Assembly: GCA_003194525.1 (NCBI GenBank)
Contig: NBIV01000320.1
Span: forward strand, 1 to 64,000
DNA: 64,000 bases
From: Gracilariopsis chorda
Lineage: Eukaryota; Rhodophyta; Florideophyceae; Gracilariales; Gracilariaceae
Direction of reading: 5' to 3'
Shown here one piece after another: positions 1 through 64,000 of the stretch. Below the pieces are notes generated by a model. The model searched no databases, had not been told where the DNA came from, and saw only the letters and a list, made by a program, of their open reading frames with translations. The first letter of the stretch is position 1; each line of letters starts with the position of its first letter. Both the position numbers and the translations under genes were made by a program.

Positions 1-877
1 GTGAAACTCATATCTGAGGTGTACTCGGTGCGAGCGATGAAGCGGGATGCATGAATTTTAGCCCCGTTTACCGGGCTAATTAGCGGTCGGGTTACCCAGG
101 GTGTTATGGGAACATTCATATTTTGTGGTACTTGCCTGGCAAGGGTGGTGGACACGTGGCTACAGCCCGGCCAGGCGGCCCAAAACGGCTACTTATTTTA
201 GTATAGTTTAGGGGTTAATTTCACTTAGGCTAGTGCACTACCTACTGTACTGCACTGAGCTAGTACTTGAGCGTCGGCCGCACGGCGGCGAGCTCACCAA
301 GAAAAGTAACAAGAGTTCGGCTCTGACTCTATTCGCCATGCGAAGTGTCTAACTCCTTGCGGAGGTACACCCGCTTGCCCGATAGTTTCACCCGACTCGC
401 ACCACCGAGGAGACCGTGCTCGTTGTACCCAGTGGGTTGTGACCACTCGTGGTATTCGTTGTTGTCGTGTGACCGCCCGTACAGGCCCTATCTCGCCCAG
501 TTTTTGGGTATTGATATTACCGACGTGTGTCGTGAGACCGTGAGACGCATCCCTTCCCCTCATATCCCCTAACCGCCGCGCGGTGCGTGTTCGTGTGTGT
601 GTATCGGCACCCCCCTCCGGGGTCTGTTCCCGCTTTCCGCACGCCCCCGTCGGGTGGTCCCTTTCCCTCTTTTGTTCCACTGTTCGCAGGCTACTTCCGG
701 ACCAGCCGTGGTTTACGACCCGTTCTAACCCTAAACCTCCGAGGTACATCCAGGCTCCCGACGGCGTTACACCCGTCATACGGGACACGGAGGGCTCTAC
801 CCAGCTGGGCCTACTCTCCAAGAGAGCAAGGCTTCGAGCTGCCTTGGGTGCCTTTCCCACACCGGGATTGCACCACA
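1..877 (+). repeat. 5' LTR of element A (first ~33 bp missing)
   Basis: The sequence matches 10510-11389 nearly base for base and ends in ...CACCACA, the CA expected at an LTR edge. The two copies differ at about 20 places, roughly half of them single-base length differences in homopolymers. The long ORFs readable in it on both strands are shadows: they occur in both LTRs and resemble no protein I recognise. Confidence 0.93.
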
Positions 878-879
878 AG

Positions 880-897
880 TGGTCTCCCGACCTAGAA
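880..897 (+). promoter_or_regulatory. Primer-binding site of element A
   Basis: Two bases after the LTR end the sequence reads TGGTCTCCCGACC. TGG directly after an LTR is the usual complement of a tRNA CCA end, and the position is right. Which tRNA primes it cannot be told without the host tRNA set. Confidence 0.55.
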
Positions 898-1389
898 CGG
901 TTTGGCTTTCAATCCGGCCTGTCGGAAGTCCGCTTCCCTTTTCCTTTTATCCTTTTTGCTCATTCCTTGAGATTCCCAAGCCGTGGGACTGGTTGAAGTA
1001 AGCCGTGGACAGCTATCTGCAGTATGCTGCCACAGCTCCGAGTTCCCCAGGAATGGTCCGCAACGGAACGCCGCAGCGGCGAGATCACGAAGGTCCGTTC
1101 CGGAACACTACTTACCAATGCCGTCGGTCTGGAATCCAAGGAATCCCATCGGCAACCTCGGTGCCTCGAGCCGTGACAGCTGTGGCCACTACGCCACCTC
1201 CGGTGGTCGAAACGCCGTCGGCTGTCCCCCCGAGACCCGGGTCGCCTAAGTACCATCTCCTCGAGTCGAGAATCGACATTGCCAATGTGGCCACGCCTCC
1301 CTCTCGCAGCAAGTTACCGAGTTGGAACGGCGATGGAGTGACTCCCTGGCTCGGGATTATTCGGGAGATATCGTCTCCTGAGAGCTGAT

Positions 1390-3056
1390 GTGAATTCCAT
1401 TCTGGAGTGTCTGGGTACTCCGGCTGCCTTCGTAGAAGGATATCGGGAGTTCGTGGAGGAAGTTAAAACCCATATGATGCGGGTAACCGGACGTATGGAC
1501 ACGCTGGAAGCGTTGCTCAGAGAAGACCTGAACGCTCCGAGACAGGAGGAAGTGAAGGTCATCTCAACCCAACACCGCTCCAGTCACCTCCCCGTCACCC
1601 TGGAAAGAGAGTTCATCGTTATGAAGTTTCGTCAAGTTCTGACTCGGAAACAAGTTCGAGTAGCTCGTCTTCGAGATCATCGCGTGAAGGGAGAGGCCGC
1701 CGTCGCGGAGAAGAACCTAGTTCGAGGGCTACCTACACTCCCATGGAGCAATCCGTGCGCGGGAGAAAGGTCGCCGTCATTTCGGCTTGAAGGAATTGAA
1801 ACCGACGAATCCCCTTTACAGGAAGCTGTTGTCCTATCGTTATTACCGATTGGAAGACTCTTCGGGCACTCGAAGTTCGAGAGACACCGGTCGGGTGAAG
1901 GATCTCATACGTCGTATGAATGTGACGATGCTTAAGCAGAAGTTCTCCGGTGAAGATCCGATCCTCGTGTTGGATTTTCTGGCCCGCTTTGTGCAGGAAG
2001 CAGACGTACTCGAAATGAGTGAGGCGCAGGCATACGTTGCGTTGCCCTACTTTCTTTCAGGAATGGCTGAAGATCAGTACAACTCTGTCAGGGGTTCGTC
2101 CAGGGCCTCAGAAGGAGGTGTTACGTGCTGGCCCGAGGCTGTACACTACCTGCTCAGGTCGTACGCGACGGGAACTGCAATCAGTCAAGCCATCGTGGCG
2201 GTTCGCGATACGAAACAGAAGCCTGGTGAAACGGAAACGTCGTATTCAACTCGCTTGAATAAAGCGTTTCATCGTTGTGGAAATGTGTTTACCGCTTTTG
2301 AGCGTTGCTCCATGCTGGTGGCTGGTTTAGATCCTGGTATCAGGGCACTGGTGTCCCGCTACAGGAAGAGAAGCGCAAGGCGACGTATCTGGAACTGGTC
2401 CAGTACGCGCAGGCTGAGGGCGACACCCTCAGAGCGAGAGACCCGAGGCGTCGGTCGTCGAAGGCTCTCTTCGTCGAGAACGAGGCTTCCTCGGCATCTC
2501 TCCCTAACCCGGGACCACCTTCCGGATTTGCGGATAACATCCAGTATCTTGGCAGTCTTGAACAGTCGTTGGCAACCTCGGAACTGCCGTCCACGGTTAC
2601 ACCCCCCGTGGTAGATCCGGCCTTTTACGCAAACCCCGGTCGGGTTCCCCCAGCCCCGCTAGCCTACGCGTCGAGCGCCACACGACACTCCCGCCCGGAT
2701 GGTCCAACCCGAAGCAACTAGCATTCCAACCACAACACCCTCAGCACCGCGGAATGATGTCCCACGCCACCGGAACACGTTCAGCCCCGCTGATTTGCTA
2801 CATTTGTTACCTTGAAGGTCATACTGCGTCGCAGTGTACCCTCCCCATTCGCGAGATGTGGAAGATCGTGGGAAATTATGAGAATCTCCCACCGGAGCAT
2901 AAGGCTCGTGTCCCGAGTAATTCGTATGAAGACGCAAAGGCTGCGGTCCACAATGCTCAAGCTCGAGAAGCCGCGAAAACTGCGAACGGTAACAACCCTA
3001 ACCTTTCGGAACGGGCTCAGCCGCACCCAGCGGTCGATTCGGTCCCGAAAAACTAA
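1390..3056 (+). pseudogene. Element A gag region (capsid-like, CCHC knuckle)
   Basis: This is the structural-protein region of the Ty3 element. The recognisable parts are a Ser-rich N-terminal stretch, a helical capsid-like segment that recurs in elements C and D in this window (the block around LYRKLLSYRYYRLEDS, then FSGEDPILVLDFL), and near 2.79-2.84 kb a zinc knuckle CYICYLEGHTASQC (C-x2-C-x4-H-x4-C). Gag proteins of this family coat the element RNA in virus-like particles. The reading frame is broken in this copy. Homology to the two fossil copies downstream is the strongest support for the call. Confidence 0.8.
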
Positions 3057-3244
3057 TCTTGGGAGTCTCCCCCACGGAGGGTGTCTTCCAAGCCGAAGTT
3101 GGAGACGCCTGAGGCGCCACCGCTTCGCTCCCCTGCCAAAATCCTTACGAGGAAACTGGCTCAAGAAGACGTGAGCTCGGACCACTTAGTGCTCTGCGTC
3201 GTCCGTGGATACGGTCCCGTAACCTCCGCATCCCGGATCGAGTT

Positions 3245-6200
3245 TTGGTAATGGCCAAGAGGAACTATAAAGTTTATAGTGACCTCGGTCTCTCTAACCA
3301 GTTCATGGTTCGTCAGTTATCTGTCCTGGATACAGGTGCCGCTCCGAACCTGATCAATATCGGATTATTCCACCCGCCATGCGGAAATGCATTCGCATTG
3401 GTCCAAGTCTGGATCTGGCGGACGCTAATAACAACCCGTCCAGACTCTTGGAACAATTCCTCTGGTACTCAGACTAGGCACCTACGTGGTGAAGTTGGAC
3501 TTCATCGTATGCGATTCTCTTGCTGCACCGGTTATCCTCGGTTGTGATTTCTGTGACCGCTTCGTGGAAGCTATCCGCCCTCGCTCCAGATCCGTGGAAT
3601 TGGCCAACGGTTCGACATCCCGATTGTACGGAAGCCCTTGCGACACGCCTCCCGTAAACGGGTACCTTTACCTGCTGCTCAGGAAGCGTCCAATGTGGAT
3701 CGAGCATCTACGAAGATTCGCGTCGCGGAACCAGTTTCGATCCCGAAGGAATCTCAGGTGTGGGTTCTCAGTAACATCCAAACACCACGGGTTGCAGGTT
3801 GTTCAACCGCTCCCCTCGCTCTACGAACAGCGCCGTCTCGCATTAGCAAATGGATCGTATCCGTCGAGCCGGACAAACCCTTTAAGGTTCTCGTTGCTAA
3901 CCTCGGAACTACCACTCAGTGGTTGGTTAAAAACCAGGTCCTGGGCAACATGCTTCCGCATCCGTTGGCTATCCTTCCTACAAAGATTCCGATATCCGAC
4001 GTTCTCGGAATACAAGACCCTAAGGAGGGGGAGGAGGTCCCGTTCGTTCCGTTGGATCCCGCCCGGGAAAGTTCAGATTCGACTGTCGAAGAAGCTCAGA
4101 AGAGCACGACTTCAGCATCGGCAGATACTGCGTTAGACCCAGAACAGGCTTTGGATAAGTTGGACCTGGATCACATTAATGAATCTCATCGTGAGAAGTT
4201 TCGTGACATGCTCAGGGACTTTACCGCCATGTGGGACGGTTCCCTGGGGACGATAGGGGTAACCGAACATCGGATTGATTTGTTGCCGGATACACGGCCT
4301 ATTGCACAGCACCCGTATCGGGCAGGCCCTAAAGCAAGGGGGGAAGAGAAATCTCAGGTGGAGAAGATGCTGCGAGCTGGAGTTATCGAAGCAGCACAAT
4401 CCCTTGGGCTTCTCCTGTTGTCCTTGTTCCGAAAGCCGATGGATCATGGCGTTTCTGTGTGGATTACCGCCGCCTGAATGCGGTTACTGTCAAGGACGTC
4501 TATCCGATTCCACGAATGGACGAGTACATTGACTCCCTGGGGAGCGCAACGGTGTTCACTACCCTCGATGCCAATTCGGGATACTGGCAGGTCCCTATTA
4601 GGAAAGAAGATCGTGATAAGACCGCGTTTGTGTGCCATCAAGGACTATATCGCTTTAAGCGAATGCCGTTTGGACTAACGAATGCCCCAGCTACATTCCA
4701 ACGGGCAATCGATATCCTCTTGGCGAGGTTCAAATGGACCAGCTGTCTGGTATACTTGGACGACATTATAGTGTTCTCCAATAACTTGGACGATCACCTG
4801 TCCCATGTCCGGGAAGTCTTGACAGTGCTCCGCAACGCGGGCATCACCCTGAAGCTGGGAAAGTGTGAGTTCTGCGCCGATTCGGTAAAATATCTGGGGC
4901 ACATCATCCGCCCCGGACAGCTTTCAATCGATGAAGCAAGAGTGAAATCACTTCGAGAGGCGAAACATCCGACTAATCAAACGGAGCTTCGATCCTTCCT
5001 AGGACTTTGCAATGTATATCGCCGATTCGTCCCGAACTTCGCCGACTTGTCAGCACCGCTTAACGCACTCCTCCGGAAAGGACAACCCACCGAACTGGAC
5101 GTCTTTGACGAGGCTGAGTCGTCAGCATTCTCGTCTCTTGTCGACGCTGTAACGTCCCCGCCAGTTCTGGCCTTACCGCACCCGGACTTACCCTTCGAAG
5201 TGGATACTGACTCAAGTGCCCACCAGGTGGGTTGTGCGTTGTTTCAAGTCACGGAAGAAGGAGAAAGACATCCGATCGGATATTGGTCACGTTCGTTGAA
5301 CGTTCACGAGCGCAACTACTCGGTGTCCGAGAAGGAGTGTCTTGCTGTTGTTTGGGCGTTGGCAACGCTTCGCCATACCTTATGGGTAACCATTTCAAGG
5401 TTCACACCGATCACTCGGCTCTCCGTTGGCTACTCGAAATTCGAGAACCGTCGGGCCGCCTCATGCGTTGGCGTCTCCGACTCTCGGAATTTACATTTGA
5501 TGTCCTCTACAAGAAGGGATCCCTGAATACTCAGGCTGACGCCCTATCGCGCTTAGGAACATCAGCGGAAACCGAACCGGTCGACGATCTGGAAATACCA
5601 TGTTTCATGGCACAATCCCCGGAGGGAACGGAACAAGACGACCCAGACGTGAATGGGGATGACATCTGTGACGATATTCTGGCTGCAAACCCTACGGATC
5701 CTCCGGATGACCAGGTTGTTCCCATATCCCCTGAGGAAATGATCCGTGAACAACAGCAGGATCCTTTCTGTGCCCAGATTCGTGCCCGTCTTAACGGGGG
5801 CGCACAGATACCCTTTGCGGTGAAAGATCGAGGCTACCTAGTCAGGTTGCTGACGCGGGCCCCACAGATCGTTGTACCTCACACGCTGCAGCAGCGCGTC
5901 TTGCATCTATCGTATTACGCGAAGTTGGGTGCACATCCCGGCGGGAGGAAACTATACCTGACCCTTCGCAGGGACTTCTATTGGCCTGCTATGGCATTTG
6001 ACTGCTATGCAGTTCGCCGCTCGTGCGTGGAATGTGCGAAGAATAATGTGAAACTTCGGAAGTACTCGAAGAAGTTAACACTATTCCCGGCACGGGCGCC
6101 ACTCGAATATGTCGCTATTGATATCTTGGGCGAGCTTGTCAAAACCAAACGTGGTTACAAGTATCTTCTCGTCATTACTGACCGCTTCTCAAAGTTGGTG

Positions 6201-6815
6201 AGAACAGTACCGCTTAAACGGATTACCGCGGACGTGGTTGCGCGTGCGTTCGTAACCCACTGGGTCTTTACTTACGGCCCGCCGGTACACCTACTCTCCG
6301 ACAACGGATCTCAATTCACCTCAAAGTTCTTTCAGGACGTATGTAGAATCTTGGGAATCAAGAATATGTTTACTACCACCTACCACCCGCAGTGTAACGG
6401 ACAAGTGGAACGATTCAATCGTACTATGCTCAACGCACTGCGCGCGTATGTCGCGGATCACCCCATGGAATGGGACTTGTACACGGACGCTATTACGTAC
6501 GCGTATAACACCCAGGTACACCGGGTCACGACCCTCGCTCCATTTGAGCTGGTCCTATCTCGGATTCCACCACCCATGGCTATTGAAGCGCAACCGAACG
6601 TCTCGGGGTACCCTTCACCAAGGTTATATCGAGATTCCTGGAAGGAATGGTTGAAGAACATGGTCCCTACCGCCCGAAAGGCTATGGGAAAAGCCCAGGA
6701 GGCATACAAACAGAACTTCGACGCGAAGATTCGTTCCCCGATACCCCAGGTCTCGGAAGGGGATTCTGTCTTCCTGCGAAAGGAATATTATAATCCCGAA
6801 AAGTAGAAGCGCCAC
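3245..6815 (+). pseudogene. Element A pol region (protease, RT, RNase H, integrase)
   Basis: Order of domains: an aspartic protease with the active-site-like motif LDTGAAPN near 3.33 kb; reverse transcriptase with VYLDDIIVF near 4.75 kb (the YLDD catalytic box); RNase H following at ~5.15-5.55 kb; and integrase at ~5.8-6.8 kb with a zinc-binding region, then ITDRFSKL, DNGSQF and QCNGQVERFN, which carry the D, D and E positions of the DDE core. Protease-RT-RNase H-integrase is the Ty3/Gypsy order (Copia has integrase before RT). The integrase region is the best kept. The region as a whole is broken. Confidence 0.9.
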
Positions 6816-8029
6816 AAGTTGTCACCGATAGTGAATGGACCCTATCGGGTGGTTTCCGTCGCCGACGACACAGTCGTACTGGACATCGATAACCAGTTCG
6901 AACGCGTCTCACGCGACCGCGTAGCCCACGCGCCTGCGCCCCCTGAGGGCTCATCACCGCTCGTGACAATCCCGGAGGATGACCTCGTAACTCGGCCAAC
7001 GGATAATCTGCTTCCGTCCCGCCCACCCGTCTTACCGCACCCGAAACGGGGACTCTCGGATCTTCCAATTGCCGATCAACCGGTTGGGCGCGCCGCGCGT
7101 ATCGTGCAACGCACGCTTGACCCCAAACGCCTAACCGTTACTCCGCCCGCGGAGGTCCTTCATCCTGAACCCACCGCCCTCTCACCTAAGGAGGGGGAGG
7201 GACGGGAATCGATCGCGCCATCGCGGAAGGAAGCTCCGGCGTCGGACGGTGTCCCGTTTCATACGGCATCGTCGGATGAGCACCCCGGAGCAGGGAGGAG
7301 TTGAACGCATCGCGATGCGAGAAGGCCGTCTCCGCGGACCCGGATGCACTCCTGTCGAGCGAGTCGCTGGGTAGCGAAGGAGGAAGTAGTGAACCGGACT
7401 CGGTGTGGTCACTAATGTGGCGAATGATATCTCCGAGCACGGAGCACATACAACCTCGGTCATAACCAGTTTCGTGGTGAGCTGAAAAGCAACCGCGGAC
7501 ACGGAGAGTGTGGTTGACACTGCGTGCGTTACCGCAGAGCCCTACAAATGGACACTGTGACGCCACTGTCACGCGGACGAAGCCCGAAATTCCAAACCGT
7601 GGAAAGGTGTACACGTACATACCGCCGGCCGGCGTCAGGAGTACAGTCAAGACCCGCGTCGTGGAAAGACCGCGCGCGACACTTGCCGCCAGCGGCCAGC
7701 CAATCACAGTGTGTGATGCATGGCAATCCGCCTCCTGGCGTCGGAACCGTAGTGAACCGCCTCCCTCACCGTGAACGGTCAAACTCACCAGAGTTGCACG
7801 GGTCGCGTGGGAGAAGAGCTCGCGAGCTGCGCGTCAATAGGGGAATCCGGTTAGAACGGAAGGCCCCCCCCACAAGGAGAGGATTAGGAAGCGGAAAGAC
7901 CGCAATGCGGTATCAAGTCCCAGCACTCGCAGCGTCGAGGAAAGCTGACTTTGCCCGCAGGGTCGCGCCAATTTCAGGCAAGTCCCCTCACAGGGTTCTC
8001 CCCTTAAGCCCTGCCATGACGGGTCAGGA

Positions 8030-8185
8030 GCCGGCTACGTACGACCAGGAGTTTGTCGTTGACCACATCGTGGATCATGTTCTGGACTCCAAAGGAGTGT
8101 GGTTTTACCAAATCCGATGGTACGGATACCCCCGGAAGAGGACACATGGGAGCCCATTCAGCACCTTCCTCGTTCCAAGGTGATA
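8030..8185 (+). other. Chromodomain at the integrase C-terminal side of element A
   Basis: The translated segment reads EFVVDHIVDHVLDSKG, then WFYQIRWYGYP. It matches the chromodomain pattern of an aromatic/acidic strand, VxxIxxHR-like core and YxIRWxGY. Elements B (32.7-32.9 kb) and E (45.8-46.0 kb) have the same piece at the same place. In chromoviruses this domain steers integration toward marked chromatin. The Pro-rich linker from 6.95 to 8.0 kb separates it from the integrase core. Confidence 0.75.
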
Positions 8186-8584
8186 ACCTACCACCGCCGG
8201 ACGCGGTTCCCACTCCCATCCACTTTAGACATGGCCCAGGTTGGGTAGGACGATACACTGCACTATGCAGAAGATTCCGAAGACGGAAGAGAAGTCTCCG
8301 AAGAGAAGAGGACACAGGAAGAGATCTGGCTACAGAAGGTTACACGAAGTAATGGACTGGATAGGGAAACCAATGGTCATTGGACGTCACACCGCCTAGC
8401 GGTCCGACCGAAGTAACGGTTTAATGAAGAATACCGCCTAGCGGTCCAGCATGAAGATGCTATGAAGAAGAAAAAGAAGAGTCCGGACATACGGATATAG
8501 AAGAAGGAAGTCGTTTACCACAAGCTATGGAGCGTTAAGCGCTAACCTATATCAGGTGTGCGTGCCACGGTCCAGGATCCTGAC

Positions 8585-10300
8585 TTAGGATGAGCCGCTC
8601 GTTGGCGGTTGGTAGTTCGCAGACGCGAAAGCCAATAACTCGCTCACGCTGGTGAGGTTGGAAGGCGCAACCACTCCAATGGACTGGAGGTGAGCCCTGA
8701 GGGCAACGGCCTGAGGGTCCACGGGGACCGGAGATGCGGTAGACGGAGAAGCAGCCGCACTGGCGGCCATATTCCAGCCATCTGGAGCAGCCACATGCTG
8801 GCCGGATCCGTCGAGATCGTTGACCATCGCCGTTACCGGGGCTACGGCCTCCTCCACCTCATCGGGGTCGTCATCCACCATTGGATCATCCTCGTAGGAA
8901 CCGTGCCAGTCATCGGAAAACATGAACCCAACCGGGTGGCCTCGCGGAACGGAGCGTGGTACATCGCGTAACGCTAGCGCGTGAGCCCGTGAAGTCACGG
9001 ATACCTCCCAAGGGTCATAGAAGACGAAGTTGCCAGCGTTTGGATTTCTCCGGCCTGGAGAGCGATCATGCCTGGAAGGCTCACCGTCAGGGACGTTAGA
9101 GACTGGGACTGTATCCCAGTTAACCATATCGATGGTGTTCAGAAGGCACTGAAGCTCACCCACATTGGCTTCGGATCCCAGAGGGATATAGAGATCCAAT
9201 CGGCGGATAACCTGGCGTAGGTGAGGAGGAATGTACCACAGACGGTTCTTGTCGTACACCTCCCAGAGGAGAAATGCGGCAACGCGAGCAGCCCATTCGG
9301 CGAGGAAGAGAGTCCAGTAACCGGAATCCAGATTGTTGATTAATCGTGAACCGATGTAGCTGAGGCACGGAGGCATCTCCGCAAAGCATCCCCTCGGGAC
9401 TTCGAACCTGCTCCACCAATGGGGAAGAGGTGCATACCGGCCGCGCATCGCGGATGGACGGAGCCTCTCGACCTCGAGATTTTGGTATGGTACCAGGAAC
9501 CCGAAGCGGGAGGGCGCCTTTCGCTCAAACCGGAGTCGGTCGAAGAAGGATCCGCGATGATTCGGACGACGAAGATATCGGAACTCTGCACGCAGAATTG
9601 GGCGCCTCCAGAGGAGCATCCCGGCTTCTATTGGAGTGGACCGGAACGGTGTAGATGGCTGGTAGGCAGCAAGGTTCTCGCAGTATGAGACTTCACCGTA
9701 GGTACGGTACCGCGAGAGGTCAAAGCTGTATTCCGTTGGTACCAGCTCATCCGGATAACTCGCGCGGGCGAGACGGTCGTAGGCGACCTTGGCCATCCCG
9801 GCACGGGCTTCATTCAGCGTCTCGAAACCATATCTGGTGCGCTTCCGTGCGAGGAACTGTGGCTCTACCGCGATACGCGTCCTCCAGTCGAAGGAGTCGA
9901 CCATATCCCGGCCTAGTCCCCCTGGGAGCTCGCCCTCCTCCACATAGGAGTCGATGAGGTCCGAGTCGGAAACCCATGTGGGGTGGAACCAGGGCGCACG
10001 CGAAAAGAGGAGAGCGTCTTCCCGGGGATTGCGGGCCCAAAGTGTCGATGGTGACACCCAGCCGGCGGCGGTCGCAGTGATCGGTATCGCTTGAGCGGAA
10101 TTCCAGGCGGTGATACTCGCGGCATCCGAGGCATCCAAGGTTGGAACATGAGACGATCCTCCAGGCAGAGGCAAGGAGAGGAACCCAGAGGATGGGTGAC
10201 GAACCCACGACCCCGGCGTCGCGAAGGAAGGTTGTCCGCTCGCGGAAGTCCCCTGCGGGGCGCCCGCAGGCGGGTTGTTCGAAAACGGAGTGTTGGTCAT
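8585..10300 (-). CDS. Antisense ORF of element A, 571 aa, unknown function
   Basis: This is an uninterrupted reading frame on the strand opposite to gag-pol, lying between the chromodomain and the 3' LTR and reading out from the LTR side. The frame stays open upstream to 10486, and an ATG also exists at 10426. I chose the ATG at 10300 because a TATAAATAG box on the minus strand (10413-10405) lies about 105 bases before it and no ATG falls between. The first ~50 residues are Pro/Ser/Thr-rich. The middle is rich in Arg, Trp and Tyr and includes CLSYIGSRLI near residue 312 and FLAEWAARVAAFLLWE near 332. The tail has an acidic run (DDDPDEVEE) and a Ser/Ala-rich end. No domain is recognised. The LSYIGS...LAEWA block recurs in element E (44.3 kb), in the same place and orientation relative to that element. 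Extra antisense ORFs near the 3' LTR are known from some plant Ty3 elements; homology to those is not shown here. Confidence 0.7.
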   Translation of the reverse strand: MTNTPFSNNPPAGAPQGTSASGQPSFATPGSWVRHPSSGFLSLPLPGGSSHVPTLDASDAASITAWNSAQAIPITATAAGWVSPSTLWARNPREDALLFSRAPWFHPTWVSDSDLIDSYVEEGELPGGLGRDMVDSFDWRTRIAVEPQFLARKRTRYGFETLNEARAGMAKVAYDRLARASYPDELVPTEYSFDLSRYRTYGEVSYCENLAAYQPSTPFRSTPIEAGMLLWRRPILRAEFRYLRRPNHRGSFFDRLRFERKAPSRFGFLVPYQNLEVERLRPSAMRGRYAPLPHWWSRFEVPRGCFAEMPPCLSYIGSRLINNLDSGYWTLFLAEWAARVAAFLLWEVYDKNRLWYIPPHLRQVIRRLDLYIPLGSEANVGELQCLLNTIDMVNWDTVPVSNVPDGEPSRHDRSPGRRNPNAGNFVFYDPWEVSVTSRAHALALRDVPRSVPRGHPVGFMFSDDWHGSYEDDPMVDDDPDEVEEAVAPVTAMVNDLDGSGQHVAAPDGWNMAASAAASPSTASPVPVDPQAVALRAHLQSIGVVAPSNLTSVSELLAFASANYQPPTSGSS

Positions 10301-10404
10301 AGTAGAGAGGGGCGCAGAGTCTGTTGAAGAAGGTACTGAGGGTTGATCAGTTGTAACCGTGTTGGTACGGGGGACCGGTATCTCGGCGATTCCCTTGTCG
10401 GGAC

Positions 10405-10413
10405 TATTTATAC
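10405..10413 (-). promoter_or_regulatory. TATA box for the antisense ORF of element A
   Basis: On the minus strand the sequence is GGGTATAAATAGTCCC. It is a good TATA-box match and is placed so that a start ~30 bases downstream would make the ATG at 10300 the first AUG. This is inferred from sequence only. Confidence 0.45.
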
Positions 10414-10462
10414 CCTCGCGCCTCATCTCCTCACGCCTATACTCACGTTCGTTTTCGGCCCT

Positions 10463-10476
10463 TAAGGAGGGGGATG
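10463..10476 (+). promoter_or_regulatory. Polypurine tract of element A
   Basis: TAAGGAGGGGGATG lies immediately before the 3' LTR, where plus-strand priming occurs in LTR elements. The core TAAGGAGGGGGA recurs inside A at 4021 and 7187 and inside B at 31389. Confidence 0.75.
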
Positions 10477-11389
10477 TGTAGTGCAATACATTCCCGCGTA
10501 CGGGCGATGGTGAAACTCATATCTGAGGTGTACTCGGTGCGAGCGATGAAGCGGGATGCATGAATTTTAGCCCCCGTTTACCGGGCTAATTAGCGGTCGG
10601 GTTACCCAGGGTGGTTATGGGAACATTCATATTTTGTGGTACTTGCCTGGCAAGGGTGGTGGACACGTGGCTACAGCCCCGGCCAGGAGGCCCAAAACGG
10701 CTACTTATTTTAGTATAGTTTAGGGGTTAATTTCACTTAGGCTAGTGCATTACCTACTGTACTGCACTGAGCTAGTACTTGAGCGTCGGCCGCACGGCGG
10801 CGAGCTCACCAAGAAAAGTAACAAGAGTTCGGCTCTGACTCTATTCGCCATGCGAAGTGTCTAACTCCTCGCGGAGGTACACCGCTTGCCCGATAGTTTC
10901 ACCCGACTCGCACCACCGAGGAGACCGTGCTCGTCGTACCCAGTGGGTTGTGACCACTCGTGGTATTCGTTGTTGTCGTGTGACCGCCCGTACAGGCCCT
11001 ATCTCCGCCCCAGTTTTGGGTATTGATATTACCGACGTGTTTCGTGAGACCGTGAGACCATCCCTTCCCCTCATATCCCCTAACCGCCGCGCGGTGCGTG
11101 TTCGTGTGTGTGTATCGGCACCCCCCTCCGGGGTCTGTTCCCGCTTTCCGCACGCCCCCGTCGGGTGGTCCCTTTCCCTCTTTTGTTCCACTGTTCGCAG
11201 GCTACTTCCGGACCAGCCGTGGTTCCGACCCGTTCTAACCCCTAAACCTCCGAGGTACATCCAGGCTCCCGACGGAGTTACACCCGTCATACGGGACACG
11301 GAGGGCTCTACCCAGCTGGGCCTACCTCTCCAAGAGAGCAAGGCTTCGAGCTGCCTTGGGTGCCTTTCCCACACCGGGATTGCACCACA
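10477..11389 (+). repeat. 3' LTR of element A
   Basis: This is a 913-bp repeat starting TGTAGTGC right after the polypurine tract and ending CACCACA, giving TG...CA ends. It matches 1-877 at about 98%. The flanking base on the right belongs to element B pol. LTR B (33182) begins with the same TGTAGTGCAA, so A and B are related families. Confidence 0.93.
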
Positions 11390-13916
11390 CAACGACCGGA
11401 TTGATCCGGAAAAAGCACTTGAAGCGCTGGACTTTAGCCACGTGCCAGAGTCGCACCGCGACAAACTCCGTACCATGGTACGGGAATTCACCACAATGTG
11501 GGATGGCTCGCTTGGCGAGATAAATGCAACGGAACACCGGATCGACTTAATCCCCGGTGCGCGACCGGTTTCACAACCCCCTTACAGAGCAGGTCCGAAA
11601 GCTCGGGAAGAGGAGCAGTCCCAAGTGGACAAGATGCACCGCGCAGGTGTGATTGAGCCCGCTCAATCACCCTGGGCATCCCCAGTTGTACTGGATTTGA
11701 AGACCGACGGAACCTGGAGGTTCTGTGTCGACTACTGCCGGCTCAATGCCGTCACTGTTAGGGAAACGTACCCTATCCCTCGTATGGACGAGTGTATTGA
11801 CTCCCTCGGAGACGCCACCGTTTTCACGGCTCTCGATGCCAATTGGGGATATTGGCAAGTACCTGTCAGATAGGAGGATCGCGAAAAAACCACATTCACC
11901 TGCTACGCAGGAACGTACCACTTCAAGCGGATGCCATTTGGGTCAACCAATACCCCCCGCCACCTTTCGGCGTGCAGTAGATATTCTGCTCAACTGCTTT
12001 AAGTGGCGGAGTTGTCTTGTCTACCTTGATGATATTATCATCTTCTCCAACTCGTTGGACGACCATCTCACTCACGTCCGAGACGTGCTGACCATACTAC
12101 GCGATGCGTTAATTACCCTCAAGTTGAGGAAATGCGAGTTTTTCACAGATACTGTGAAGTATCTGGGTCACATTATCCGTCCTGGACGGTTAGCAATCGA
12201 GAAAGCTCGGGTCAAACCCCTCTTTGAGACGAAAGAGCCCCGTACTCAAACGGAACTGCGCTCCTTTTTGGGGCTGTTCAACGTCTATTGACGATTTATC
12301 CCGAGCTTTTCGGATACCGCAGCGCCCCTGAACGCGTTGTTGCGAAAGGGGAACCCCCCAAAACTGGGAATACTTACGCCCGAGCAATCGGAAGCCTTTA
12401 ACTCCTTGAAGGAGGCTGTCACATCAGCACCAATCCTACATCTCCAAGAACTTGGGTTACCGTACTCCGTAGATACGGACTCGAGCGACTACCAAGTCGG
12501 GTGTGCTCTTTTTCAAACCACCCCCGAGGGGGAATGACACCCAATTGGTTATTGGTCGCGCTCGGTCAATGTTCATGAGCGGAACTACTCCGTATCGGAG
12601 AAAGAGTGCCTCGCCGTCGTATGGGCGATGACCACTCTGCGCCCCTACCTTATGAGAGTTCACTTCACCGTGTACACGGATCATTCCTCGCTGAGGTGGT
12701 TGATGAATATCTCCGACCCATCGGGACATCTCATGCGCTGGAGACTCCGCCTTGCGGAATATGACTTTCAAGTCATTTATAAAAAGGGCGCGCAGAACAC
12801 CCAAGCCGACTCCCTGTCGCACTTACCCACAAGTGAGGAAGCACTCCCAACGGAGGATGATAAAGTCCCATGTTTCATGGCCATAGACCTGGATGATCCG
12901 GAATGTGCCGTCGAGGCTGGGCCAGAAAACTGGAACGAGGATGCTGACTTTGACGAACTACTCGCATCGCAAGATGAATCTGAGAACCCGTTACCGGGAA
13001 ACTTTGTACCGGTATCACCGGAAGAAATGATCCGAGAACAATTCGGCAACCCATTCTGTACGAGGATTCGTGCCCGTATCAACGGTGGTGAAGATCTCCC
13101 TTTCGGGGTAAACGACAAAGGCTACCTCGTAAGGAAGGTCGAAGCCTGCCCACAGATTGTGGTACCACATTCCCTGCAATCGCGGGTGTTACATCTATCA
13201 CACTACGCCCCCATCGGAGGTCACCCAGGTGGGAGGAAACTCTACCTAGCCCTGCGAAGGGATTTCTATTGGCCCGCCATGGCGGTGGATTGCTACGCAA
13301 CTGTGCAGTTCTGTAGCGAATGCGCGAAGAATCGCGTCAAGCTCCGCAAAAATGCGAAGAAGATGAAACTATTCCCCGCAAGGGCGCCACCCGAGTTTAT
13401 CGCAATTGATCTTCTCGGACCACTACTCACCACAAAACGTGGAAACAAGTTTCTACTTGTCATCACCGACCGCTTTTCTAAGCTGGTACGGACTGTCCCT
13501 CTTCGGAGGATAACCGCTCTCACGGTGGCCCAGGCTCTGGTGACGCACTGGATTTGTGTCTACGGTCCCCCTGTGGAGGTGCTCTCCGATAACGGGAAAC
13601 AGTTCGTGAGCAAGTTCTTCGAGGATGTTTGTCGCATCTTGGGTTTCAAGAACCTTTTCACGACTACCTACCACCCCCAGTGTAATGGGCAAGTTGAACG
13701 GTTTAACCGGACGTTACTCGCGGCGTTACGTTCCTACGTCGCTGACCACCCAACGAATTGGGATCTCTACGCTGATGCGGTAACCTACGCGTACAATACG
13801 CAGGTACACCGGACTACCGGAGTTTCGCCATTCGAGTTGGTTCTATCTAGAACACCCCCACCTGTGGCGCTGGAAACCCAAGCTACCTTGGACAATTTCC
13901 TATCAGTGGGTATCTA
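11390..13916 (+). mobile_element. Ty3/Gypsy element 'B', left visible fragment (RT to integrase)
   Basis: B is a second Ty3 family, related to A but clearly diverged. This fragment starts just before the reverse transcriptase, because A has inserted there; B gag and 5' LTR must lie left of the window. It carries RT (~11.5-12.3 kb, VYLDDIIIFS), RNase H (~12.45-12.8 kb) and integrase (~13.0-13.9 kb, with ITDRFSKL, DNGKQF and QCNGQVERFN). The fragment stops at 13916 where transposon T is inserted, and B resumes at 30820. The integrase half is well kept. The element has a few breaks besides the two insertions. Confidence 0.9.
13915..13916. other. Target-site duplication TA, left of transposon T
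   Basis: TA precedes the left terminal repeat, and TA at 30820-30821 follows the right one. B coding sequence runs up to one copy and continues after the other, so the duplication is supported by the interrupted host element and not only by the dinucleotide. Confidence 0.75.
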
Positions 13917-13940
13917 CGTCTGTGTTTTCGGAATGCTAGT
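13917..13940 (+). repeat. Left terminal inverted repeat of transposon T
   Basis: It begins CGTCTGTGTTTTCGG and ends in GCTAGT. The reverse complement of 30796-30819 matches it at 22 of 24 positions. Copies of CTAG or GCTAG follow repeatedly in the next 270 bp, as is common for subterminal motifs in CACTA-like elements. Confidence 0.85.
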
Positions 13941-14215
13941 TTGAGTGCTAGTTTTTCTAGTTTGGGCGTGCTAGAAAGTCTATGGTGGGCATTCAAAAAA
14001 ATCTCAGAATTTTTGTGCTAGTATATCTAGAACAAAATACTGGCTCAAATGAATGCAGAGGTGAATGTGAGAAAACTAGCAACATTCATACTAGCAGCAA
14101 GAAACTAGCAGTCTATCGTTCAGTTCTCATTCATACTAGAGCATAAATACTACGAACAGTGAAGGGGTGAATGTTAGTCATCTAGTGCCAGATCATTCAC
14201 CTTCGGCGATGAAAT
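13941..14215. repeat. CTAG-rich subterminal region of T
   Basis: The tetramer CTAG occurs about a dozen times in this ~270-bp AT-rich stretch, mostly as GCTAG or ACTAG, and both terminal repeats contain it (GCTAGT / ACTAGC). CTAG is normally a rare tetramer. No coding potential is visible. It is a plausible binding array for the transposase. Confidence 0.5.
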
Positions 14216-14300
14216 CTAGCAGACATGGACGTTTCCGACGCGGTACTCATTCAATTTTACCTCGTCTAATGGATGTAATCTTGAATCTATACTACGCCAG

Positions 14301-14448
14301 TACAGGCCTCCCCTCACCGTATATCGTGGAATGGAAACCGCTTTCATTGTCGTTTCATTTTGCTCCAGGCGTAGTGCGCCTAGAACAAATCGAAAACGGT
14401 AACAAAAACGGCCTCCATTCCACGATAGACGGTGAGGAGAGGCCTGTA
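14301..14448. repeat. 148-bp near-palindrome, TA-flanked hairpin (MITE-like)
   Basis: The arms start TACAGGCCTC and end GAGGCCTGTA. The outer 35 bases of each arm (14301-14335 and 14414-14448) match at 33 positions, and pairing continues imperfectly to a small loop centred on AGGCG-TAGTG-CGCCT. Read as CAGGCCTC...GAGGCCTG between two TA dinucleotides, it fits a mariner-type miniature element. It could also fold as a long RNA hairpin. No ORF is involved. Confidence 0.7.
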
Positions 14449-14699
14449 CCCGTCACAAAACGAAACCACAAAGAAACAAGTTAGAATGCGCTCCCTCCTT
14501 TCATCACGACGCCTCCAAGAACACAACTTGTGTTGAACACACGTACCTCATCCAAACCTCTGCTCATCCCCCCTCGCTGCACCTTCTCCCTTCGACCTCC
14601 CCATTCGCACCTGCAGAAGATACAAATAAACAAACACAAACAAACACTCGTTAGAAACCATCAAACCTCATCCAATCTGCAACTTCTCTCTCGCACATT

Positions 14700-15430
14700 C
14701 GCATCAATAAACAAGCAAAAGTCAGATCTCCATCAAATAAAAAATCCAAAATAACTTCGCCACCGCACTCACCTATAAGAAAAACACCCACTCCTTATCA
14801 CCTAGCACGGTATCCACAACGCTTCGCAGCAGAAACCAAAAACTTGTCAGTTCTCCGTACATAGCCAATACCAGATAACATTTGCACTTAAACTCACCTT
14901 GCAACCACCACTTCTTCGAACCCATTTCCCATCTCGCTCGCTTCGCATCAATAAACAAGAAGGTGTCAGATCTCCGTAAGTAGCCAGTCCCAGAAAACAT
15001 TCTCAATGAAACTCACCTTGTAGCAACCAGTTCTTCGCACCCATTCCCTCATGCCTCTCCCTTCGCGCTAACACACAGAAACATGTCAGATCTCCATCCA
15101 AAAACGGAGCAAAACTAAAACACAACCGCACTCACCTCTATGCTCGCCATTCATTCGCTCTCACCTATCACCGCATCCACAACGCGTCACGACAGCAACA
15201 AAATCTTGTCAGATCTCCGCGCGTAATCGTTACCAGATAACATTCGCAGTCTAACTCACCTTGTAGCAACCACTTCTTCTCACCCGATCCACCCCTTCTC
15301 ATTCATATAGCTCCGTATCAAGAAACAAAACATGTCAGGTCCTCGTCCAGATTGAAAAGTGAACAGCATAGCAAACTCACCTGTTCCTCGCAGTCTTCCA
15401 AGCCCCTAGCTTAATCCCAAAACACTGCCG
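14700..15430. repeat. Subterminal array, six ~120-bp units with TGTCAGATCTCC
   Basis: The core TGTCAGATCTCC, or a close variant, starts near 14720, 14845, 14964, 15084, 15207 and 15333, spaced 119-126 bp. Around each core the same context returns: CTTCGC and an AATAAACAAG-like piece before it, and ACTCACCT...CAACCA(C)TTCTTC after it. Units are diverged from each other. There is no good reading frame. Tandem subterminal repeats are typical of CACTA-type transposons, where they bind transposase. Confidence 0.65.
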
Positions 15431-15866
15431 TTGCTCCCTCTCCCGCATCAACATAGAAAGCGTAGCAAGAGTCAGCACATGTCAACACACGAAAAAGCGG
15501 GACGTACTCAATTGCACTTCACGAACCTGCAAGCACGAGCGGGACGTTCCGCCACATCCAGCGTCCAGGAAATCGCACGCTCCGAAGATCACACTGATCT
15601 ACACCCTCGTCTACACATGTTCCCAACCTCTTCATGCGAAATAATCAGGTCCTCGCCGTCGCTTAAAAAATTTACCAACTTTGAATGTTTTCATTCCAAA
15701 CCACTTTCCCGTCCACACACGTGCCATGCCTGCCGTGCCTGCCACGCGCCTCTCTGGCGCATCACAAGGCCACCTGATTGCTGCTCCTGAGCAGTCATAT
15801 ATTCTCCCGGAACGCCTCCCACGTCTTTCTCATCTCCCACAGACTTACATCCTTCTCCTCTGCACC

Positions 15867-18800
15867 ATGCAGCCTTGTCGCTTCCACAGGTGCTCCTTCC
15901 AGACAAAACTCCACGCCTCCCTTGTCCAACACCAGCGACGTTGTCGCTTCCGCTACACCCCCAACCCCTTCCTCGCCACCATTCCCAAGAACGGCACCCA
16001 GCTCCCACCCTGCACCAAACGACCACGCATTCAGACCGCAGCTCCGTTCGCATCTCAAACCGCCCCTCTGACAACGTTCCGCTCGCGGAAGACGATGAAT
16101 ACCATTCCAGCCAGCTCGCTGTAGCCTTTCGCTCCGCAGACGCAGTCCACCTTCTCCACTCCTTTCTCTCCTCCCCTCGCAACACACCTGCTTCCAGCAC
16201 CCCCGCACCTGCCAACCTCCACCCTATTGTGTCCTACATCGCTTCCATCGCCACCAAGCTCGGCAAACGCAAAGCAGACGAACTCATCAACCTCCTCAAA
16301 GACCTGGATTACTCCCAGGCACTCATCCAACAAATAACTTTCGTCTCCCACTGCCTTGAACTCCATGCAAAGCTCTTCGAGGACACCGTCGGCTCTATCG
16401 GCTTCGAATCCAGAACTATTCGTCACAAGCCCTCAAACATCACCACACTCTCTACCTGAAAAACCCCGTCGATGTCCTCCTCAAACAACTCCGCTACGCT
16501 TCTCGCGCAAACACCTTCTTCCAACCAGTAAGACAGTCCGCGTCAGACGGCTCCCCCGCACACGCTCACCCCATGGCTTCAAAACTCGGTACATGCGTCT
16601 ACAAGGACCTCAAGCACCACATCCTACATTCTCAAGACCCAGATGTTATTTGGCACAACTCCGATATCACTGGCATTGAATATTTCATCGGCTTCGTACA
16701 GCTTTACTCAGAAAAGTCTTCCACCTCGCTCAAGAACTCCTCTATCACCTCCTACCCCCTCCACATCACCCTCCTCAACTTTTCAGACTCCTTCTGCCGC
16801 CATTGCATATCCCGTAACTACACCCTACTCGGCTACTTCCCCACGTTCTTCGAAGCCCCTTCCTCCCCATCCGACGAGGATTCCCTCGAAGACCGCTCGC
16901 TTTCCTCCGCCATCACCCGTACCACCCGAATGGAACTCATTCAAGAAGCTCTGCAAACCATCCTCGAGCCCCTCGCAGCTGTTGCCCTCAAAGGATTTCC
17001 TTTCCGGGATGAAGACCAGGTCATGAAGCAGTGCCACCCAGTCATCGCAAACTATGCTGCAGACATCCCCGAAGCGAAAGACATCCTCGCTGTACTCCAC
17101 GGCACAAAACCGTTGAAGCCCTGCCATAGATGCCTCGTCCCCCGCTCCGACCTCAGCCTCCACCTCAGCTCCCTAACCCCTCGAACCGCTTCCCACACCC
17201 TCCAAACAAGATCCTCACACGACGCCCTTCTCAAGGATGCAAATAACGCCGAACCTCAACGCAGACCGCTCGTCGCAAGGACTCTCAGAGATCAAGCAGC
17301 ATCTCTCCTGCACACAAACTCCCTCTCCCCCTACCACTCCTTCTTCGAATCTTACCCCCTCTTCAACATTTCCCCACTGCTCACCCCATACTCCATCTTC
17401 TCCTTCGAACCCCTTCATAATTTCCACCTCGGTATCTCCAAACTCGTCAAACTCGCAACCATCGAACGCCTGAAGTCCGACAATCTCTTCACCACTGTTG
17501 GCTCCTCCTCGAGATCATGCAAATCCATTCGAAACACCCTTCTCACCCATGCAAACAGCATTCTCGCAGATATCGAAGTCAACTTCTCCGCACCGGGACT
17601 TCACATTGACATTTCCACCGCAGAGAAGGGCAAATCCCTCAACGGCTTCTTCACCCCGGACTGCATCAAAGGCATGCTCGAGGCAAAAGATTACCGCGCA
17701 GTCGACATGGTGTTTCCCTTCGTAGGCGCCTTCTTCGATCGTTACTGCAACGACGTTGACACAGCACCCATCACATCCATCTTCAGGACATACGCCGACC
17801 TCTTCACTACCGCACTCCACTACAACACCACGTCAGAATGGACACACCAACAACTTCGTTCCCTCCAAGAACTCATCAAGCACTTCAAGCATCTCTGCGT
17901 CTCCATCCTCGGCCCTTTCCAGGCTTCTCACTTCGGAACGCTCAAATTCCATCTTCTCGATCACATCGTCGCCGACATCAAACTATACGGAGGTCTCCAC
18001 TTCACTGACGCTGGCATCTACGAACACGCACACCTACTTTTCAAAAACCATTATCGGCGCACATCCCAAAGATCTTCAACCGCTCACAGAGAAACAATCG
18101 ACGCAATTCAACTCACAGAAGGCTTTCGAAACTCAACTGCCATCCCCCACCGCCTTTCCTCCTCCTCAAACTCCCACACACTCCCAGCTCGAAGACATTC
18201 TATGGTTCGCGACGGTACCACCATTCTCTTTTGGGATATAGTCACCGCAGAAAAGTACCTTCGGGCGAACCCAAACTGCTCCAATGCCTCTCTCTCAACA
18301 TCTTCACCTCTTCCACCATATCGTTCATCACCCAAATCTCACGAGACGCAATCTCACCGTTTCACAATCTATGCCTCGAAGCGCTTGGACTTTCCCCTTC
18401 TTCACCCTCCCCCTCTTCTCTCAACTTCTCCGTCGCCAAATCTGCCTTCATCCGCAGCGGTTTCACCCCTTCCTTGCAAGACGTCGACAGAACGTTCAAA
18501 TGCATCCGGTTCAGAGAACCATCGGCCCCTGTTCTCCAGCGCATCTTTGCCACCACCAGCTTCGGTCCTTCAAAACTTCCAAAGTTCTCTCATATTCTCG
18601 TCTCAAGCACTCCACCACCCAACTGCAAGCTCCCCACGGTTTGGTATGTAAGCTTCTTGCCCTTCTCCGCTTCCGCATAAAAGACGATGAGCCAGGTGAA
18701 CGCGAATATGCTTTCGTCCGCTTCTCCGAACTCACAGATCCTCTTGATCACGTGGATGAAACTCTTAACTGCATCACCCTCCGTTGGGCGACAGACGATG

Positions 18801-19033
18801 AACATGCACATACTATTCTCCCCGCTCTTCACGGAACCTCGAATCCTAGCCCCAATGCCGCACCTTGGTTCGGTCTTGTTCCTTTCTCCGCCATCAAAAG
18901 TTCCGTGCATCTTGTTCGCCAGAACTGCCCAGCACGACCTTTCTTTCCGCCCCTTCCATGGCAACAACATCGGTTCTATATGAACAGTTTCTTCTGCGAC
19001 CCACGAGCAAGAGCTTATTCCACCGCAATGTAA
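15867..19033 (+). pseudogene. Plavaka/CACTA-type (CMC) DDE transposase, broken
   Basis: It starts at ATG 15867 with a zinc-finger-like CRFHRC...HQRRC (C-x4-C-x12-H-x3-C), as Plavaka transposases often do. The core follows: FVQLYSEKSS at ~16.7 kb corresponds to the usual YSDKT box, with Glu (16711-16713) where the first catalytic Asp is expected; LLGYFPTF; NYAADIPEAKDI at ~17.05 kb with the second Asp (17062-17064); PCHRC (Cys at 17122 and 17131); FEPLHNFHLGISKL at ~17.4 kb; and LKFHLLDHIVADI with an EHAH segment at ~17.95-18.03 kb. A C-terminal part (VDETLNC...APWFGLVPF, ~18.70-18.93 kb) ends at 19033. The recognisable protein passes through about four frame changes (near 16.05, 16.44, 18.27 and 18.65 kb). 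These could be decay, unrecognised introns or assembly errors. Codons are C-ending and pyrimidine-rich, unlike the cargo genes. Confidence 0.72.
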
Positions 19034-19086
19034 TCAAATTTAGAAACACAGACCCGCTAACTCTAGCAATAAACTTCTTAAACTTC

Positions 19087-21213
19087 TCATTCCTCCGCCA
19101 TCTCTTCTCCACGCCCACCGTCCTCCCCGTCTTCCTTCCCCTCCCCTTCCTCTCTGGGGTCCAACATTTCTTCCTCAACGGCTACCAACTCCTTAAACTC
19201 CCATTCTTCAGGCATGCAACGGCCTACGTAGCAATCAAATACATTACCAAGGTACGTAGTCATTTCATCCAAAAACACCTCGTACTGGACACACAGATAC
19301 ACCATTTGGTTCGATGGCATCCAACACGCAACGGTCCACTCACGTTCCTCATTCCCTACCACTTCAGCCGGATCTTCAGCTTTCACACCATAGTTCACAA
19401 GCTCCTTCCCGTACTTCCCTTCGATCTTCCTTCTCGCAGTCAGTAGGATATCCTCCACAGCAAGCGGGAGATACTTTGCATACAATTTCGAAAACAGCAT
19501 TTGCCACTACCCTCCTCTCCACACATCTTCTTTCAATGCCTCTACCACAGAAGCAATCCACGCATCCAATCGTGCCAAATGCATCACACTTCCATCTACA
19601 TAGCTCGTCTCTCGTTCCCTGCATGGTCGCTCCGCGTCGTACCCCATAAATTCTCTCAACACCTCCACACTCAATCCGTTCTTGAAGTACAAGTCATCTG
19701 GTTCTTCTCCATACTTCGTCGAAGTCACGTCATAACCAGAGAAACATATTCTGTCTAAACCAGACAACCTCCACGCACATAAGATTGGATCTCCCCTCTC
19801 ATCTTTAGGCAACAATTTCTCTTCCACCTCCTTCATCTGCTCTTCATACGCCACAGCCACCTCTTCATCATCCTCCTTCCGCGGTTTCCTAGCAAGTAGA
19901 GTTTACCCCAGGCCAAAGAATAACCTATCCCTCGCATTCCTTTTCCGCACCCCAACAGTATCACTAAGAGCCTGTTTCATGCGCCTCCTCAAACACAGAT
20001 CCCTCTTCAACTCTTCTTCGCAGTCAACCTTAATCCCCATGGCTTCCAACCTTCTCCAAATCGGTTTCTCCAGCTCCATCCGCACCACATGCACCAACAT
20101 CTCATCGCGTCCTCCTTGAAAAAACGGAGTGTAGGCCTTTGGCCCCCACGACTTTCTTCCTAGCGCCAGCTCTATAGGATCCAAAGGCACCATCTCCTTC
20201 TCGTCTATAATCAGAACACTGTGCTTCCTCCCCGGTCCCACCTCTTCAGCCCTGTTCGACCAGTTTCCCTCCGAAACTCTCCTTCCGAGGCACAACTCAC
20301 TGGTCTCCTGCTTCGCATATACCAATATCTTCTCATAAACTCTCGAGGCTACTCCAATGAAACGTATATCAACTTCGATTTCGTACCGTTTCCGACCACT
20401 CTTGATGTCCTCGCCAATCAGTTTTCCTGTTCGACCAGGAATACTCTCTCGTAATGACGTCAGCAGCATCTCTTTCTTCGTAAGTTCATCTTCTAGCCTC
20501 TTCATCTCCCTGTTTGCCAGGTTCAAGCCTAGTTGGAGGCTAGTGTTGTCATCTATTGCTCTTCTTAGTTCCCCCTTTAGCTCTCCAAGCTTTGTCAACA
20601 GCTGATTCCCTCCCATAAACTTTGCGTCTCCATGCTCCGTTCTCTTATGTCCGACTTCCTTCAACAGCTCAATTCCATCTTCCTCCTCCTCCTCAGACCT
20701 TTCCTTCTCCCAGATCCGATCTCCCTTCTCACCACCACCTACACTCGTGCACTGTATCGACTCCCTTCGTATAGCTTCGTCAGCGTATCCATATTCGACG
20801 ATCTTCATAGCATTATCCCGATTGAGCCGGGAAGAGGACCCTTGCGTTGTTCTGCGTGCCGGGACTCTGCGAGTTCGGCCTCCATTTCCGCAAACAACGG
20901 CTGATTGCTTCGTATTCTCCTTCCCTCTACGTCCCTCCCCGCTCCCACGTCGTACTGCAGCTTGAAAACGAACGGGACCCTTCTTGAGTTCCCCAATTCC
21001 CCCCGTACCTTGGTGTACTTCGTCTTGCGGTGTCTCACTCACGTGTTCCTTTGAGGCAAGAGTGCTGCCCTGCTCCTCATTCCTCTCTAAACACTGTTCG
21101 GCTGCCTTCCCTTTACGTCTCTCCTCGACAACACCGCCGTAACTGCCACTAGATCTTCGCCTCTTCGGTACTCTTTCGGGTTCTCCTTCTTCCTCTTCCT
21201 CAATTTCTACCAA
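19087..21213 (-). pseudogene. Large T cargo gene of unknown function, one frame with two in-frame stops
   Basis: One reading frame on the minus strand runs from at least 21213 to 19087, with stops at 19903-19905 (TAA) and 19507-19509 (TAG) but no frame shift. Protein-like sequence continues across both. The first third is low-complexity and charged, and a coiled-coil-like stretch follows (~20.62-20.45 kb, KLGELKGELRRAIDD...REMKRLEDELTKKE). A globular part comes next (RYEIEVDIRFIGVAS, VLIIDEKEMVPLDPIELALG), and the end is acidic. No ATG marks the N-terminus at 21213; the start is probably upstream, possibly including the helical segment at 21416-21826. No family is recognised. It is divergently arranged with the ParB/dioxygenase-like gene across the palindrome at 22.0 kb. 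Confidence 0.5.
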
Positions 21214-21415
21214 AAAACCTTGTGAATGGCACGATTACGAGTAACTGGACCTCTCGGCTGTCTTTCCTTCTTCCTCCTTACGACTTCACTCACCGTACGG
21301 TCCGTCATAGTTGAGGTAGCTCCTTCCTGATTTTCATCTTCCTTCCCCGTTTGTACGATGGTACTTTCACGTCGCCTCTCCGTCGTTTGCAACCCAGAAC
21401 GCGGCGGAACTCTCT

Positions 21416-21826
21416 TCAGGATCCAAGGAATCTTTCCAACAATCCGACCACTTCTGAATTCGCTCGACGATTCTGTAGGATAAACTCTACAATCTTCTCG
21501 AATGTGACATCGCGTTTAGGGACCCCGGAGCCTCTCGATTCCGCGTACGCATCACGGACGGACATAAACACATTCCAGATGGTTGTGAAGCTTTCCGAAA
21601 TGCTCATGTCTGAAAGCGGGTGCGCAGGAGCCCTATGCCCTATCACGGGTGCACCTGAGGTACTCCCCTGTTTAGTGGAGGGGAACGACATGGGTGGAAT
21701 TTCGGCGGGAGATGCACAAATGCACGAAAGATTGCGTTTGAGTTTGAATGGTTGCGAAGGAGATGCTTCGTGGCAACCGAGGAACGAAGACGCCCGTTCT
21801 GATGATTCACGTCCCTCGAACTTCAA
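21416..21826 (-). pseudogene. Possible N-terminal piece of the 19.1-21.2 kb gene
   Basis: The minus frame encodes a protein-like helical stretch (FTTIWNVFMSVRDAYAESRG, then VTFEKIVEFILQNRR...LLERFL) that ends shortly before the next gene begins in another frame. It may be an upstream exon or a shifted N-terminus. No ATG opens the frame. The plus strand is also open here (21351-21830), but its translation looks less protein-like. Low confidence. Confidence 0.3.
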
Positions 21827-21979
21827 ATAGATTTGATTTCGAAGTGTGTAATGGAGCAGGGAGGGAAACTTCGGAGGGTTTTGTTTGGAATGAGGGAGTT
21901 GGGCACTGCAGAACAGACGGAGAAGGTGAAACTTCGAGAATTCGTCGCAGTTCTCCCAGTTCAGGTTGTCGGTCTAACG

Positions 21980-22131
21980 GTGCAGCTGCGCCGGGTGGAT
22001 GGTCTTGACATTGTCGGTCGACAATGTCAAGCACGGACACCAGAATGTTGATTTTTGATTAAATAAGGGGGGTCGTTCTTGACATTGTCGACCGACAATG
22101 TCAAGACCAACCACCCGGCGCAGCTGCGCCG
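21980..22131. repeat. Nested inverted repeat with two internal palindromes
   Basis: Two 53-bp arms (21980-22032 and 22079-22131) are inverted copies with only two mismatches, separated by 46 bp that contain an AT-rich core (GATTTTTGATTAAATAAGG). The inner 28 bp of each arm (22005-22032 and 22079-22106) is itself a palindrome with perfect 12-base arms, CTTGACATTGTC, around GGTC or GACC. The right arm also ends in a perfect 18-bp palindrome CCGGCGCAGCTGCGCCGG (22116-22133). It lies between two divergent cargo genes. It could be an operator, a protein-binding centre, a replication start or the fused ends of a lost element. Confidence 0.85.
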
Positions 22132-22388
22132 GCCTGGGGGTCGGTGCCAGCAATAAAGCGTTGACGCGTGGCAGGAGGGGGGTTAGAGAAGAGGTGGAAA
22201 GGGCGACCGGAATGCTTCCTCCGCAAAGAACTGTGAGCAAAATCACCGATTCCACTTCTTCGTGCCACCTTAGCACCTGGTCCGACTGAAAGGACGCAAA
22301 GAGAACCTCTGCCTTCCCTCAGGGTTGAATGCAGCTGTCAGCACGCGCTGAGTTTCGCGACCGTCTGCACCAGATTACGCGATTCCGT

Positions 22389-22418
22389 GTCGCTTATCGA
22401 AAGGTCGCTTATCGAAAG
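22389..22418 (+). repeat. 15-bp tandem duplication upstream of the ParB/dioxygenase-like gene
   Basis: GTCGCTTATCGAAAG occurs twice in direct succession just before the ATG at 22429, in the 5' leader of the gene. It is probably a small slippage duplication. Confidence 0.7.
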
Positions 22419-22428
22419 GTTTCCCATC

Positions 22429-25400
22429 ATGGTGCGCAAGACTGCAAAGGCGGACAACAGGCGGCACCCTAGGAGGTCTACCAGACCCAGTGCCTCTTTG
22501 CGGAAAGCGAGGGCAAAACCGTCCGATAGCGCAATGCCAACAACGCGCAGCGGCACAAAGCAGCCTAGTGACCCATCCTGGGGGCTGAACCCAAGCGAGA
22601 AGGTGACCCTGGTCGTCCGTCTACCGAATGGGGAGAAGAAGAGCGTGGGGACTGCCTTTGTCAGAGGTGATTCCGGTGCTGGTGGGCACTTGGCGAGGAC
22701 GTTGCATGGGCACGAACTGAAGGGGAAGCCGACAGAGGACCTTGTCGTCATATGGAAGGTGCTCATTGAGGATGGCAAAGATATGCAGTACCCGTATCAG
22801 TTCAAGACGAGTGACAGCGTGCCGAACACTCTGGGAGATATAGAGAGCAACGCTTTCTACTGCTGGGACGTGAACATGATGCAACCTTCTGGTGGCGGAG
22901 CCTCCACTCCTTCCACTCCCGCTGCGAAACCGTCTTCCGCCCAGACTCCTGCTGCGACGAAGAATCTGTCCACCAAGAAGGTGAAGCAGAACACCGCAAC
23001 AAAGGCGAAGGCGAAGAAGTTGACGCAATTGGTGAACTTGAATGACGACGACGGTGATGAAATACACAAGGGTGCGTTGCACTCCAATGTGAAGACGACC
23101 ACCTCCACCGGAAAGGCGAAGGTGGTCAGACTGAGCGATCAGAAGAAAGGAAACAGCACGAATCCCATTGTCACTCCGGCGAAGCCTCCACTAAACCCTG
23201 GAGCCAGCAGTGGGGGAGGTGCGTCGCAGTTACAGACACCGGAGACTGCCGTTTCTGCCCCCCCGAAAGCCTTAACAATGGCTGAGGGAACTGCTAGCAA
23301 CGCAATTGATGCAGGCAGTGGTGGTCAGAGTCAATTGGCGTATCAGACCCAAGTTGCAGAAGCAATTATGGAGGCAGGAAGCAGCGCATCGATGGAGGTT
23401 GTATTCCCAGAGCAACCTGGTGGGGAGGAAGAAGGAAGTGATGATGATGAGGTGCAGTTCGTGGGTTCGAAAGCATTGGCTTCAGAGGCCGAAGTTGATT
23501 TGTTCGACAAGGGAGATGAGCTACCTCCTGATGATGTCGACGACAGTATGCTGGATTCTTCGTTTGATATGAACGACTACACATACGATACGTATTTTGT
23601 CGACATTGACCTCATTAAGCCTCCGGATGACGGTGTGCGAGAACTGAACCTCACCCACATGAAAGAAGTAGAGCAGCAAATAGAGCTCTACGGAATCTTG
23701 GGGTCCGTTGGGAATCTGAGTGTCACTATTATCGGTACGAAGAAGCCGGGAGATGAATGGTTTGAAGGGAACCGAATTGTGGTGGACTGTACTTTGGTTG
23801 ACGGGTTACACCGCTTGAATGTTTACCTCGACCAGAGGAAAACGAATGAAAAACTTCAGGATGTCTGCCACCGGCTCAGTGTATCGTTTTGAAGAAGACG
23901 TGATGGGCTGCCAATGACCATGTCTCAAGTGATTTCGATTGGAAACGCACTGACTGATACGGTTGCTGCGGCTAGAGTGATGTCATTTCGAGAAAAGCTC
24001 TACTCCATTCATTCGTTTATGAAAACGATTGAGAAGGAGACGAAGGTGGACTTCAAGAAAGTCACGCGCACAATGCTACGTGGTGCACCGTTGAAGCGCA
24101 AGGTGATAGGGACTTCAAACCCCAAGAACATGTTGCGGTTTGCGGACATGGGTTTGAGAATGTTCACCGACGAAGACTTCATGTCGAGAATGAAGGAAAT
24201 GTGCTTCAAGTACCCGGAGCTGAGGATTACGCACTTTTCCAGTGACAGGTTCTTCCATCTGAAGGGGGACAGGATGAACTTTGCGTTGGAAGCCTTACAG
24301 GAACACTATGACGTGCGAAGAGCATCAAAAGGGACTGCTATGGGCAGGTTTCAGGACATGAGGTTGCATTCCTTCAGATTTTGTGAGCAAGCTTACAACC
24401 TATTTGAAGAAGTGGCGAAGACGAAGAACATAGGGCTTCACACCGTGTTCAAAACTGAGGTTGTGATAGGGTCCCTGGTTGTTCCTGTTCGAGATTATGT
24501 TGCCAGAAACACCGCACGCCTGGAGAGGGCGGCCACTCCTGTCATGTGGGAAGGAAACATATCGAAGAGGCTGACGAATCTGAAGAAGAGACTGGGAACG
24601 ACGTTCCGTATGGACTTTCAAAAGCCAAATCCAAGTCCTGTCCCTCCCGCACCTGCACGTGTTCCGAAGACACAGGGGCAAAGCGCAGTTCAGGGTAGTA
24701 ATTAGAGCTTGCCCGCGAGGGCAAGTAAGAAGAAGGCTCTGGGCCACTTGAAAGATGGAGGTGCAACGGGGATGGTTTCTGCGGGATCTACGCTGGGGAA
24801 GAGGAAGAGAAAGGTCCGGAAAACAAAGAAACCGGCAGATGAAGACTCGGAAGACGAAGAGGACGCTGAGGAGCTGTTGTTTGAATCAGGTGACGCCGAT
24901 GTGAAAAGGCAGAGAACCGATGATGTTCCTGACTTTGTCATCAACATTCTGAAGCAGAAGCGAGGACGTGAACTACGCCACTTCTTAAGAAAGAATAAGC
25001 TACTGCTTTTCAGTGACGACGAGGGGGGAGAAGATGAAGACAGGAACGATCCAAAAAAGAAGAAGTTTGATGATGAAGTGCCTATGATTCTTCCAGAAGG
25101 ATTGGTCAAGGCCGAGGAGGATACCAATGTGGGGGACTTGAGCTGGCTCAAGTATGTGAGCATGTTGCCCAGCAGGTGGCCCACCGCAACTGCAGATGGT
25201 GTTTAGGGCATGTACGCGTGGATGGACAGGATACATCTTCCCAAGGAGCACTGTTGCCATTTGCTTGGGCCGAACGACATGAGGGGTGTTCATCACACAG
25301 TTTTCTGGCATGGTGCGTTCCAGGAGGTTTTGAGCGAATGGAATAGGGAAAGGAAAGCGTCTGAAGAAGCAGCGCCGGTTCTCAGCGATGCGGAAGCGAA

Positions 25401-26547
25401 CAGTCTCTGGGAGCGGGCGGTGGAGGAGGACTACTACGCCATGGTGTACTTTGCGAAGAAGGCAAGCGAGTTGAAAGAGCGAGGATTTTGTGTGCTGGAA
25501 GGTTTCGGAACGGATGAAGGAATGAGGAGCAGGCTCCATGCCATGAGTGACTTGATGGATGGTGATGTGAGTGAGAAGCTGCTTGGATTCTTCGAGGAGT
25601 ATCTCAATTGCCAACAAGATCTTCGAGAAGCAGAGAATCAAGAGTTCTGGAACCCCATTTTCAATGCTGGGGAGGCAGCTGATGAAGCAGACAGACTGTC
25701 TGGGTCTACGAGGTATATGAATACACGGAGAGGAATCGCGGATGAAATGGAAAGAACGACGGAGAATCACTGGGTGGTGAAGAGGCGGGCGTTGTTGGAT
25801 GCACGTATGAGTCAGATCTGTGTATGCCTAGGATTGGAAGATAACCGAGTGGCGGTGCATAAGATGTTTGCGCCAAAGACTGGGGGTAGAGTGTTGTGTA
25901 CTGGACGCGGCTGTCCAAGACAGAAGCTACATACGGACTTTCAGACGCTGACGATCCCGGAGAAACTGAACGAAAAGAATCCGGGGTACTTTATGATAGC
26001 CTCTGGCAAGTATTCGTTTCCATTTTGGGTGTGCGAGAGGTCTCAAAAGCATTTTGCGACAACAAATGCGGAGTTGGAAGCGGTTTCTGGAGGATACGCG
26101 ACCAGGAAGTTCTTAATTCCACCGTTATCTATATTCATTGGAAGAGGAGATGTGTCCTATGCGGGGGCAGGGAGTAGAGATGCGATCATGGCACAGAATT
26201 TTCTGTTCCGTTACCATATATACATGGTACCAGAGTACTACAAGCTACCGGATGCGGTTCAACTTCAATCGAGTTTTAGACCCAGGTTTGTGGAGGACGA
26301 GGACTTAATACGGAAGGACAAAAGCGGAACGAAAGGAACTATTCTGTTGCCAGGAGCTGGGGATAACGAAGACGGCTCCGCTCATGACAGAGTGTCACAA
26401 GAACCTCTAGAAGACGACGAAGACCCCCAAAATGAAAGTGATGGCGAATATGACCCTAATGAAGATGGAAATGATAATGCAGACGACGCCATTTATACTC
26501 AAGAGGAGGGTGAGAAGGGAGATGAGGATATGGAAGAAGATAGTTAG
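22429..26547 (+). pseudogene. ParB-like + 2OG/Fe(II) dioxygenase-like cargo protein, three in-frame stops
   Basis: A single frame of 1373 codons from ATG 22429 to 26547 is crossed by stops at 23890 (TGA), 24703 (TAG) and 25204 (TAG), with no frame shift. Order: a beta-rich N-terminal region (~57-147, LTLVVRL-like start, ending AFYCWDV); low-complexity Ala/Ser/Thr/Lys; an acidic stretch; a ParB-like region (~385-500) with YFVDIDLIKPP and VDGLHRL at 23797-23817; a helical region (RDGLPMTMSQVISIGNALTD, FREKLYSIHSF); basic/acidic linker; then the dioxygenase-like domain. There KLHTDF supplies the His-x-Asp iron pair (25930-25938), PGYFMI and PFWVCERS follow, IFIGRGDVSYAGAG carries Tyr (26158-26160) where the second iron His of GDxxHAG is expected, and FRYHIYM has the Arg (26209-26211) that would bind 2-oxoglutarate. 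The C-terminus is strongly acidic. ParB-like folds bind DNA or hydrolyse nucleotides; related dioxygenases include nucleic-acid hydroxylases. Function here is inferred. Confidence 0.6.
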
Positions 26548-26667
26548 CGATGACAGATACATTCTAGTACCGCCGTAAATACAGCATTGTCTCATTTATA
26601 TCATGATGCACATAAGAGCTAGGAGTCGTCCTTTTCTTTCTTCATCAGAAACATATGTCTTAACCTG

Positions 26668-27330
26668 TCAACGTTTCTTCTTCAAGAGAGTAACTCGCTC
26701 CACATCTTCACTTTTGTCTTCCAATCTTTTCCTCGTGCCTAGGCAGCTTCTATGAGCACCGCCTGCTCCACCGGCCCCGTGTTGTGCTCCTTTCACTCTG
26801 TTTTTCAAGTGCACCTCAATATCAACGGGCTCTCTAAGCTGCATTTCAAGGACGGTCACTCTGTCTTCTAGAGCATTGTTCTTTCGATAAACTGCTCCTA
26901 TTTCCCACACCAAGCACTCCACGATCCCTTACACATGATCCCCCATCCAGACCCCTGCCATTTTCATACGATTTCGAACAATAGTAACCACGTCCAGTGG
27001 AATCACACCATCAGAAACGCTCCAAGACAGGCCACCATACTCAAACACTACATCTGTCATACAAGTATACAAACTCTCCTTCAACGAGGCAGTTAAAGCC
27101 TTAACCCGGGCCTTCATATCCTTTCTGAATCTGTGCTCCGGCCCACCACCTGCATTTTCTCCTCCATTCGCAGCCATTACTCCAACTCCCAGCTCTCCTA
27201 TCCCAACAGTCTTCTTCTTCTCTTCTGTTCCCTCATAACCATCTGCTTCATCTCTGGGCGGCGTTTCGGGGACTTCCGTGTGATTCAAAAGAGTGAGCAG
27301 TTCTTCATCTCTAATGTACCCACTCGACAT
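26668..27330 (-). pseudogene. Coiled-coil cargo protein, one in-frame stop
   Basis: The frame starts at ATG 27330 and runs to 26668 on the minus strand, with a TAA at 26929-26931 after 133 codons; the same frame stays open for 84 more codons or so. The first part is acidic and then basic (FRKDMKARVKALTASLKESL). The second part predicts a coiled coil (WEIGAVYRKNNALEDRV, LEMQL) and ends in a Lys-rich tail (LLKKKR). It is either a short protein with a trailing open frame or one gene with a nonsense codon. It converges with the ParB/dioxygenase-like gene, 120 bp away. No family is recognised. Confidence 0.45.
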
Positions 27331-27978
27331 CGGGAAAATAGCTTAAGCTCTGAACAAAGCCGCGATATAGTACGCGAGATATTTAGTATCGACGCTAACC
27401 CGTCCTCAAATATTTCGGTCCCCAATTTTCTACTAAAACCGTACTTCCGCGACATCTAAACAGCTTTCCACGTACGCAGCTTGATATTTTAATACTACAA
27501 TATGCGTCTAACTGTGTTTCTGAATCAGAATGAACCAAATATAATTCTTGCCGTGTATGGAGTCGTCTACAAGGAGAACCTTGGCATTGGATATCTTACT
27601 TCAAGCTCACTCGCTTTCTAAAACGTACAATGAACTCACTCGCATACATTAAAAAGTGGTATAGTTATAAGAAAAAACTCTACAATGGGGTATAGAAGAG
27701 AAGCATAGTATGTAGCTCACATATCCTAAATCTTAACAGCTGTGCAAAGACGCCGACTGGAAGGGAATGCGGAAGATAGAAGATGAAGGGGCTACGACAA
27801 CGAAGGTATTCTGTATTGTTGGTCTGTTGTTCTAGAAGTTATTCGTACGGAAGGACCCGAGAGGTTGGGGGTCTGGGGTTTGTTCCGATAGCTGCAATAT
27901 ATCGCTTGAATCTATATTTGATTTCGTAGTCTATAGCGCTGGAGCAGACGAGGAGAAGAATGAATAAAGTGTTAGTCA
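27331..27978. other. Gap between cargo genes of T
   Basis: About 650 AT-rich bases hold the presumed 5' leader of the coiled-coil gene (27331-27480) and the 3' region of the membrane protein gene. I see no coding frame, repeat or RNA gene. Confidence 0.4.
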
Positions 27979-28692
27979 CTAGTGGAGGGAAACCTCTGTG
28001 GGTTGAAAAGGCAGAAGGTTGGATGGACTCCGAAGTGACGTGCGCGAAGAAGACGGGCACAACTCGACGAAGAAGGTGCGAATGGAGATTACGATATCGT
28101 CCAGGAACAATGCTCTTCGAAGAGACTTCCAGGCCGTTGACGTAAAAATTTGTATGATGTTGGAGAGATAGTGTGGCGAATATGGGAAAAGGACTCTGTT
28201 GTTGAACGGGTGGCCTGTGAGGGCGTACGCGGCCAATCTGTCGACAAAGTAGACTGTTAGGGCGAAGAAGAATCCACCGGGAAAGAAGGCGATGGAGGCG
28301 TTCCGTATAGAACAGCTTAGGGAAGCTGGCGTTGGTAGTAGTTCGTAGGCGGCGAATATGTTTGCGTTCAGGGCGAGGAGTCCAGCTATGGCAAATCCTG
28401 GGAAACTTGCGCTGATGGTGCTCAGTCTGCCATAATGTTGAGTGGGGTTCATTGGGCAGAAAGAGAGGTAGCCGAACAACTCCTCTTGAAGGGAGAATGC
28501 AAAGTCGAACAACAAGATATGGAGTACTATCTCGATGATACTGTACAGTATGGTATATTCAGTGTCCGCTTCACAGGAGGAATGGCCGGATAGAAGGAAT
28601 TTGGTGACCACTGGTTTCAAAACACCGTAGAGAGTTCCAATGGCGAAGGAGAGGAGGGAGGTGAAAATTAGTATAGAAAGAAGACTTGCCAT
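27979..28692 (-). CDS. Four-helix membrane protein, T cargo
   Basis: The frame is 237 codons from ATG 28692. Hydrophobic segments lie near residues 3-28 (LLSILIFTSLLSFAIGTLYG), 48-68 (LYSIIEIVLHILLFDFAF), 93-116 (FPGFAIAGLLALNANIFAA) and 132-156 (IAFFPGGFFFALTVYFVDRL). The C-terminal ~80 residues are Ser/Arg-rich and probably cytosolic. The first segment could act as a signal anchor. It matches no family I can name. The frame is open without a shift back to ~29.13 kb, so it may be the C-terminal half of a longer product, or the second gene of a pair. Membrane proteins are unusual cargo for a cut-and-paste transposon. Confidence 0.5.
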   Translation of the reverse strand: MASLLSILIFTSLLSFAIGTLYGVLKPVVTKFLLSGHSSCEADTEYTILYSIIEIVLHILLFDFAFSLQEELFGYLSFCPMNPTQHYGRLSTISASFPGFAIAGLLALNANIFAAYELLPTPASLSCSIRNASIAFFPGGFFFALTVYFVDRLAAYALTGHPFNNRVLFPYSPHYLSNIIQIFTSTAWKSLRRALFLDDIVISIRTFFVELCPSSSRTSLRSPSNLLPFQPTEVSLH

Positions 28693-28746
28693 ATGGAATG
28701 GATTGTTCGAAAGGGATTGAGAGGAACGAATGTAGTTGGATATGTG

Positions 28747-29124
28747 TCAAAGGTATGGGAGGTCTTGTAGTAGAAGGTGATTTTGCAAGAACCGGGGGTC
28801 AGAGGGGTTGTCGCGCAGGAGTTGGTCAATGTTGGTCATTTCGGCTTTCACTTCATCACTTAGAATGGATGCTGCGCCTGAAAGATATGACTTGTTTGTG
28901 TCCCTGCAGTACTGTAGCTTCAAGCAATTGTTGAAACGAAGGTAGGTTTTGTTGGGGAGAATGTCGAACGTGAGAGTTGCTCGAACGTCATTGTGGAGGA
29001 AGACGTATTGTTGGGAGCGAAAGTTCTCGAACAACATGTTTAGAGGTGCTAGGTCAAGGGCGGAACTGTTGATGAAGAACGGGAGAGAGAGAGAACGGGC
29101 AGGTGTCTCTGATTTTATATGCAA
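28747..29124 (-). CDS. Small protein upstream of, and in frame with, the membrane protein
   Basis: This is a 125-codon frame that has no ATG at its open end; the first internal ATG is 29 codons in (LNMLFENFRS). It contains FLHNDVRATLTFDILPNKTY, KLQYCRDTNKSYLSG and a charged helical end. It stops (TGA) at 28747, and 54 bases later the membrane protein starts in the same frame, with a protein-like stretch between them. Either it is a separate small gene or the N-terminal part of one gene with a nonsense codon. No family is recognised. Confidence 0.35.
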   Translation of the reverse strand: MHIKSETPARSLSLPFFINSSALDLAPLNMLFENFRSQQYVFLHNDVRATLTFDILPNKTYLRFNNCLKLQYCRDTNKSYLSGAASILSDEVKAEMTNIDQLLRDNPSDPRFLQNHLLLQDLPYL

Positions 29125-29676
29125 CAGAATAGCTTTATTGAACTAGATGATGGCGACTAGATGAAGGAAGATTAAAGACAGGACCAAACGGTTGTTCTAT
29201 GCGTTTTGAACGCGTTTCTGTTCATACTCAATGCACAATATTGAGAAGTGAGGACGAAGAAGATGAGAAACACTTTCTGGTAGAAGTGGTATAAGAGGTC
29301 CAGAATGTGCGCGGAAAAGGTGGAAAGGGTTATGAAGAAGAAATAATGAGGTTTATGTAAATGGGGGCTGTGGGATGGCGGTAGAGGTAAAGAATATGAG
29401 TTTATTGGACATTGAAGGGGTACATCTGGGGTGGAGAGAGGGGGTAACGATATGAGAGAGGTTATTGGGTGGGGTAGAAATGAAAGTAAAAGCGGAAAGT
29501 GCTACATATTTTGAAATATAGTGTATGGGGGTTTTTGGAAGGGGGTAAAATGGCGGGGAAGTGAATGCGCGGGAGCAGCTGGCGCGTGAGGTTCTCACCG
29601 GGGGCTTTCCACTTATTTCGATCTCTACCGCTTCTTTTGATCCTTGCCGCTTTCTTTGAGCTGTGTTGTGTTTGAG
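29125..29676. other. Non-coding stretch before the last cargo gene of T
   Basis: About 550 purine-rich bases with no reliable frame. Several GGGGT/GGGGG runs occur around 29340-29560. A CT-rich segment (CTCTACCGCTTCTTTTGATC) sits just upstream of the ATG at 29677 and may be part of its promoter. Confidence 0.35.
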
Positions 29677-30519
29677 ATGACGAGTGGCCTCGGATCGCGC
29701 AGCTGGGGACAGTTCCTTGCGGAGATTGAGGAAGCCGTGGCTGTGGGGATGCGGAAGAAGCGGGACCAGGAGGAAGCGGAGGAGGAAGGGTTGGAAGGAG
29801 TGCTTGCGTTGTGTTCTAGGGCGATGGTGAGGGAGGTGGGGAAGGAAGTGGAGAGGGGTGCGCGTGGGATGGGGAAGAAGATTGCAGCGTTTGTGGTTCG
29901 AGAGGTGGGAGTGTTGAGGGAGGAGCAGGAAAGGTTTCAGGCGCGGCTACGGGAGGTGGAGAAGTTGGTGAAGGAGGGAGGTGGAGTTGGGGAGAGTCGT
30001 GGTGGACGGCGGGGCTCACCCGTGACTCTGACGCCGAATGGTAAGATGACGGGTGGTTTTAGGTATGTGAGTGGCGATGGGATAAGCCTTGGACCTGGAG
30101 ACGGGGGCTTTGATGGGGAAGTCGAGAAGGAGGGGGTACGGTTTGTGGCCGAGACTGCGGAGAGCGAGGGGGAGGTGTGCAAGGGGAGGGTTGGGGAGAA
30201 CAGGCCGATAGTGAGAGAGGACTTGAAGGGATGCGGTAAGCGTGGAGTGGGTGGAGGGAAGGAGGCGAAGAAGGGCGCTAGGAAGGGGACTCGTGGGCTT
30301 AGGAGTGTAGGAGAGGCGGTGAGGGAGGCAGAGGGAATCTTGGGTGATCAGCGCAGGAGGAGGGGGGAGCTGGATGGTAAGGTTGATGAGGAGAGGCGTT
30401 GTGGACGTTGGGGGAAGAGAGTGAAGAAGGAGAAGGAGGAGAGCTTACCGGACGACTTCTTCAAACTGACGTTCCCGGAGACGGAGACGCAGCCGCCTCT
30501 CGGTGGAGAGTGGTTTTGA
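29677..30519 (+). CDS. Basic coiled-coil protein, last cargo gene of T, 280 aa
   Basis: Intact frame from ATG 29677 to 30519. Residues ~8-110 are largely helical and charged and look like a coiled coil (EIEEAVAVGMRKKRDQEEAE, VREVGVLREEQERFQARLRE). A Gly/Arg-rich linker and a Lys/Arg-rich second half follow (KKGARKGTRG, RWGKRVKKEKEE), and the end is acidic/aromatic (LPDDFFKLTF). The basic content suggests a nucleic-acid-bound or nuclear protein; that is inference. The helical motif VREVGVLREEQ..F..RL resembles VWEIGAVYRKNN..LEDRV of the 26.7-27.3 kb gene in spacing, so the two may be distant paralogues. No family is recognised. It is the only T cargo gene that looks whole. Confidence 0.5.
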   Translation: MTSGLGSRSWGQFLAEIEEAVAVGMRKKRDQEEAEEEGLEGVLALCSRAMVREVGKEVERGARGMGKKIAAFVVREVGVLREEQERFQARLREVEKLVKEGGGVGESRGGRRGSPVTLTPNGKMTGGFRYVSGDGISLGPGDGGFDGEVEKEGVRFVAETAESEGEVCKGRVGENRPIVREDLKGCGKRGVGGGKEAKKGARKGTRGLRSVGEAVREAEGILGDQRRRRGELDGKVDEERRCGRWGKRVKKEKEESLPDDFFKLTFPETETQPPLGGEWF

Positions 30520-30795
30520 TGGGTGTCGTCGTGATATGGGTTGGTAAGAGCGGTTCTTAAGCTCCAGACCCGTTATTCACATCTATCGAATGACATACAA
30601 AACTCCACCGTAGGATAGCGACGTCTTTTGCGTTCGCTTTGCATTCATAATATGGAAGACTCTGTGCTAGAATCGAATGCGAAAAATGGCTGGCACTCTA
30701 AAAAATTAACGAAAATTACCTCTGCATTCGCGATCCGTCATTTTCTGCAGAAGTTTTGGACGACATATTTCAATCAGACCAAAGTAGCCCCAAAT
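30520..30795. other. Right subterminal region of T
   Basis: These ~275 AT-rich bases between the last gene and the right terminal repeat have no convincing frame. They include GTGCTAGAAT and ATACTAGCG, echoing the CTAG motifs at the left end, and a TGGCACTCTAAAAAATTAACG stretch. The left-end 120-bp repeat array is not found here. Confidence 0.4.
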
Positions 30796-30819
30796 ACTAG
30801 CGTTCCGAGAACACAGACG
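30796..30819 (-). repeat. Right terminal inverted repeat of transposon T
   Basis: It reads ACTAGCGTTCCGAGAACACA then GACG on the plus strand, and is the inverted partner of 13917-13940 with two mismatches. The TA at 30820-30821 is the second copy of the target duplication, after which Ty3 element B resumes. Confidence 0.85.
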
Positions 30820-32709
30820 TACCGACAGAAATGGAAGCAATGGCTTTCCAAGCTGGTTCCCGCTGCGCGGAAGTCTATGGCACGGGCCCAAGCCGCTTAC
30901 AAGCGGGATTTTGATGCTCGCTTGCGAGGGAAACCGTCCCGGACTCGGGCGAATAACTACATCTTCATCAGGAAGGAGTACTAAAACCCGGAACGGGAGA
31001 AGCGCCATAAACTCTCGCCTGTGGCGGATGGACCATTCGAGGTCATCTCTGTGAACACCAACACTGTCGTGGTAGAGATGGGCGACACGCACGAACGGAT
31101 TTCCCGTGATCGTGTTGTCCTTGCCCCTCCTCCCTCGTCAGAGGTAGTCCTGGATCCAGGTGACCCCATTTCTTCGTACTCTGCAACACCGGAATCATCC
31201 GGGAGTACTAGGCCTACGTTACTACCACACCCCAGCCGGGGACTTTCAGACCTACCGACCCTGTCGGACTCACCGGCTCAGCCGGGTAATTCGGGCCTTT
31301 CAGCGCCCGCCCCTACCACGCCCGCCCCACTGGCGCGCATTTATACCCGCCAGGCGGGGAATTTTATCCCTTATCCCGCCGCTCCGTCTAAGGAGGGGGA
31401 GGAGAACACTCGTTTTCTAGGAACGATATCGCCGTCGCAACGGGAAACACACCGTAACATACGGAACACTGACCGTTGAGCACGGAGTATGTCACGCGAC
31501 ACTAATCCCCCGTTCTCGGGCAATGCTGTGCCACAGGAACCAGACGCGGAGGCCCCGCAAAAGCGGCAAATACACCGTTTGTCACGGGAAAACGAGAAGC
31601 CTCCCTCCAATACCGCAGCAGCGGAAATGCAATCGCCCGATCCATCCCCGGAAGCATCGCCACAAACGCGGGAAATATACAGTGCTACACGGGAAGTTGA
31701 AGCGCGACTACCGCACACCCCTGTCAGGGAAGGATCCTCGATAAGGGAGTATGGTGACGATTGCCCCCAATCCCCTGAGCAGAGCGATGCATCGAAGCCG
31801 CCATTTGCGGAAGCCCCCGCGGAAGCGGTTCATTTAGGTCCAGCAGACCCGCGCCCCGCGCCCTGCGGAGAAGAGGCGTCTACATACGCCAGCTTCACAG
31901 GGAAATACCCACACCCATATCAGGGAAAAAGGCAGCCAAGCCGCAGTCGAAGCCTCAGGCCCAGGCGCGCAAGCACTGGAAACACATCCCGTCGTTGACG
32001 GAATGGAAGCCCCCGCTCCGGGGAATAATTTTCGCCAACTTCCGCAACGCTGCGGCGCAGGACCGAGGAACTCAGGAAAAACGCGCGCCCTCGCACGCTC
32101 GAAACTGGTCGTACCGGACGCTGGCCCCCCTCATGGAGACGGTGCACCGCGCTTAGCGGCAATCCCCCTGAAAAGGGTGTCATCGGCACCTGCCCGGCAC
32201 CCCACAAAGGGAAATTTGTACCAAAATACCGGTGTACCGGAGTTAGCCCCAGGCCACACGTCAGTAACCGGGGACACAACGGCGTTGCCGGAACGTATGG
32301 TGCAGAGCGCTCGTGCACCTGGCAGGGAGGCGGAACGCTTACCAATCGCCGTGTCGCACGGGACCCCGCAGGGGATATCGCAAACGCCGTTCCCGCATAC
32401 GTGGCAAAGAACCTGCAAGCTCGCTTTTTGCGAAGAAGACCGCACTTGCGGAGTTCAAGTCCCCCGCCTACTGGGGGTTCGCCCGCCCTACCGTGATGAC
32501 GGGAACAACGACGCCCCTCTGGGGAATGACATGCCCGTGAAAACCGTGACGCCACACACCCTCTTGAGGGATATCTTCCCGCATGAGCAGTGGCCACTAC
32601 GACAGCGCTCGGCAACGCCGGAGACATCGCCGACAACCCGGATGGGGGGCAACATACCGCACAGCGAGCAACCCTCGCAAGGGAGTACAACCACCACCGG
32701 CACGGCCGG

Positions 32710-32885
32710 CAGGTCTATGAACGAGAGTTCGTAGTAGACCGACTTGTCGGACACACCTGGGACCAGGATGGTATTCTACAATACCGCGTCCGCTGCTACG
32801 GGTATGACCCCAGTGGGGATACGTGGGAGCCAATCGAACACCTCCCACGGTCACAGGTCGTGCGATACCACAGTCAAACGGGAGC
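32710..32885 (+). other. Chromodomain of element B
   Basis: The translated segment YEREFVVDRLVGHTWDQDG, then LQYRVRCYGYD and GDTWEPIEHL, is a clear chromodomain: the YxVRxxGY strand is followed by TWEP and the C-terminal helix. It is the best preserved of the three in this window. Confidence 0.85.
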
Positions 32886-33181
32886 TGCAGCCTCAGCTAC
32901 GCTGGCTAATGCCCAAGTCGGGTAACGTTGCCCTGCGAGCGGAGGGCGATAGGAAAGGATACCAAGGCAAGGTCCGTCGAAGACGGGGAACTCAAACGAG
33001 AATCACCGTTCTAAACGGGAACGTTTATTCAAGGGAGCAGCTAGCTCCCCACAACACTATACTACAATAGCTGGAAATGCCAGGAAAGAAGAACCTGAGA
33101 CGGCGCAAGCGCTTTTATCACCGATTTTCGTCTGGGAACCCTCCGCGTCCGCGGTCGTTTTCCCGTCTTAGGGGGGGGATA

Positions 33182-34007
33182 TGTAGTGCAACGCCCTCAG
33201 GGAGGGATTCTTGGTACTTGATCGTTTTCCCGATATTATCGGTTGTGTAGTGTGTATATGAACTACGCCCCACAATGGTGGGTATGGACACGTGGGACAC
33301 GGTTTTGGGTCAATTGGCGGTTGGCCACAGTAGTGGATGTTGCCACGAAATGTGGAGTATTTTAGTTAATATTATTTATTATTTTCACACCTATTTCTGG
33401 GAAGCTAGTACTTAGTGCGACGGCGCACTGCCTTCGCACCAGTAAACCTTCCCCAACAAGGGACCCCAACCTGGGGAATTGGCTCTAGTTGTTACCGCTT
33501 GCGCGCGTGCTCTACTCCTCCTTGGAGGGAAACGCCGTGAACCACCGGACATCTTACCCCCTTGCACATCTAAAGAAGCCCATCCTTGGGAGTATAATTG
33601 TTCCAATCACATTGGTGTTTCGCCCTGTATACGGAGTCCTGTCCACCGGCATTGCCGTATTTGTTCGTCGCTCTCGCGACTCACTTCGCCCACTCTTCCT
33701 CCTCTTCGCCCTTTCTTCTTCCGCTTTTTAGGGTAGTACCTCCCGCTATCTGCGGCCCTCGTGTGCGCATCCGCTCACACACCACCACTTACGTGGAATT
33801 ATACCTCTACTGAGGATCACACCCCGCTCACGCTGATACCGATTCTTCGCCTTCACCTCCCTGCGCAATTCACGACAGGTGTCCCTGTTCTTACAAACCG
33901 GCTTCGCCGTGACACCTCTGGGAAGGCTCTAACCAACTGGGTTCACCTCGTGAGAGGAAGATCCCGGACGTCTTTCGGTGTTTTTTCCCCTTTGGGCCAT
34001 TGCAACA
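33182..34007 (+). repeat. 3' LTR of element B
   Basis: It starts TGTAGTGCAACG directly after a G-rich purine tract, shares its first ten bases with LTR A, and ends ...CATTGCAACA, resembling the ...GATTGCACCACA end of LTR A. The 826-bp length is close to that of A (913). The 5' copy is off the window, so identity cannot be measured. CAGCC at 34008-34012 is the candidate target duplication. Confidence 0.7.
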
Positions 34008-35400
34008 CAGCCGAATCCGTAGTCTCAAACAAATCAGAGCGATTGCAAGCGTACTGGACGTTGTTTCCATCCGCATTCGTTGTTTTGGCCTGGAGCAAAG
34101 ATATCGATTGTGATCTCTCCTCCAATTAAAAAAGCTCTAGCCAGCTGGCGTTTCAGATGAATCGGTGTATGGTCAGTTTCTCTCTCAGCTTGGGCACACT
34201 GGACCAGTTCAGGGTATGAAATTTTCGGTTTATCCTCACGGGGTTGAGCCAGGAGCTCGTACTGCGGGATCCAATCCATCAACCAACATTTTATACCGCT
34301 CTTTTGCGGAATACAGATTAAGACAGAGATGAAACGCTTTATTCAATCGGGTTGAATAGACCGTTTTGGTTTCACCAGATTTCTGTTTTGTATCGCTTTG
34401 AGCAATTATTGCCGTATGGATGGTCTTTCCCGTAGTGTATGATCCGCCAAGGAATTGAACCGTTTCCTGTCAGCAGTCTACTCCTCCTTCCAAGGCTTTT
34501 GAGGTTTCGCAGACGGAAATAGACGTATCTTCAGCCGTAAGTGCTAGGAAATACGGTAATGCGAGATACTCTTAGGCTTCACTCATGCAGAGTATGCCAG
34601 CCTCTTGAAATGATTTGGTTAGGAAGTCGAGCACCAGAAGTAGATCTTCTCCTGAGAAGTAACTAAATTGAAAAGTAATATTCATGCGTGTGAGGCAATC
34701 CCTAACCTTGCCGCTACCTCTTGCCCACCACGTAGATGAGGAATCATCGAATCTATAATAATAATACAATAATAATTTCGGATAAAGCAAAGTCGTTGGT
34801 AGACTTTAACTCTTTGAGTCCCAGGTGACACTTACGTTCTCGCGAGACAGAATTTCTCCCTGACTAGTGTAAGTCACCTTAGACTTCATTGCACAGTAAT
34901 TCTTTCGTTCATCATCGGAATCCGATGAGTCCGACGATGAGTACGCTACGCAGCGATCGGAATCAAAATCTGACAGACCCGAATCAATGTAGTGAACGTT
35001 TTTTGGATTTACGAGCCTGTCAGTTATTCGAGCGGCGAATTGGATCGATAGAGACGAACTCGTTTTCTGCTTCCACGGACGCTTCTGTATCCTTGCAAAT
35101 AATCTCTTCCAACGTATCCAGACGAAAATGCACACGTTTCACGGCCACCTGAAAGGATTGAAAAGATTCTTGTAGTCCTTCACAAACTTTTATGTGGCAC
35201 ACAGACATTTCAAAATAGAGTTCACATTTCAAAGTAAGAGTCAAATATCTACCAGTAAATCCCGAGCGTGGGCATTTTCGACTTTTTGACGAAGGTCGTT
35301 TACCTCTTGGAGGAGAAACACATGAGTCAGTTTAGAGAGGTGCATCACGGACTCCAGTCGAGCAAACTAAGCTGACTCCATACGGGGCTGAGATGCAGAC
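34008..35400 (-). mobile_element. Ty3 gag fossil 'C' (opposite strand, interrupted by B)
   Basis: Minus-strand translations resemble element A gag in order: a Ser/Asp-rich segment (~35.1-34.8 kb), then KLLLYYYYRFDDSSS...FSGEDLLLVLDFL (~34.8-34.57 kb), and near 34.2 kb ISYPELVQCAQAE beside A's TYLELVQYAQAE. The match stops at the right edge of LTR B, so B inserted into C and the rest of C should lie left of B, beyond the window. It is a decayed fossil with many breaks and is older than B. Confidence 0.7.
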
Positions 35401-36690
35401 GATATTTCCACCACTAGGCTTGATACCCCCCGGTTTATAGCCTGTGAGAAAGACGGAATAAAGGGCGTTCTTTGCGTATTCCAACCAACTTCATTGCGGT
35501 CCAAACGTTCTGGAACGGTTGTCCGCGTGTGCGGTGCATCCAATGGGAGTATACCAACAGCATCTGTAAAACAAATCCGAGAACTCGGGGCTGGTGGCGA
35601 CATACGGCATGCCAATCAGCCGAGCGTTTGGAACTTCAATGAACTCAAATCAGAGGTTTCCAAAGAAGTAGGAAAACACAATGATCGTGATAGCTTCTTT
35701 AAAATAACTGGAACGGCACAAAATTGCACAAAGAGATCAACCCAGTTGTAGTTACACCAGTTCTAGGTCGAGAACTTACTTCTGGATCAATAGCTATAGG
35801 TGGGAGATCCTCTCAAGTTGTTCGAGGTCTTGCACTCTTGCGGTGTAGGCCCAACCTCAGGGCCCTCCATATCACACGTTGCTCTGGTGTAAAACCGAGG
35901 TGGATTCTGGGTATACTGACGGACTTGTGACCGAGAATTGGGTTAGCAGCTGGTCACCTTAGTTCACAGGTCCATGTGAGCGGTATTCTGGTCCACGGAG
36001 AATCCAGAGGGAAAAGAAGAAAAGGAGGAAAGAACCAAGGAAATGGGTACAGCTCGGCAGGTCATGCGGAAAGCAGAAAGAAACCCGGCGGTGGGGGTGT
36101 TGCATATTCAGCCAGCACGGCAGACCTCATTACTGAGTCAAACGAATATCTGCTCCCACAACATAAAGTAACCAGTACGGGAAAAACAGTGAGCACTGAT
36201 CAAACCCACGGGTTGAGACAGACTAACGGTTCTGTTTGATACTGTGCGGGTAAGTACAACGAAACCGAACGCGGTGACACTCCAAGAGGGAGCTAGTCAC
36301 CTGTGCAGGCGATAAACTCAGAGCAGAATCACAGCTTAACTTTACGTTAAGGTGAAATTGCAGGGCCGACCTCCCTTAATTACTATGCGGTCATAAGAAA
36401 ACTAAGAACCCTAATTTTATAGCGTGTAACACGTGTGGTCCACACGTTTGTGTCATTGGGCGGCAACAGCGGCCACGGTGGAACACAAAACGTTTGAATC
36501 AAGCCATACATGAATAAGATCCGTACGCTTAGCACTCGTTCATGTATTCCATATATCATAGTAATCACCCATGAAGGTTCCAAAAATTCCAAATAGAAAG
36601 CATGTCGAACTTCACCCAAAATGTCCAAGGGTCAAATTGTACCTGAGGTGAGCTGGTGCAACTTTGGTACTAAATCATTAATGATCCTCC
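35401..36690. other. Unassigned repeat-like stretch between C and D
   Basis: About 1.3 kb without a supported gene. It probably holds the 5' leader and LTR remains of fossil C and the start of fossil D, but I could not match it to either LTR A or LTR B. Short frames on both strands here look accidental. Confidence 0.3.
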
Positions 36691-39600
36691 TCGCCTAGAG
36701 ATTATGCACATAAAAATTGCTCTACAGAAACACAAATGAAATAATTCAGACTCTGAATCTACAAAAACGTGGGACTCATCCCAAAACGGTTCGGATGGTT
36801 CTACTTCCTCTGAATCCGACTCGCACGACGAGCGATGAGGCCGCTCTGCCCACTCAAAACTGTCATGCACCACCAAAGTTTTGATTCAGACCGGCCAAAA
36901 GGGGAGAAGACACCCTGATCTCAGAGAAATAAAAACGATGCATCCATTGTATCGGAAACAAATGTCATACTGCTAGTATCAGCTCGAGGATTTCTCTTTA
37001 GGACATACGCCCCGTGCAAGGTTCGAGTTTAAAGAATGCATAAAACGTATGCACCTCTCACTGCAAAACCACTATTTCACTGGAGAAGAGCCAAGTATGG
37101 TGTTGGTATTTGTTTCCACCTTCGTCGCCGAAGCAACTATTCTCGTTATGAATGAAGTACAGGCCCATTTGGCATTAATATATTTCTTATGGGGAGTGGC
37201 GGAGCACCACTACACTTCTGTCAGAAGATCATCTCGTTCCTCTGAGGGGGGAGTGACCTGCTGGCCAGAGGCTGTGCAATGTCTATTGCGCTTTTACCCT
37301 ACGAACACAGCCGTTGAGAGGACTGCCCTCGCTTTGCTAAATACACCTCAGCTCTTATGCGAGACTAAAACTGATTATTCAGTGCGCCCTAACAAGGCCT
37401 TCGACTGTTTTGGGAATGTTTACCCTGCTGGAGATCGTTTTACCATGCTCATCAATGGCATCCATCTGGAAATGAGGAGTTTTGTCACCTGTTACCAAGA
37501 AGAAACGAGGAGGATTACCTGCTCCGAGCCTGTCCAACACGCTCGAGTGGGAGGAGACGCACTTCTTGCAAGAACTCTAAACATCTGTCTAGACCCGCCA
37601 AGCCGTTGATGATCGAGAGTGACTCCTCATCCGCCTCGCTTCTAGCGGATAGAAACTCTAAGAGTTATACATGACGTTGCATCTATCATAGGTTGATGGT
37701 GTGCCTATACCAACCACGGACTTACCATCAACGATTGAGCGAATGTATGAGAACGCACAGGACAACCCTGTCTTATACGTGGGGAACATCCACTTTCAGC
37801 GACCATCAATCCCGTTTATGAGCGGTCAATCTCTTTACCAATAACCTGGATGGACCGAAATCCGCCCTGTGTTGTGCTTCTGCAATGATCTGGGTGTTAC
37901 CCGGGGCGTGGCGGTGCTGGCTCTAATTTGCCACCTTTGTAACTTCCATGCTCACCGATTAATATGGCCAAGGTGGTGGCGAAGTACGGAGCTCTCAGTC
38001 CAGATTCGAAAGGTTTCGTACCGACGGCATCCTATCCCTGTGCTAGAACGGACTTCTTGCATGCCCTGCCACACAATCCGTGTGCGCGGCTGGCTTCGAT
38101 TACCATTACTATTTATAACGTGTAACCGTCCGATGCAGCCACCGCTTATGGGGATAAAAAACCAACCTCTGGATTGCGGCCTTCGTGTTCAAGGATCCTG
38201 GACCACCGCCTAAGTTTGCCACCTTCTAGGACAAACAAGTGATGCAGTCTCCCCTTCCGGAAGGGTGTTGTCAGAAATAAGGCTCTTGACGCCCAAAGAG
38301 TCGCCGCCTCGCTCCCTGTGAGAATCCTTTGGAGGAATTAAACCACTCACGACTTCTATGCACATAATTTTGTGCTGCGTCCCCCATTGAAAATGAATGA
38401 AAACCCCCGGGTGCAGCATAGATTCTTACCCATGGCCAACCACAGCTACCAAGTTTATGACTAAATTGCCCTTAACATTCTTTTTACGGTGAGATTTCTA
38501 ACAGTCTAAGACAAAAGCGGAGGCACCAATTTCATCGTAGAAACCTCGTTACCCCCGCAGTTGCAACCTCGTTTCCGCTCCAAATCAGTCCCTGACGTTG
38601 CAGTTGCGAACCATAATCCGTTAAAACCGGTGAATATCGTCGACTTAGTCGAGCAGTTTGGCACCTCTGTGATGGAGCTTGACTTTATTGTTTGTCTGTC
38701 ATGAGCCGCTCCAGTTATAATGGGATGTAATTACTGCGACAGATTTGTCGACACAGTCAGGCTCTGCCTTAGGCGTGTGGAACTCGACATCTGATCATCG
38801 CTCCCGAGTATCCGTCGCCCGCTGCATCGTGCTTTGCAGAATCGAGTCACACTAAATGCTGCGCAGGAACCACCATTCGCGTCCCACAAGTCTACTAAAC
38901 TAGTTGCTGCCTCTGTTTCTATACCGCCTGAATTCCAAGTCTAGGCCCAAGTCTTTTGCTGTCAACATTAGCTTCAGGTTATTCACCCTCTTTCCTCGTT
39001 ATACGAGAAATGCCAGCTCACTCTGGCAAACAGAATTGCTCACGTTACGATGCTCCTTTTCAGATACTCACTACCAAACTTGTTCAACGCTCCCAGTATC
39101 TAGTGAAGTACCAAGTAAATGGAAGCGTAACCCCGCACCCAAATTGGGAATCTACCAACGAAGATGACAACCAACAACGTTCTCGGAATTGCCGCCCCTT
39201 CTGAGGAAATGACCCCTATTCCCACGAGCTTTGCTTAAACGAGGGGTTGGGAACCATTTTGGGAACTTCGAATACTCCGAATACCTCCGAATCATCAGCC
39301 TTACTGTCTCAGTAGACAATGCTCCAACACGTTCTGACCTCGTGGACCTCATAAAGGCACTCAAAAAATTGGACCTCAGAAATGTGCCGAAGTCACATCA
39401 CGACAAGCTCTGTGAAATGCTACGGGAGTATAGCACAATATTGAATGGCTCGCTCGTCGAGATTCATTCTACAGAACACCGGGTCAATTTGTTACTGGTT
39501 GCACGCTCGATGCCCAAGCCTCCCTACAGGGCAGGAGCAAAAGCTCGGGAACAGAAGAAGTACCAGGTGAATAAAACTCCACATGCAGGTGTGATAATGC

Positions 39601-42600
39601 CCGCTCAAAAACCTGGGCATCTTCAAATGTACTGGTTTTAAATGATCACGAAATCTAAAACTTCTGTGTCCCCTATTGCTGGCTGAATTCAGCGATTGTT
39701 ATGTATACATATCCCATCCCTCATATGGAAGAAAGCATAGATTTCTTCGAAGATGCTACCGTGTTCACCGTTTTATATGCCAATTGTGGATATTGGGAAG
39801 TTTATGCTAGACAGGATCAGCGCTATAAGACCGGGTTCATCTGCCATGCAGGACCTTAACGCTTCAAGCCGATTCTTTTTGGTGTTACCAATGCCCCAGT
39901 TGTCTTTCAGCGTGAAGTTTTTATCCTATTGAACCACTTAAAGTGGTGGATTTGCTCGATGTACCTGGGTGATATTATTATCTTGTCCAGTAGTTTGGAA
40001 GACATCTCATGCATGCCAGGAACATCTTAGCGGAACACCACTATGCGGGAATTACTCTGAAGCTGAGGATGTGCAAGTTTTGAACCGATACGGTGAAGTA
40101 TCTGGGACATATTATCCGTCCTGGAAAGTTAATGATCGAGAAACCTCGAGTCAGGTCTCTCTTTGAGGCCAATGAACCTCGTACGCAAACGAAACTTCGC
40201 TCCACTTCGGGGCTGGTAACGTCAATCAATGGTTTATTCCGAACTTTTCATACATCACTGCACCTTTGAAAGCGTTGCTCCGCAAAGAAAGTGACACAAA
40301 TTTTTGATAATACACCCCCAAGCAATCGGAAGCGTTTATTTCCTTAAAAGAGACTGTCGCGTCAGGGCCTATCCTAACTCTTTACATGAACTGGGACTTA
40401 TGTACTTCGTGGACCTGGTCTCTAATGCTTATCAATTCGTTTGTGCTGTTTTCCAAACCACCATGGAAGGAGATCGAATGCCAACTGGCTAGTTTTCACG
40501 CTCTTTCAAAGTAGACGAGGGGAATTACTCCGTGTTGGAGAAAAATTTCCTGTGTTCGTGTGGGCACTTTTCAACTTTCGTCTCTATTTAATAGGAGTTC
40601 ATTTTCCTTTGTACAGGGATCATTCTTAGTTGAGGTGGTTTATGAATAACGCCGATCCGTCGGGCTGTCCTATGCGCTGGATCCTCCGCCTCGCATAATA
40701 GGACCGCCAAATCATGTAAAATATGGGAGCACTGAACAACCAGGGCGACGCTTTGTCTCATTTATTCACAAACAGCGAAGTGCTTCCAACGAAGGATGGC
40801 GACATTGCATACTTTATTGCATAGTAACCCATGATTCGGAATTGAGGTTAGAAGAATGGGCAGAAGACTGGGAAGTGACGCTGACTTCGACAATTTCCTC
40901 CCATCCTGTGAGACCCCGGACAAATTTTATCGGGAGGTTTTGTACCTGTTTCACCGGAAGAATTGATCCAAAAGCAAATCAGTGACATCTCCTGTACGAT
41001 GATTCGTGCCCATGTAAACGGTAGTGAGTACCACACATTCGAGGAAAACGATAAAAGCGACCTCATTTGGTTGGTCGAATATCCCCACAGATTGTGGAGC
41101 CTCATTCCATGCAGTTACGGGTGTTATATTTCTCGATATATGCGACACTTGGATGCCAATTAGGCGGGAGAACGCCGCCTTCTCACTCTGCGAAGGTCTT
41201 TTCACTGGCCAGCCATGGCACTTGATTGCTGCCCAAAAGTGTAGTTTGGTGCCGAATGCTCAAGGAGTCGGGTGAACCTCCACAGGAATGCTAAGAAAAA
41301 AATGAATTTACTCCCCGCAAGGGCGCTATTCGAGTTTATCATGATTCTTGTTCTTGGACCCTTCCTCACTTAAAAGAGGGGCAGCACGTTCCTGCCTGTA
41401 ATCATCCATCGCTTTTCAAAACTTGTTCGAACTGCCCCTCGTTTTAGAATAACCACTCTCACGGCGGTTTAGGCTCTGATGAGGCAATGGATCTTTCTCT
41501 ACTGCTCTCCGGAAGAGGTGCTCCCTGATAAAGGGAAATAGTTCGCGCCCAAATTCTTCCAAGATGTTCATCGCATCCTGGAGGTGAGTAACCTGTTCAT
41601 GACTACATATCATGCTCAATGTAATGGGCAAGTCCAATGGTTTAACTGTACTTTGCTGTATTCTCTTAGTTCCTACATTGCTGCCCACCCAAACACGTGA
41701 CCTTTGTATATAAATGCGTTAGTATTTGCATATAATACTCAATTTAACCGTACTATCAGGGTACCACCGTTGGAACTGGATCTACCCCGTTCAACCCCAC
41801 CTGTGGCGTTGAAAGCCCAAGGCATCATGGGTAATTTCTCATATGTAGGTAGCTGCTTCCAGGAATGGATGCAATTGATTACCAAGGTGGTCCTCGTGGC
41901 GCAAACGCCAATTGAACGCACACGAGCCACGTAAAAGCGGGATTTTGAAGGTCTTCTACAGGGTAATGCTCCCTGCATGCAGGCCAATAACTATATGATC
42001 CTGCCAAATTAATATTGTAGCCAGAAACAAAAGAAACGTCACAAGCTCTTGCATGTGGTGGGTGGACCTTTTAGAGTGATATATGTTGTCACCGATACGG
42101 TTGTGGTGGAAATAGGTAACGCGCACATGAGCGGATTTCTTGCAATTGGGTCATCCTTGCCCCTCCTTCCACGCCTGAGGCTGTCCTAGATAAAAAGAAG
42201 CCGCTTTCTACGGAATCAGTTACGCTGCAGACACCCAGATTAAAGAGATCGAGTATTCTACCATATCTCACTAGAGACCTATCAGATTTACCAATTTTGA
42301 GGTAATTACCCTGCTCAGCAGGATCGTTCAGGTCGTAGTACACATTTGTATAATCCTACCTCTACCACCCCCTTGGTGTGCATTTACACCCGCCATGCGG
42401 GATATCCCACTGCTATCCCTTTTGCTCTATATAAGAATAGGGATGGAACCTATCGTTCTGATGAGAGTTTTTCACCGTTGCTACGGGATTCAAACCGGGA
42501 GACACGTTGAAGTCCTGGAGAGGCTCTGCGTCAGCTAGATCAACCCGAATCTATTTTTTCTCTCCCCTCCAAGATATCTTCCAAGTCTCCTTCAAAACAG

Positions 42601-43200
42601 ATTTCTGACAGTAACACACGGAATTCCCCAAAGCATCACAATCCCCAACAGAGGGTTCCGGAACGACGCTGAAAGAGCGGCAAGCACATTTCATGAGACA
42701 GGAGAGTGAACCAATATCGCGGTCAACAAACGTGAATGAGGTCAATCCTTTTAATGACGAGTGTAGCGGTACCACTACGCAAATGCCACACCAGGTCGCA
42801 GTCGCAGAGCCATCGTCAACGGAGTTTGCCACCAAACAGGATTCCTCAACCCCATTCAAACTATGGATAGTGGGCTACGCACGCGTGGGAACACCAGCAT
42901 CACTGACCACGGTTTCGGGTACCTGCATTTGACGCCTTTACCTTCGGTCGGTACTACATATTCGGGCTATTGTGAGTGCGACGTAAGCGTGCCACGCGAA
43001 TGCCCTTTGGCCTTCCTCTCAACGGTTTAGTTCTGATCTAACGTCATGCGTCTTCCACCCAAAGAAGTGGTAAACCTTTTGGACTTAGAAGAGCGATAGG
43101 CCTCCCCAGCACACCCACATAATGGTTCTCGGGAAACGCAACGGCGGCTTCATTTTCCTCTCACGCCTGCACAACACAGCGATACCAAGGAGGATGGGCC
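36690..43200 (+). mobile_element. Ty3/Gypsy fossil 'D' (plus strand, related to B)
   Basis: A badly decayed element in the same order as A and B: gag (~36.9-37.6 kb; FTGEEPSMVLVFVSTF and SSRSSEGGVTCWPEAVQ match gag A), protease remains (~38.6-38.75 kb), a pre-RT region (~39.3-39.6 kb; LREYSTILNGSLVEIHSTEH), RT (~39.6-40.25 kb), RNase H (~40.3-40.75 kb), integrase (~40.9-41.75 kb), and the post-integrase and linker regions (~41.8-42.5 kb; LTRDLSDLP resembles B's SRGLSDLP). It tracks B more closely than A. It has dozens of breaks, so it is old. Its right edge against E is uncertain (43.1-43.6 kb) and no LTR pair could be defined. Confidence 0.78.
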
Positions 43201-43699
43201 GAATACCCAATCAGGTCACTCCGGGGTGAGGAAATCGCCTTCCACTCTTCGGCGTTTTTTCTTGCCTCTAGCCCGCTAACCAATGTGTCCCATCGAACAG
43301 GCGATGGTGCTCCTCCAGCGGTCACGGAAGCAGGTCCCGAGTCCTATTTAACCACTTGGAACGAATCCCTTGGTCTGTCTCCTTTCTCTTCTCCAACCAG
43401 ATTTCGCACAGACCCAATTGGTTTGGCGTTGGAAATGAACGATCACCCTCAGATGGGTCCCTACGAGGGCATTCCCGCACAGGTTACTTGTTCCTAGTCC
43501 AAGGTAGGTTCGAAAATTCCCAGTAATGGCTGAGGCCGCGGTCGTGCACACCTTTCGACTGCTCGGAGCCACTATTCGGACGCGGTTCCGATTTCTGGGA
43601 CTTCTCACACTGCGCCGACAGCTATTTCGTCTATAGCTCAACCGAGTACTCGTCCTGTTCCCATTTTTAAGCGCTTTCACGACCAAGATGGTTATGGAC

Positions 43700-45600
43700 C
43701 CGCTCTAGAGGACATTGACCCCCACATCTTCTATTCCAATCACTGGCCTATCAATAATAACTCGATTCAGGCTCCGAAAGAATGCCGTTGACCGCTGTAA
43801 ATATCTACGTCACTTACAGCCGATTGTATTTCGATCGCCTAGCGCGGATACCCACCTATAGGGCTTTTCTATCACGTGGTAGACGAAACCGGCAGATTAA
43901 CCGATCGGCGCTGTTTCATGCCAAGCGGCGTTATAAACCCTTAGTTTATGGTATACCTCCGATGGGTCCGTCTGACTTTCTCTTCGTCCGCCGTTCCCAA
44001 GAGGTAAATTGCTTCCGCTGAGTGGTTTGGTCCCTATAGAATATGGTTCCCCATCCCTTGGCCGTGCCGTGTCATTTTAACATGGGTTGCTTCGACAAAC
44101 CATTGCCTACCAATTCGGTCATGGACCGTAAATGATTGGCTGGGGACTTGTCTGACGAGTCCCGCCTCTTTCACCGCCGGGCCAACGTGTACACTATGCA
44201 CACATACAAGTTAGTGGAATGTTTCCCTCAAGACAATGCGATGCACCGTAAGATGTATGTGCCACGGCCAAGTTGGTGAGAGCACTACGAAGTTTACTGG
44301 TTCTTGGACGCCCCAAAACCTCGTTTAGCCTACTTTGGCAGTGCTGTTGTAGATAGCTCTTCTTTTGAAAGAATTGTTTATACCATTGCCCTTGCGGAGT
44401 TTGCGACCATCATCGCCCTTCTTTCTCTCCAAACGGCTCGAGAGGGCGTGACTTGGCCTACCGGGTCTAATAATTTGACTTTTCTGGCTCAAGCTATGTA
44501 TCCTGTTGGTCGTATCTTTTGTATTTCAAAGCACCTGGCATGGATCGTACGCGAAAAACTTGGCGTAGAAAACCAGGTGAGAGATACACCATACGCGGTC
44601 GAGGAGGTCACTGTCATTTTAGATGCAGCTGAAAACCAACCCTGAAGAGCAGGCTAGGGCTGGACGGTATGGAATCACAAGGACACCCACGTATCTATGA
44701 CAGAGGAGCAGAGCCTCCCAGGTCATCTTGTCGATCAGTACGATGCAGAAGATGAAGACTTTGCTCTGCCACCATTCTTTGTAGAGTCCCCTGCGCTGCA
44801 TGCGATCGTCCCCATAGCGGCTACTCCACCTACTACGGTCGCCCCTCCTACTGGTCGCGGAACTTCTTGTACTCCAGATGGTCAGGTTATGGTAGATCCA
44901 TCCTGATCCGTTCTAGTAGTCTGCCCTTTGGTTCCACGCGATGGCGTGCACCTCGACAGTATCGGAAGTTCCTTGCACCGACTCTATCATTTTTCTACGG
45001 TACTTCAACCGACCAGGTACTGCGAATGCCATTGCGGCCATTCATGCCCTGACTAGTTACCTTCCGGTCTTAGCAGGGCGCAACGCTCAAAACGATGGGA
45101 TCTTCCGCTTTCGGGACCAATTCCAGCACTCGCTGTACCAGGTAGTGACCTACCATTTGGGAGTGCTTCCCCAGGTAATTGACTATACGCCCTCGGCTGC
45201 TACTTTTTATAACCAACAGATTGCCGTGGTGCTGACTCAACTATTCGGTGTTCCAGCTGCCACCCCACCAACCTTCTTTCAAGTACCAACTTCCACCGGC
45301 TTCATTTGCCATCCAGGTGTTCTATCCATGGCTCCATTCAGTACTGCGCCCCCTTTTGCTCAACCGAAATAGACCCATCCGGTTTATCCCAATCGTCCTC
45401 CACCGATTCCGAGTACACAGGTGTTACTAGCTGGTCAAGCCGGTGCCTCGACTGGTCCGTCTACCATGGCAGGTACTACTGCTGGTGGTGGCTCCAGTGC
45501 CAGTGGGTCGGCCAGTCACGGACGTGGCCGAGGATGCAATTCCCCAGGGCCTACGTTATCTCTCGGTCCGGTGAGTGAACAGGGTGGCTATGGTACTTGA
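43700..45600 (+). pseudogene. Antisense ORF relic of element E
   Basis: This plus-strand coding relic lies antisense to element E, between its chromodomain and its presumed 3' end. Near 44.32 kb it reads RLAYFGSAVV, then IALAEFATIIALLSLQ, then a YPVG. The antisense protein of element A has CLSYIGSRLI, FLAEWAARVAAFLLWE and YIPLG with the same spacing. An FDRL piece near 43.83 kb also echoes A's SFFDRLRF. Towards 45.4-45.6 kb the relic becomes Ser/Gly/Pro-rich, as does the A protein tail. It is broken, with several breaks. Function unknown. Confidence 0.5.
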
Positions 45601-45809
45601 TCGCCGTCTGGTTATGTTCCTTAAGTTGTGGTTTCTTCGTCGCCTCTGCACAATCTTGTGGGTGCCAACATGCGTAAATTTGTTGTGTTCTTGCAGAGTA
45701 GTTGTTAGTTCCTTTTTAGATATTCAACTCCTGGTACTGCTTCAAAACATTCTCCCCTCCCACCCTCCCTGGCGTCCATGCACGGAACAGGCGTTGAGGG
45801 ATCCAGTTG

Positions 45810-45975
45810 GTGGGATTCCATTTGGTTTGCGCCAATAACTTTTGAGGAAGTTATTGAGTATGTGGTCGGGCGGTTCTATGATTTCATGGGACGCCATCCA
45901 CCCATACCACCTTACAAAGTACCGAATTCCCGATATGGTGTATTCGTGACTGACGGTGGAGTCAATGACTCGTTC
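45810..45975 (-). other. Chromodomain of element E
   Basis: The minus-strand translation IERVIDSTVSHEYTISGIRY, then FVRWYGWMASHEIIEPPDHI, fits the chromodomain pattern (VxxIIDS...YxVRWxGW...E) at the end of a Ty3 pol. It follows an SH3-like segment and a Pro/Gly-rich linker, as in A and B. Confidence 0.75.
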
Positions 45976-48900
45976 GATTTCTGTTTGTACGTTTCCAAGA
46001 GGCTTTGTTCCGTTCCCTTGTGGTGATGTTCCATTACCAATCGGTGAAGCACCGGGAGCAACCGTAGGGTCGCCAGCTACCGTATTTGGTCCAACTAGTT
46101 TAGTGATAATATCAGGTGACGGACTACAGGCCAAGTCCCTGATAGCTTGGTGGTGTTCCAATTGGGTTGATGGAACCGGGGCAAGGGTGCTCTGTGTTCC
46201 ATCGAGAATCTTGGTCAGTACGTTGGCCTGCAGGTCTCTCGAAACCCTATCAAACGAAATCCTGTTCTCTAAACCGCCTTCAAGGATGGTTACCGTGTGG
46301 TGGTCTGCTCGTATAACCTCGTACGGTCTACTTGATTTCGGCAGTAGCTTGGAGTTTATCTCCTCCGCTACCATCCGGTCATTTTCCTCGTCCTTCGGGA
46401 CTTCCCAAGCACCATTTGATCGGACATGCACGAAAACGTAGTCCCCGAATTCCACTTTGGTAGAAATTTACACTTTCTGATCGAAGTACTTCTTGTACTG
46501 TTCCTGGGCTGCGCTTATCTTTTATGCTACCGCAAGGGTTTCCTTCAGACTTCGTATGATATCCCTCTTTACCTGGCTGGCAGAGTGTGTCCCAGAGGCA
46601 CTGCAGTTTACCGCACCAGCTTAGGCAATAATACACGGAGGGTGTCATGACAAAACCAAATCATAGTGAGTGGTTCCCGTTGAGCAATGTAAGTTTAGGT
46701 TGTAAGCGTACATCAAGGGGTGTAAGAACTCAGCCCAATCCGATTGTTTTTCAGCTACGTATTGTCGGAATCGTTCCATAAGTGTTTTATAAAACCTTTC
46801 CACTTGCCCATTTGTCTGGGGGGTACGCAGTCATGAAATAGTGCTTTAAACCTAACACGGTACAGAATGATTAAAATAAATTTGAAGAAAGGTGAGAAAC
46901 ATTATCGGTGGGGAGGAAGAATGAGGGACCGTACAGATTGACCCAATGGTTAAGAAAGGCTTCAGCTAGAACCGGTCAGGTTGTGCTCTTGCGGGGTACT
47001 ACCCTCGTGAGCTTCATAAACCGATCGGTGGTTACCATGAAGTACTTATACCGCTTTGAAGTTTTCGGAATTGGTCTCAATAGGTGAAAAGCAATGAAGT
47101 CCAAGGGGGCTGGCTGCGGGGAATAACTTGATAAACTACGATGTTTTCGAGTACCACCACGGGTCTTAACGCAGAAGGTGCATCTAGCCTCCTTGGGGTG
47201 TAGTACATTCGTGTTCCTCCCAGGTGACCTGCCAAACGTTGCCAGTGAGCCAGATGTAGAAATCTTTGGAGAAGCGACTCCGGAACGAACATTTGGAGCA
47301 GGCCATCTAAGGTGGATCGCCTAACTAAATAGCCTTCATGGTCCACATCGAACTGCGTATCCCTCCCTCCAACAATTTGTAGCAATGACTTGCAATACCT
47401 ATCAGTTGCTCTCTCTCGCAAGGATTCATCTTTGGTAGTGAGGGAATATTCCTCCTCCTCCACTGCAAAAACTCTACTTGTTCGTCGTCCGCTACGATAA
47501 ACTCACGGAATTCTTCCTCGTCATCCAAGAAAGTACCTTCTTCAGTTTCCTTTCCCTGTACATCCTTAACCAATTGGATAGTGGAGCACAGAATATCGTT
47601 TACCATTGATTCCTTTTCCAACTCATTGGTATTCAAGCTTGACATGGCATTGGCCACGTTATGCTTTATTCTTGGGCGGTATTGTACCCCATATTCAACC
47701 TCGGAAAGTCTCAACCTCCATCTGGTTAGCCGTCTGGAAGCGTCTGATAGGCCCAATACACACCTTAACGTATCTTGATCTGCTCGCAGGGTAAACGTCG
47801 TGCCATATAGGTAAGGAAGGAGCGTCAACATGCTCCACACCTCTGCTTTGCATTCCTTCTCCCTAACGGTGTTTCAGGGTAAATATGCTACCTCCAGCAG
47901 AAGACACGATTCCAACAACGGTGTTTTTGGGTACATTAACCATATGGTTGCTGAAGTTGCTTAAGCATCCCTGAAAGGTTTGATTCGGTATAATGTCCAG
48001 TATGTCGTTCGCCATCATCGTCATGTTGCATTCCAATACCTTATGGTGGCTTTCTAATGTTAGCAAACTTGGTCGGTTGCATACCACCTTGGGTACCACT
48101 TGTTCTATTTGTGGAGATCGAATGGACTTTGCCCATCTAACCTTTTTTGGATACTGTCAGCGACGGCGTTTCCTGTCTCGGACCTGATGCGGTTCTCAAT
48201 TTTTTACGACCTAAAATGGTGAATCTTGGACCCTCATGGAGCAAAACTGTTCTGGTACGAAGAACGCTTGCCAGGACATAGTTGTTCATGAGCCTAGTTC
48301 CAAGGATACAATCCGTTGTCAATTGGTTGATTATGATAAACCATATCCGGACCTCATGGTTCTCTATGGCTGCCATGAGGTCTACACTTCCATGGACCGC
48401 TAATGGTCTCTTATTTGCATCCATCAAAGGGTTTGTGATCGTAGTAGGTCGTTCTTTTTCTAATACCTAGGTTCGCATGAATCAGGTGTGGTCCAGCTCC
48501 AGTATCCAAGATGGAGGTACACGGAACCAAAGGGCTAACAGAAATCCCAAGGATGATGTTTACGTTTTATTTATCATGCTTCACAAAGCAAATAGGTATC
48601 GATTGGTCTTCTGCTCCTTCGTCTTCAGTGAACACAGGGCGAACATCCATACAAGAACCAGCTGGTGCCGGTTGGGTTTCTGAATGGGACTAGTTGGGAA
48701 TGGCCTGCAGCCCAAACTTTACACGTTTTCTGCCTGTAGTGGTACGGTGGGGGCTTTCTCTGCCGTCTCTGCACCGGTGAAAAGATTAACCTGTTGAATT
48801 CCAGACGTTTTACTTGTCCTGAACCTGTCTGTTTCTGCCCGCGTGGCCAAATACCACCTTTTGGTTTTGCTCACGCACCTGTTGGAGCGCTGCTCTAACC

Positions 48901-51599
48901 TGAGCGGTGAGAGTACGGCATGTTGTAGCCAAATGGTGAGGTAACAGGCAAAACCAACAAATGGGATTCCTCGTGGTTGGATCCCTCAAAGCCATCCATG
49001 TTCCGCATATTGGCATCCTGTCCATCGGTTGGACACGCGCCTTATGGTACGACGCCTGCTGAATCTTGGGTGGGTTTCTACAACTTGGTTGTATCACGAG
49101 TACCTATGGGTCAGAGACAGACACCTGTGTGGTTGGCACCGACGCCTTGGAGGCTGATGTTGCCATTGCAGACGTACGGAAATATAACAGAGAGATCCAT
49201 GCAGTTTCTATCCCGTTCTGCACCAAGTAGACCGTAGATCAAACTGGTGTGAAATCGTGCGCCGTGTCCTCTGAGGTTGACAAATAATACACCTCGTGGA
49301 TCGTCCACTTCGGTTTAATCTTGCCAGGATTGCTAGCCGTACTGTGCTGTCCTTGCCCGGGTTCGTGAGTGTCTCTAAGGGCTTGCACATGTCACGCGAG
49401 CCAGTTATAATCACCTTTTGGTTTGTCGCAAGGTATTTTTTCACCTGTCACCTAATGGGTTTGTCGATGTTATAGGCTAACAACGACTTCAACTGCGTAC
49501 TACTGAATACGTTACCACACCAGGAGGCCATCACGTACAAAAACATCGTGAAATCCAATTCGGTTTGTCCTGACTTCTCGTGTTAACCTAAGCGCTCAGC
49601 GCAAACTTCTTGAACAGCCTCATTGGTCTTAGTCTCGGAGGTTTCAAAAAGGTATTTGAAGACCTGCGGATAAGTCCGAAGCATCTCCGTTGGTCTGTAT
49701 CAACCGACATGGTATTTCCTTGCACCCTACTATGGAGCAAGGATGCGGCCTGCATCTTCAAGTGAAACTGAAATAAGCACATGGGTGCATATTCTGCAAA
49801 AACAGTTTGGTCAAAAGCAATCTTGAATCTCTGAAGGAAGTCAATGATCGCAAAGAGATCATCACCTGTGAAGGTAGTATCATCCATTTTAAACCCAAGC
49901 CGTTTGTAATGGTTGGTAATCTTCTGAGCTACCTGTGAATTGTACTCAGAATGCCGGTTCCTTAACTTGTAGGTCGTGTAGTCAACGGCCGTGGGGAAAA
50001 GGTCACTCAACGGGCGTATCACCACCAGCTCCGATTTCGTATCGGACTCATTGTCATTGGATAAGTCATACCGTTTGGTCTTTCCTTAACGGTTTTTCTT
50101 CACCTTCTGATGGTGTTTTGCCTTCCTCGTTGTTCTACCTTAACGGTGCTCGTAATACTCCAACGGTTCCGTATCTGTACTGAAGTCCGAGGAGTCAGGG
50201 TCTCACTCACGGCCCTTTCTCCATCTCCTATCGGTCTTCTTCTTTCTTTTTGGTCTTCGTCTCCACTCACTCTCGGACTTCGACGAACTACCGCCATCTC
50301 CTTTGGGTCCCTGCTTGGCTCTACCAGTTGTTTCTGGAAAGTATACATACCCCGGGCCTTCTTCTACTTAAAGATGTGCCTGTTTCCGAAATGAGTCGGG
50401 AAGCTTTCCACGAGTTTGGTGAATAGGAACGGATAACTAGGTAACCTGTTTGGGTCATAAAACCTTTTGGTTACCCTGAGCGGTTGGTGTCATTACTGAG
50501 ATGGTTTGCGGGCTGTGCAGGGCCACCACTCGTTGTTACTGCAGGGACTCCTGTAACACTTGGGCAACATATCGCCGAGCGCTCTGCTCTAGGAATTGAA
50601 GAACCAATGTGGGTATTTGGTTGCCTTACTGGTGTGTAGCATGGCTAACCACCATCTTGTTAATTGTATCCAAATCCAACCAGGGTACCACCATCTTAGG
50701 TTTCTCCGTTCGCTTTTCTTCTACCAGCTGGTCAGATGTGGCACTGGTCCTCGGCCCCGGCAGGGACGCGCTGTTAACCACAGTTACGGGGTAGCGACCA
50801 CCTCCACCGTCCGCTCCCGTTCCTCGACATAGGCCTTTGCGGTCGTTCCTCTATACATTTCATCCGGTTTGTCCAATCTTGGTTCAACGAATCCTTGGTA
50901 CAGGGCCACGCACGTTTCTCAACTCAATGAATCTCTGAGCCTTGTGTTCGGTTGCCGCATATCAAATTGGTAAACTGATGGTTTACTAAGTCGCTTTCTA
51001 GTGATAACATAACCAAACGGGGTCCAAAATGCACTTCTTTCCTAAGTTCTTCTTTCCAAGAACAATACGTGTAGTTCCAGTTCTAGGTGAGGAAACAAAA
51101 ATGTGGTATATTCAATCGGGTGTTAAGCACCACCGGGATGGTTCGCTTGGAAAACTTTTGGCGTGAGCGTGACGAGGGCTCAACCTGAAGGGTGAAACGT
51201 GACTAACTGAATGGGTGTGGCAGCACAAAACTACTAGGGGCGCACGATAACCAGGCGATCTTACCGTAACCAATTAATATTGTTAGTAGTACAGTGCACA
51301 CGGGTCAGTGAAGCGTGAATAGTCTTATATAAACCAAGACGTTTACTGTAGAAACCAGTTGGTATCACACTTAGCCAAGAGGTGCTTTCCTTTCCCATGC
51401 TTCTTGAGGGAGCGCTGTACCCAGCTTAAGTGTAAGTGAGGCTCAACCTCAGCTACACTCTGCCACGTGGCATATGTTGGGGCCTGTCCTAGTGGCATGG
51501 ACCCACACCACAGTAGCAGGGTGTCACTACCTATCTAAAACAATTAAATAAACTAGTATAATAATTGGTTACCCACTCTAACCCACGTGGCACACTCAC

Positions 51600-53200
51600 C
51601 AATTGGTCCAGCGCGCGTTGCACTACCCATATGGTCAGATCTCCGTGTATCATAGTCATTGATGCTTACGTCGATCATGGGTACCTTGATTGTGTAATTG
51701 AAGATGTATTGAGCGTTTTGAAAAATGCGCTTTCCAAACCCTTCCAGATGAAGGAACTCTGTGAACCACGTTTGGGTCTTGGGTTTTTCAAACCTCGTAG
51801 TCGACTCAATTATATTTTACGTTTGTCTGAGATATTGTGTACAAGAATGGTCCTGAAAAGCTTTAAAACGCTAGATGCCAATACAGGTTCTGCAATAATG
51901 CAACAGAATATCGATTTGGGGGAGGATTGTGATCCACGTCCCAGTATCTCGAAATGCCAGTTAATTGGTTCCCGGATGTACCTAGGAGCTAGACTGAAAA
52001 TCTAATGTGCGGCGTCCTGATTTGCAAAGTATTTTTCAAGTGCTTGCAAAGTACATTTGGAAGCAGCAAAAGAGCGTTCGGAAATATATGGTGGGCTTGC
52101 AACAACTTCTGATTACGGGTTATGAAGCCAAGTGTTTGACAATTCTTTGGTTTGTAGACCCCGACTGTGCTGATTATGTTAAGACCACATATCAAACAAG
52201 CAGGTACCGCTTTATGATGATTGGTCGTTCTGAATGATGTTTCTCATTTCAGCAATAATTGGTTGCACTGTATACTACAGCGGCGAAGTATATCAGTCTT
52301 CGCACAAGGTTAAAGGGGGTAAGAAAACTACGTCGACTGGTACCTGGTATATACCAGTTTCTGAGCACCCGCATTAGCTTCGAGCCACTGGAAATGCGTG
52401 TGCATGCTCAATAATGCATAAAATCAGCCAAACATGGAGTGGTGCACAGTGGAACGAAAGAAATCCATATTCAATAGCAATTTGCGACAGACGCAGTACA
52501 TGATAAGGTGATACGACTTCAATACTGCCCAGCGGCAGGTATGGTTGCGGATTTTTTATCAAAGCCATTACATAATATTAAGCGTAAGACGTTTGTATCG
52601 AATAGTGGTATGTTTCTGACTAATATTTGAAGGCAGTGACAGATAAGGGTGTTATAATACTGCACATGTGTTCATTCGTCGTGTACCGCTTTTTTCAAAT
52701 TAGTACAGGTTTTAAATGTATACGGAGTGTACACTTGATACAGTTGCAAACGCGGATGCACTGTTCAGAGTATATATCTGACACTGAATTTGTATACATT
52801 TTCAATGTGCATAGTCATTGGTGTAACACTATGTACATTTTTATTGTTAATTGTAATTGCTATGACTCACAACATTGAATCTGGATGTCAGCTAGCAAAA
52901 TAGATGAATGCCATTGGTTGTATTCTGCTTCCATGGAAACAATGGCTAGCGTTAAGAGCATTGTTCACATGCATGTACAATCGGCTGTTTGGAAGTCCAT
53001 ATATGGCATTGGTCTTGCGGATCCGTTGAAGCCGGAGCCAAACCTGGTACACATTCTTTTTCAATCTTTGATGTGAACCTCGTCAACATTCTGCTCACCA
53101 TCATCGATCGGGGGCAAAGCCATTACGGTGCGATATGTTGCCAGGGAAGACCCTGAAGCTAAAATAATCACCAATCCACTAAGAAGTGGCACTGCATGTG
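51600..53200 (+). mobile_element. Copia fossil 'F' (plus strand, RT end, RNase H, 3' LTR)
   Basis: The plus strand keeps the end of a Copia reverse transcriptase (CQLIGSRMYL near 51.96 kb, the Copia RQLIGSLMYL block, followed by RRPDLQ) and RNase H (DPDCADYVKTTYQTSRYRFM near 52.16 kb; a CPAAGMVADFLSKPL segment near 52.53 kb). A purine-rich stretch then leads to TGTTATAATACTGCAC at about 52.65 kb, a plausible 3' LTR start. The rest of the element is not recognisable. It is broken, with many breaks. The right edge is a guess. Confidence 0.65.
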
Positions 53201-55900
53201 TAATCTGGAAAAACGCCTGGCTTGGCCAAAACGTCGTCAGAGATTGTGAGCGTTTGGACACACTGAAATGCCTCTTAGGCCTGTGAAATCATGGGAACGT
53301 ACTTCGAAGTAAAGTTGCGTGTGATGATGGACATTATTCGGCACCTCATTTGTTAACGTGCCTATGCGCATATTGTTGACCCCAACGTGTAACAGGCATA
53401 TGATTGGGTACTCGAAACTTTTTTATGCGTTTTATTGTTCATAAATGAGCGCATGGTATAATATGAGGGGATGCGATAGGCCAATCGGCGCGTTCTGATG
53501 AGAAGCTGTATGCAGGACTACGTGTACTTTCATAACGTGTAGACGTATGGAAATGGCTCCTGACGTGTGATTCGTGTGTTTGTTAGTGCAAGATGTGATA
53601 TGGGCTTGACATATCGCATCCTTTTTGATATTACATGAATGTGTGACTTTTCATGATCATGTCAACACAAATAAATGATTTTAAAGTGCTCAGATATGCT
53701 GTAACATTGATGGGCATGGTTTTCTGGCTTGATGAAGCTTATCCGCCTGGTCTGTGTGGGTGCCATGACAAAATGGTGACGCCAGGGTGCCAAACTTAGC
53801 AGTAAAGTAAGCTAAAAAGGGTGTATTCGTAGCTAGAAGCCCCGTAGAGATGAAAATTATAAACAGAGAGAGAGCAAAGAAATGGAAATGCAGTGCCCAA
53901 AAGGACTCAACTTGCTAAGCAAATATGAAAAGAAAAGGGAGACCAAAATTCTCAATCACAGAAAACTTCTTCAAAACTTCTTCAAACGGCGCCCGACCAA
54001 AAGATTACGTCAGTGGCTGCTGGGAGTCAGACTCCCGGCTTCCGGTCAGACACTCCGGATGTGTAGCGATTTCTGCAGCCTATTTAATTCTGCGCTAACC
54101 AGGAGCAGACGCGTACAATCCTTATAGGGTTTCCAATGGAGCGTTACTGCCAGCGGGATATGCTCTCACTTTGTACCCAATATGGCTCTTTTCAGGAAAG
54201 GTTGCATGGCAAGTCGCTTGTGGACAGCTTCCCGTCCAGCACTTTCGTCCGGAAATTGCCAGGTCTTTCGACAGACACCGTTATCCGAGCAAAGCTCCGA
54301 AGGGGCTCACAGAAGACAGAAGCATCTTTGGTACACACTGCCTGTCTCTCTTCCATGCCTAAAGCGCTTCAAGCAGTCTTAGAGACGGCAGCTCCCCACC
54401 CCATGTATGCATCTAATGCCAAATGCCTCACTAAAAGCAGATGGTGGTTGAAGGTTTGATCGAAAGAGTGAGAAAGGTTAGCGGTTGAGGTATTTGTATG
54501 AGTCTGATGTTGACCTGAGTCCAGACCGAAGTCCAGGGCTCAACGTGCCCTTTTTTGGCGCCTAAAAGCACTTAAAACAACACAGGAACGCATTGATACT
54601 TTCTAATTACTGATGTGTGCGTCTAGATTACTCCATTGGCTTCTAAAAGCCTCTGAGGCTTCATACTAACCAATAAAACTCCGTCTTCTTGCGCCAGCTT
54701 CACTTTAACACAGTAGTATGGCTGGGTCAGTGAATTAAAGAATGCTCTAGGAGCTGCTGGAACACTCTATACGTATGTTCCAGCAGTGCCGGAACATTCT
54801 ACATGTTTCGCAACCAACAGTCTGGAAAAGTCTAAGACATGGTTGTAGTGAGCTGCCAACCATTAACTGGTTATGGTTGAATATGATTCATCATTCTAGA
54901 TTTCTCTAATCCATTGTTTACGTTCACTGTTATTCAATGTTGTCTCCTAATTTTGGTACATAGGCTGTATTGCACGCACCTCTAATTACACTACACGAAG
55001 GTCTCGTATCCAAAACAACTATGCCATAAGCGTGGTGTAAAATGATGACACGTTCAGCTGTTACAAGTATATCATACACCGCACTGCCGCTCACCAGAGG
55101 TAGTGCCCCTGATCTACGAGGCTAGAGTATGAAACATAGTAGTATTTGCGAGCACCGTGTGCATCTACGGTGCCAGCAGGACTAAAGGGAATCCAACCTC
55201 CTACTCCAGGGATATCTGGGCCCATTAGCTGGGCCTAGACGTTTGACATATTGCATACGTCACTCTTATCTCACTCTCTTTTATTATGCACGCATACGTT
55301 AGATCATGCTGATATCTCCAAAGAAACTAGCATGAGCTATCAGGTGAAGGCATAATGCGCTTGTTAGTACCCTTCCTATGAAATTTGTTCCGGATTGAGC
55401 ACCTTGCGCCTGAGGTGCATAGAGTGGAGCCAGTCGAAATAAATCACTTCTTGCCCTTGGAGAACAATAGGGTTCAGGGGGTCAACTCATAAAGTAATGG
55501 AGATAGTATGTCCTGTCGGCATCCCTGCCTTTCCGAAGTTTCTTTCCTTGCCGAGTGTTTTTCAGCGGTAATCATGGGTAGAATACTGGCGCAAAGAAGA
55601 CCAAACGCGACTGTGACTGCCCTAGGAGACGCATCTGGAAGAAAGTTCAAGACCTGCTTAGACGTTTCTCGTTGGGTCTCTTGGTACTGAATGTTCCGAT
55701 TACTGCCCTGAAGTAATATTACTTTAGTGTGACCTCAGTCACACTTTCTTGATGGGCCCTGCAATTCAACAGTATGCTTCTCTTAGTAAGCGGTTTTCGT
55801 AAAGCATTGAGTCCTCTAATCTGCCTATAAATGCATATCTTATGTGTTCCACGTCCTTTCAGAAGTATTTATACCTCTGAGGTTAAGTCCAACACTATCT
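53200..55900. other. Unassigned decayed DNA
   Basis: About 2.7 kb with only short, unconvincing frames (for example 53882-54127 and 54136-54459 on the plus strand) that I cannot tie to any family. It is AT-rich with scattered direct similarity to LTR-like sequence. It is probably old retroelement DNA. No RNA gene or satellite is seen. Confidence 0.3.
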
Positions 55901-55949
55901 CCAGGGCAAATGTTTAATTCTTAATGGTAACAGCGGTGAGGATTATACG

Positions 55950-56980
55950 CTATTGCGACGTCGACTTCGTGTCGCGTCTCGCATTAAACACGATTAAAGT
56001 GTAGTTGCATCTACTGCAGATGAGTGATCTAGTGCCACAAGGACTCATGACCCAACGTTGATTGCAGCTTAATGGAGTTCTAGACACATAGCGAGAATGG
56101 AAAGGCTATGTTCAATCATTATCTGTGCACTTGCGAATGCCCCACTTTACGTTGTGATTGATGTGGATGATGATCCTCAGCGTATGCTAAGAATTTCGGA
56201 TTATAGTTATGTCTCTTAGCAGATGGTATCTCGTACCGCTGTATAGAATCAATGGTTCCGTATACTTGGCAAAATTTGTCAGAGTATGTCTACCACTTTT
56301 TCTCTTTGTACTAACAAAAGACTCAATGGGGAAAGACGCTGCGATTCCAGAGTTACATAAGACATTAATGCTGTTAGGGTCTATTATCATCACTTACTCA
56401 CTCCAGTCAACTGCTGCGAGATTTTTTACTGAAAAGACCTCGGAGTTTACACGGGAGTATGTGGTAACTAACCTGATTAATGAGTACAAAGCTGGTCAAT
56501 TTGATTCTGACAGATCTATTCGTATTTCATAGCCACAAAAAGAACCGACGTAAGCGTAGCGGCCGTTCTGTGGGGCGCAACTATTTGTCAAATGGGGACG
56601 AAAATCGTGGTATCACAAATCGGATTCCAACTTAAGTATTGGCTCAAATGGACGTGCTTATGCTGCTGCCAACCGAAACAATTACCATTGTGCCTTCTGG
56701 AACTGCAAAAGTTAGACGCAAGAGTGATCCCGAATGAACTTGAGAGTGCGGACTCCGCTTAACCAAAATTCATCTTGCACGAACTCGAAACTTGTTTAGG
56801 TGACAGTTCTAAACAATCTAGGAAGTCTTCACTAAAAGAATCCAAAATTAGAAACGCAAAAGATGGTGTGGAGAAGTCTGCAGTTCTCTTATATACGCTT
56901 TTTGGCATGAATAAATATTTGGACACAGCTACCACGTCCAACTACAAGTGTGCTCCATCTGCATTTTTATCCAACATATG
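55950..56980 (+). mobile_element. Copia gag fossil 'I' (plus strand)
   Basis: The plus-strand translation contains YVVIDVDDDPQRMLRISDYSY, then MGKDAAIPELHKTLMLLGSI, then TREYVVTNLINEYKAGQ and, near 56.68 kb, NNYHCAF. This is the layout of a Copia gag of the UBN2 type: substrate region, the conserved KDAAIPE...MLLxSI helix, EYVxTxLIxEY, then a CCHC knuckle start. It is broken, with several breaks. No LTR or pol part of the same copy could be assigned; it abuts the LTR of element G. Confidence 0.5.
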
Positions 56981-57079
56981 AATTTGAATATCTCCAACAT
57001 CTATTGAGCTTACTGACAGTACGAAAGAACCGGATACACGAAAAAGGGTTTTTTTACTGCCATTATTCGAGGATATAAA

Positions 57080-57609
57080 CTTAACACAATAATGCACCAA
57101 CACCGCACCATAAGTTACGTGCCTGCACAAAACCATGATAAAGACATATTCACAACACAGATTCACATGCCAACGCATGCCAACGCATCCAAATTCATCC
57201 ATGCATGTCCCAGTAATTCACCAGATTACGTGTACGTGTAAGTGCACCAACTCACACGTCATTAACAACTTCGTGTACCTATAAACCTGATGACAGTATG
57301 CATACTCCTCACCAAAGTTCCACTGCTGGATCACATGTCCGGTGTGTGGACACCTATCATAGTTACGTGCCCTGTACACAGTGCACACCGTACTAGCTGG
57401 AAACGTGGGTATGCCAATCTAACCCACTTGCCCATTACTACTTGTACGCACTACAGTGAATATGTGTATTTGCAGTAGCCAATCAAAAGCCAGATTCACG
57501 TTGAGTTTGCACCGCGACGCATATGCCCTTTTGCAGCGGCACCCTCCAAAACAGCCCATGCTTCCCAGAACATTTGGTTTTCAGTGACAGAACAGGTACT
57601 TGTCCAACA
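57080..57609 (-). repeat. 3' LTR of Copia element G
   Basis: On the minus strand it starts TGTTGGACAAGTACCTGTTC right after a GAGGGAGGG purine tract and 21 bases past the RNase H stop. It is a direct repeat of 63055-63592 (530 against 538 bp). Short frames inside it are accidental. Confidence 0.8.
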
Positions 57610-60600
57610 CCCTCCCTCTGTCACTGATTTCATACATTTAGGGGTAGCAGGCCACTGTCACAGCGGAACGTCTCCAGCTTCACCCGACCAAGTGCCTTCG
57701 TAAGCATATCAGCAACCATGTCTTCCGTGGAGCAGTACTGCAGCTGAATAGCTTTCTCACGTAGAGTCTCTCGTGTGAAGTTAAAGCGAATGACGATATC
57801 CTTCGTACGGTTATTGACAATTCTATTCCGGGCGAGGTCCATGAAGCCTTGGTTGGCCACATAAACCGTTGTGGGTTCAACCGTCAGCATTACTGACTCA
57901 TCTACGTGTAGACCAGTTGCATCACTAATGGCACTGCAAAGTCTTTTCAGCCAGATCGCCTCTTTCGCTCTGGAACATACACTCACATACTCAGCCGCGG
58001 CACTGGACAGCGCAACTACTTCTTGTTGGCGTGAGCTCCAAGACGCAAGAGCACCACCCATCATGAACACATACCCACTAGTAGAATTGCGAGTGGATGT
58101 GTCACCTGCCCAGTCCGAGTCAACATATCCATGAAGCTGAGTATCCGCACATGATCCTTACGTGAGTCCAAAAGATCGAGTGCCATTGAGGTACCTCAGT
58201 ACACGCTTGAATGCCTTCCAATGAGTTTCTCCAGGTTTTTGACATATTTCGCTTGCTTGGACACTGCAAAAGATATGTCCAGTCAAGTACCCACAAAAAG
58301 ATACATTAGAGAGCCAATCAATTGCCTGTATTGGATGCTTGTCATAGGTTCCTCAATCTGATTAAGGCCCACTTCAGAGTCCATGGGAGTGTCTACTGGC
58401 TTCGACAGACACATGCCAAACCATTCGAGGACCTTGTGCGTGTACACTGACTGCGTGAGGTACAACGTTTTCTTAGCTCGGTTCCGACGAATCTCGAATC
58501 CTAGACTCATGAGAGCATCATTCAGGTACTTCATTCGAAAACGGTTCGATAGCTCAGTATTCAATCGATCTATTGCATCTATTGATGGACTTGCTATAAT
58601 TAGGTCGTCCACCTACAGAGTAATGATCAACAGCACTTCCAATATCATCCCGATAAACACAAACTCGTCAACACTGTTTTGCTTCAGCCCCAGTTCTTCA
58701 ACAAGGAAGGAATCAATCTTTGCATGCCATTGCCTAGGTGCCTGTAGCAGCCCATATAGAGCTTTATTTAGTTTGCACACCAAGTCCTCTTTGCCAGCTT
58801 TGAAGAACTCACCTCCTTTCTCCATGTACATAGTTTCCTCGAGTTCGCCATTCAAGAATGCAGTCTTCACATCCATCTGGTGTAGGTGGTAGTCCCGCAC
58901 TGCCACCATGGACAGAATCACCCTTACGGATGTATACTTAACTACTGACGAATAGGTCTCTGAAAACTCCACGCCCTGAAATTTTAGGAAACCACGAGCA
59001 ACCACGCGAGCCATGTACTGCACTGTTGGTTCAACCCTTGCACTGGCCTCATACTTTTTCGCGAATATCTATTTGGACGAAATCACGTTGCTATTGGCTG
59101 GTCTTGGTACTAAGTCCCATGTGTCATGCTCCATCAAGGACTCATACTCACTGTCCATAGCCTTTATACATGCTTTGAAATCTGCTTGTGATACTGCATC
59201 CGAATGCGAAGATGGGATGTAATCACTGGCTGTGAGTAGGGCTGTGCCATCCCACCAAGAGGTAGGTGCTTTGCGTTCACGAATGCACCTTCGGAGTGTT
59301 TGTGGTTCTGGTATAGCTGAGTCACTGTCAGAAGCAGCTGGAGGCTCATTATGACTGTCTGAATCATCGTCAAGTGCGGTGTTGGGTGCAGCAGGATCGC
59401 TTGAGCAGCATAAGTGGGTGTCGTAAAAATAGGAGTGACGCTCGATTTCAAATTTTCTGATATGTCAATTTCAGCATAGTCGTCATCAGTGACGTGGTGA
59501 GTACCCTGATCGGAATTAGGGCACTCGTCAAATCTCACATCCCTGGACAGAACAACCTTATTTGTCTGATCATCTCACAATTTGTACCCATGGGCCCCAG
59601 ATATCTACCCAATAAAGGTTGCTTCTATTGCATGTTGCACTATCTTAGTCAGCTTGTGATACACTACTCTGTACCAGCACCGACTACCAAACACACGCAG
59701 ATTGCTCAAGTCAGGCTTTTCTCGACTACGCAACTCAATGGTGTCACGTTATTTGGGAGGGCCTTGCATGCCACTCTATTGCGCAGGTACACTGCAACTT
59801 TCAGTGCCTCTGCCCAGAAACGTTTCACTAGATTCTTTTGATGCAACATCGACCTCACAAAGTCCATGAGTGTTCGGTTGAAGTGTTCTGCGAGACCATT
59901 CTGATGTGGATTTTAAGGCACCGTGTGCTGATGTTCAGTACCATGGCATTCAAGTTCGTGTGTAAACTTGTGTGAGAAGTATTCACGAGCGTTGTCTGTG
60001 CGTAACGCATGTAACACACATTCGCGCGCAGTTATAGTCTTCACATGCGTGCCGGTCTGGTTTTTGCCAAACTTGAGCCACTTTACCAACATTTTGAGCA
60101 CCTCATCTTTGGTCTTGAGCATATACACGAAGCAAAAACGGGAGCAGTCATCAATGAATGTGCAAAGTAACGCGAGCCACCCAAGGAAACAACCTATATT
60201 TGACCACAGATATCAGAGTGGGCGAGGTCCAATGGTGCCTTGGCCCGTTCCCCACCTGCTTGGGGGTCGTAGTTCGGGTAGACGTCGCCACAATAGAGGA
60301 GTCACAAACATCAATCGATTGAGTCACATCCACATTCAGCCCTGCTACAACACCATTTCGAGCCATGTGTTTGATGCCATCCACTTTTACATGAGCCATT
60401 CGTGGATGCCATAGTGACAAGTCTGACAGAAGTGCGCTATTGGATTGTATTGATGGGTCAATTTCAGTGCACAAGTAGTACAGGCCTTTAATTCGACGCC
60501 TTTTGTAAACAGGGACGAGCCCTTATACACAAATACTTCGTGCTTGTCTAATAAAACAGTAGCACCCCAATCACACATAGAAGATATTGAGAGCAAATGG

Positions 60601-61639
60601 TACTTCAAGCTTGGTACATGCACCACATTTCTCAACCGGCACTTACGCTTTTGCCCTTCAACAGCAAGATCAATGTTAACACTGCCATAGCCACGTGACT
60701 CTAACTTGGAATCATTACCGATGCTCACACCAGACGACAGTTTGCTCTCTTAGGTTTGACACATGGAGTCATCATAAGTCATGTGGGCAGTTGCTCCAGA
60801 ATCCACGATCGAGTCACTGTTGGTGGCCTTCTTAGAACCCCTGGCAGTCAAACACACGTAGTCAGAATCACTGCAGCCTGCAGCGCCCTCATTGCCGAAA
60901 ACTGGGTGGGCAGCAGCATCTTATCCTTTGTTCCCCTCATCACGCTGTTTCTTAAAACATTTTCTCTGGATATGGCCCTTCTTTTCGCAGTAGTATCACA
61001 CAACTGGCTTCTTTCGAGACTCCCAGGCAACCACAGCTGCATTACTACAAGATTCTTCCTCTGCACGGTCATGCATTCGCTGCTCTTCTTGCAGCAAACG
61101 ACTTTTCACAAACTCCTGTTCGAGTTTGCGGTCACCAATTGTAGTGTCAATGACAACAATGAGGTGCTCAAAGCGTTCCGCTAGTCCACATAAGATAGCC
61201 ATAGCAATGTCTTCCTCCTCAACCATGACGTCCATACTCTTAAGATCCGATGCGAGATGACGTACGGAATTGATGAACGGTAATATTTTCTCGTCATCCA
61301 GCATCTTGGCAGTATAGAAGAAACGTAGCACATTGATTTGGCTGAGCAGCGCCTGGCGCTGTAACAAATCGTATATGGCTTTCCACATTTCTGCACCATT
61401 GTCGGTGTCTCTAACATGATCCAAATTCTCATCCCTAATGGTCAGACCAATCACTGCTCGTGCATTGGCATCTTTCTTTTTCCACCCTGACAATTCGTCA
61501 TCGTCCGTGGGTTTGGTTCTTTGGAGATAGTCATCGAGGTCTTCGAGCGCCGGAAGCAACTCAACTTCTTGCTTCCATACGTGGAAGGTATCCTCTCCCA
61601 ACTTTTCGATCTTGATGCCATCAAACGAGTCCATTGTAG

Positions 61640-63050
61640 GGGAAAATGAAGAAGAAGGTGCAATTACGACAACAGACAGTCACAAATAGTAAGAAAAAAA
61701 ACAAACAAACAAAAGATAAAAATAATTCGAGTTGAGGCACACTGACAGGGAATACTATTACCGCTGCCCTAGAGATTCGGACCCCTAGCCCCCGGAGACC
61801 CTCCGCGTAGGAAACGACTTCTTCTGTCTACTTCGTCCCACGTTTGAGGAGAAGTTGCGATGCTCTCTACGAGACGTCCAGAAGATGGTTAATGACCAAA
61901 GATATGCCTTCACAAATACACCCTCTCTCGTCTCTTGCAAGAACTTGCGCGACCTTGAGACTGAAGTTGCTCCGGTATCCAAGGTACGCTACTGACGCGC
62001 AACCAAAATGAGTTACACGCGGCATGATCGTAAAAAGGAAGTCAGCCTACGCCACTTCGCCTCCCCCTACAAACGCCCGAAGTTCAGATGCACAGATAAA
62101 AACCAAGTTATGGAATACCTTCACCACAGCCGAAGTATTCCGACACACAGTCAAGATCAACGTAGAGAGATAAATACTCGCAACAGTGCAGTACGCCACG
62201 GCACCACGTCCACGAATACACCCGCTGACCTTATCAGGTCTTTACGACCAACACTGTTATACGCCCAAAAGGACCGGTGGGAAGCCACTCGACAGTACAC
62301 CCGCTTTGTTTCAAGCCGCCAGACTAACGTTCCCGATTACTCGGATCAACCACTCCTCACACTAGACACCAGGTATAACCCAAGGAAACGCTGGGCAACC
62401 AAGACCCCAGACTTCACAAACTGCTGAGCACAACACGCAAGTGCACAGAATTCAACTAGAATGGTCCTCAACCTCTTCAGATCAGAACCCGCCAACACGA
62501 CGCGGGGATCTAACCAAAACCAGTAGAGAGGGAAAGACAAACAGGCGATAGCGATCGATAACACGGGCAAAAACGGCGGCCCAAACACAATCAAGATAGA
62601 GAGTCGACGTCGAACCACTACCACCCAAGCGCCCTCAGAGAGGAACGCAAACCAAAAGGAAAGCTCAGCACTAACGGGACCCAAATGAACACACAGGATG
62701 CAACGGTAGACGGCAACTGAAACAGTGAAATGGATGAATGGCGGTGAGGTAGAGCGACGATAGACGAACAAAAAGGATGACCGCAGAGGTCAGCGGAGCT
62801 GGGCCCATAACCTGTAAGAAGTCGAAGCGGATGGGAAACGAAAGATAGGGGGATGCAGAGGACCTTCGTCAGCTCTGGCTCGGATTTACTTGGAGGTTCT
62901 ACAATCACAACTTATATAGAACTATAACTTCGTCTTCCTCACAACTTCGACTTCAAATGAAACCTAAACCAGTAGCCGGGGACACTCAATAGTACCAATC
63001 ATCATATAACATAACATAGCCACGCTAGCACTAACTCATGATACCTTAAA
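61640..63050. other. Long leader between G LTR and G gag
   Basis: About 1.4 kb without a recognisable coding frame. It has an A-rich tract (AAAAAAAACAAACAAACAAAA near 61.69 kb). A leader this long is unusual for a Copia element, so a further small insertion may be hidden here, but I found no clear terminal repeats. Confidence 0.35.
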
Positions 63051-63054
63051 TCAA

Positions 63055-63592
63055 CTTAACACAATAACGCGCCAACACCGCACCATAAGTTACGTGCCTG
63101 CACATAACCGTGATAAAGCACAACTTCACAACGCACATCACAGATTCACATGCCAACGCATGCCATCGCATCAAAATTCATCCATGCACGTCACAGTAAT
63201 TCACCACATCACATTTACGTGTAAGTGCATCCACTCATACCTCATTAACCATTTGGTGTACCTGTAAACTTGATGACAGTACCCATACTCCTCACCAGGG
63301 TACCCCCGTGTTACCATATATTCCATTTGTCCAACTATCATAGGTACGTGCCCTGTACAATATGTCCACTGTACTAGATGGACACGTGGGTGTCCCAATC
63401 TAGCGCACTCGTGCACTACCAGTTGTACGCACTACAGTGCATATGTGCATTTGCAGTAGCCAATAAAAAGCCAGATTCACATTGAGTTTGCACAGCGACG
63501 AATATGGGCTTTTGCCGAGGCACCCGCCAAAACATCCCATGCTCCCTGGAACACTTGGCTTTTGTAATGACAGAACAGGTACTTTCCCAACA
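63055..63592 (-). repeat. 5' LTR of Copia element G (or shared with H)
   Basis: On the minus strand it starts TGTTGGGAAAGTACCTGTTC and matches 57080-57609. Directly before it (63593 and up) lies the RNase H of another Copia copy, H, cut off in mid-domain. That suggests insertion of G into H, or recombination between related elements. Confidence 0.75.
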
Positions 63593-64000
63593 AATTGCAT
63601 CTTCACATCAATGTGTTTGGCACTTCCAGAGGGGCAACGCTCACCAATGGCCCACTCAATCGCACATTGGTTGCTTGAGCGTAGTGGTGTACTAAAATTA
63701 TCCAACAATCCACATTCTCCAAGTACTGGAGATATCCACATTAGCTCTTGAACTGCCATCAATAATGCGTAGTACTCAGACTGACCTGTAGACAATGCCA
63801 CCGACGCCTGCCTACGGGCACCGTAGAAACAAACACATCACCCAAGTGTCGCAACGGACGCGGGTTATGAAAACAAAAGGGAAGAAAGAAATGGAGGAAG
63901 AAGAAACAAGAAAATAGAACTAGGAAGGTTGTCAGCCTTAGTCGACCAGTTTACTCGACAGCAGGCAAAGCCAATCTACATATACCCTACCGCACACACT
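63593..64000 (-). mobile_element. Copia fossil 'H', RNase H fragment (cut by window end)
   Basis: The minus-strand translation MALSTGQSEYYALLMAVQEL, then WISPVLGECG, CAIEWA and KHIDVKMQFV, is the Copia RNase H pattern (ALSTxEAEYxAL...KHIDV). The domain ends abruptly at the LTR of G. The element continues beyond 64000. Confidence 0.75.

Follow-up and report, generated by a model that had tools for sequence, protein, structure and literature searches.

Enlarged EnSpm/CACTA families of 16–20 kb with 4–5 ORFs have been described from the red alga Chondrus crispus (Kojima, Bao and Jurka 2013, Repbase Reports; via PMC6431247). The fungal PlavakaA and PlavakaB groups are described as encoding a Plavaka transposase, with a dioxygenase in some families, and as having termini TGT..ACA with 2-bp duplications (PlavakaA) or termini CATCA..TGATG (PlavakaB) (Kojima 2025, PMC12730594). 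The 'Plavaka giant repeats' of Amoebidium are reported as large and multi-gene with a Plavaka transposase; their gene matches include red algae, and many of their genes encode tyrosine recombinases (Sarre et al. 2024, PMC11244446). A bacterial-type amino-methylase, N4CMT, has been reported from another eukaryotic group, the bdelloid rotifers (PMC8885841).

Here we compare with these systems a 16.9-kb element in a window of 64,000 nucleotides (the whole stretch of DNA that was analysed). As a CACTA-type element with five conserved genes, measuring 16.9 kb in the window and at least 20.8 kb in its fullest copy (C1065), it fits the description of the Chondrus crispus elements; since EnSpm elements of this size and ORF number are already reported in a red alga, it is of a known kind. 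This comparison is between descriptions and not gene sets, and the two may be the same lineage. None of the papers listed by the literature searches reported methylase-SET or ParB-dioxygenase genes in such elements. Like the Amoebidium giant repeats as described, the element is large, multi-gene and equipped with a Plavaka transposase; unlike them, it has no recognised tyrosine recombinase, there being no Pfam match to one among the scanned ORFs of its genes A, B, C, D and E, although a divergent one in B could escape. Chlorophyll a/b-binding proteins were matched 15 times in the host genome, in seven cases at E below 1e-19, and the fungal host first suggested by Plavaka and Ty3 was therefore rejected. 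For a phycobilisome family there was a single match, weak though above the cut-off (E 9.8e-5); a red alga is probable in view of a relative in Gracilaria, the modest count of these genes and the Chondrus description. Judged by its anatomy and gene identities, the element is very likely a single copy of a giant cut-and-paste transposon of Plavaka type, and its host is photosynthetic, probably a red alga.

The element ends in 24-bp terminal inverted repeats at 13917–13940 (plus strand; the same border occurs in other copies) and 30796–30819 (minus strand), flanked by TA target-site duplications at 13915–13916 and 30820–30821. With the TA counted in, the arms 13915–13940 and 30796–30821 are 92% complementary over 26 nt, and agreement at 22 or more of the 24 bases would arise by chance at a given pair of positions with probability 9e-12. 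A subterminal inverted repeat (14300–14449; 56-nt arms, 84% complementary) and subterminal direct repeats (14686–15349; spacing about 119–126 bp) lie within the left part. Rejoining the flanks across the element produces an open integrase reading frame, and the rejoined sequence, with a single TA, matches at least 40 places at 96–97% over 207–208 of 208 bases (40 scored of 703 candidates). These uninterrupted Ty3 copies, of which at least 40 were listed, are the empty-site counterparts of the insertion. The inverted ends, the TA duplication and the Ty3 sequence on both sides, all reported in a sequence-only reading of this DNA that also suggested looking for an empty site, were thus borne out, and 13917–30819 is confirmed as a single transposon copy inserted in a Ty3 integrase. 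Because of this location the insertion is younger than the host Ty3 copy, which supports the dating proposed earlier as a relative date only.

Searches of the genome score only the best candidates, so that locus counts are lower bounds. With the left-end query, at least 20 places including the window matched at 84% or higher, as did one 204-base piece at 97%; with the right-end query at least 24 places matched at 83% or higher, four being partial matches. Ten further copies were retrieved, nine of the same family and one diverged (C53). The left border was present in eight of the nine family copies and the right border in seven, the remainder being truncated or running off the contig, and a matching 2-bp duplication was found in six of eight copies, C12 and C3 lacking one.

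Gene A (15750–19033, plus strand, with its start projected from copy C228) is frameshifted in the window copy and encodes a Plavaka transposase, as the sequence-only reading had suspected: the domain PF18759 was matched by the window ORF at E 3.6e-20 and by the intact open frame of C228 (1091 aa) at E 3.5e-23. Terminal inverted repeats with a target duplication of 2–3 bp, as in Plavaka (CMCT/CACTA-like) transposons, are present, and the earlier placement as a large member of the CACTA/Plavaka group is supported. Relative to the fungal groups as described, the transposase is common to both and the 2-bp duplications to PlavakaA, whereas the termini and the photosynthetic host differ. Most copies examined have CGT..ACG and not the TGT..ACA of PlavakaA, a TGT left end occurring in C28 only, and the CATCA..TGATG of PlavakaB was not seen at the ends of the copies.

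Gene B (19090–21234, minus strand) encodes a conserved protein with no assigned function and contains stops in the window copy. Gene C persists in the window as a remnant (21416–21973, minus strand), the N-terminal end of a methylase-SET gene whose remainder is deleted. By its domain matches, the product of gene C is predicted to be a fusion of a DNA N6/N4-methylase with a SET domain: the methylase part exceeds the cut-off for Pfam PF01555 and has a DPPY-type and an FxGT motif, and the SET part exceeds that for PF00856. All 23 aligned relatives covering the region have DPPY or DPPF, and the SET motifs are also kept; in the family of the window element this first methylase motif reads DAPY, including in C1065, where one stop interrupts the gene. 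Like N4CMT of rotifers as described, gene C would be a bacterial-type amino-methylase in a eukaryote; unlike N4CMT, which is a host gene not known to contain a SET domain, it is a transposon-encoded fusion.

Gene D (22429–26547, plus strand) is one long intronless frame with a product of about 1,400 residues, in which a ParB-like N-terminal part appears to be joined to a probable 2OG-Fe dioxygenase C-terminal part. The window copy has three in-frame stops and a change in a putative iron-ligand residue. Short introns at these stops were considered and rejected, other copies reading through with the exception of C28, which has one stop in common; in three relatives gene D is one open frame of 1062–1417 codons. 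The N-part is predicted to adopt a ParB/sulfiredoxin fold, the ParB group being found by VIA-align, and Foldseek on the two-domain model returned nothing with an E of 0.001 or below. The motif of 2-oxoglutarate/Fe dioxygenases is HxD..H..R, and among the rows covering this region of the C-part the proximal H is present in 8 of 10, the distal H in 9 of 10 and the R in 9 of 10, making it at motif level a probable 2-oxoglutarate dioxygenase; its modelled structure has pLDDT mostly under 50. The Pfam search with D reached no family, a comparison of its sequence profile with the PDB had no convincing result (best E 0.092, uncharacterised protein / ctAda3), neither gave a significant sequence match to TET/JBP, and PHROGs and NCBIfam searches returned no match. 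The putative dioxygenase differs from those of the fungal Plavaka families, as described, in its junction to a ParB-like part and its lack of a Pfam match.

Between the methylase and dioxygenase genes lies a 26-bp palindrome, usually in two or three sites per copy in this family and in the window at 22005–22030 and 22079–22104. Among 63 sites, the 50 listed all fall on contigs carrying the family; the exact palindrome was not found in C330, C2 or C53. Its retention in C192 and C842 as diverged relatives was rejected: because C192 has an end 96% identical, and C842 a gene C up to 89% identical, to the family, these loci are no evidence for deep conservation. In its predicted fold, the N-terminal part of D resembles the bacterial and plasmid CTP-dependent DNA clamps ParB, Noc and KorB, and, as with these, palindromes that are candidate sites adjoin gene D; unlike them, D lies in a eukaryotic transposon and is joined to the probable dioxygenase part.

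Gene E (27842–29142, minus strand) encodes a multi-pass membrane protein and is broken in the window copy; in C228 it is an open frame of 434 codons. ORFs at 29641–30519 and 29353–29946 have no third-position excess and are not counted here as genes. Of the 'at least five other genes' claimed in the sequence-only reading, B, D and E (all broken) and a fragment of C stand, and the two right-end ORFs lack support; what it called cargo is a gene set common to the whole lineage and broken in this copy.

The gene order A, B, C, D, E is constant in dozens of diverged relatives, at protein identities of about 30–50%, with the strand fixed for A, B, C and D and variable for E. This comparison used nearest-neighbour pairing of locus lists that retained matches cut by contig ends and held 105 of 114 matches for A, 96 of 106 for B, 147 of 150 for C and 85 of 101 for D; second pieces of one locus (also left out of the E list) and some weak matches were omitted, another A list was one match shorter still, and an alternative D list merging two sets of matches held 121 loci. 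Within the family, N/S in every frame tested was close to neutrality or above it (0.87 to 2.18 times the neutral expectation), a usual finding in dead copies. A third-position excess is seen in the frames of the C remnant and of E, with no phase bias in sites common to copies. Because the family amplified in a star-like manner and its copies are decayed, the within-family selection test is uninformative.

That the extra genes are passengers, with no role in the life of the transposon and kept by location alone, would fit the amplification of deletion derivatives without them and the absence of clear purifying selection among copies. We nevertheless consider it improbable, as their order and catalytic motifs (DPPY/DPPF in all 23 relatives aligned over that region, and the SET motifs) persist over deep divergence and some relatives keep a frame open for as many as 1417 codons.

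Still less probable is a short transposon that owns the ends and received the internal genes in separate insertion or capture events. The sharp-edged lack of the C and D segments in some copies can be read as absence before insertion, but the shorter copies compared consist of the C1065 sequence minus blocks, with overlaps of 0–10 bp at the junctions, and the gene order is shared with distant relatives; together these findings largely refute this explanation. The retrieved copies have borders and gene content in common, the same genes lying between the same ends, so that the observations that the sequence-only reading named as able to overturn it (genes elsewhere outside these ends, or a short element with separate cargo insertions) were not encountered. 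At the junction 21417–21418 the window copy lacks 3.5 kb of C1065; it derives from the longer form by internal deletion and is dead. C1065 and C249 have their left flank in common and are probably the same insertion.

Large viruses can have DNA methylases, SET domains and multi-pass membrane proteins, which counts towards a virus-like origin. Such an origin, in which large DNA virus genes acquired a Plavaka transposase, is also favoured by the description of the Amoebidium repeats alongside endogenised viruses (PMC11244446), but we regard it as very remote, no capsid, polymerase or packaging gene being recognised in the scanned subset of ORFs and no relative of D being found in IMG/VR viral contigs scanned with the D alignment (one peptide pattern).

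The reading that we prefer is thus a single multi-gene transposon, and its fixed set of transposase, methylase-SET and ParB-like/dioxygenase genes suggests an element that manages its own chromatin; the prospects of such an epigenetic role are about even. The product of A would cut and paste at the 24-bp ends, C would mark DNA at N6 of adenine or N4 of cytosine and would also mark protein, perhaps histones, and D would bind DNA through its ParB-like part and oxidise a methylated substrate. Together, these products may mark or unmark the chromatin of the element, allowing it to escape silencing. Copies C12, C3, C228 and C330 have spread without most of gene D, and since copies lacking parts of B, C or D are still dispersed, these genes either work in trans or are dispensable for the individual jump. 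A more specific and rather unlikely version is a cis-acting epigenetic identity system, in which a ParB-like CTP clamp would be loaded at the palindromes between the two divergent genes and would spread along the element with a dioxygenase 'eraser', the methylase-SET 'writer' encoded by the divergent partner gene would mark the DNA and histones of the element, and deletion derivatives keeping the palindromes would parasitise it in trans. Its odds are lowered by the finding of the palindromes in this family only.

If the proposed activities are correct, a eukaryotic cut-and-paste transposon would itself encode the means to write, and probably also to erase, chromatin marks, in an arrangement fixed across its lineage. 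It would offer a source, open to testing, of algal enzymes that write 6mA or 4mC, and would connect the mobile DNA of eukaryotes with methylases of bacterial type and with ParB-like clamps. Finally, it would suggest that a cut-and-paste element of very large size can be a stable system of several genes and not an accident of gene capture.

The transposon in the window (13917–30819) is bounded by inverted terminal repeats at 13917–13940 and 30796–30819, each flanked by TA. Once the flanks were rejoined with a single TA, the frame of the interrupted Ty3 integrase was open, and the 208 rejoined bases were 96–97% identical to at least 40 uninterrupted Ty3 copies (best 40 of 703 candidates scored). 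Thus, the unit is a single insertion that is younger than the Ty3 copy it interrupts. This confirmed the 24-bp ends, both TAs and the interrupted integrase of the sequence-only reading, and supplied the empty site that it had proposed to look for in another copy of the retroelement. Several Ty3-type frames surround the unit (1–13916 and 30822–32734), including one element at approximately 3.4–7.3 kb with long reverse transcriptase and integrase frames, of which the interrupted Ty3 is a second copy. A 643-aa open frame on the minus strand (8585–10516) has no obvious tie to the transposon and is perhaps a retroelement or host protein.

The same reading had suggested searching the genome for copies with the same borders, and these were found. 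The left end gave at least 20 matches at ≥84% plus one partial match, with four others at 73–75%, and the right end at least 24 matches at ≥83%, four of these partial; these counts are lower bounds, as scoring was limited to the best candidates. We fetched nine further copies of the family, named here by contig, and as a tenth C53, a diverged relative with ends at approximately 75%. Both borders are present in C12, C3, C228, C28 and C330, and in C125, which has approximately 0.8 kb of additional sequence near the right end; in C1065 and C190 the contig stops before the right end is reached, and C2 is without its left end. Eight copies could be read at both flanks, and matching dinucleotides were detected in six of them: TA in the window copy, C125 and C53 (the last by eye, its left end being decayed), CT in C228, AT in C28 and CA in C330, but not in C12 or C3. 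The C330 copy (192–13797) also interrupts a Ty3-type integrase, its codon of insertion differing from that in the window. The copies at C3:355381–368476 and C228:1455–14888 have a common right flank and different left flanks, a pattern consistent with recombination between copies or with an assembly join.

Divergence between copies was 1.4–3.7% over comparable parts (median 2.9%), and the ten copies have 177 shared variable sites versus 1823 private ones, which is the pattern that one burst would leave. When 15916–30818 was compared with nine other copies, the commonest private substitutions were C>T (227) and G>A (194), as expected from deamination.

The 20,844-base contig C1065 is nearly all element and holds every block. 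The other same-family copies compared, including that of the window, each correspond to the C1065 form with the loss of at least one internal block (C2 was aligned to the window copy only), with overlaps of 0–10 bp at the deletion junctions; C1065 7897–11432 is missing from the window copy. Internal deletions after failed gap repair are usual in cut-and-paste transposons.

The chlorophyll a/b-binding family has 15 matches in this genome, seven at E <1e-19, which point to a photosynthetic eukaryote, probably a red alga. Origin of the element from a fungal contaminant is disfavoured because a strong match to this family and element sequence occur on the same contig for C12, C2 and C27, the C27 element end being a 73% relative.

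The Plavaka-like transposase reported inside the unit is borne out for gene A, which matches Plavaka (E 3.6e-20) in the window despite being frameshifted and is a single open frame of 1091 codons in C228. Gene B, on the minus strand, has diverged genomic loci at 34–49% identity and no Pfam family with a significant score. Gene E has open frames of 434 (C228) and 417 (C204) codons, with five or six hydrophobic segments in a simple hydropathy scan.

Only the N-terminal end of gene C remains in the window. In C1065 it spans 852 and 142 codons of the same frame on the minus strand, and the product exceeds the cut-offs for N6_N4_Mtase (E 1e-13) and SET (E 1.2e-5) and matches the solved structures of the MboIIA and DpnA methylases. 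Among 5.8 billion proteins searched, 32 relatives were found, of which 24 were aligned and scanned: the methylase model was matched by all of these and the SET model by 22, with DPPY or DPPF in 23/23 rows covering that region and conserved SET motifs. These matches strongly indicate an amino-methylase fused to SET. Methylase-SET relatives with 1065-codon open frames occur on C332, C745, C241 and other contigs.

Gene D, indicated to be ParB-like and probably a dioxygenase, occupies 1373 codons (including the final stop) on the plus strand of the window, with three extra in-frame stops that are mostly absent from other copies; its putative distal iron-ligand codon is altered here and in C190. 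Three relatives are single open frames that measure 1417, 1349 and 1062 codons between stops. As the red alga Gracilaria domingensis has a gene D relative with a hypothetical-protein annotation, the transposon lineage may be present there.

Between genes C and D lies the palindrome TTGACATTGTCGNNCGACAATGTCAA, which has 63 genomic sites at ≤3 mismatches and none for the reversed control. All 50 sites listed are on contigs with the window family, and none is shown in diverged relatives. Copies usually have two or three palindromes, mostly spaced by approximately 75 bp, located in C1065 between the starts of gene C (11529) and gene D (12518). Deletions in C12, C3 and C228 end short of the palindromes, which are retained; the exact palindrome was not found in C330, C2 or C53.

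Gene order extends to relatives. For 105 gene A matches, B is 1.5–3.0 kb downstream on the opposite strand in 59/61 pairs, C is downstream on the opposite strand in 64/67, mostly near 5.1 kb, and E is downstream on either strand in 43/44. D is downstream of A on the same strand in 39/43 pairs (121 D loci), and C is upstream of D on the opposite strand in 54/54 (85 D loci). Random placement predicts 0.68 A–C pairs within 8 kb, against 63 observed. As at most 14 of the 64 A–C pairs can involve the family's own C loci (≥73% identity), at least 50 are from relatives, whose C pieces are 31–46% identical. Many A, B, C and D matches are without a partner within reach, which may reflect contig ends, decay or scoring of best candidates only. 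A–C spacing classes at approximately 1.8 and 3.6–3.9 kb suggest amplified deletion subfamilies.

Here we show a transposon with cut-and-paste anatomy, 2-bp duplications and a multi-gene form. Published accounts describe EnSpm families of 16–20 kb with 4–5 ORFs in Chondrus crispus (review, PMC6431247; source Repbase Reports 2013), fungal Plavaka families with TET/JBP genes (Kojima 2025, PMC12730594) and, for Amoebidium, Plavaka giant repeats that encode tyrosine recombinases (Sarre et al. 2024, PMC11244446); see also PMC9674265, PMC8290104, PMC12633428, PMC8885841, PMC13297926 and PMC4455052. Titles and abstract openings among the matches listed, subscription literature and Repbase Reports aside, report neither a methylase-SET nor a ParB-dioxygenase gene in such transposons. 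Judged by its recurrence across relatives, the gene set is a conserved system and not an accident of one family, in which the divergently transcribed genes C and D would control the element's chromatin, the ParB-like part of D perhaps loading at the palindromes and then spreading.
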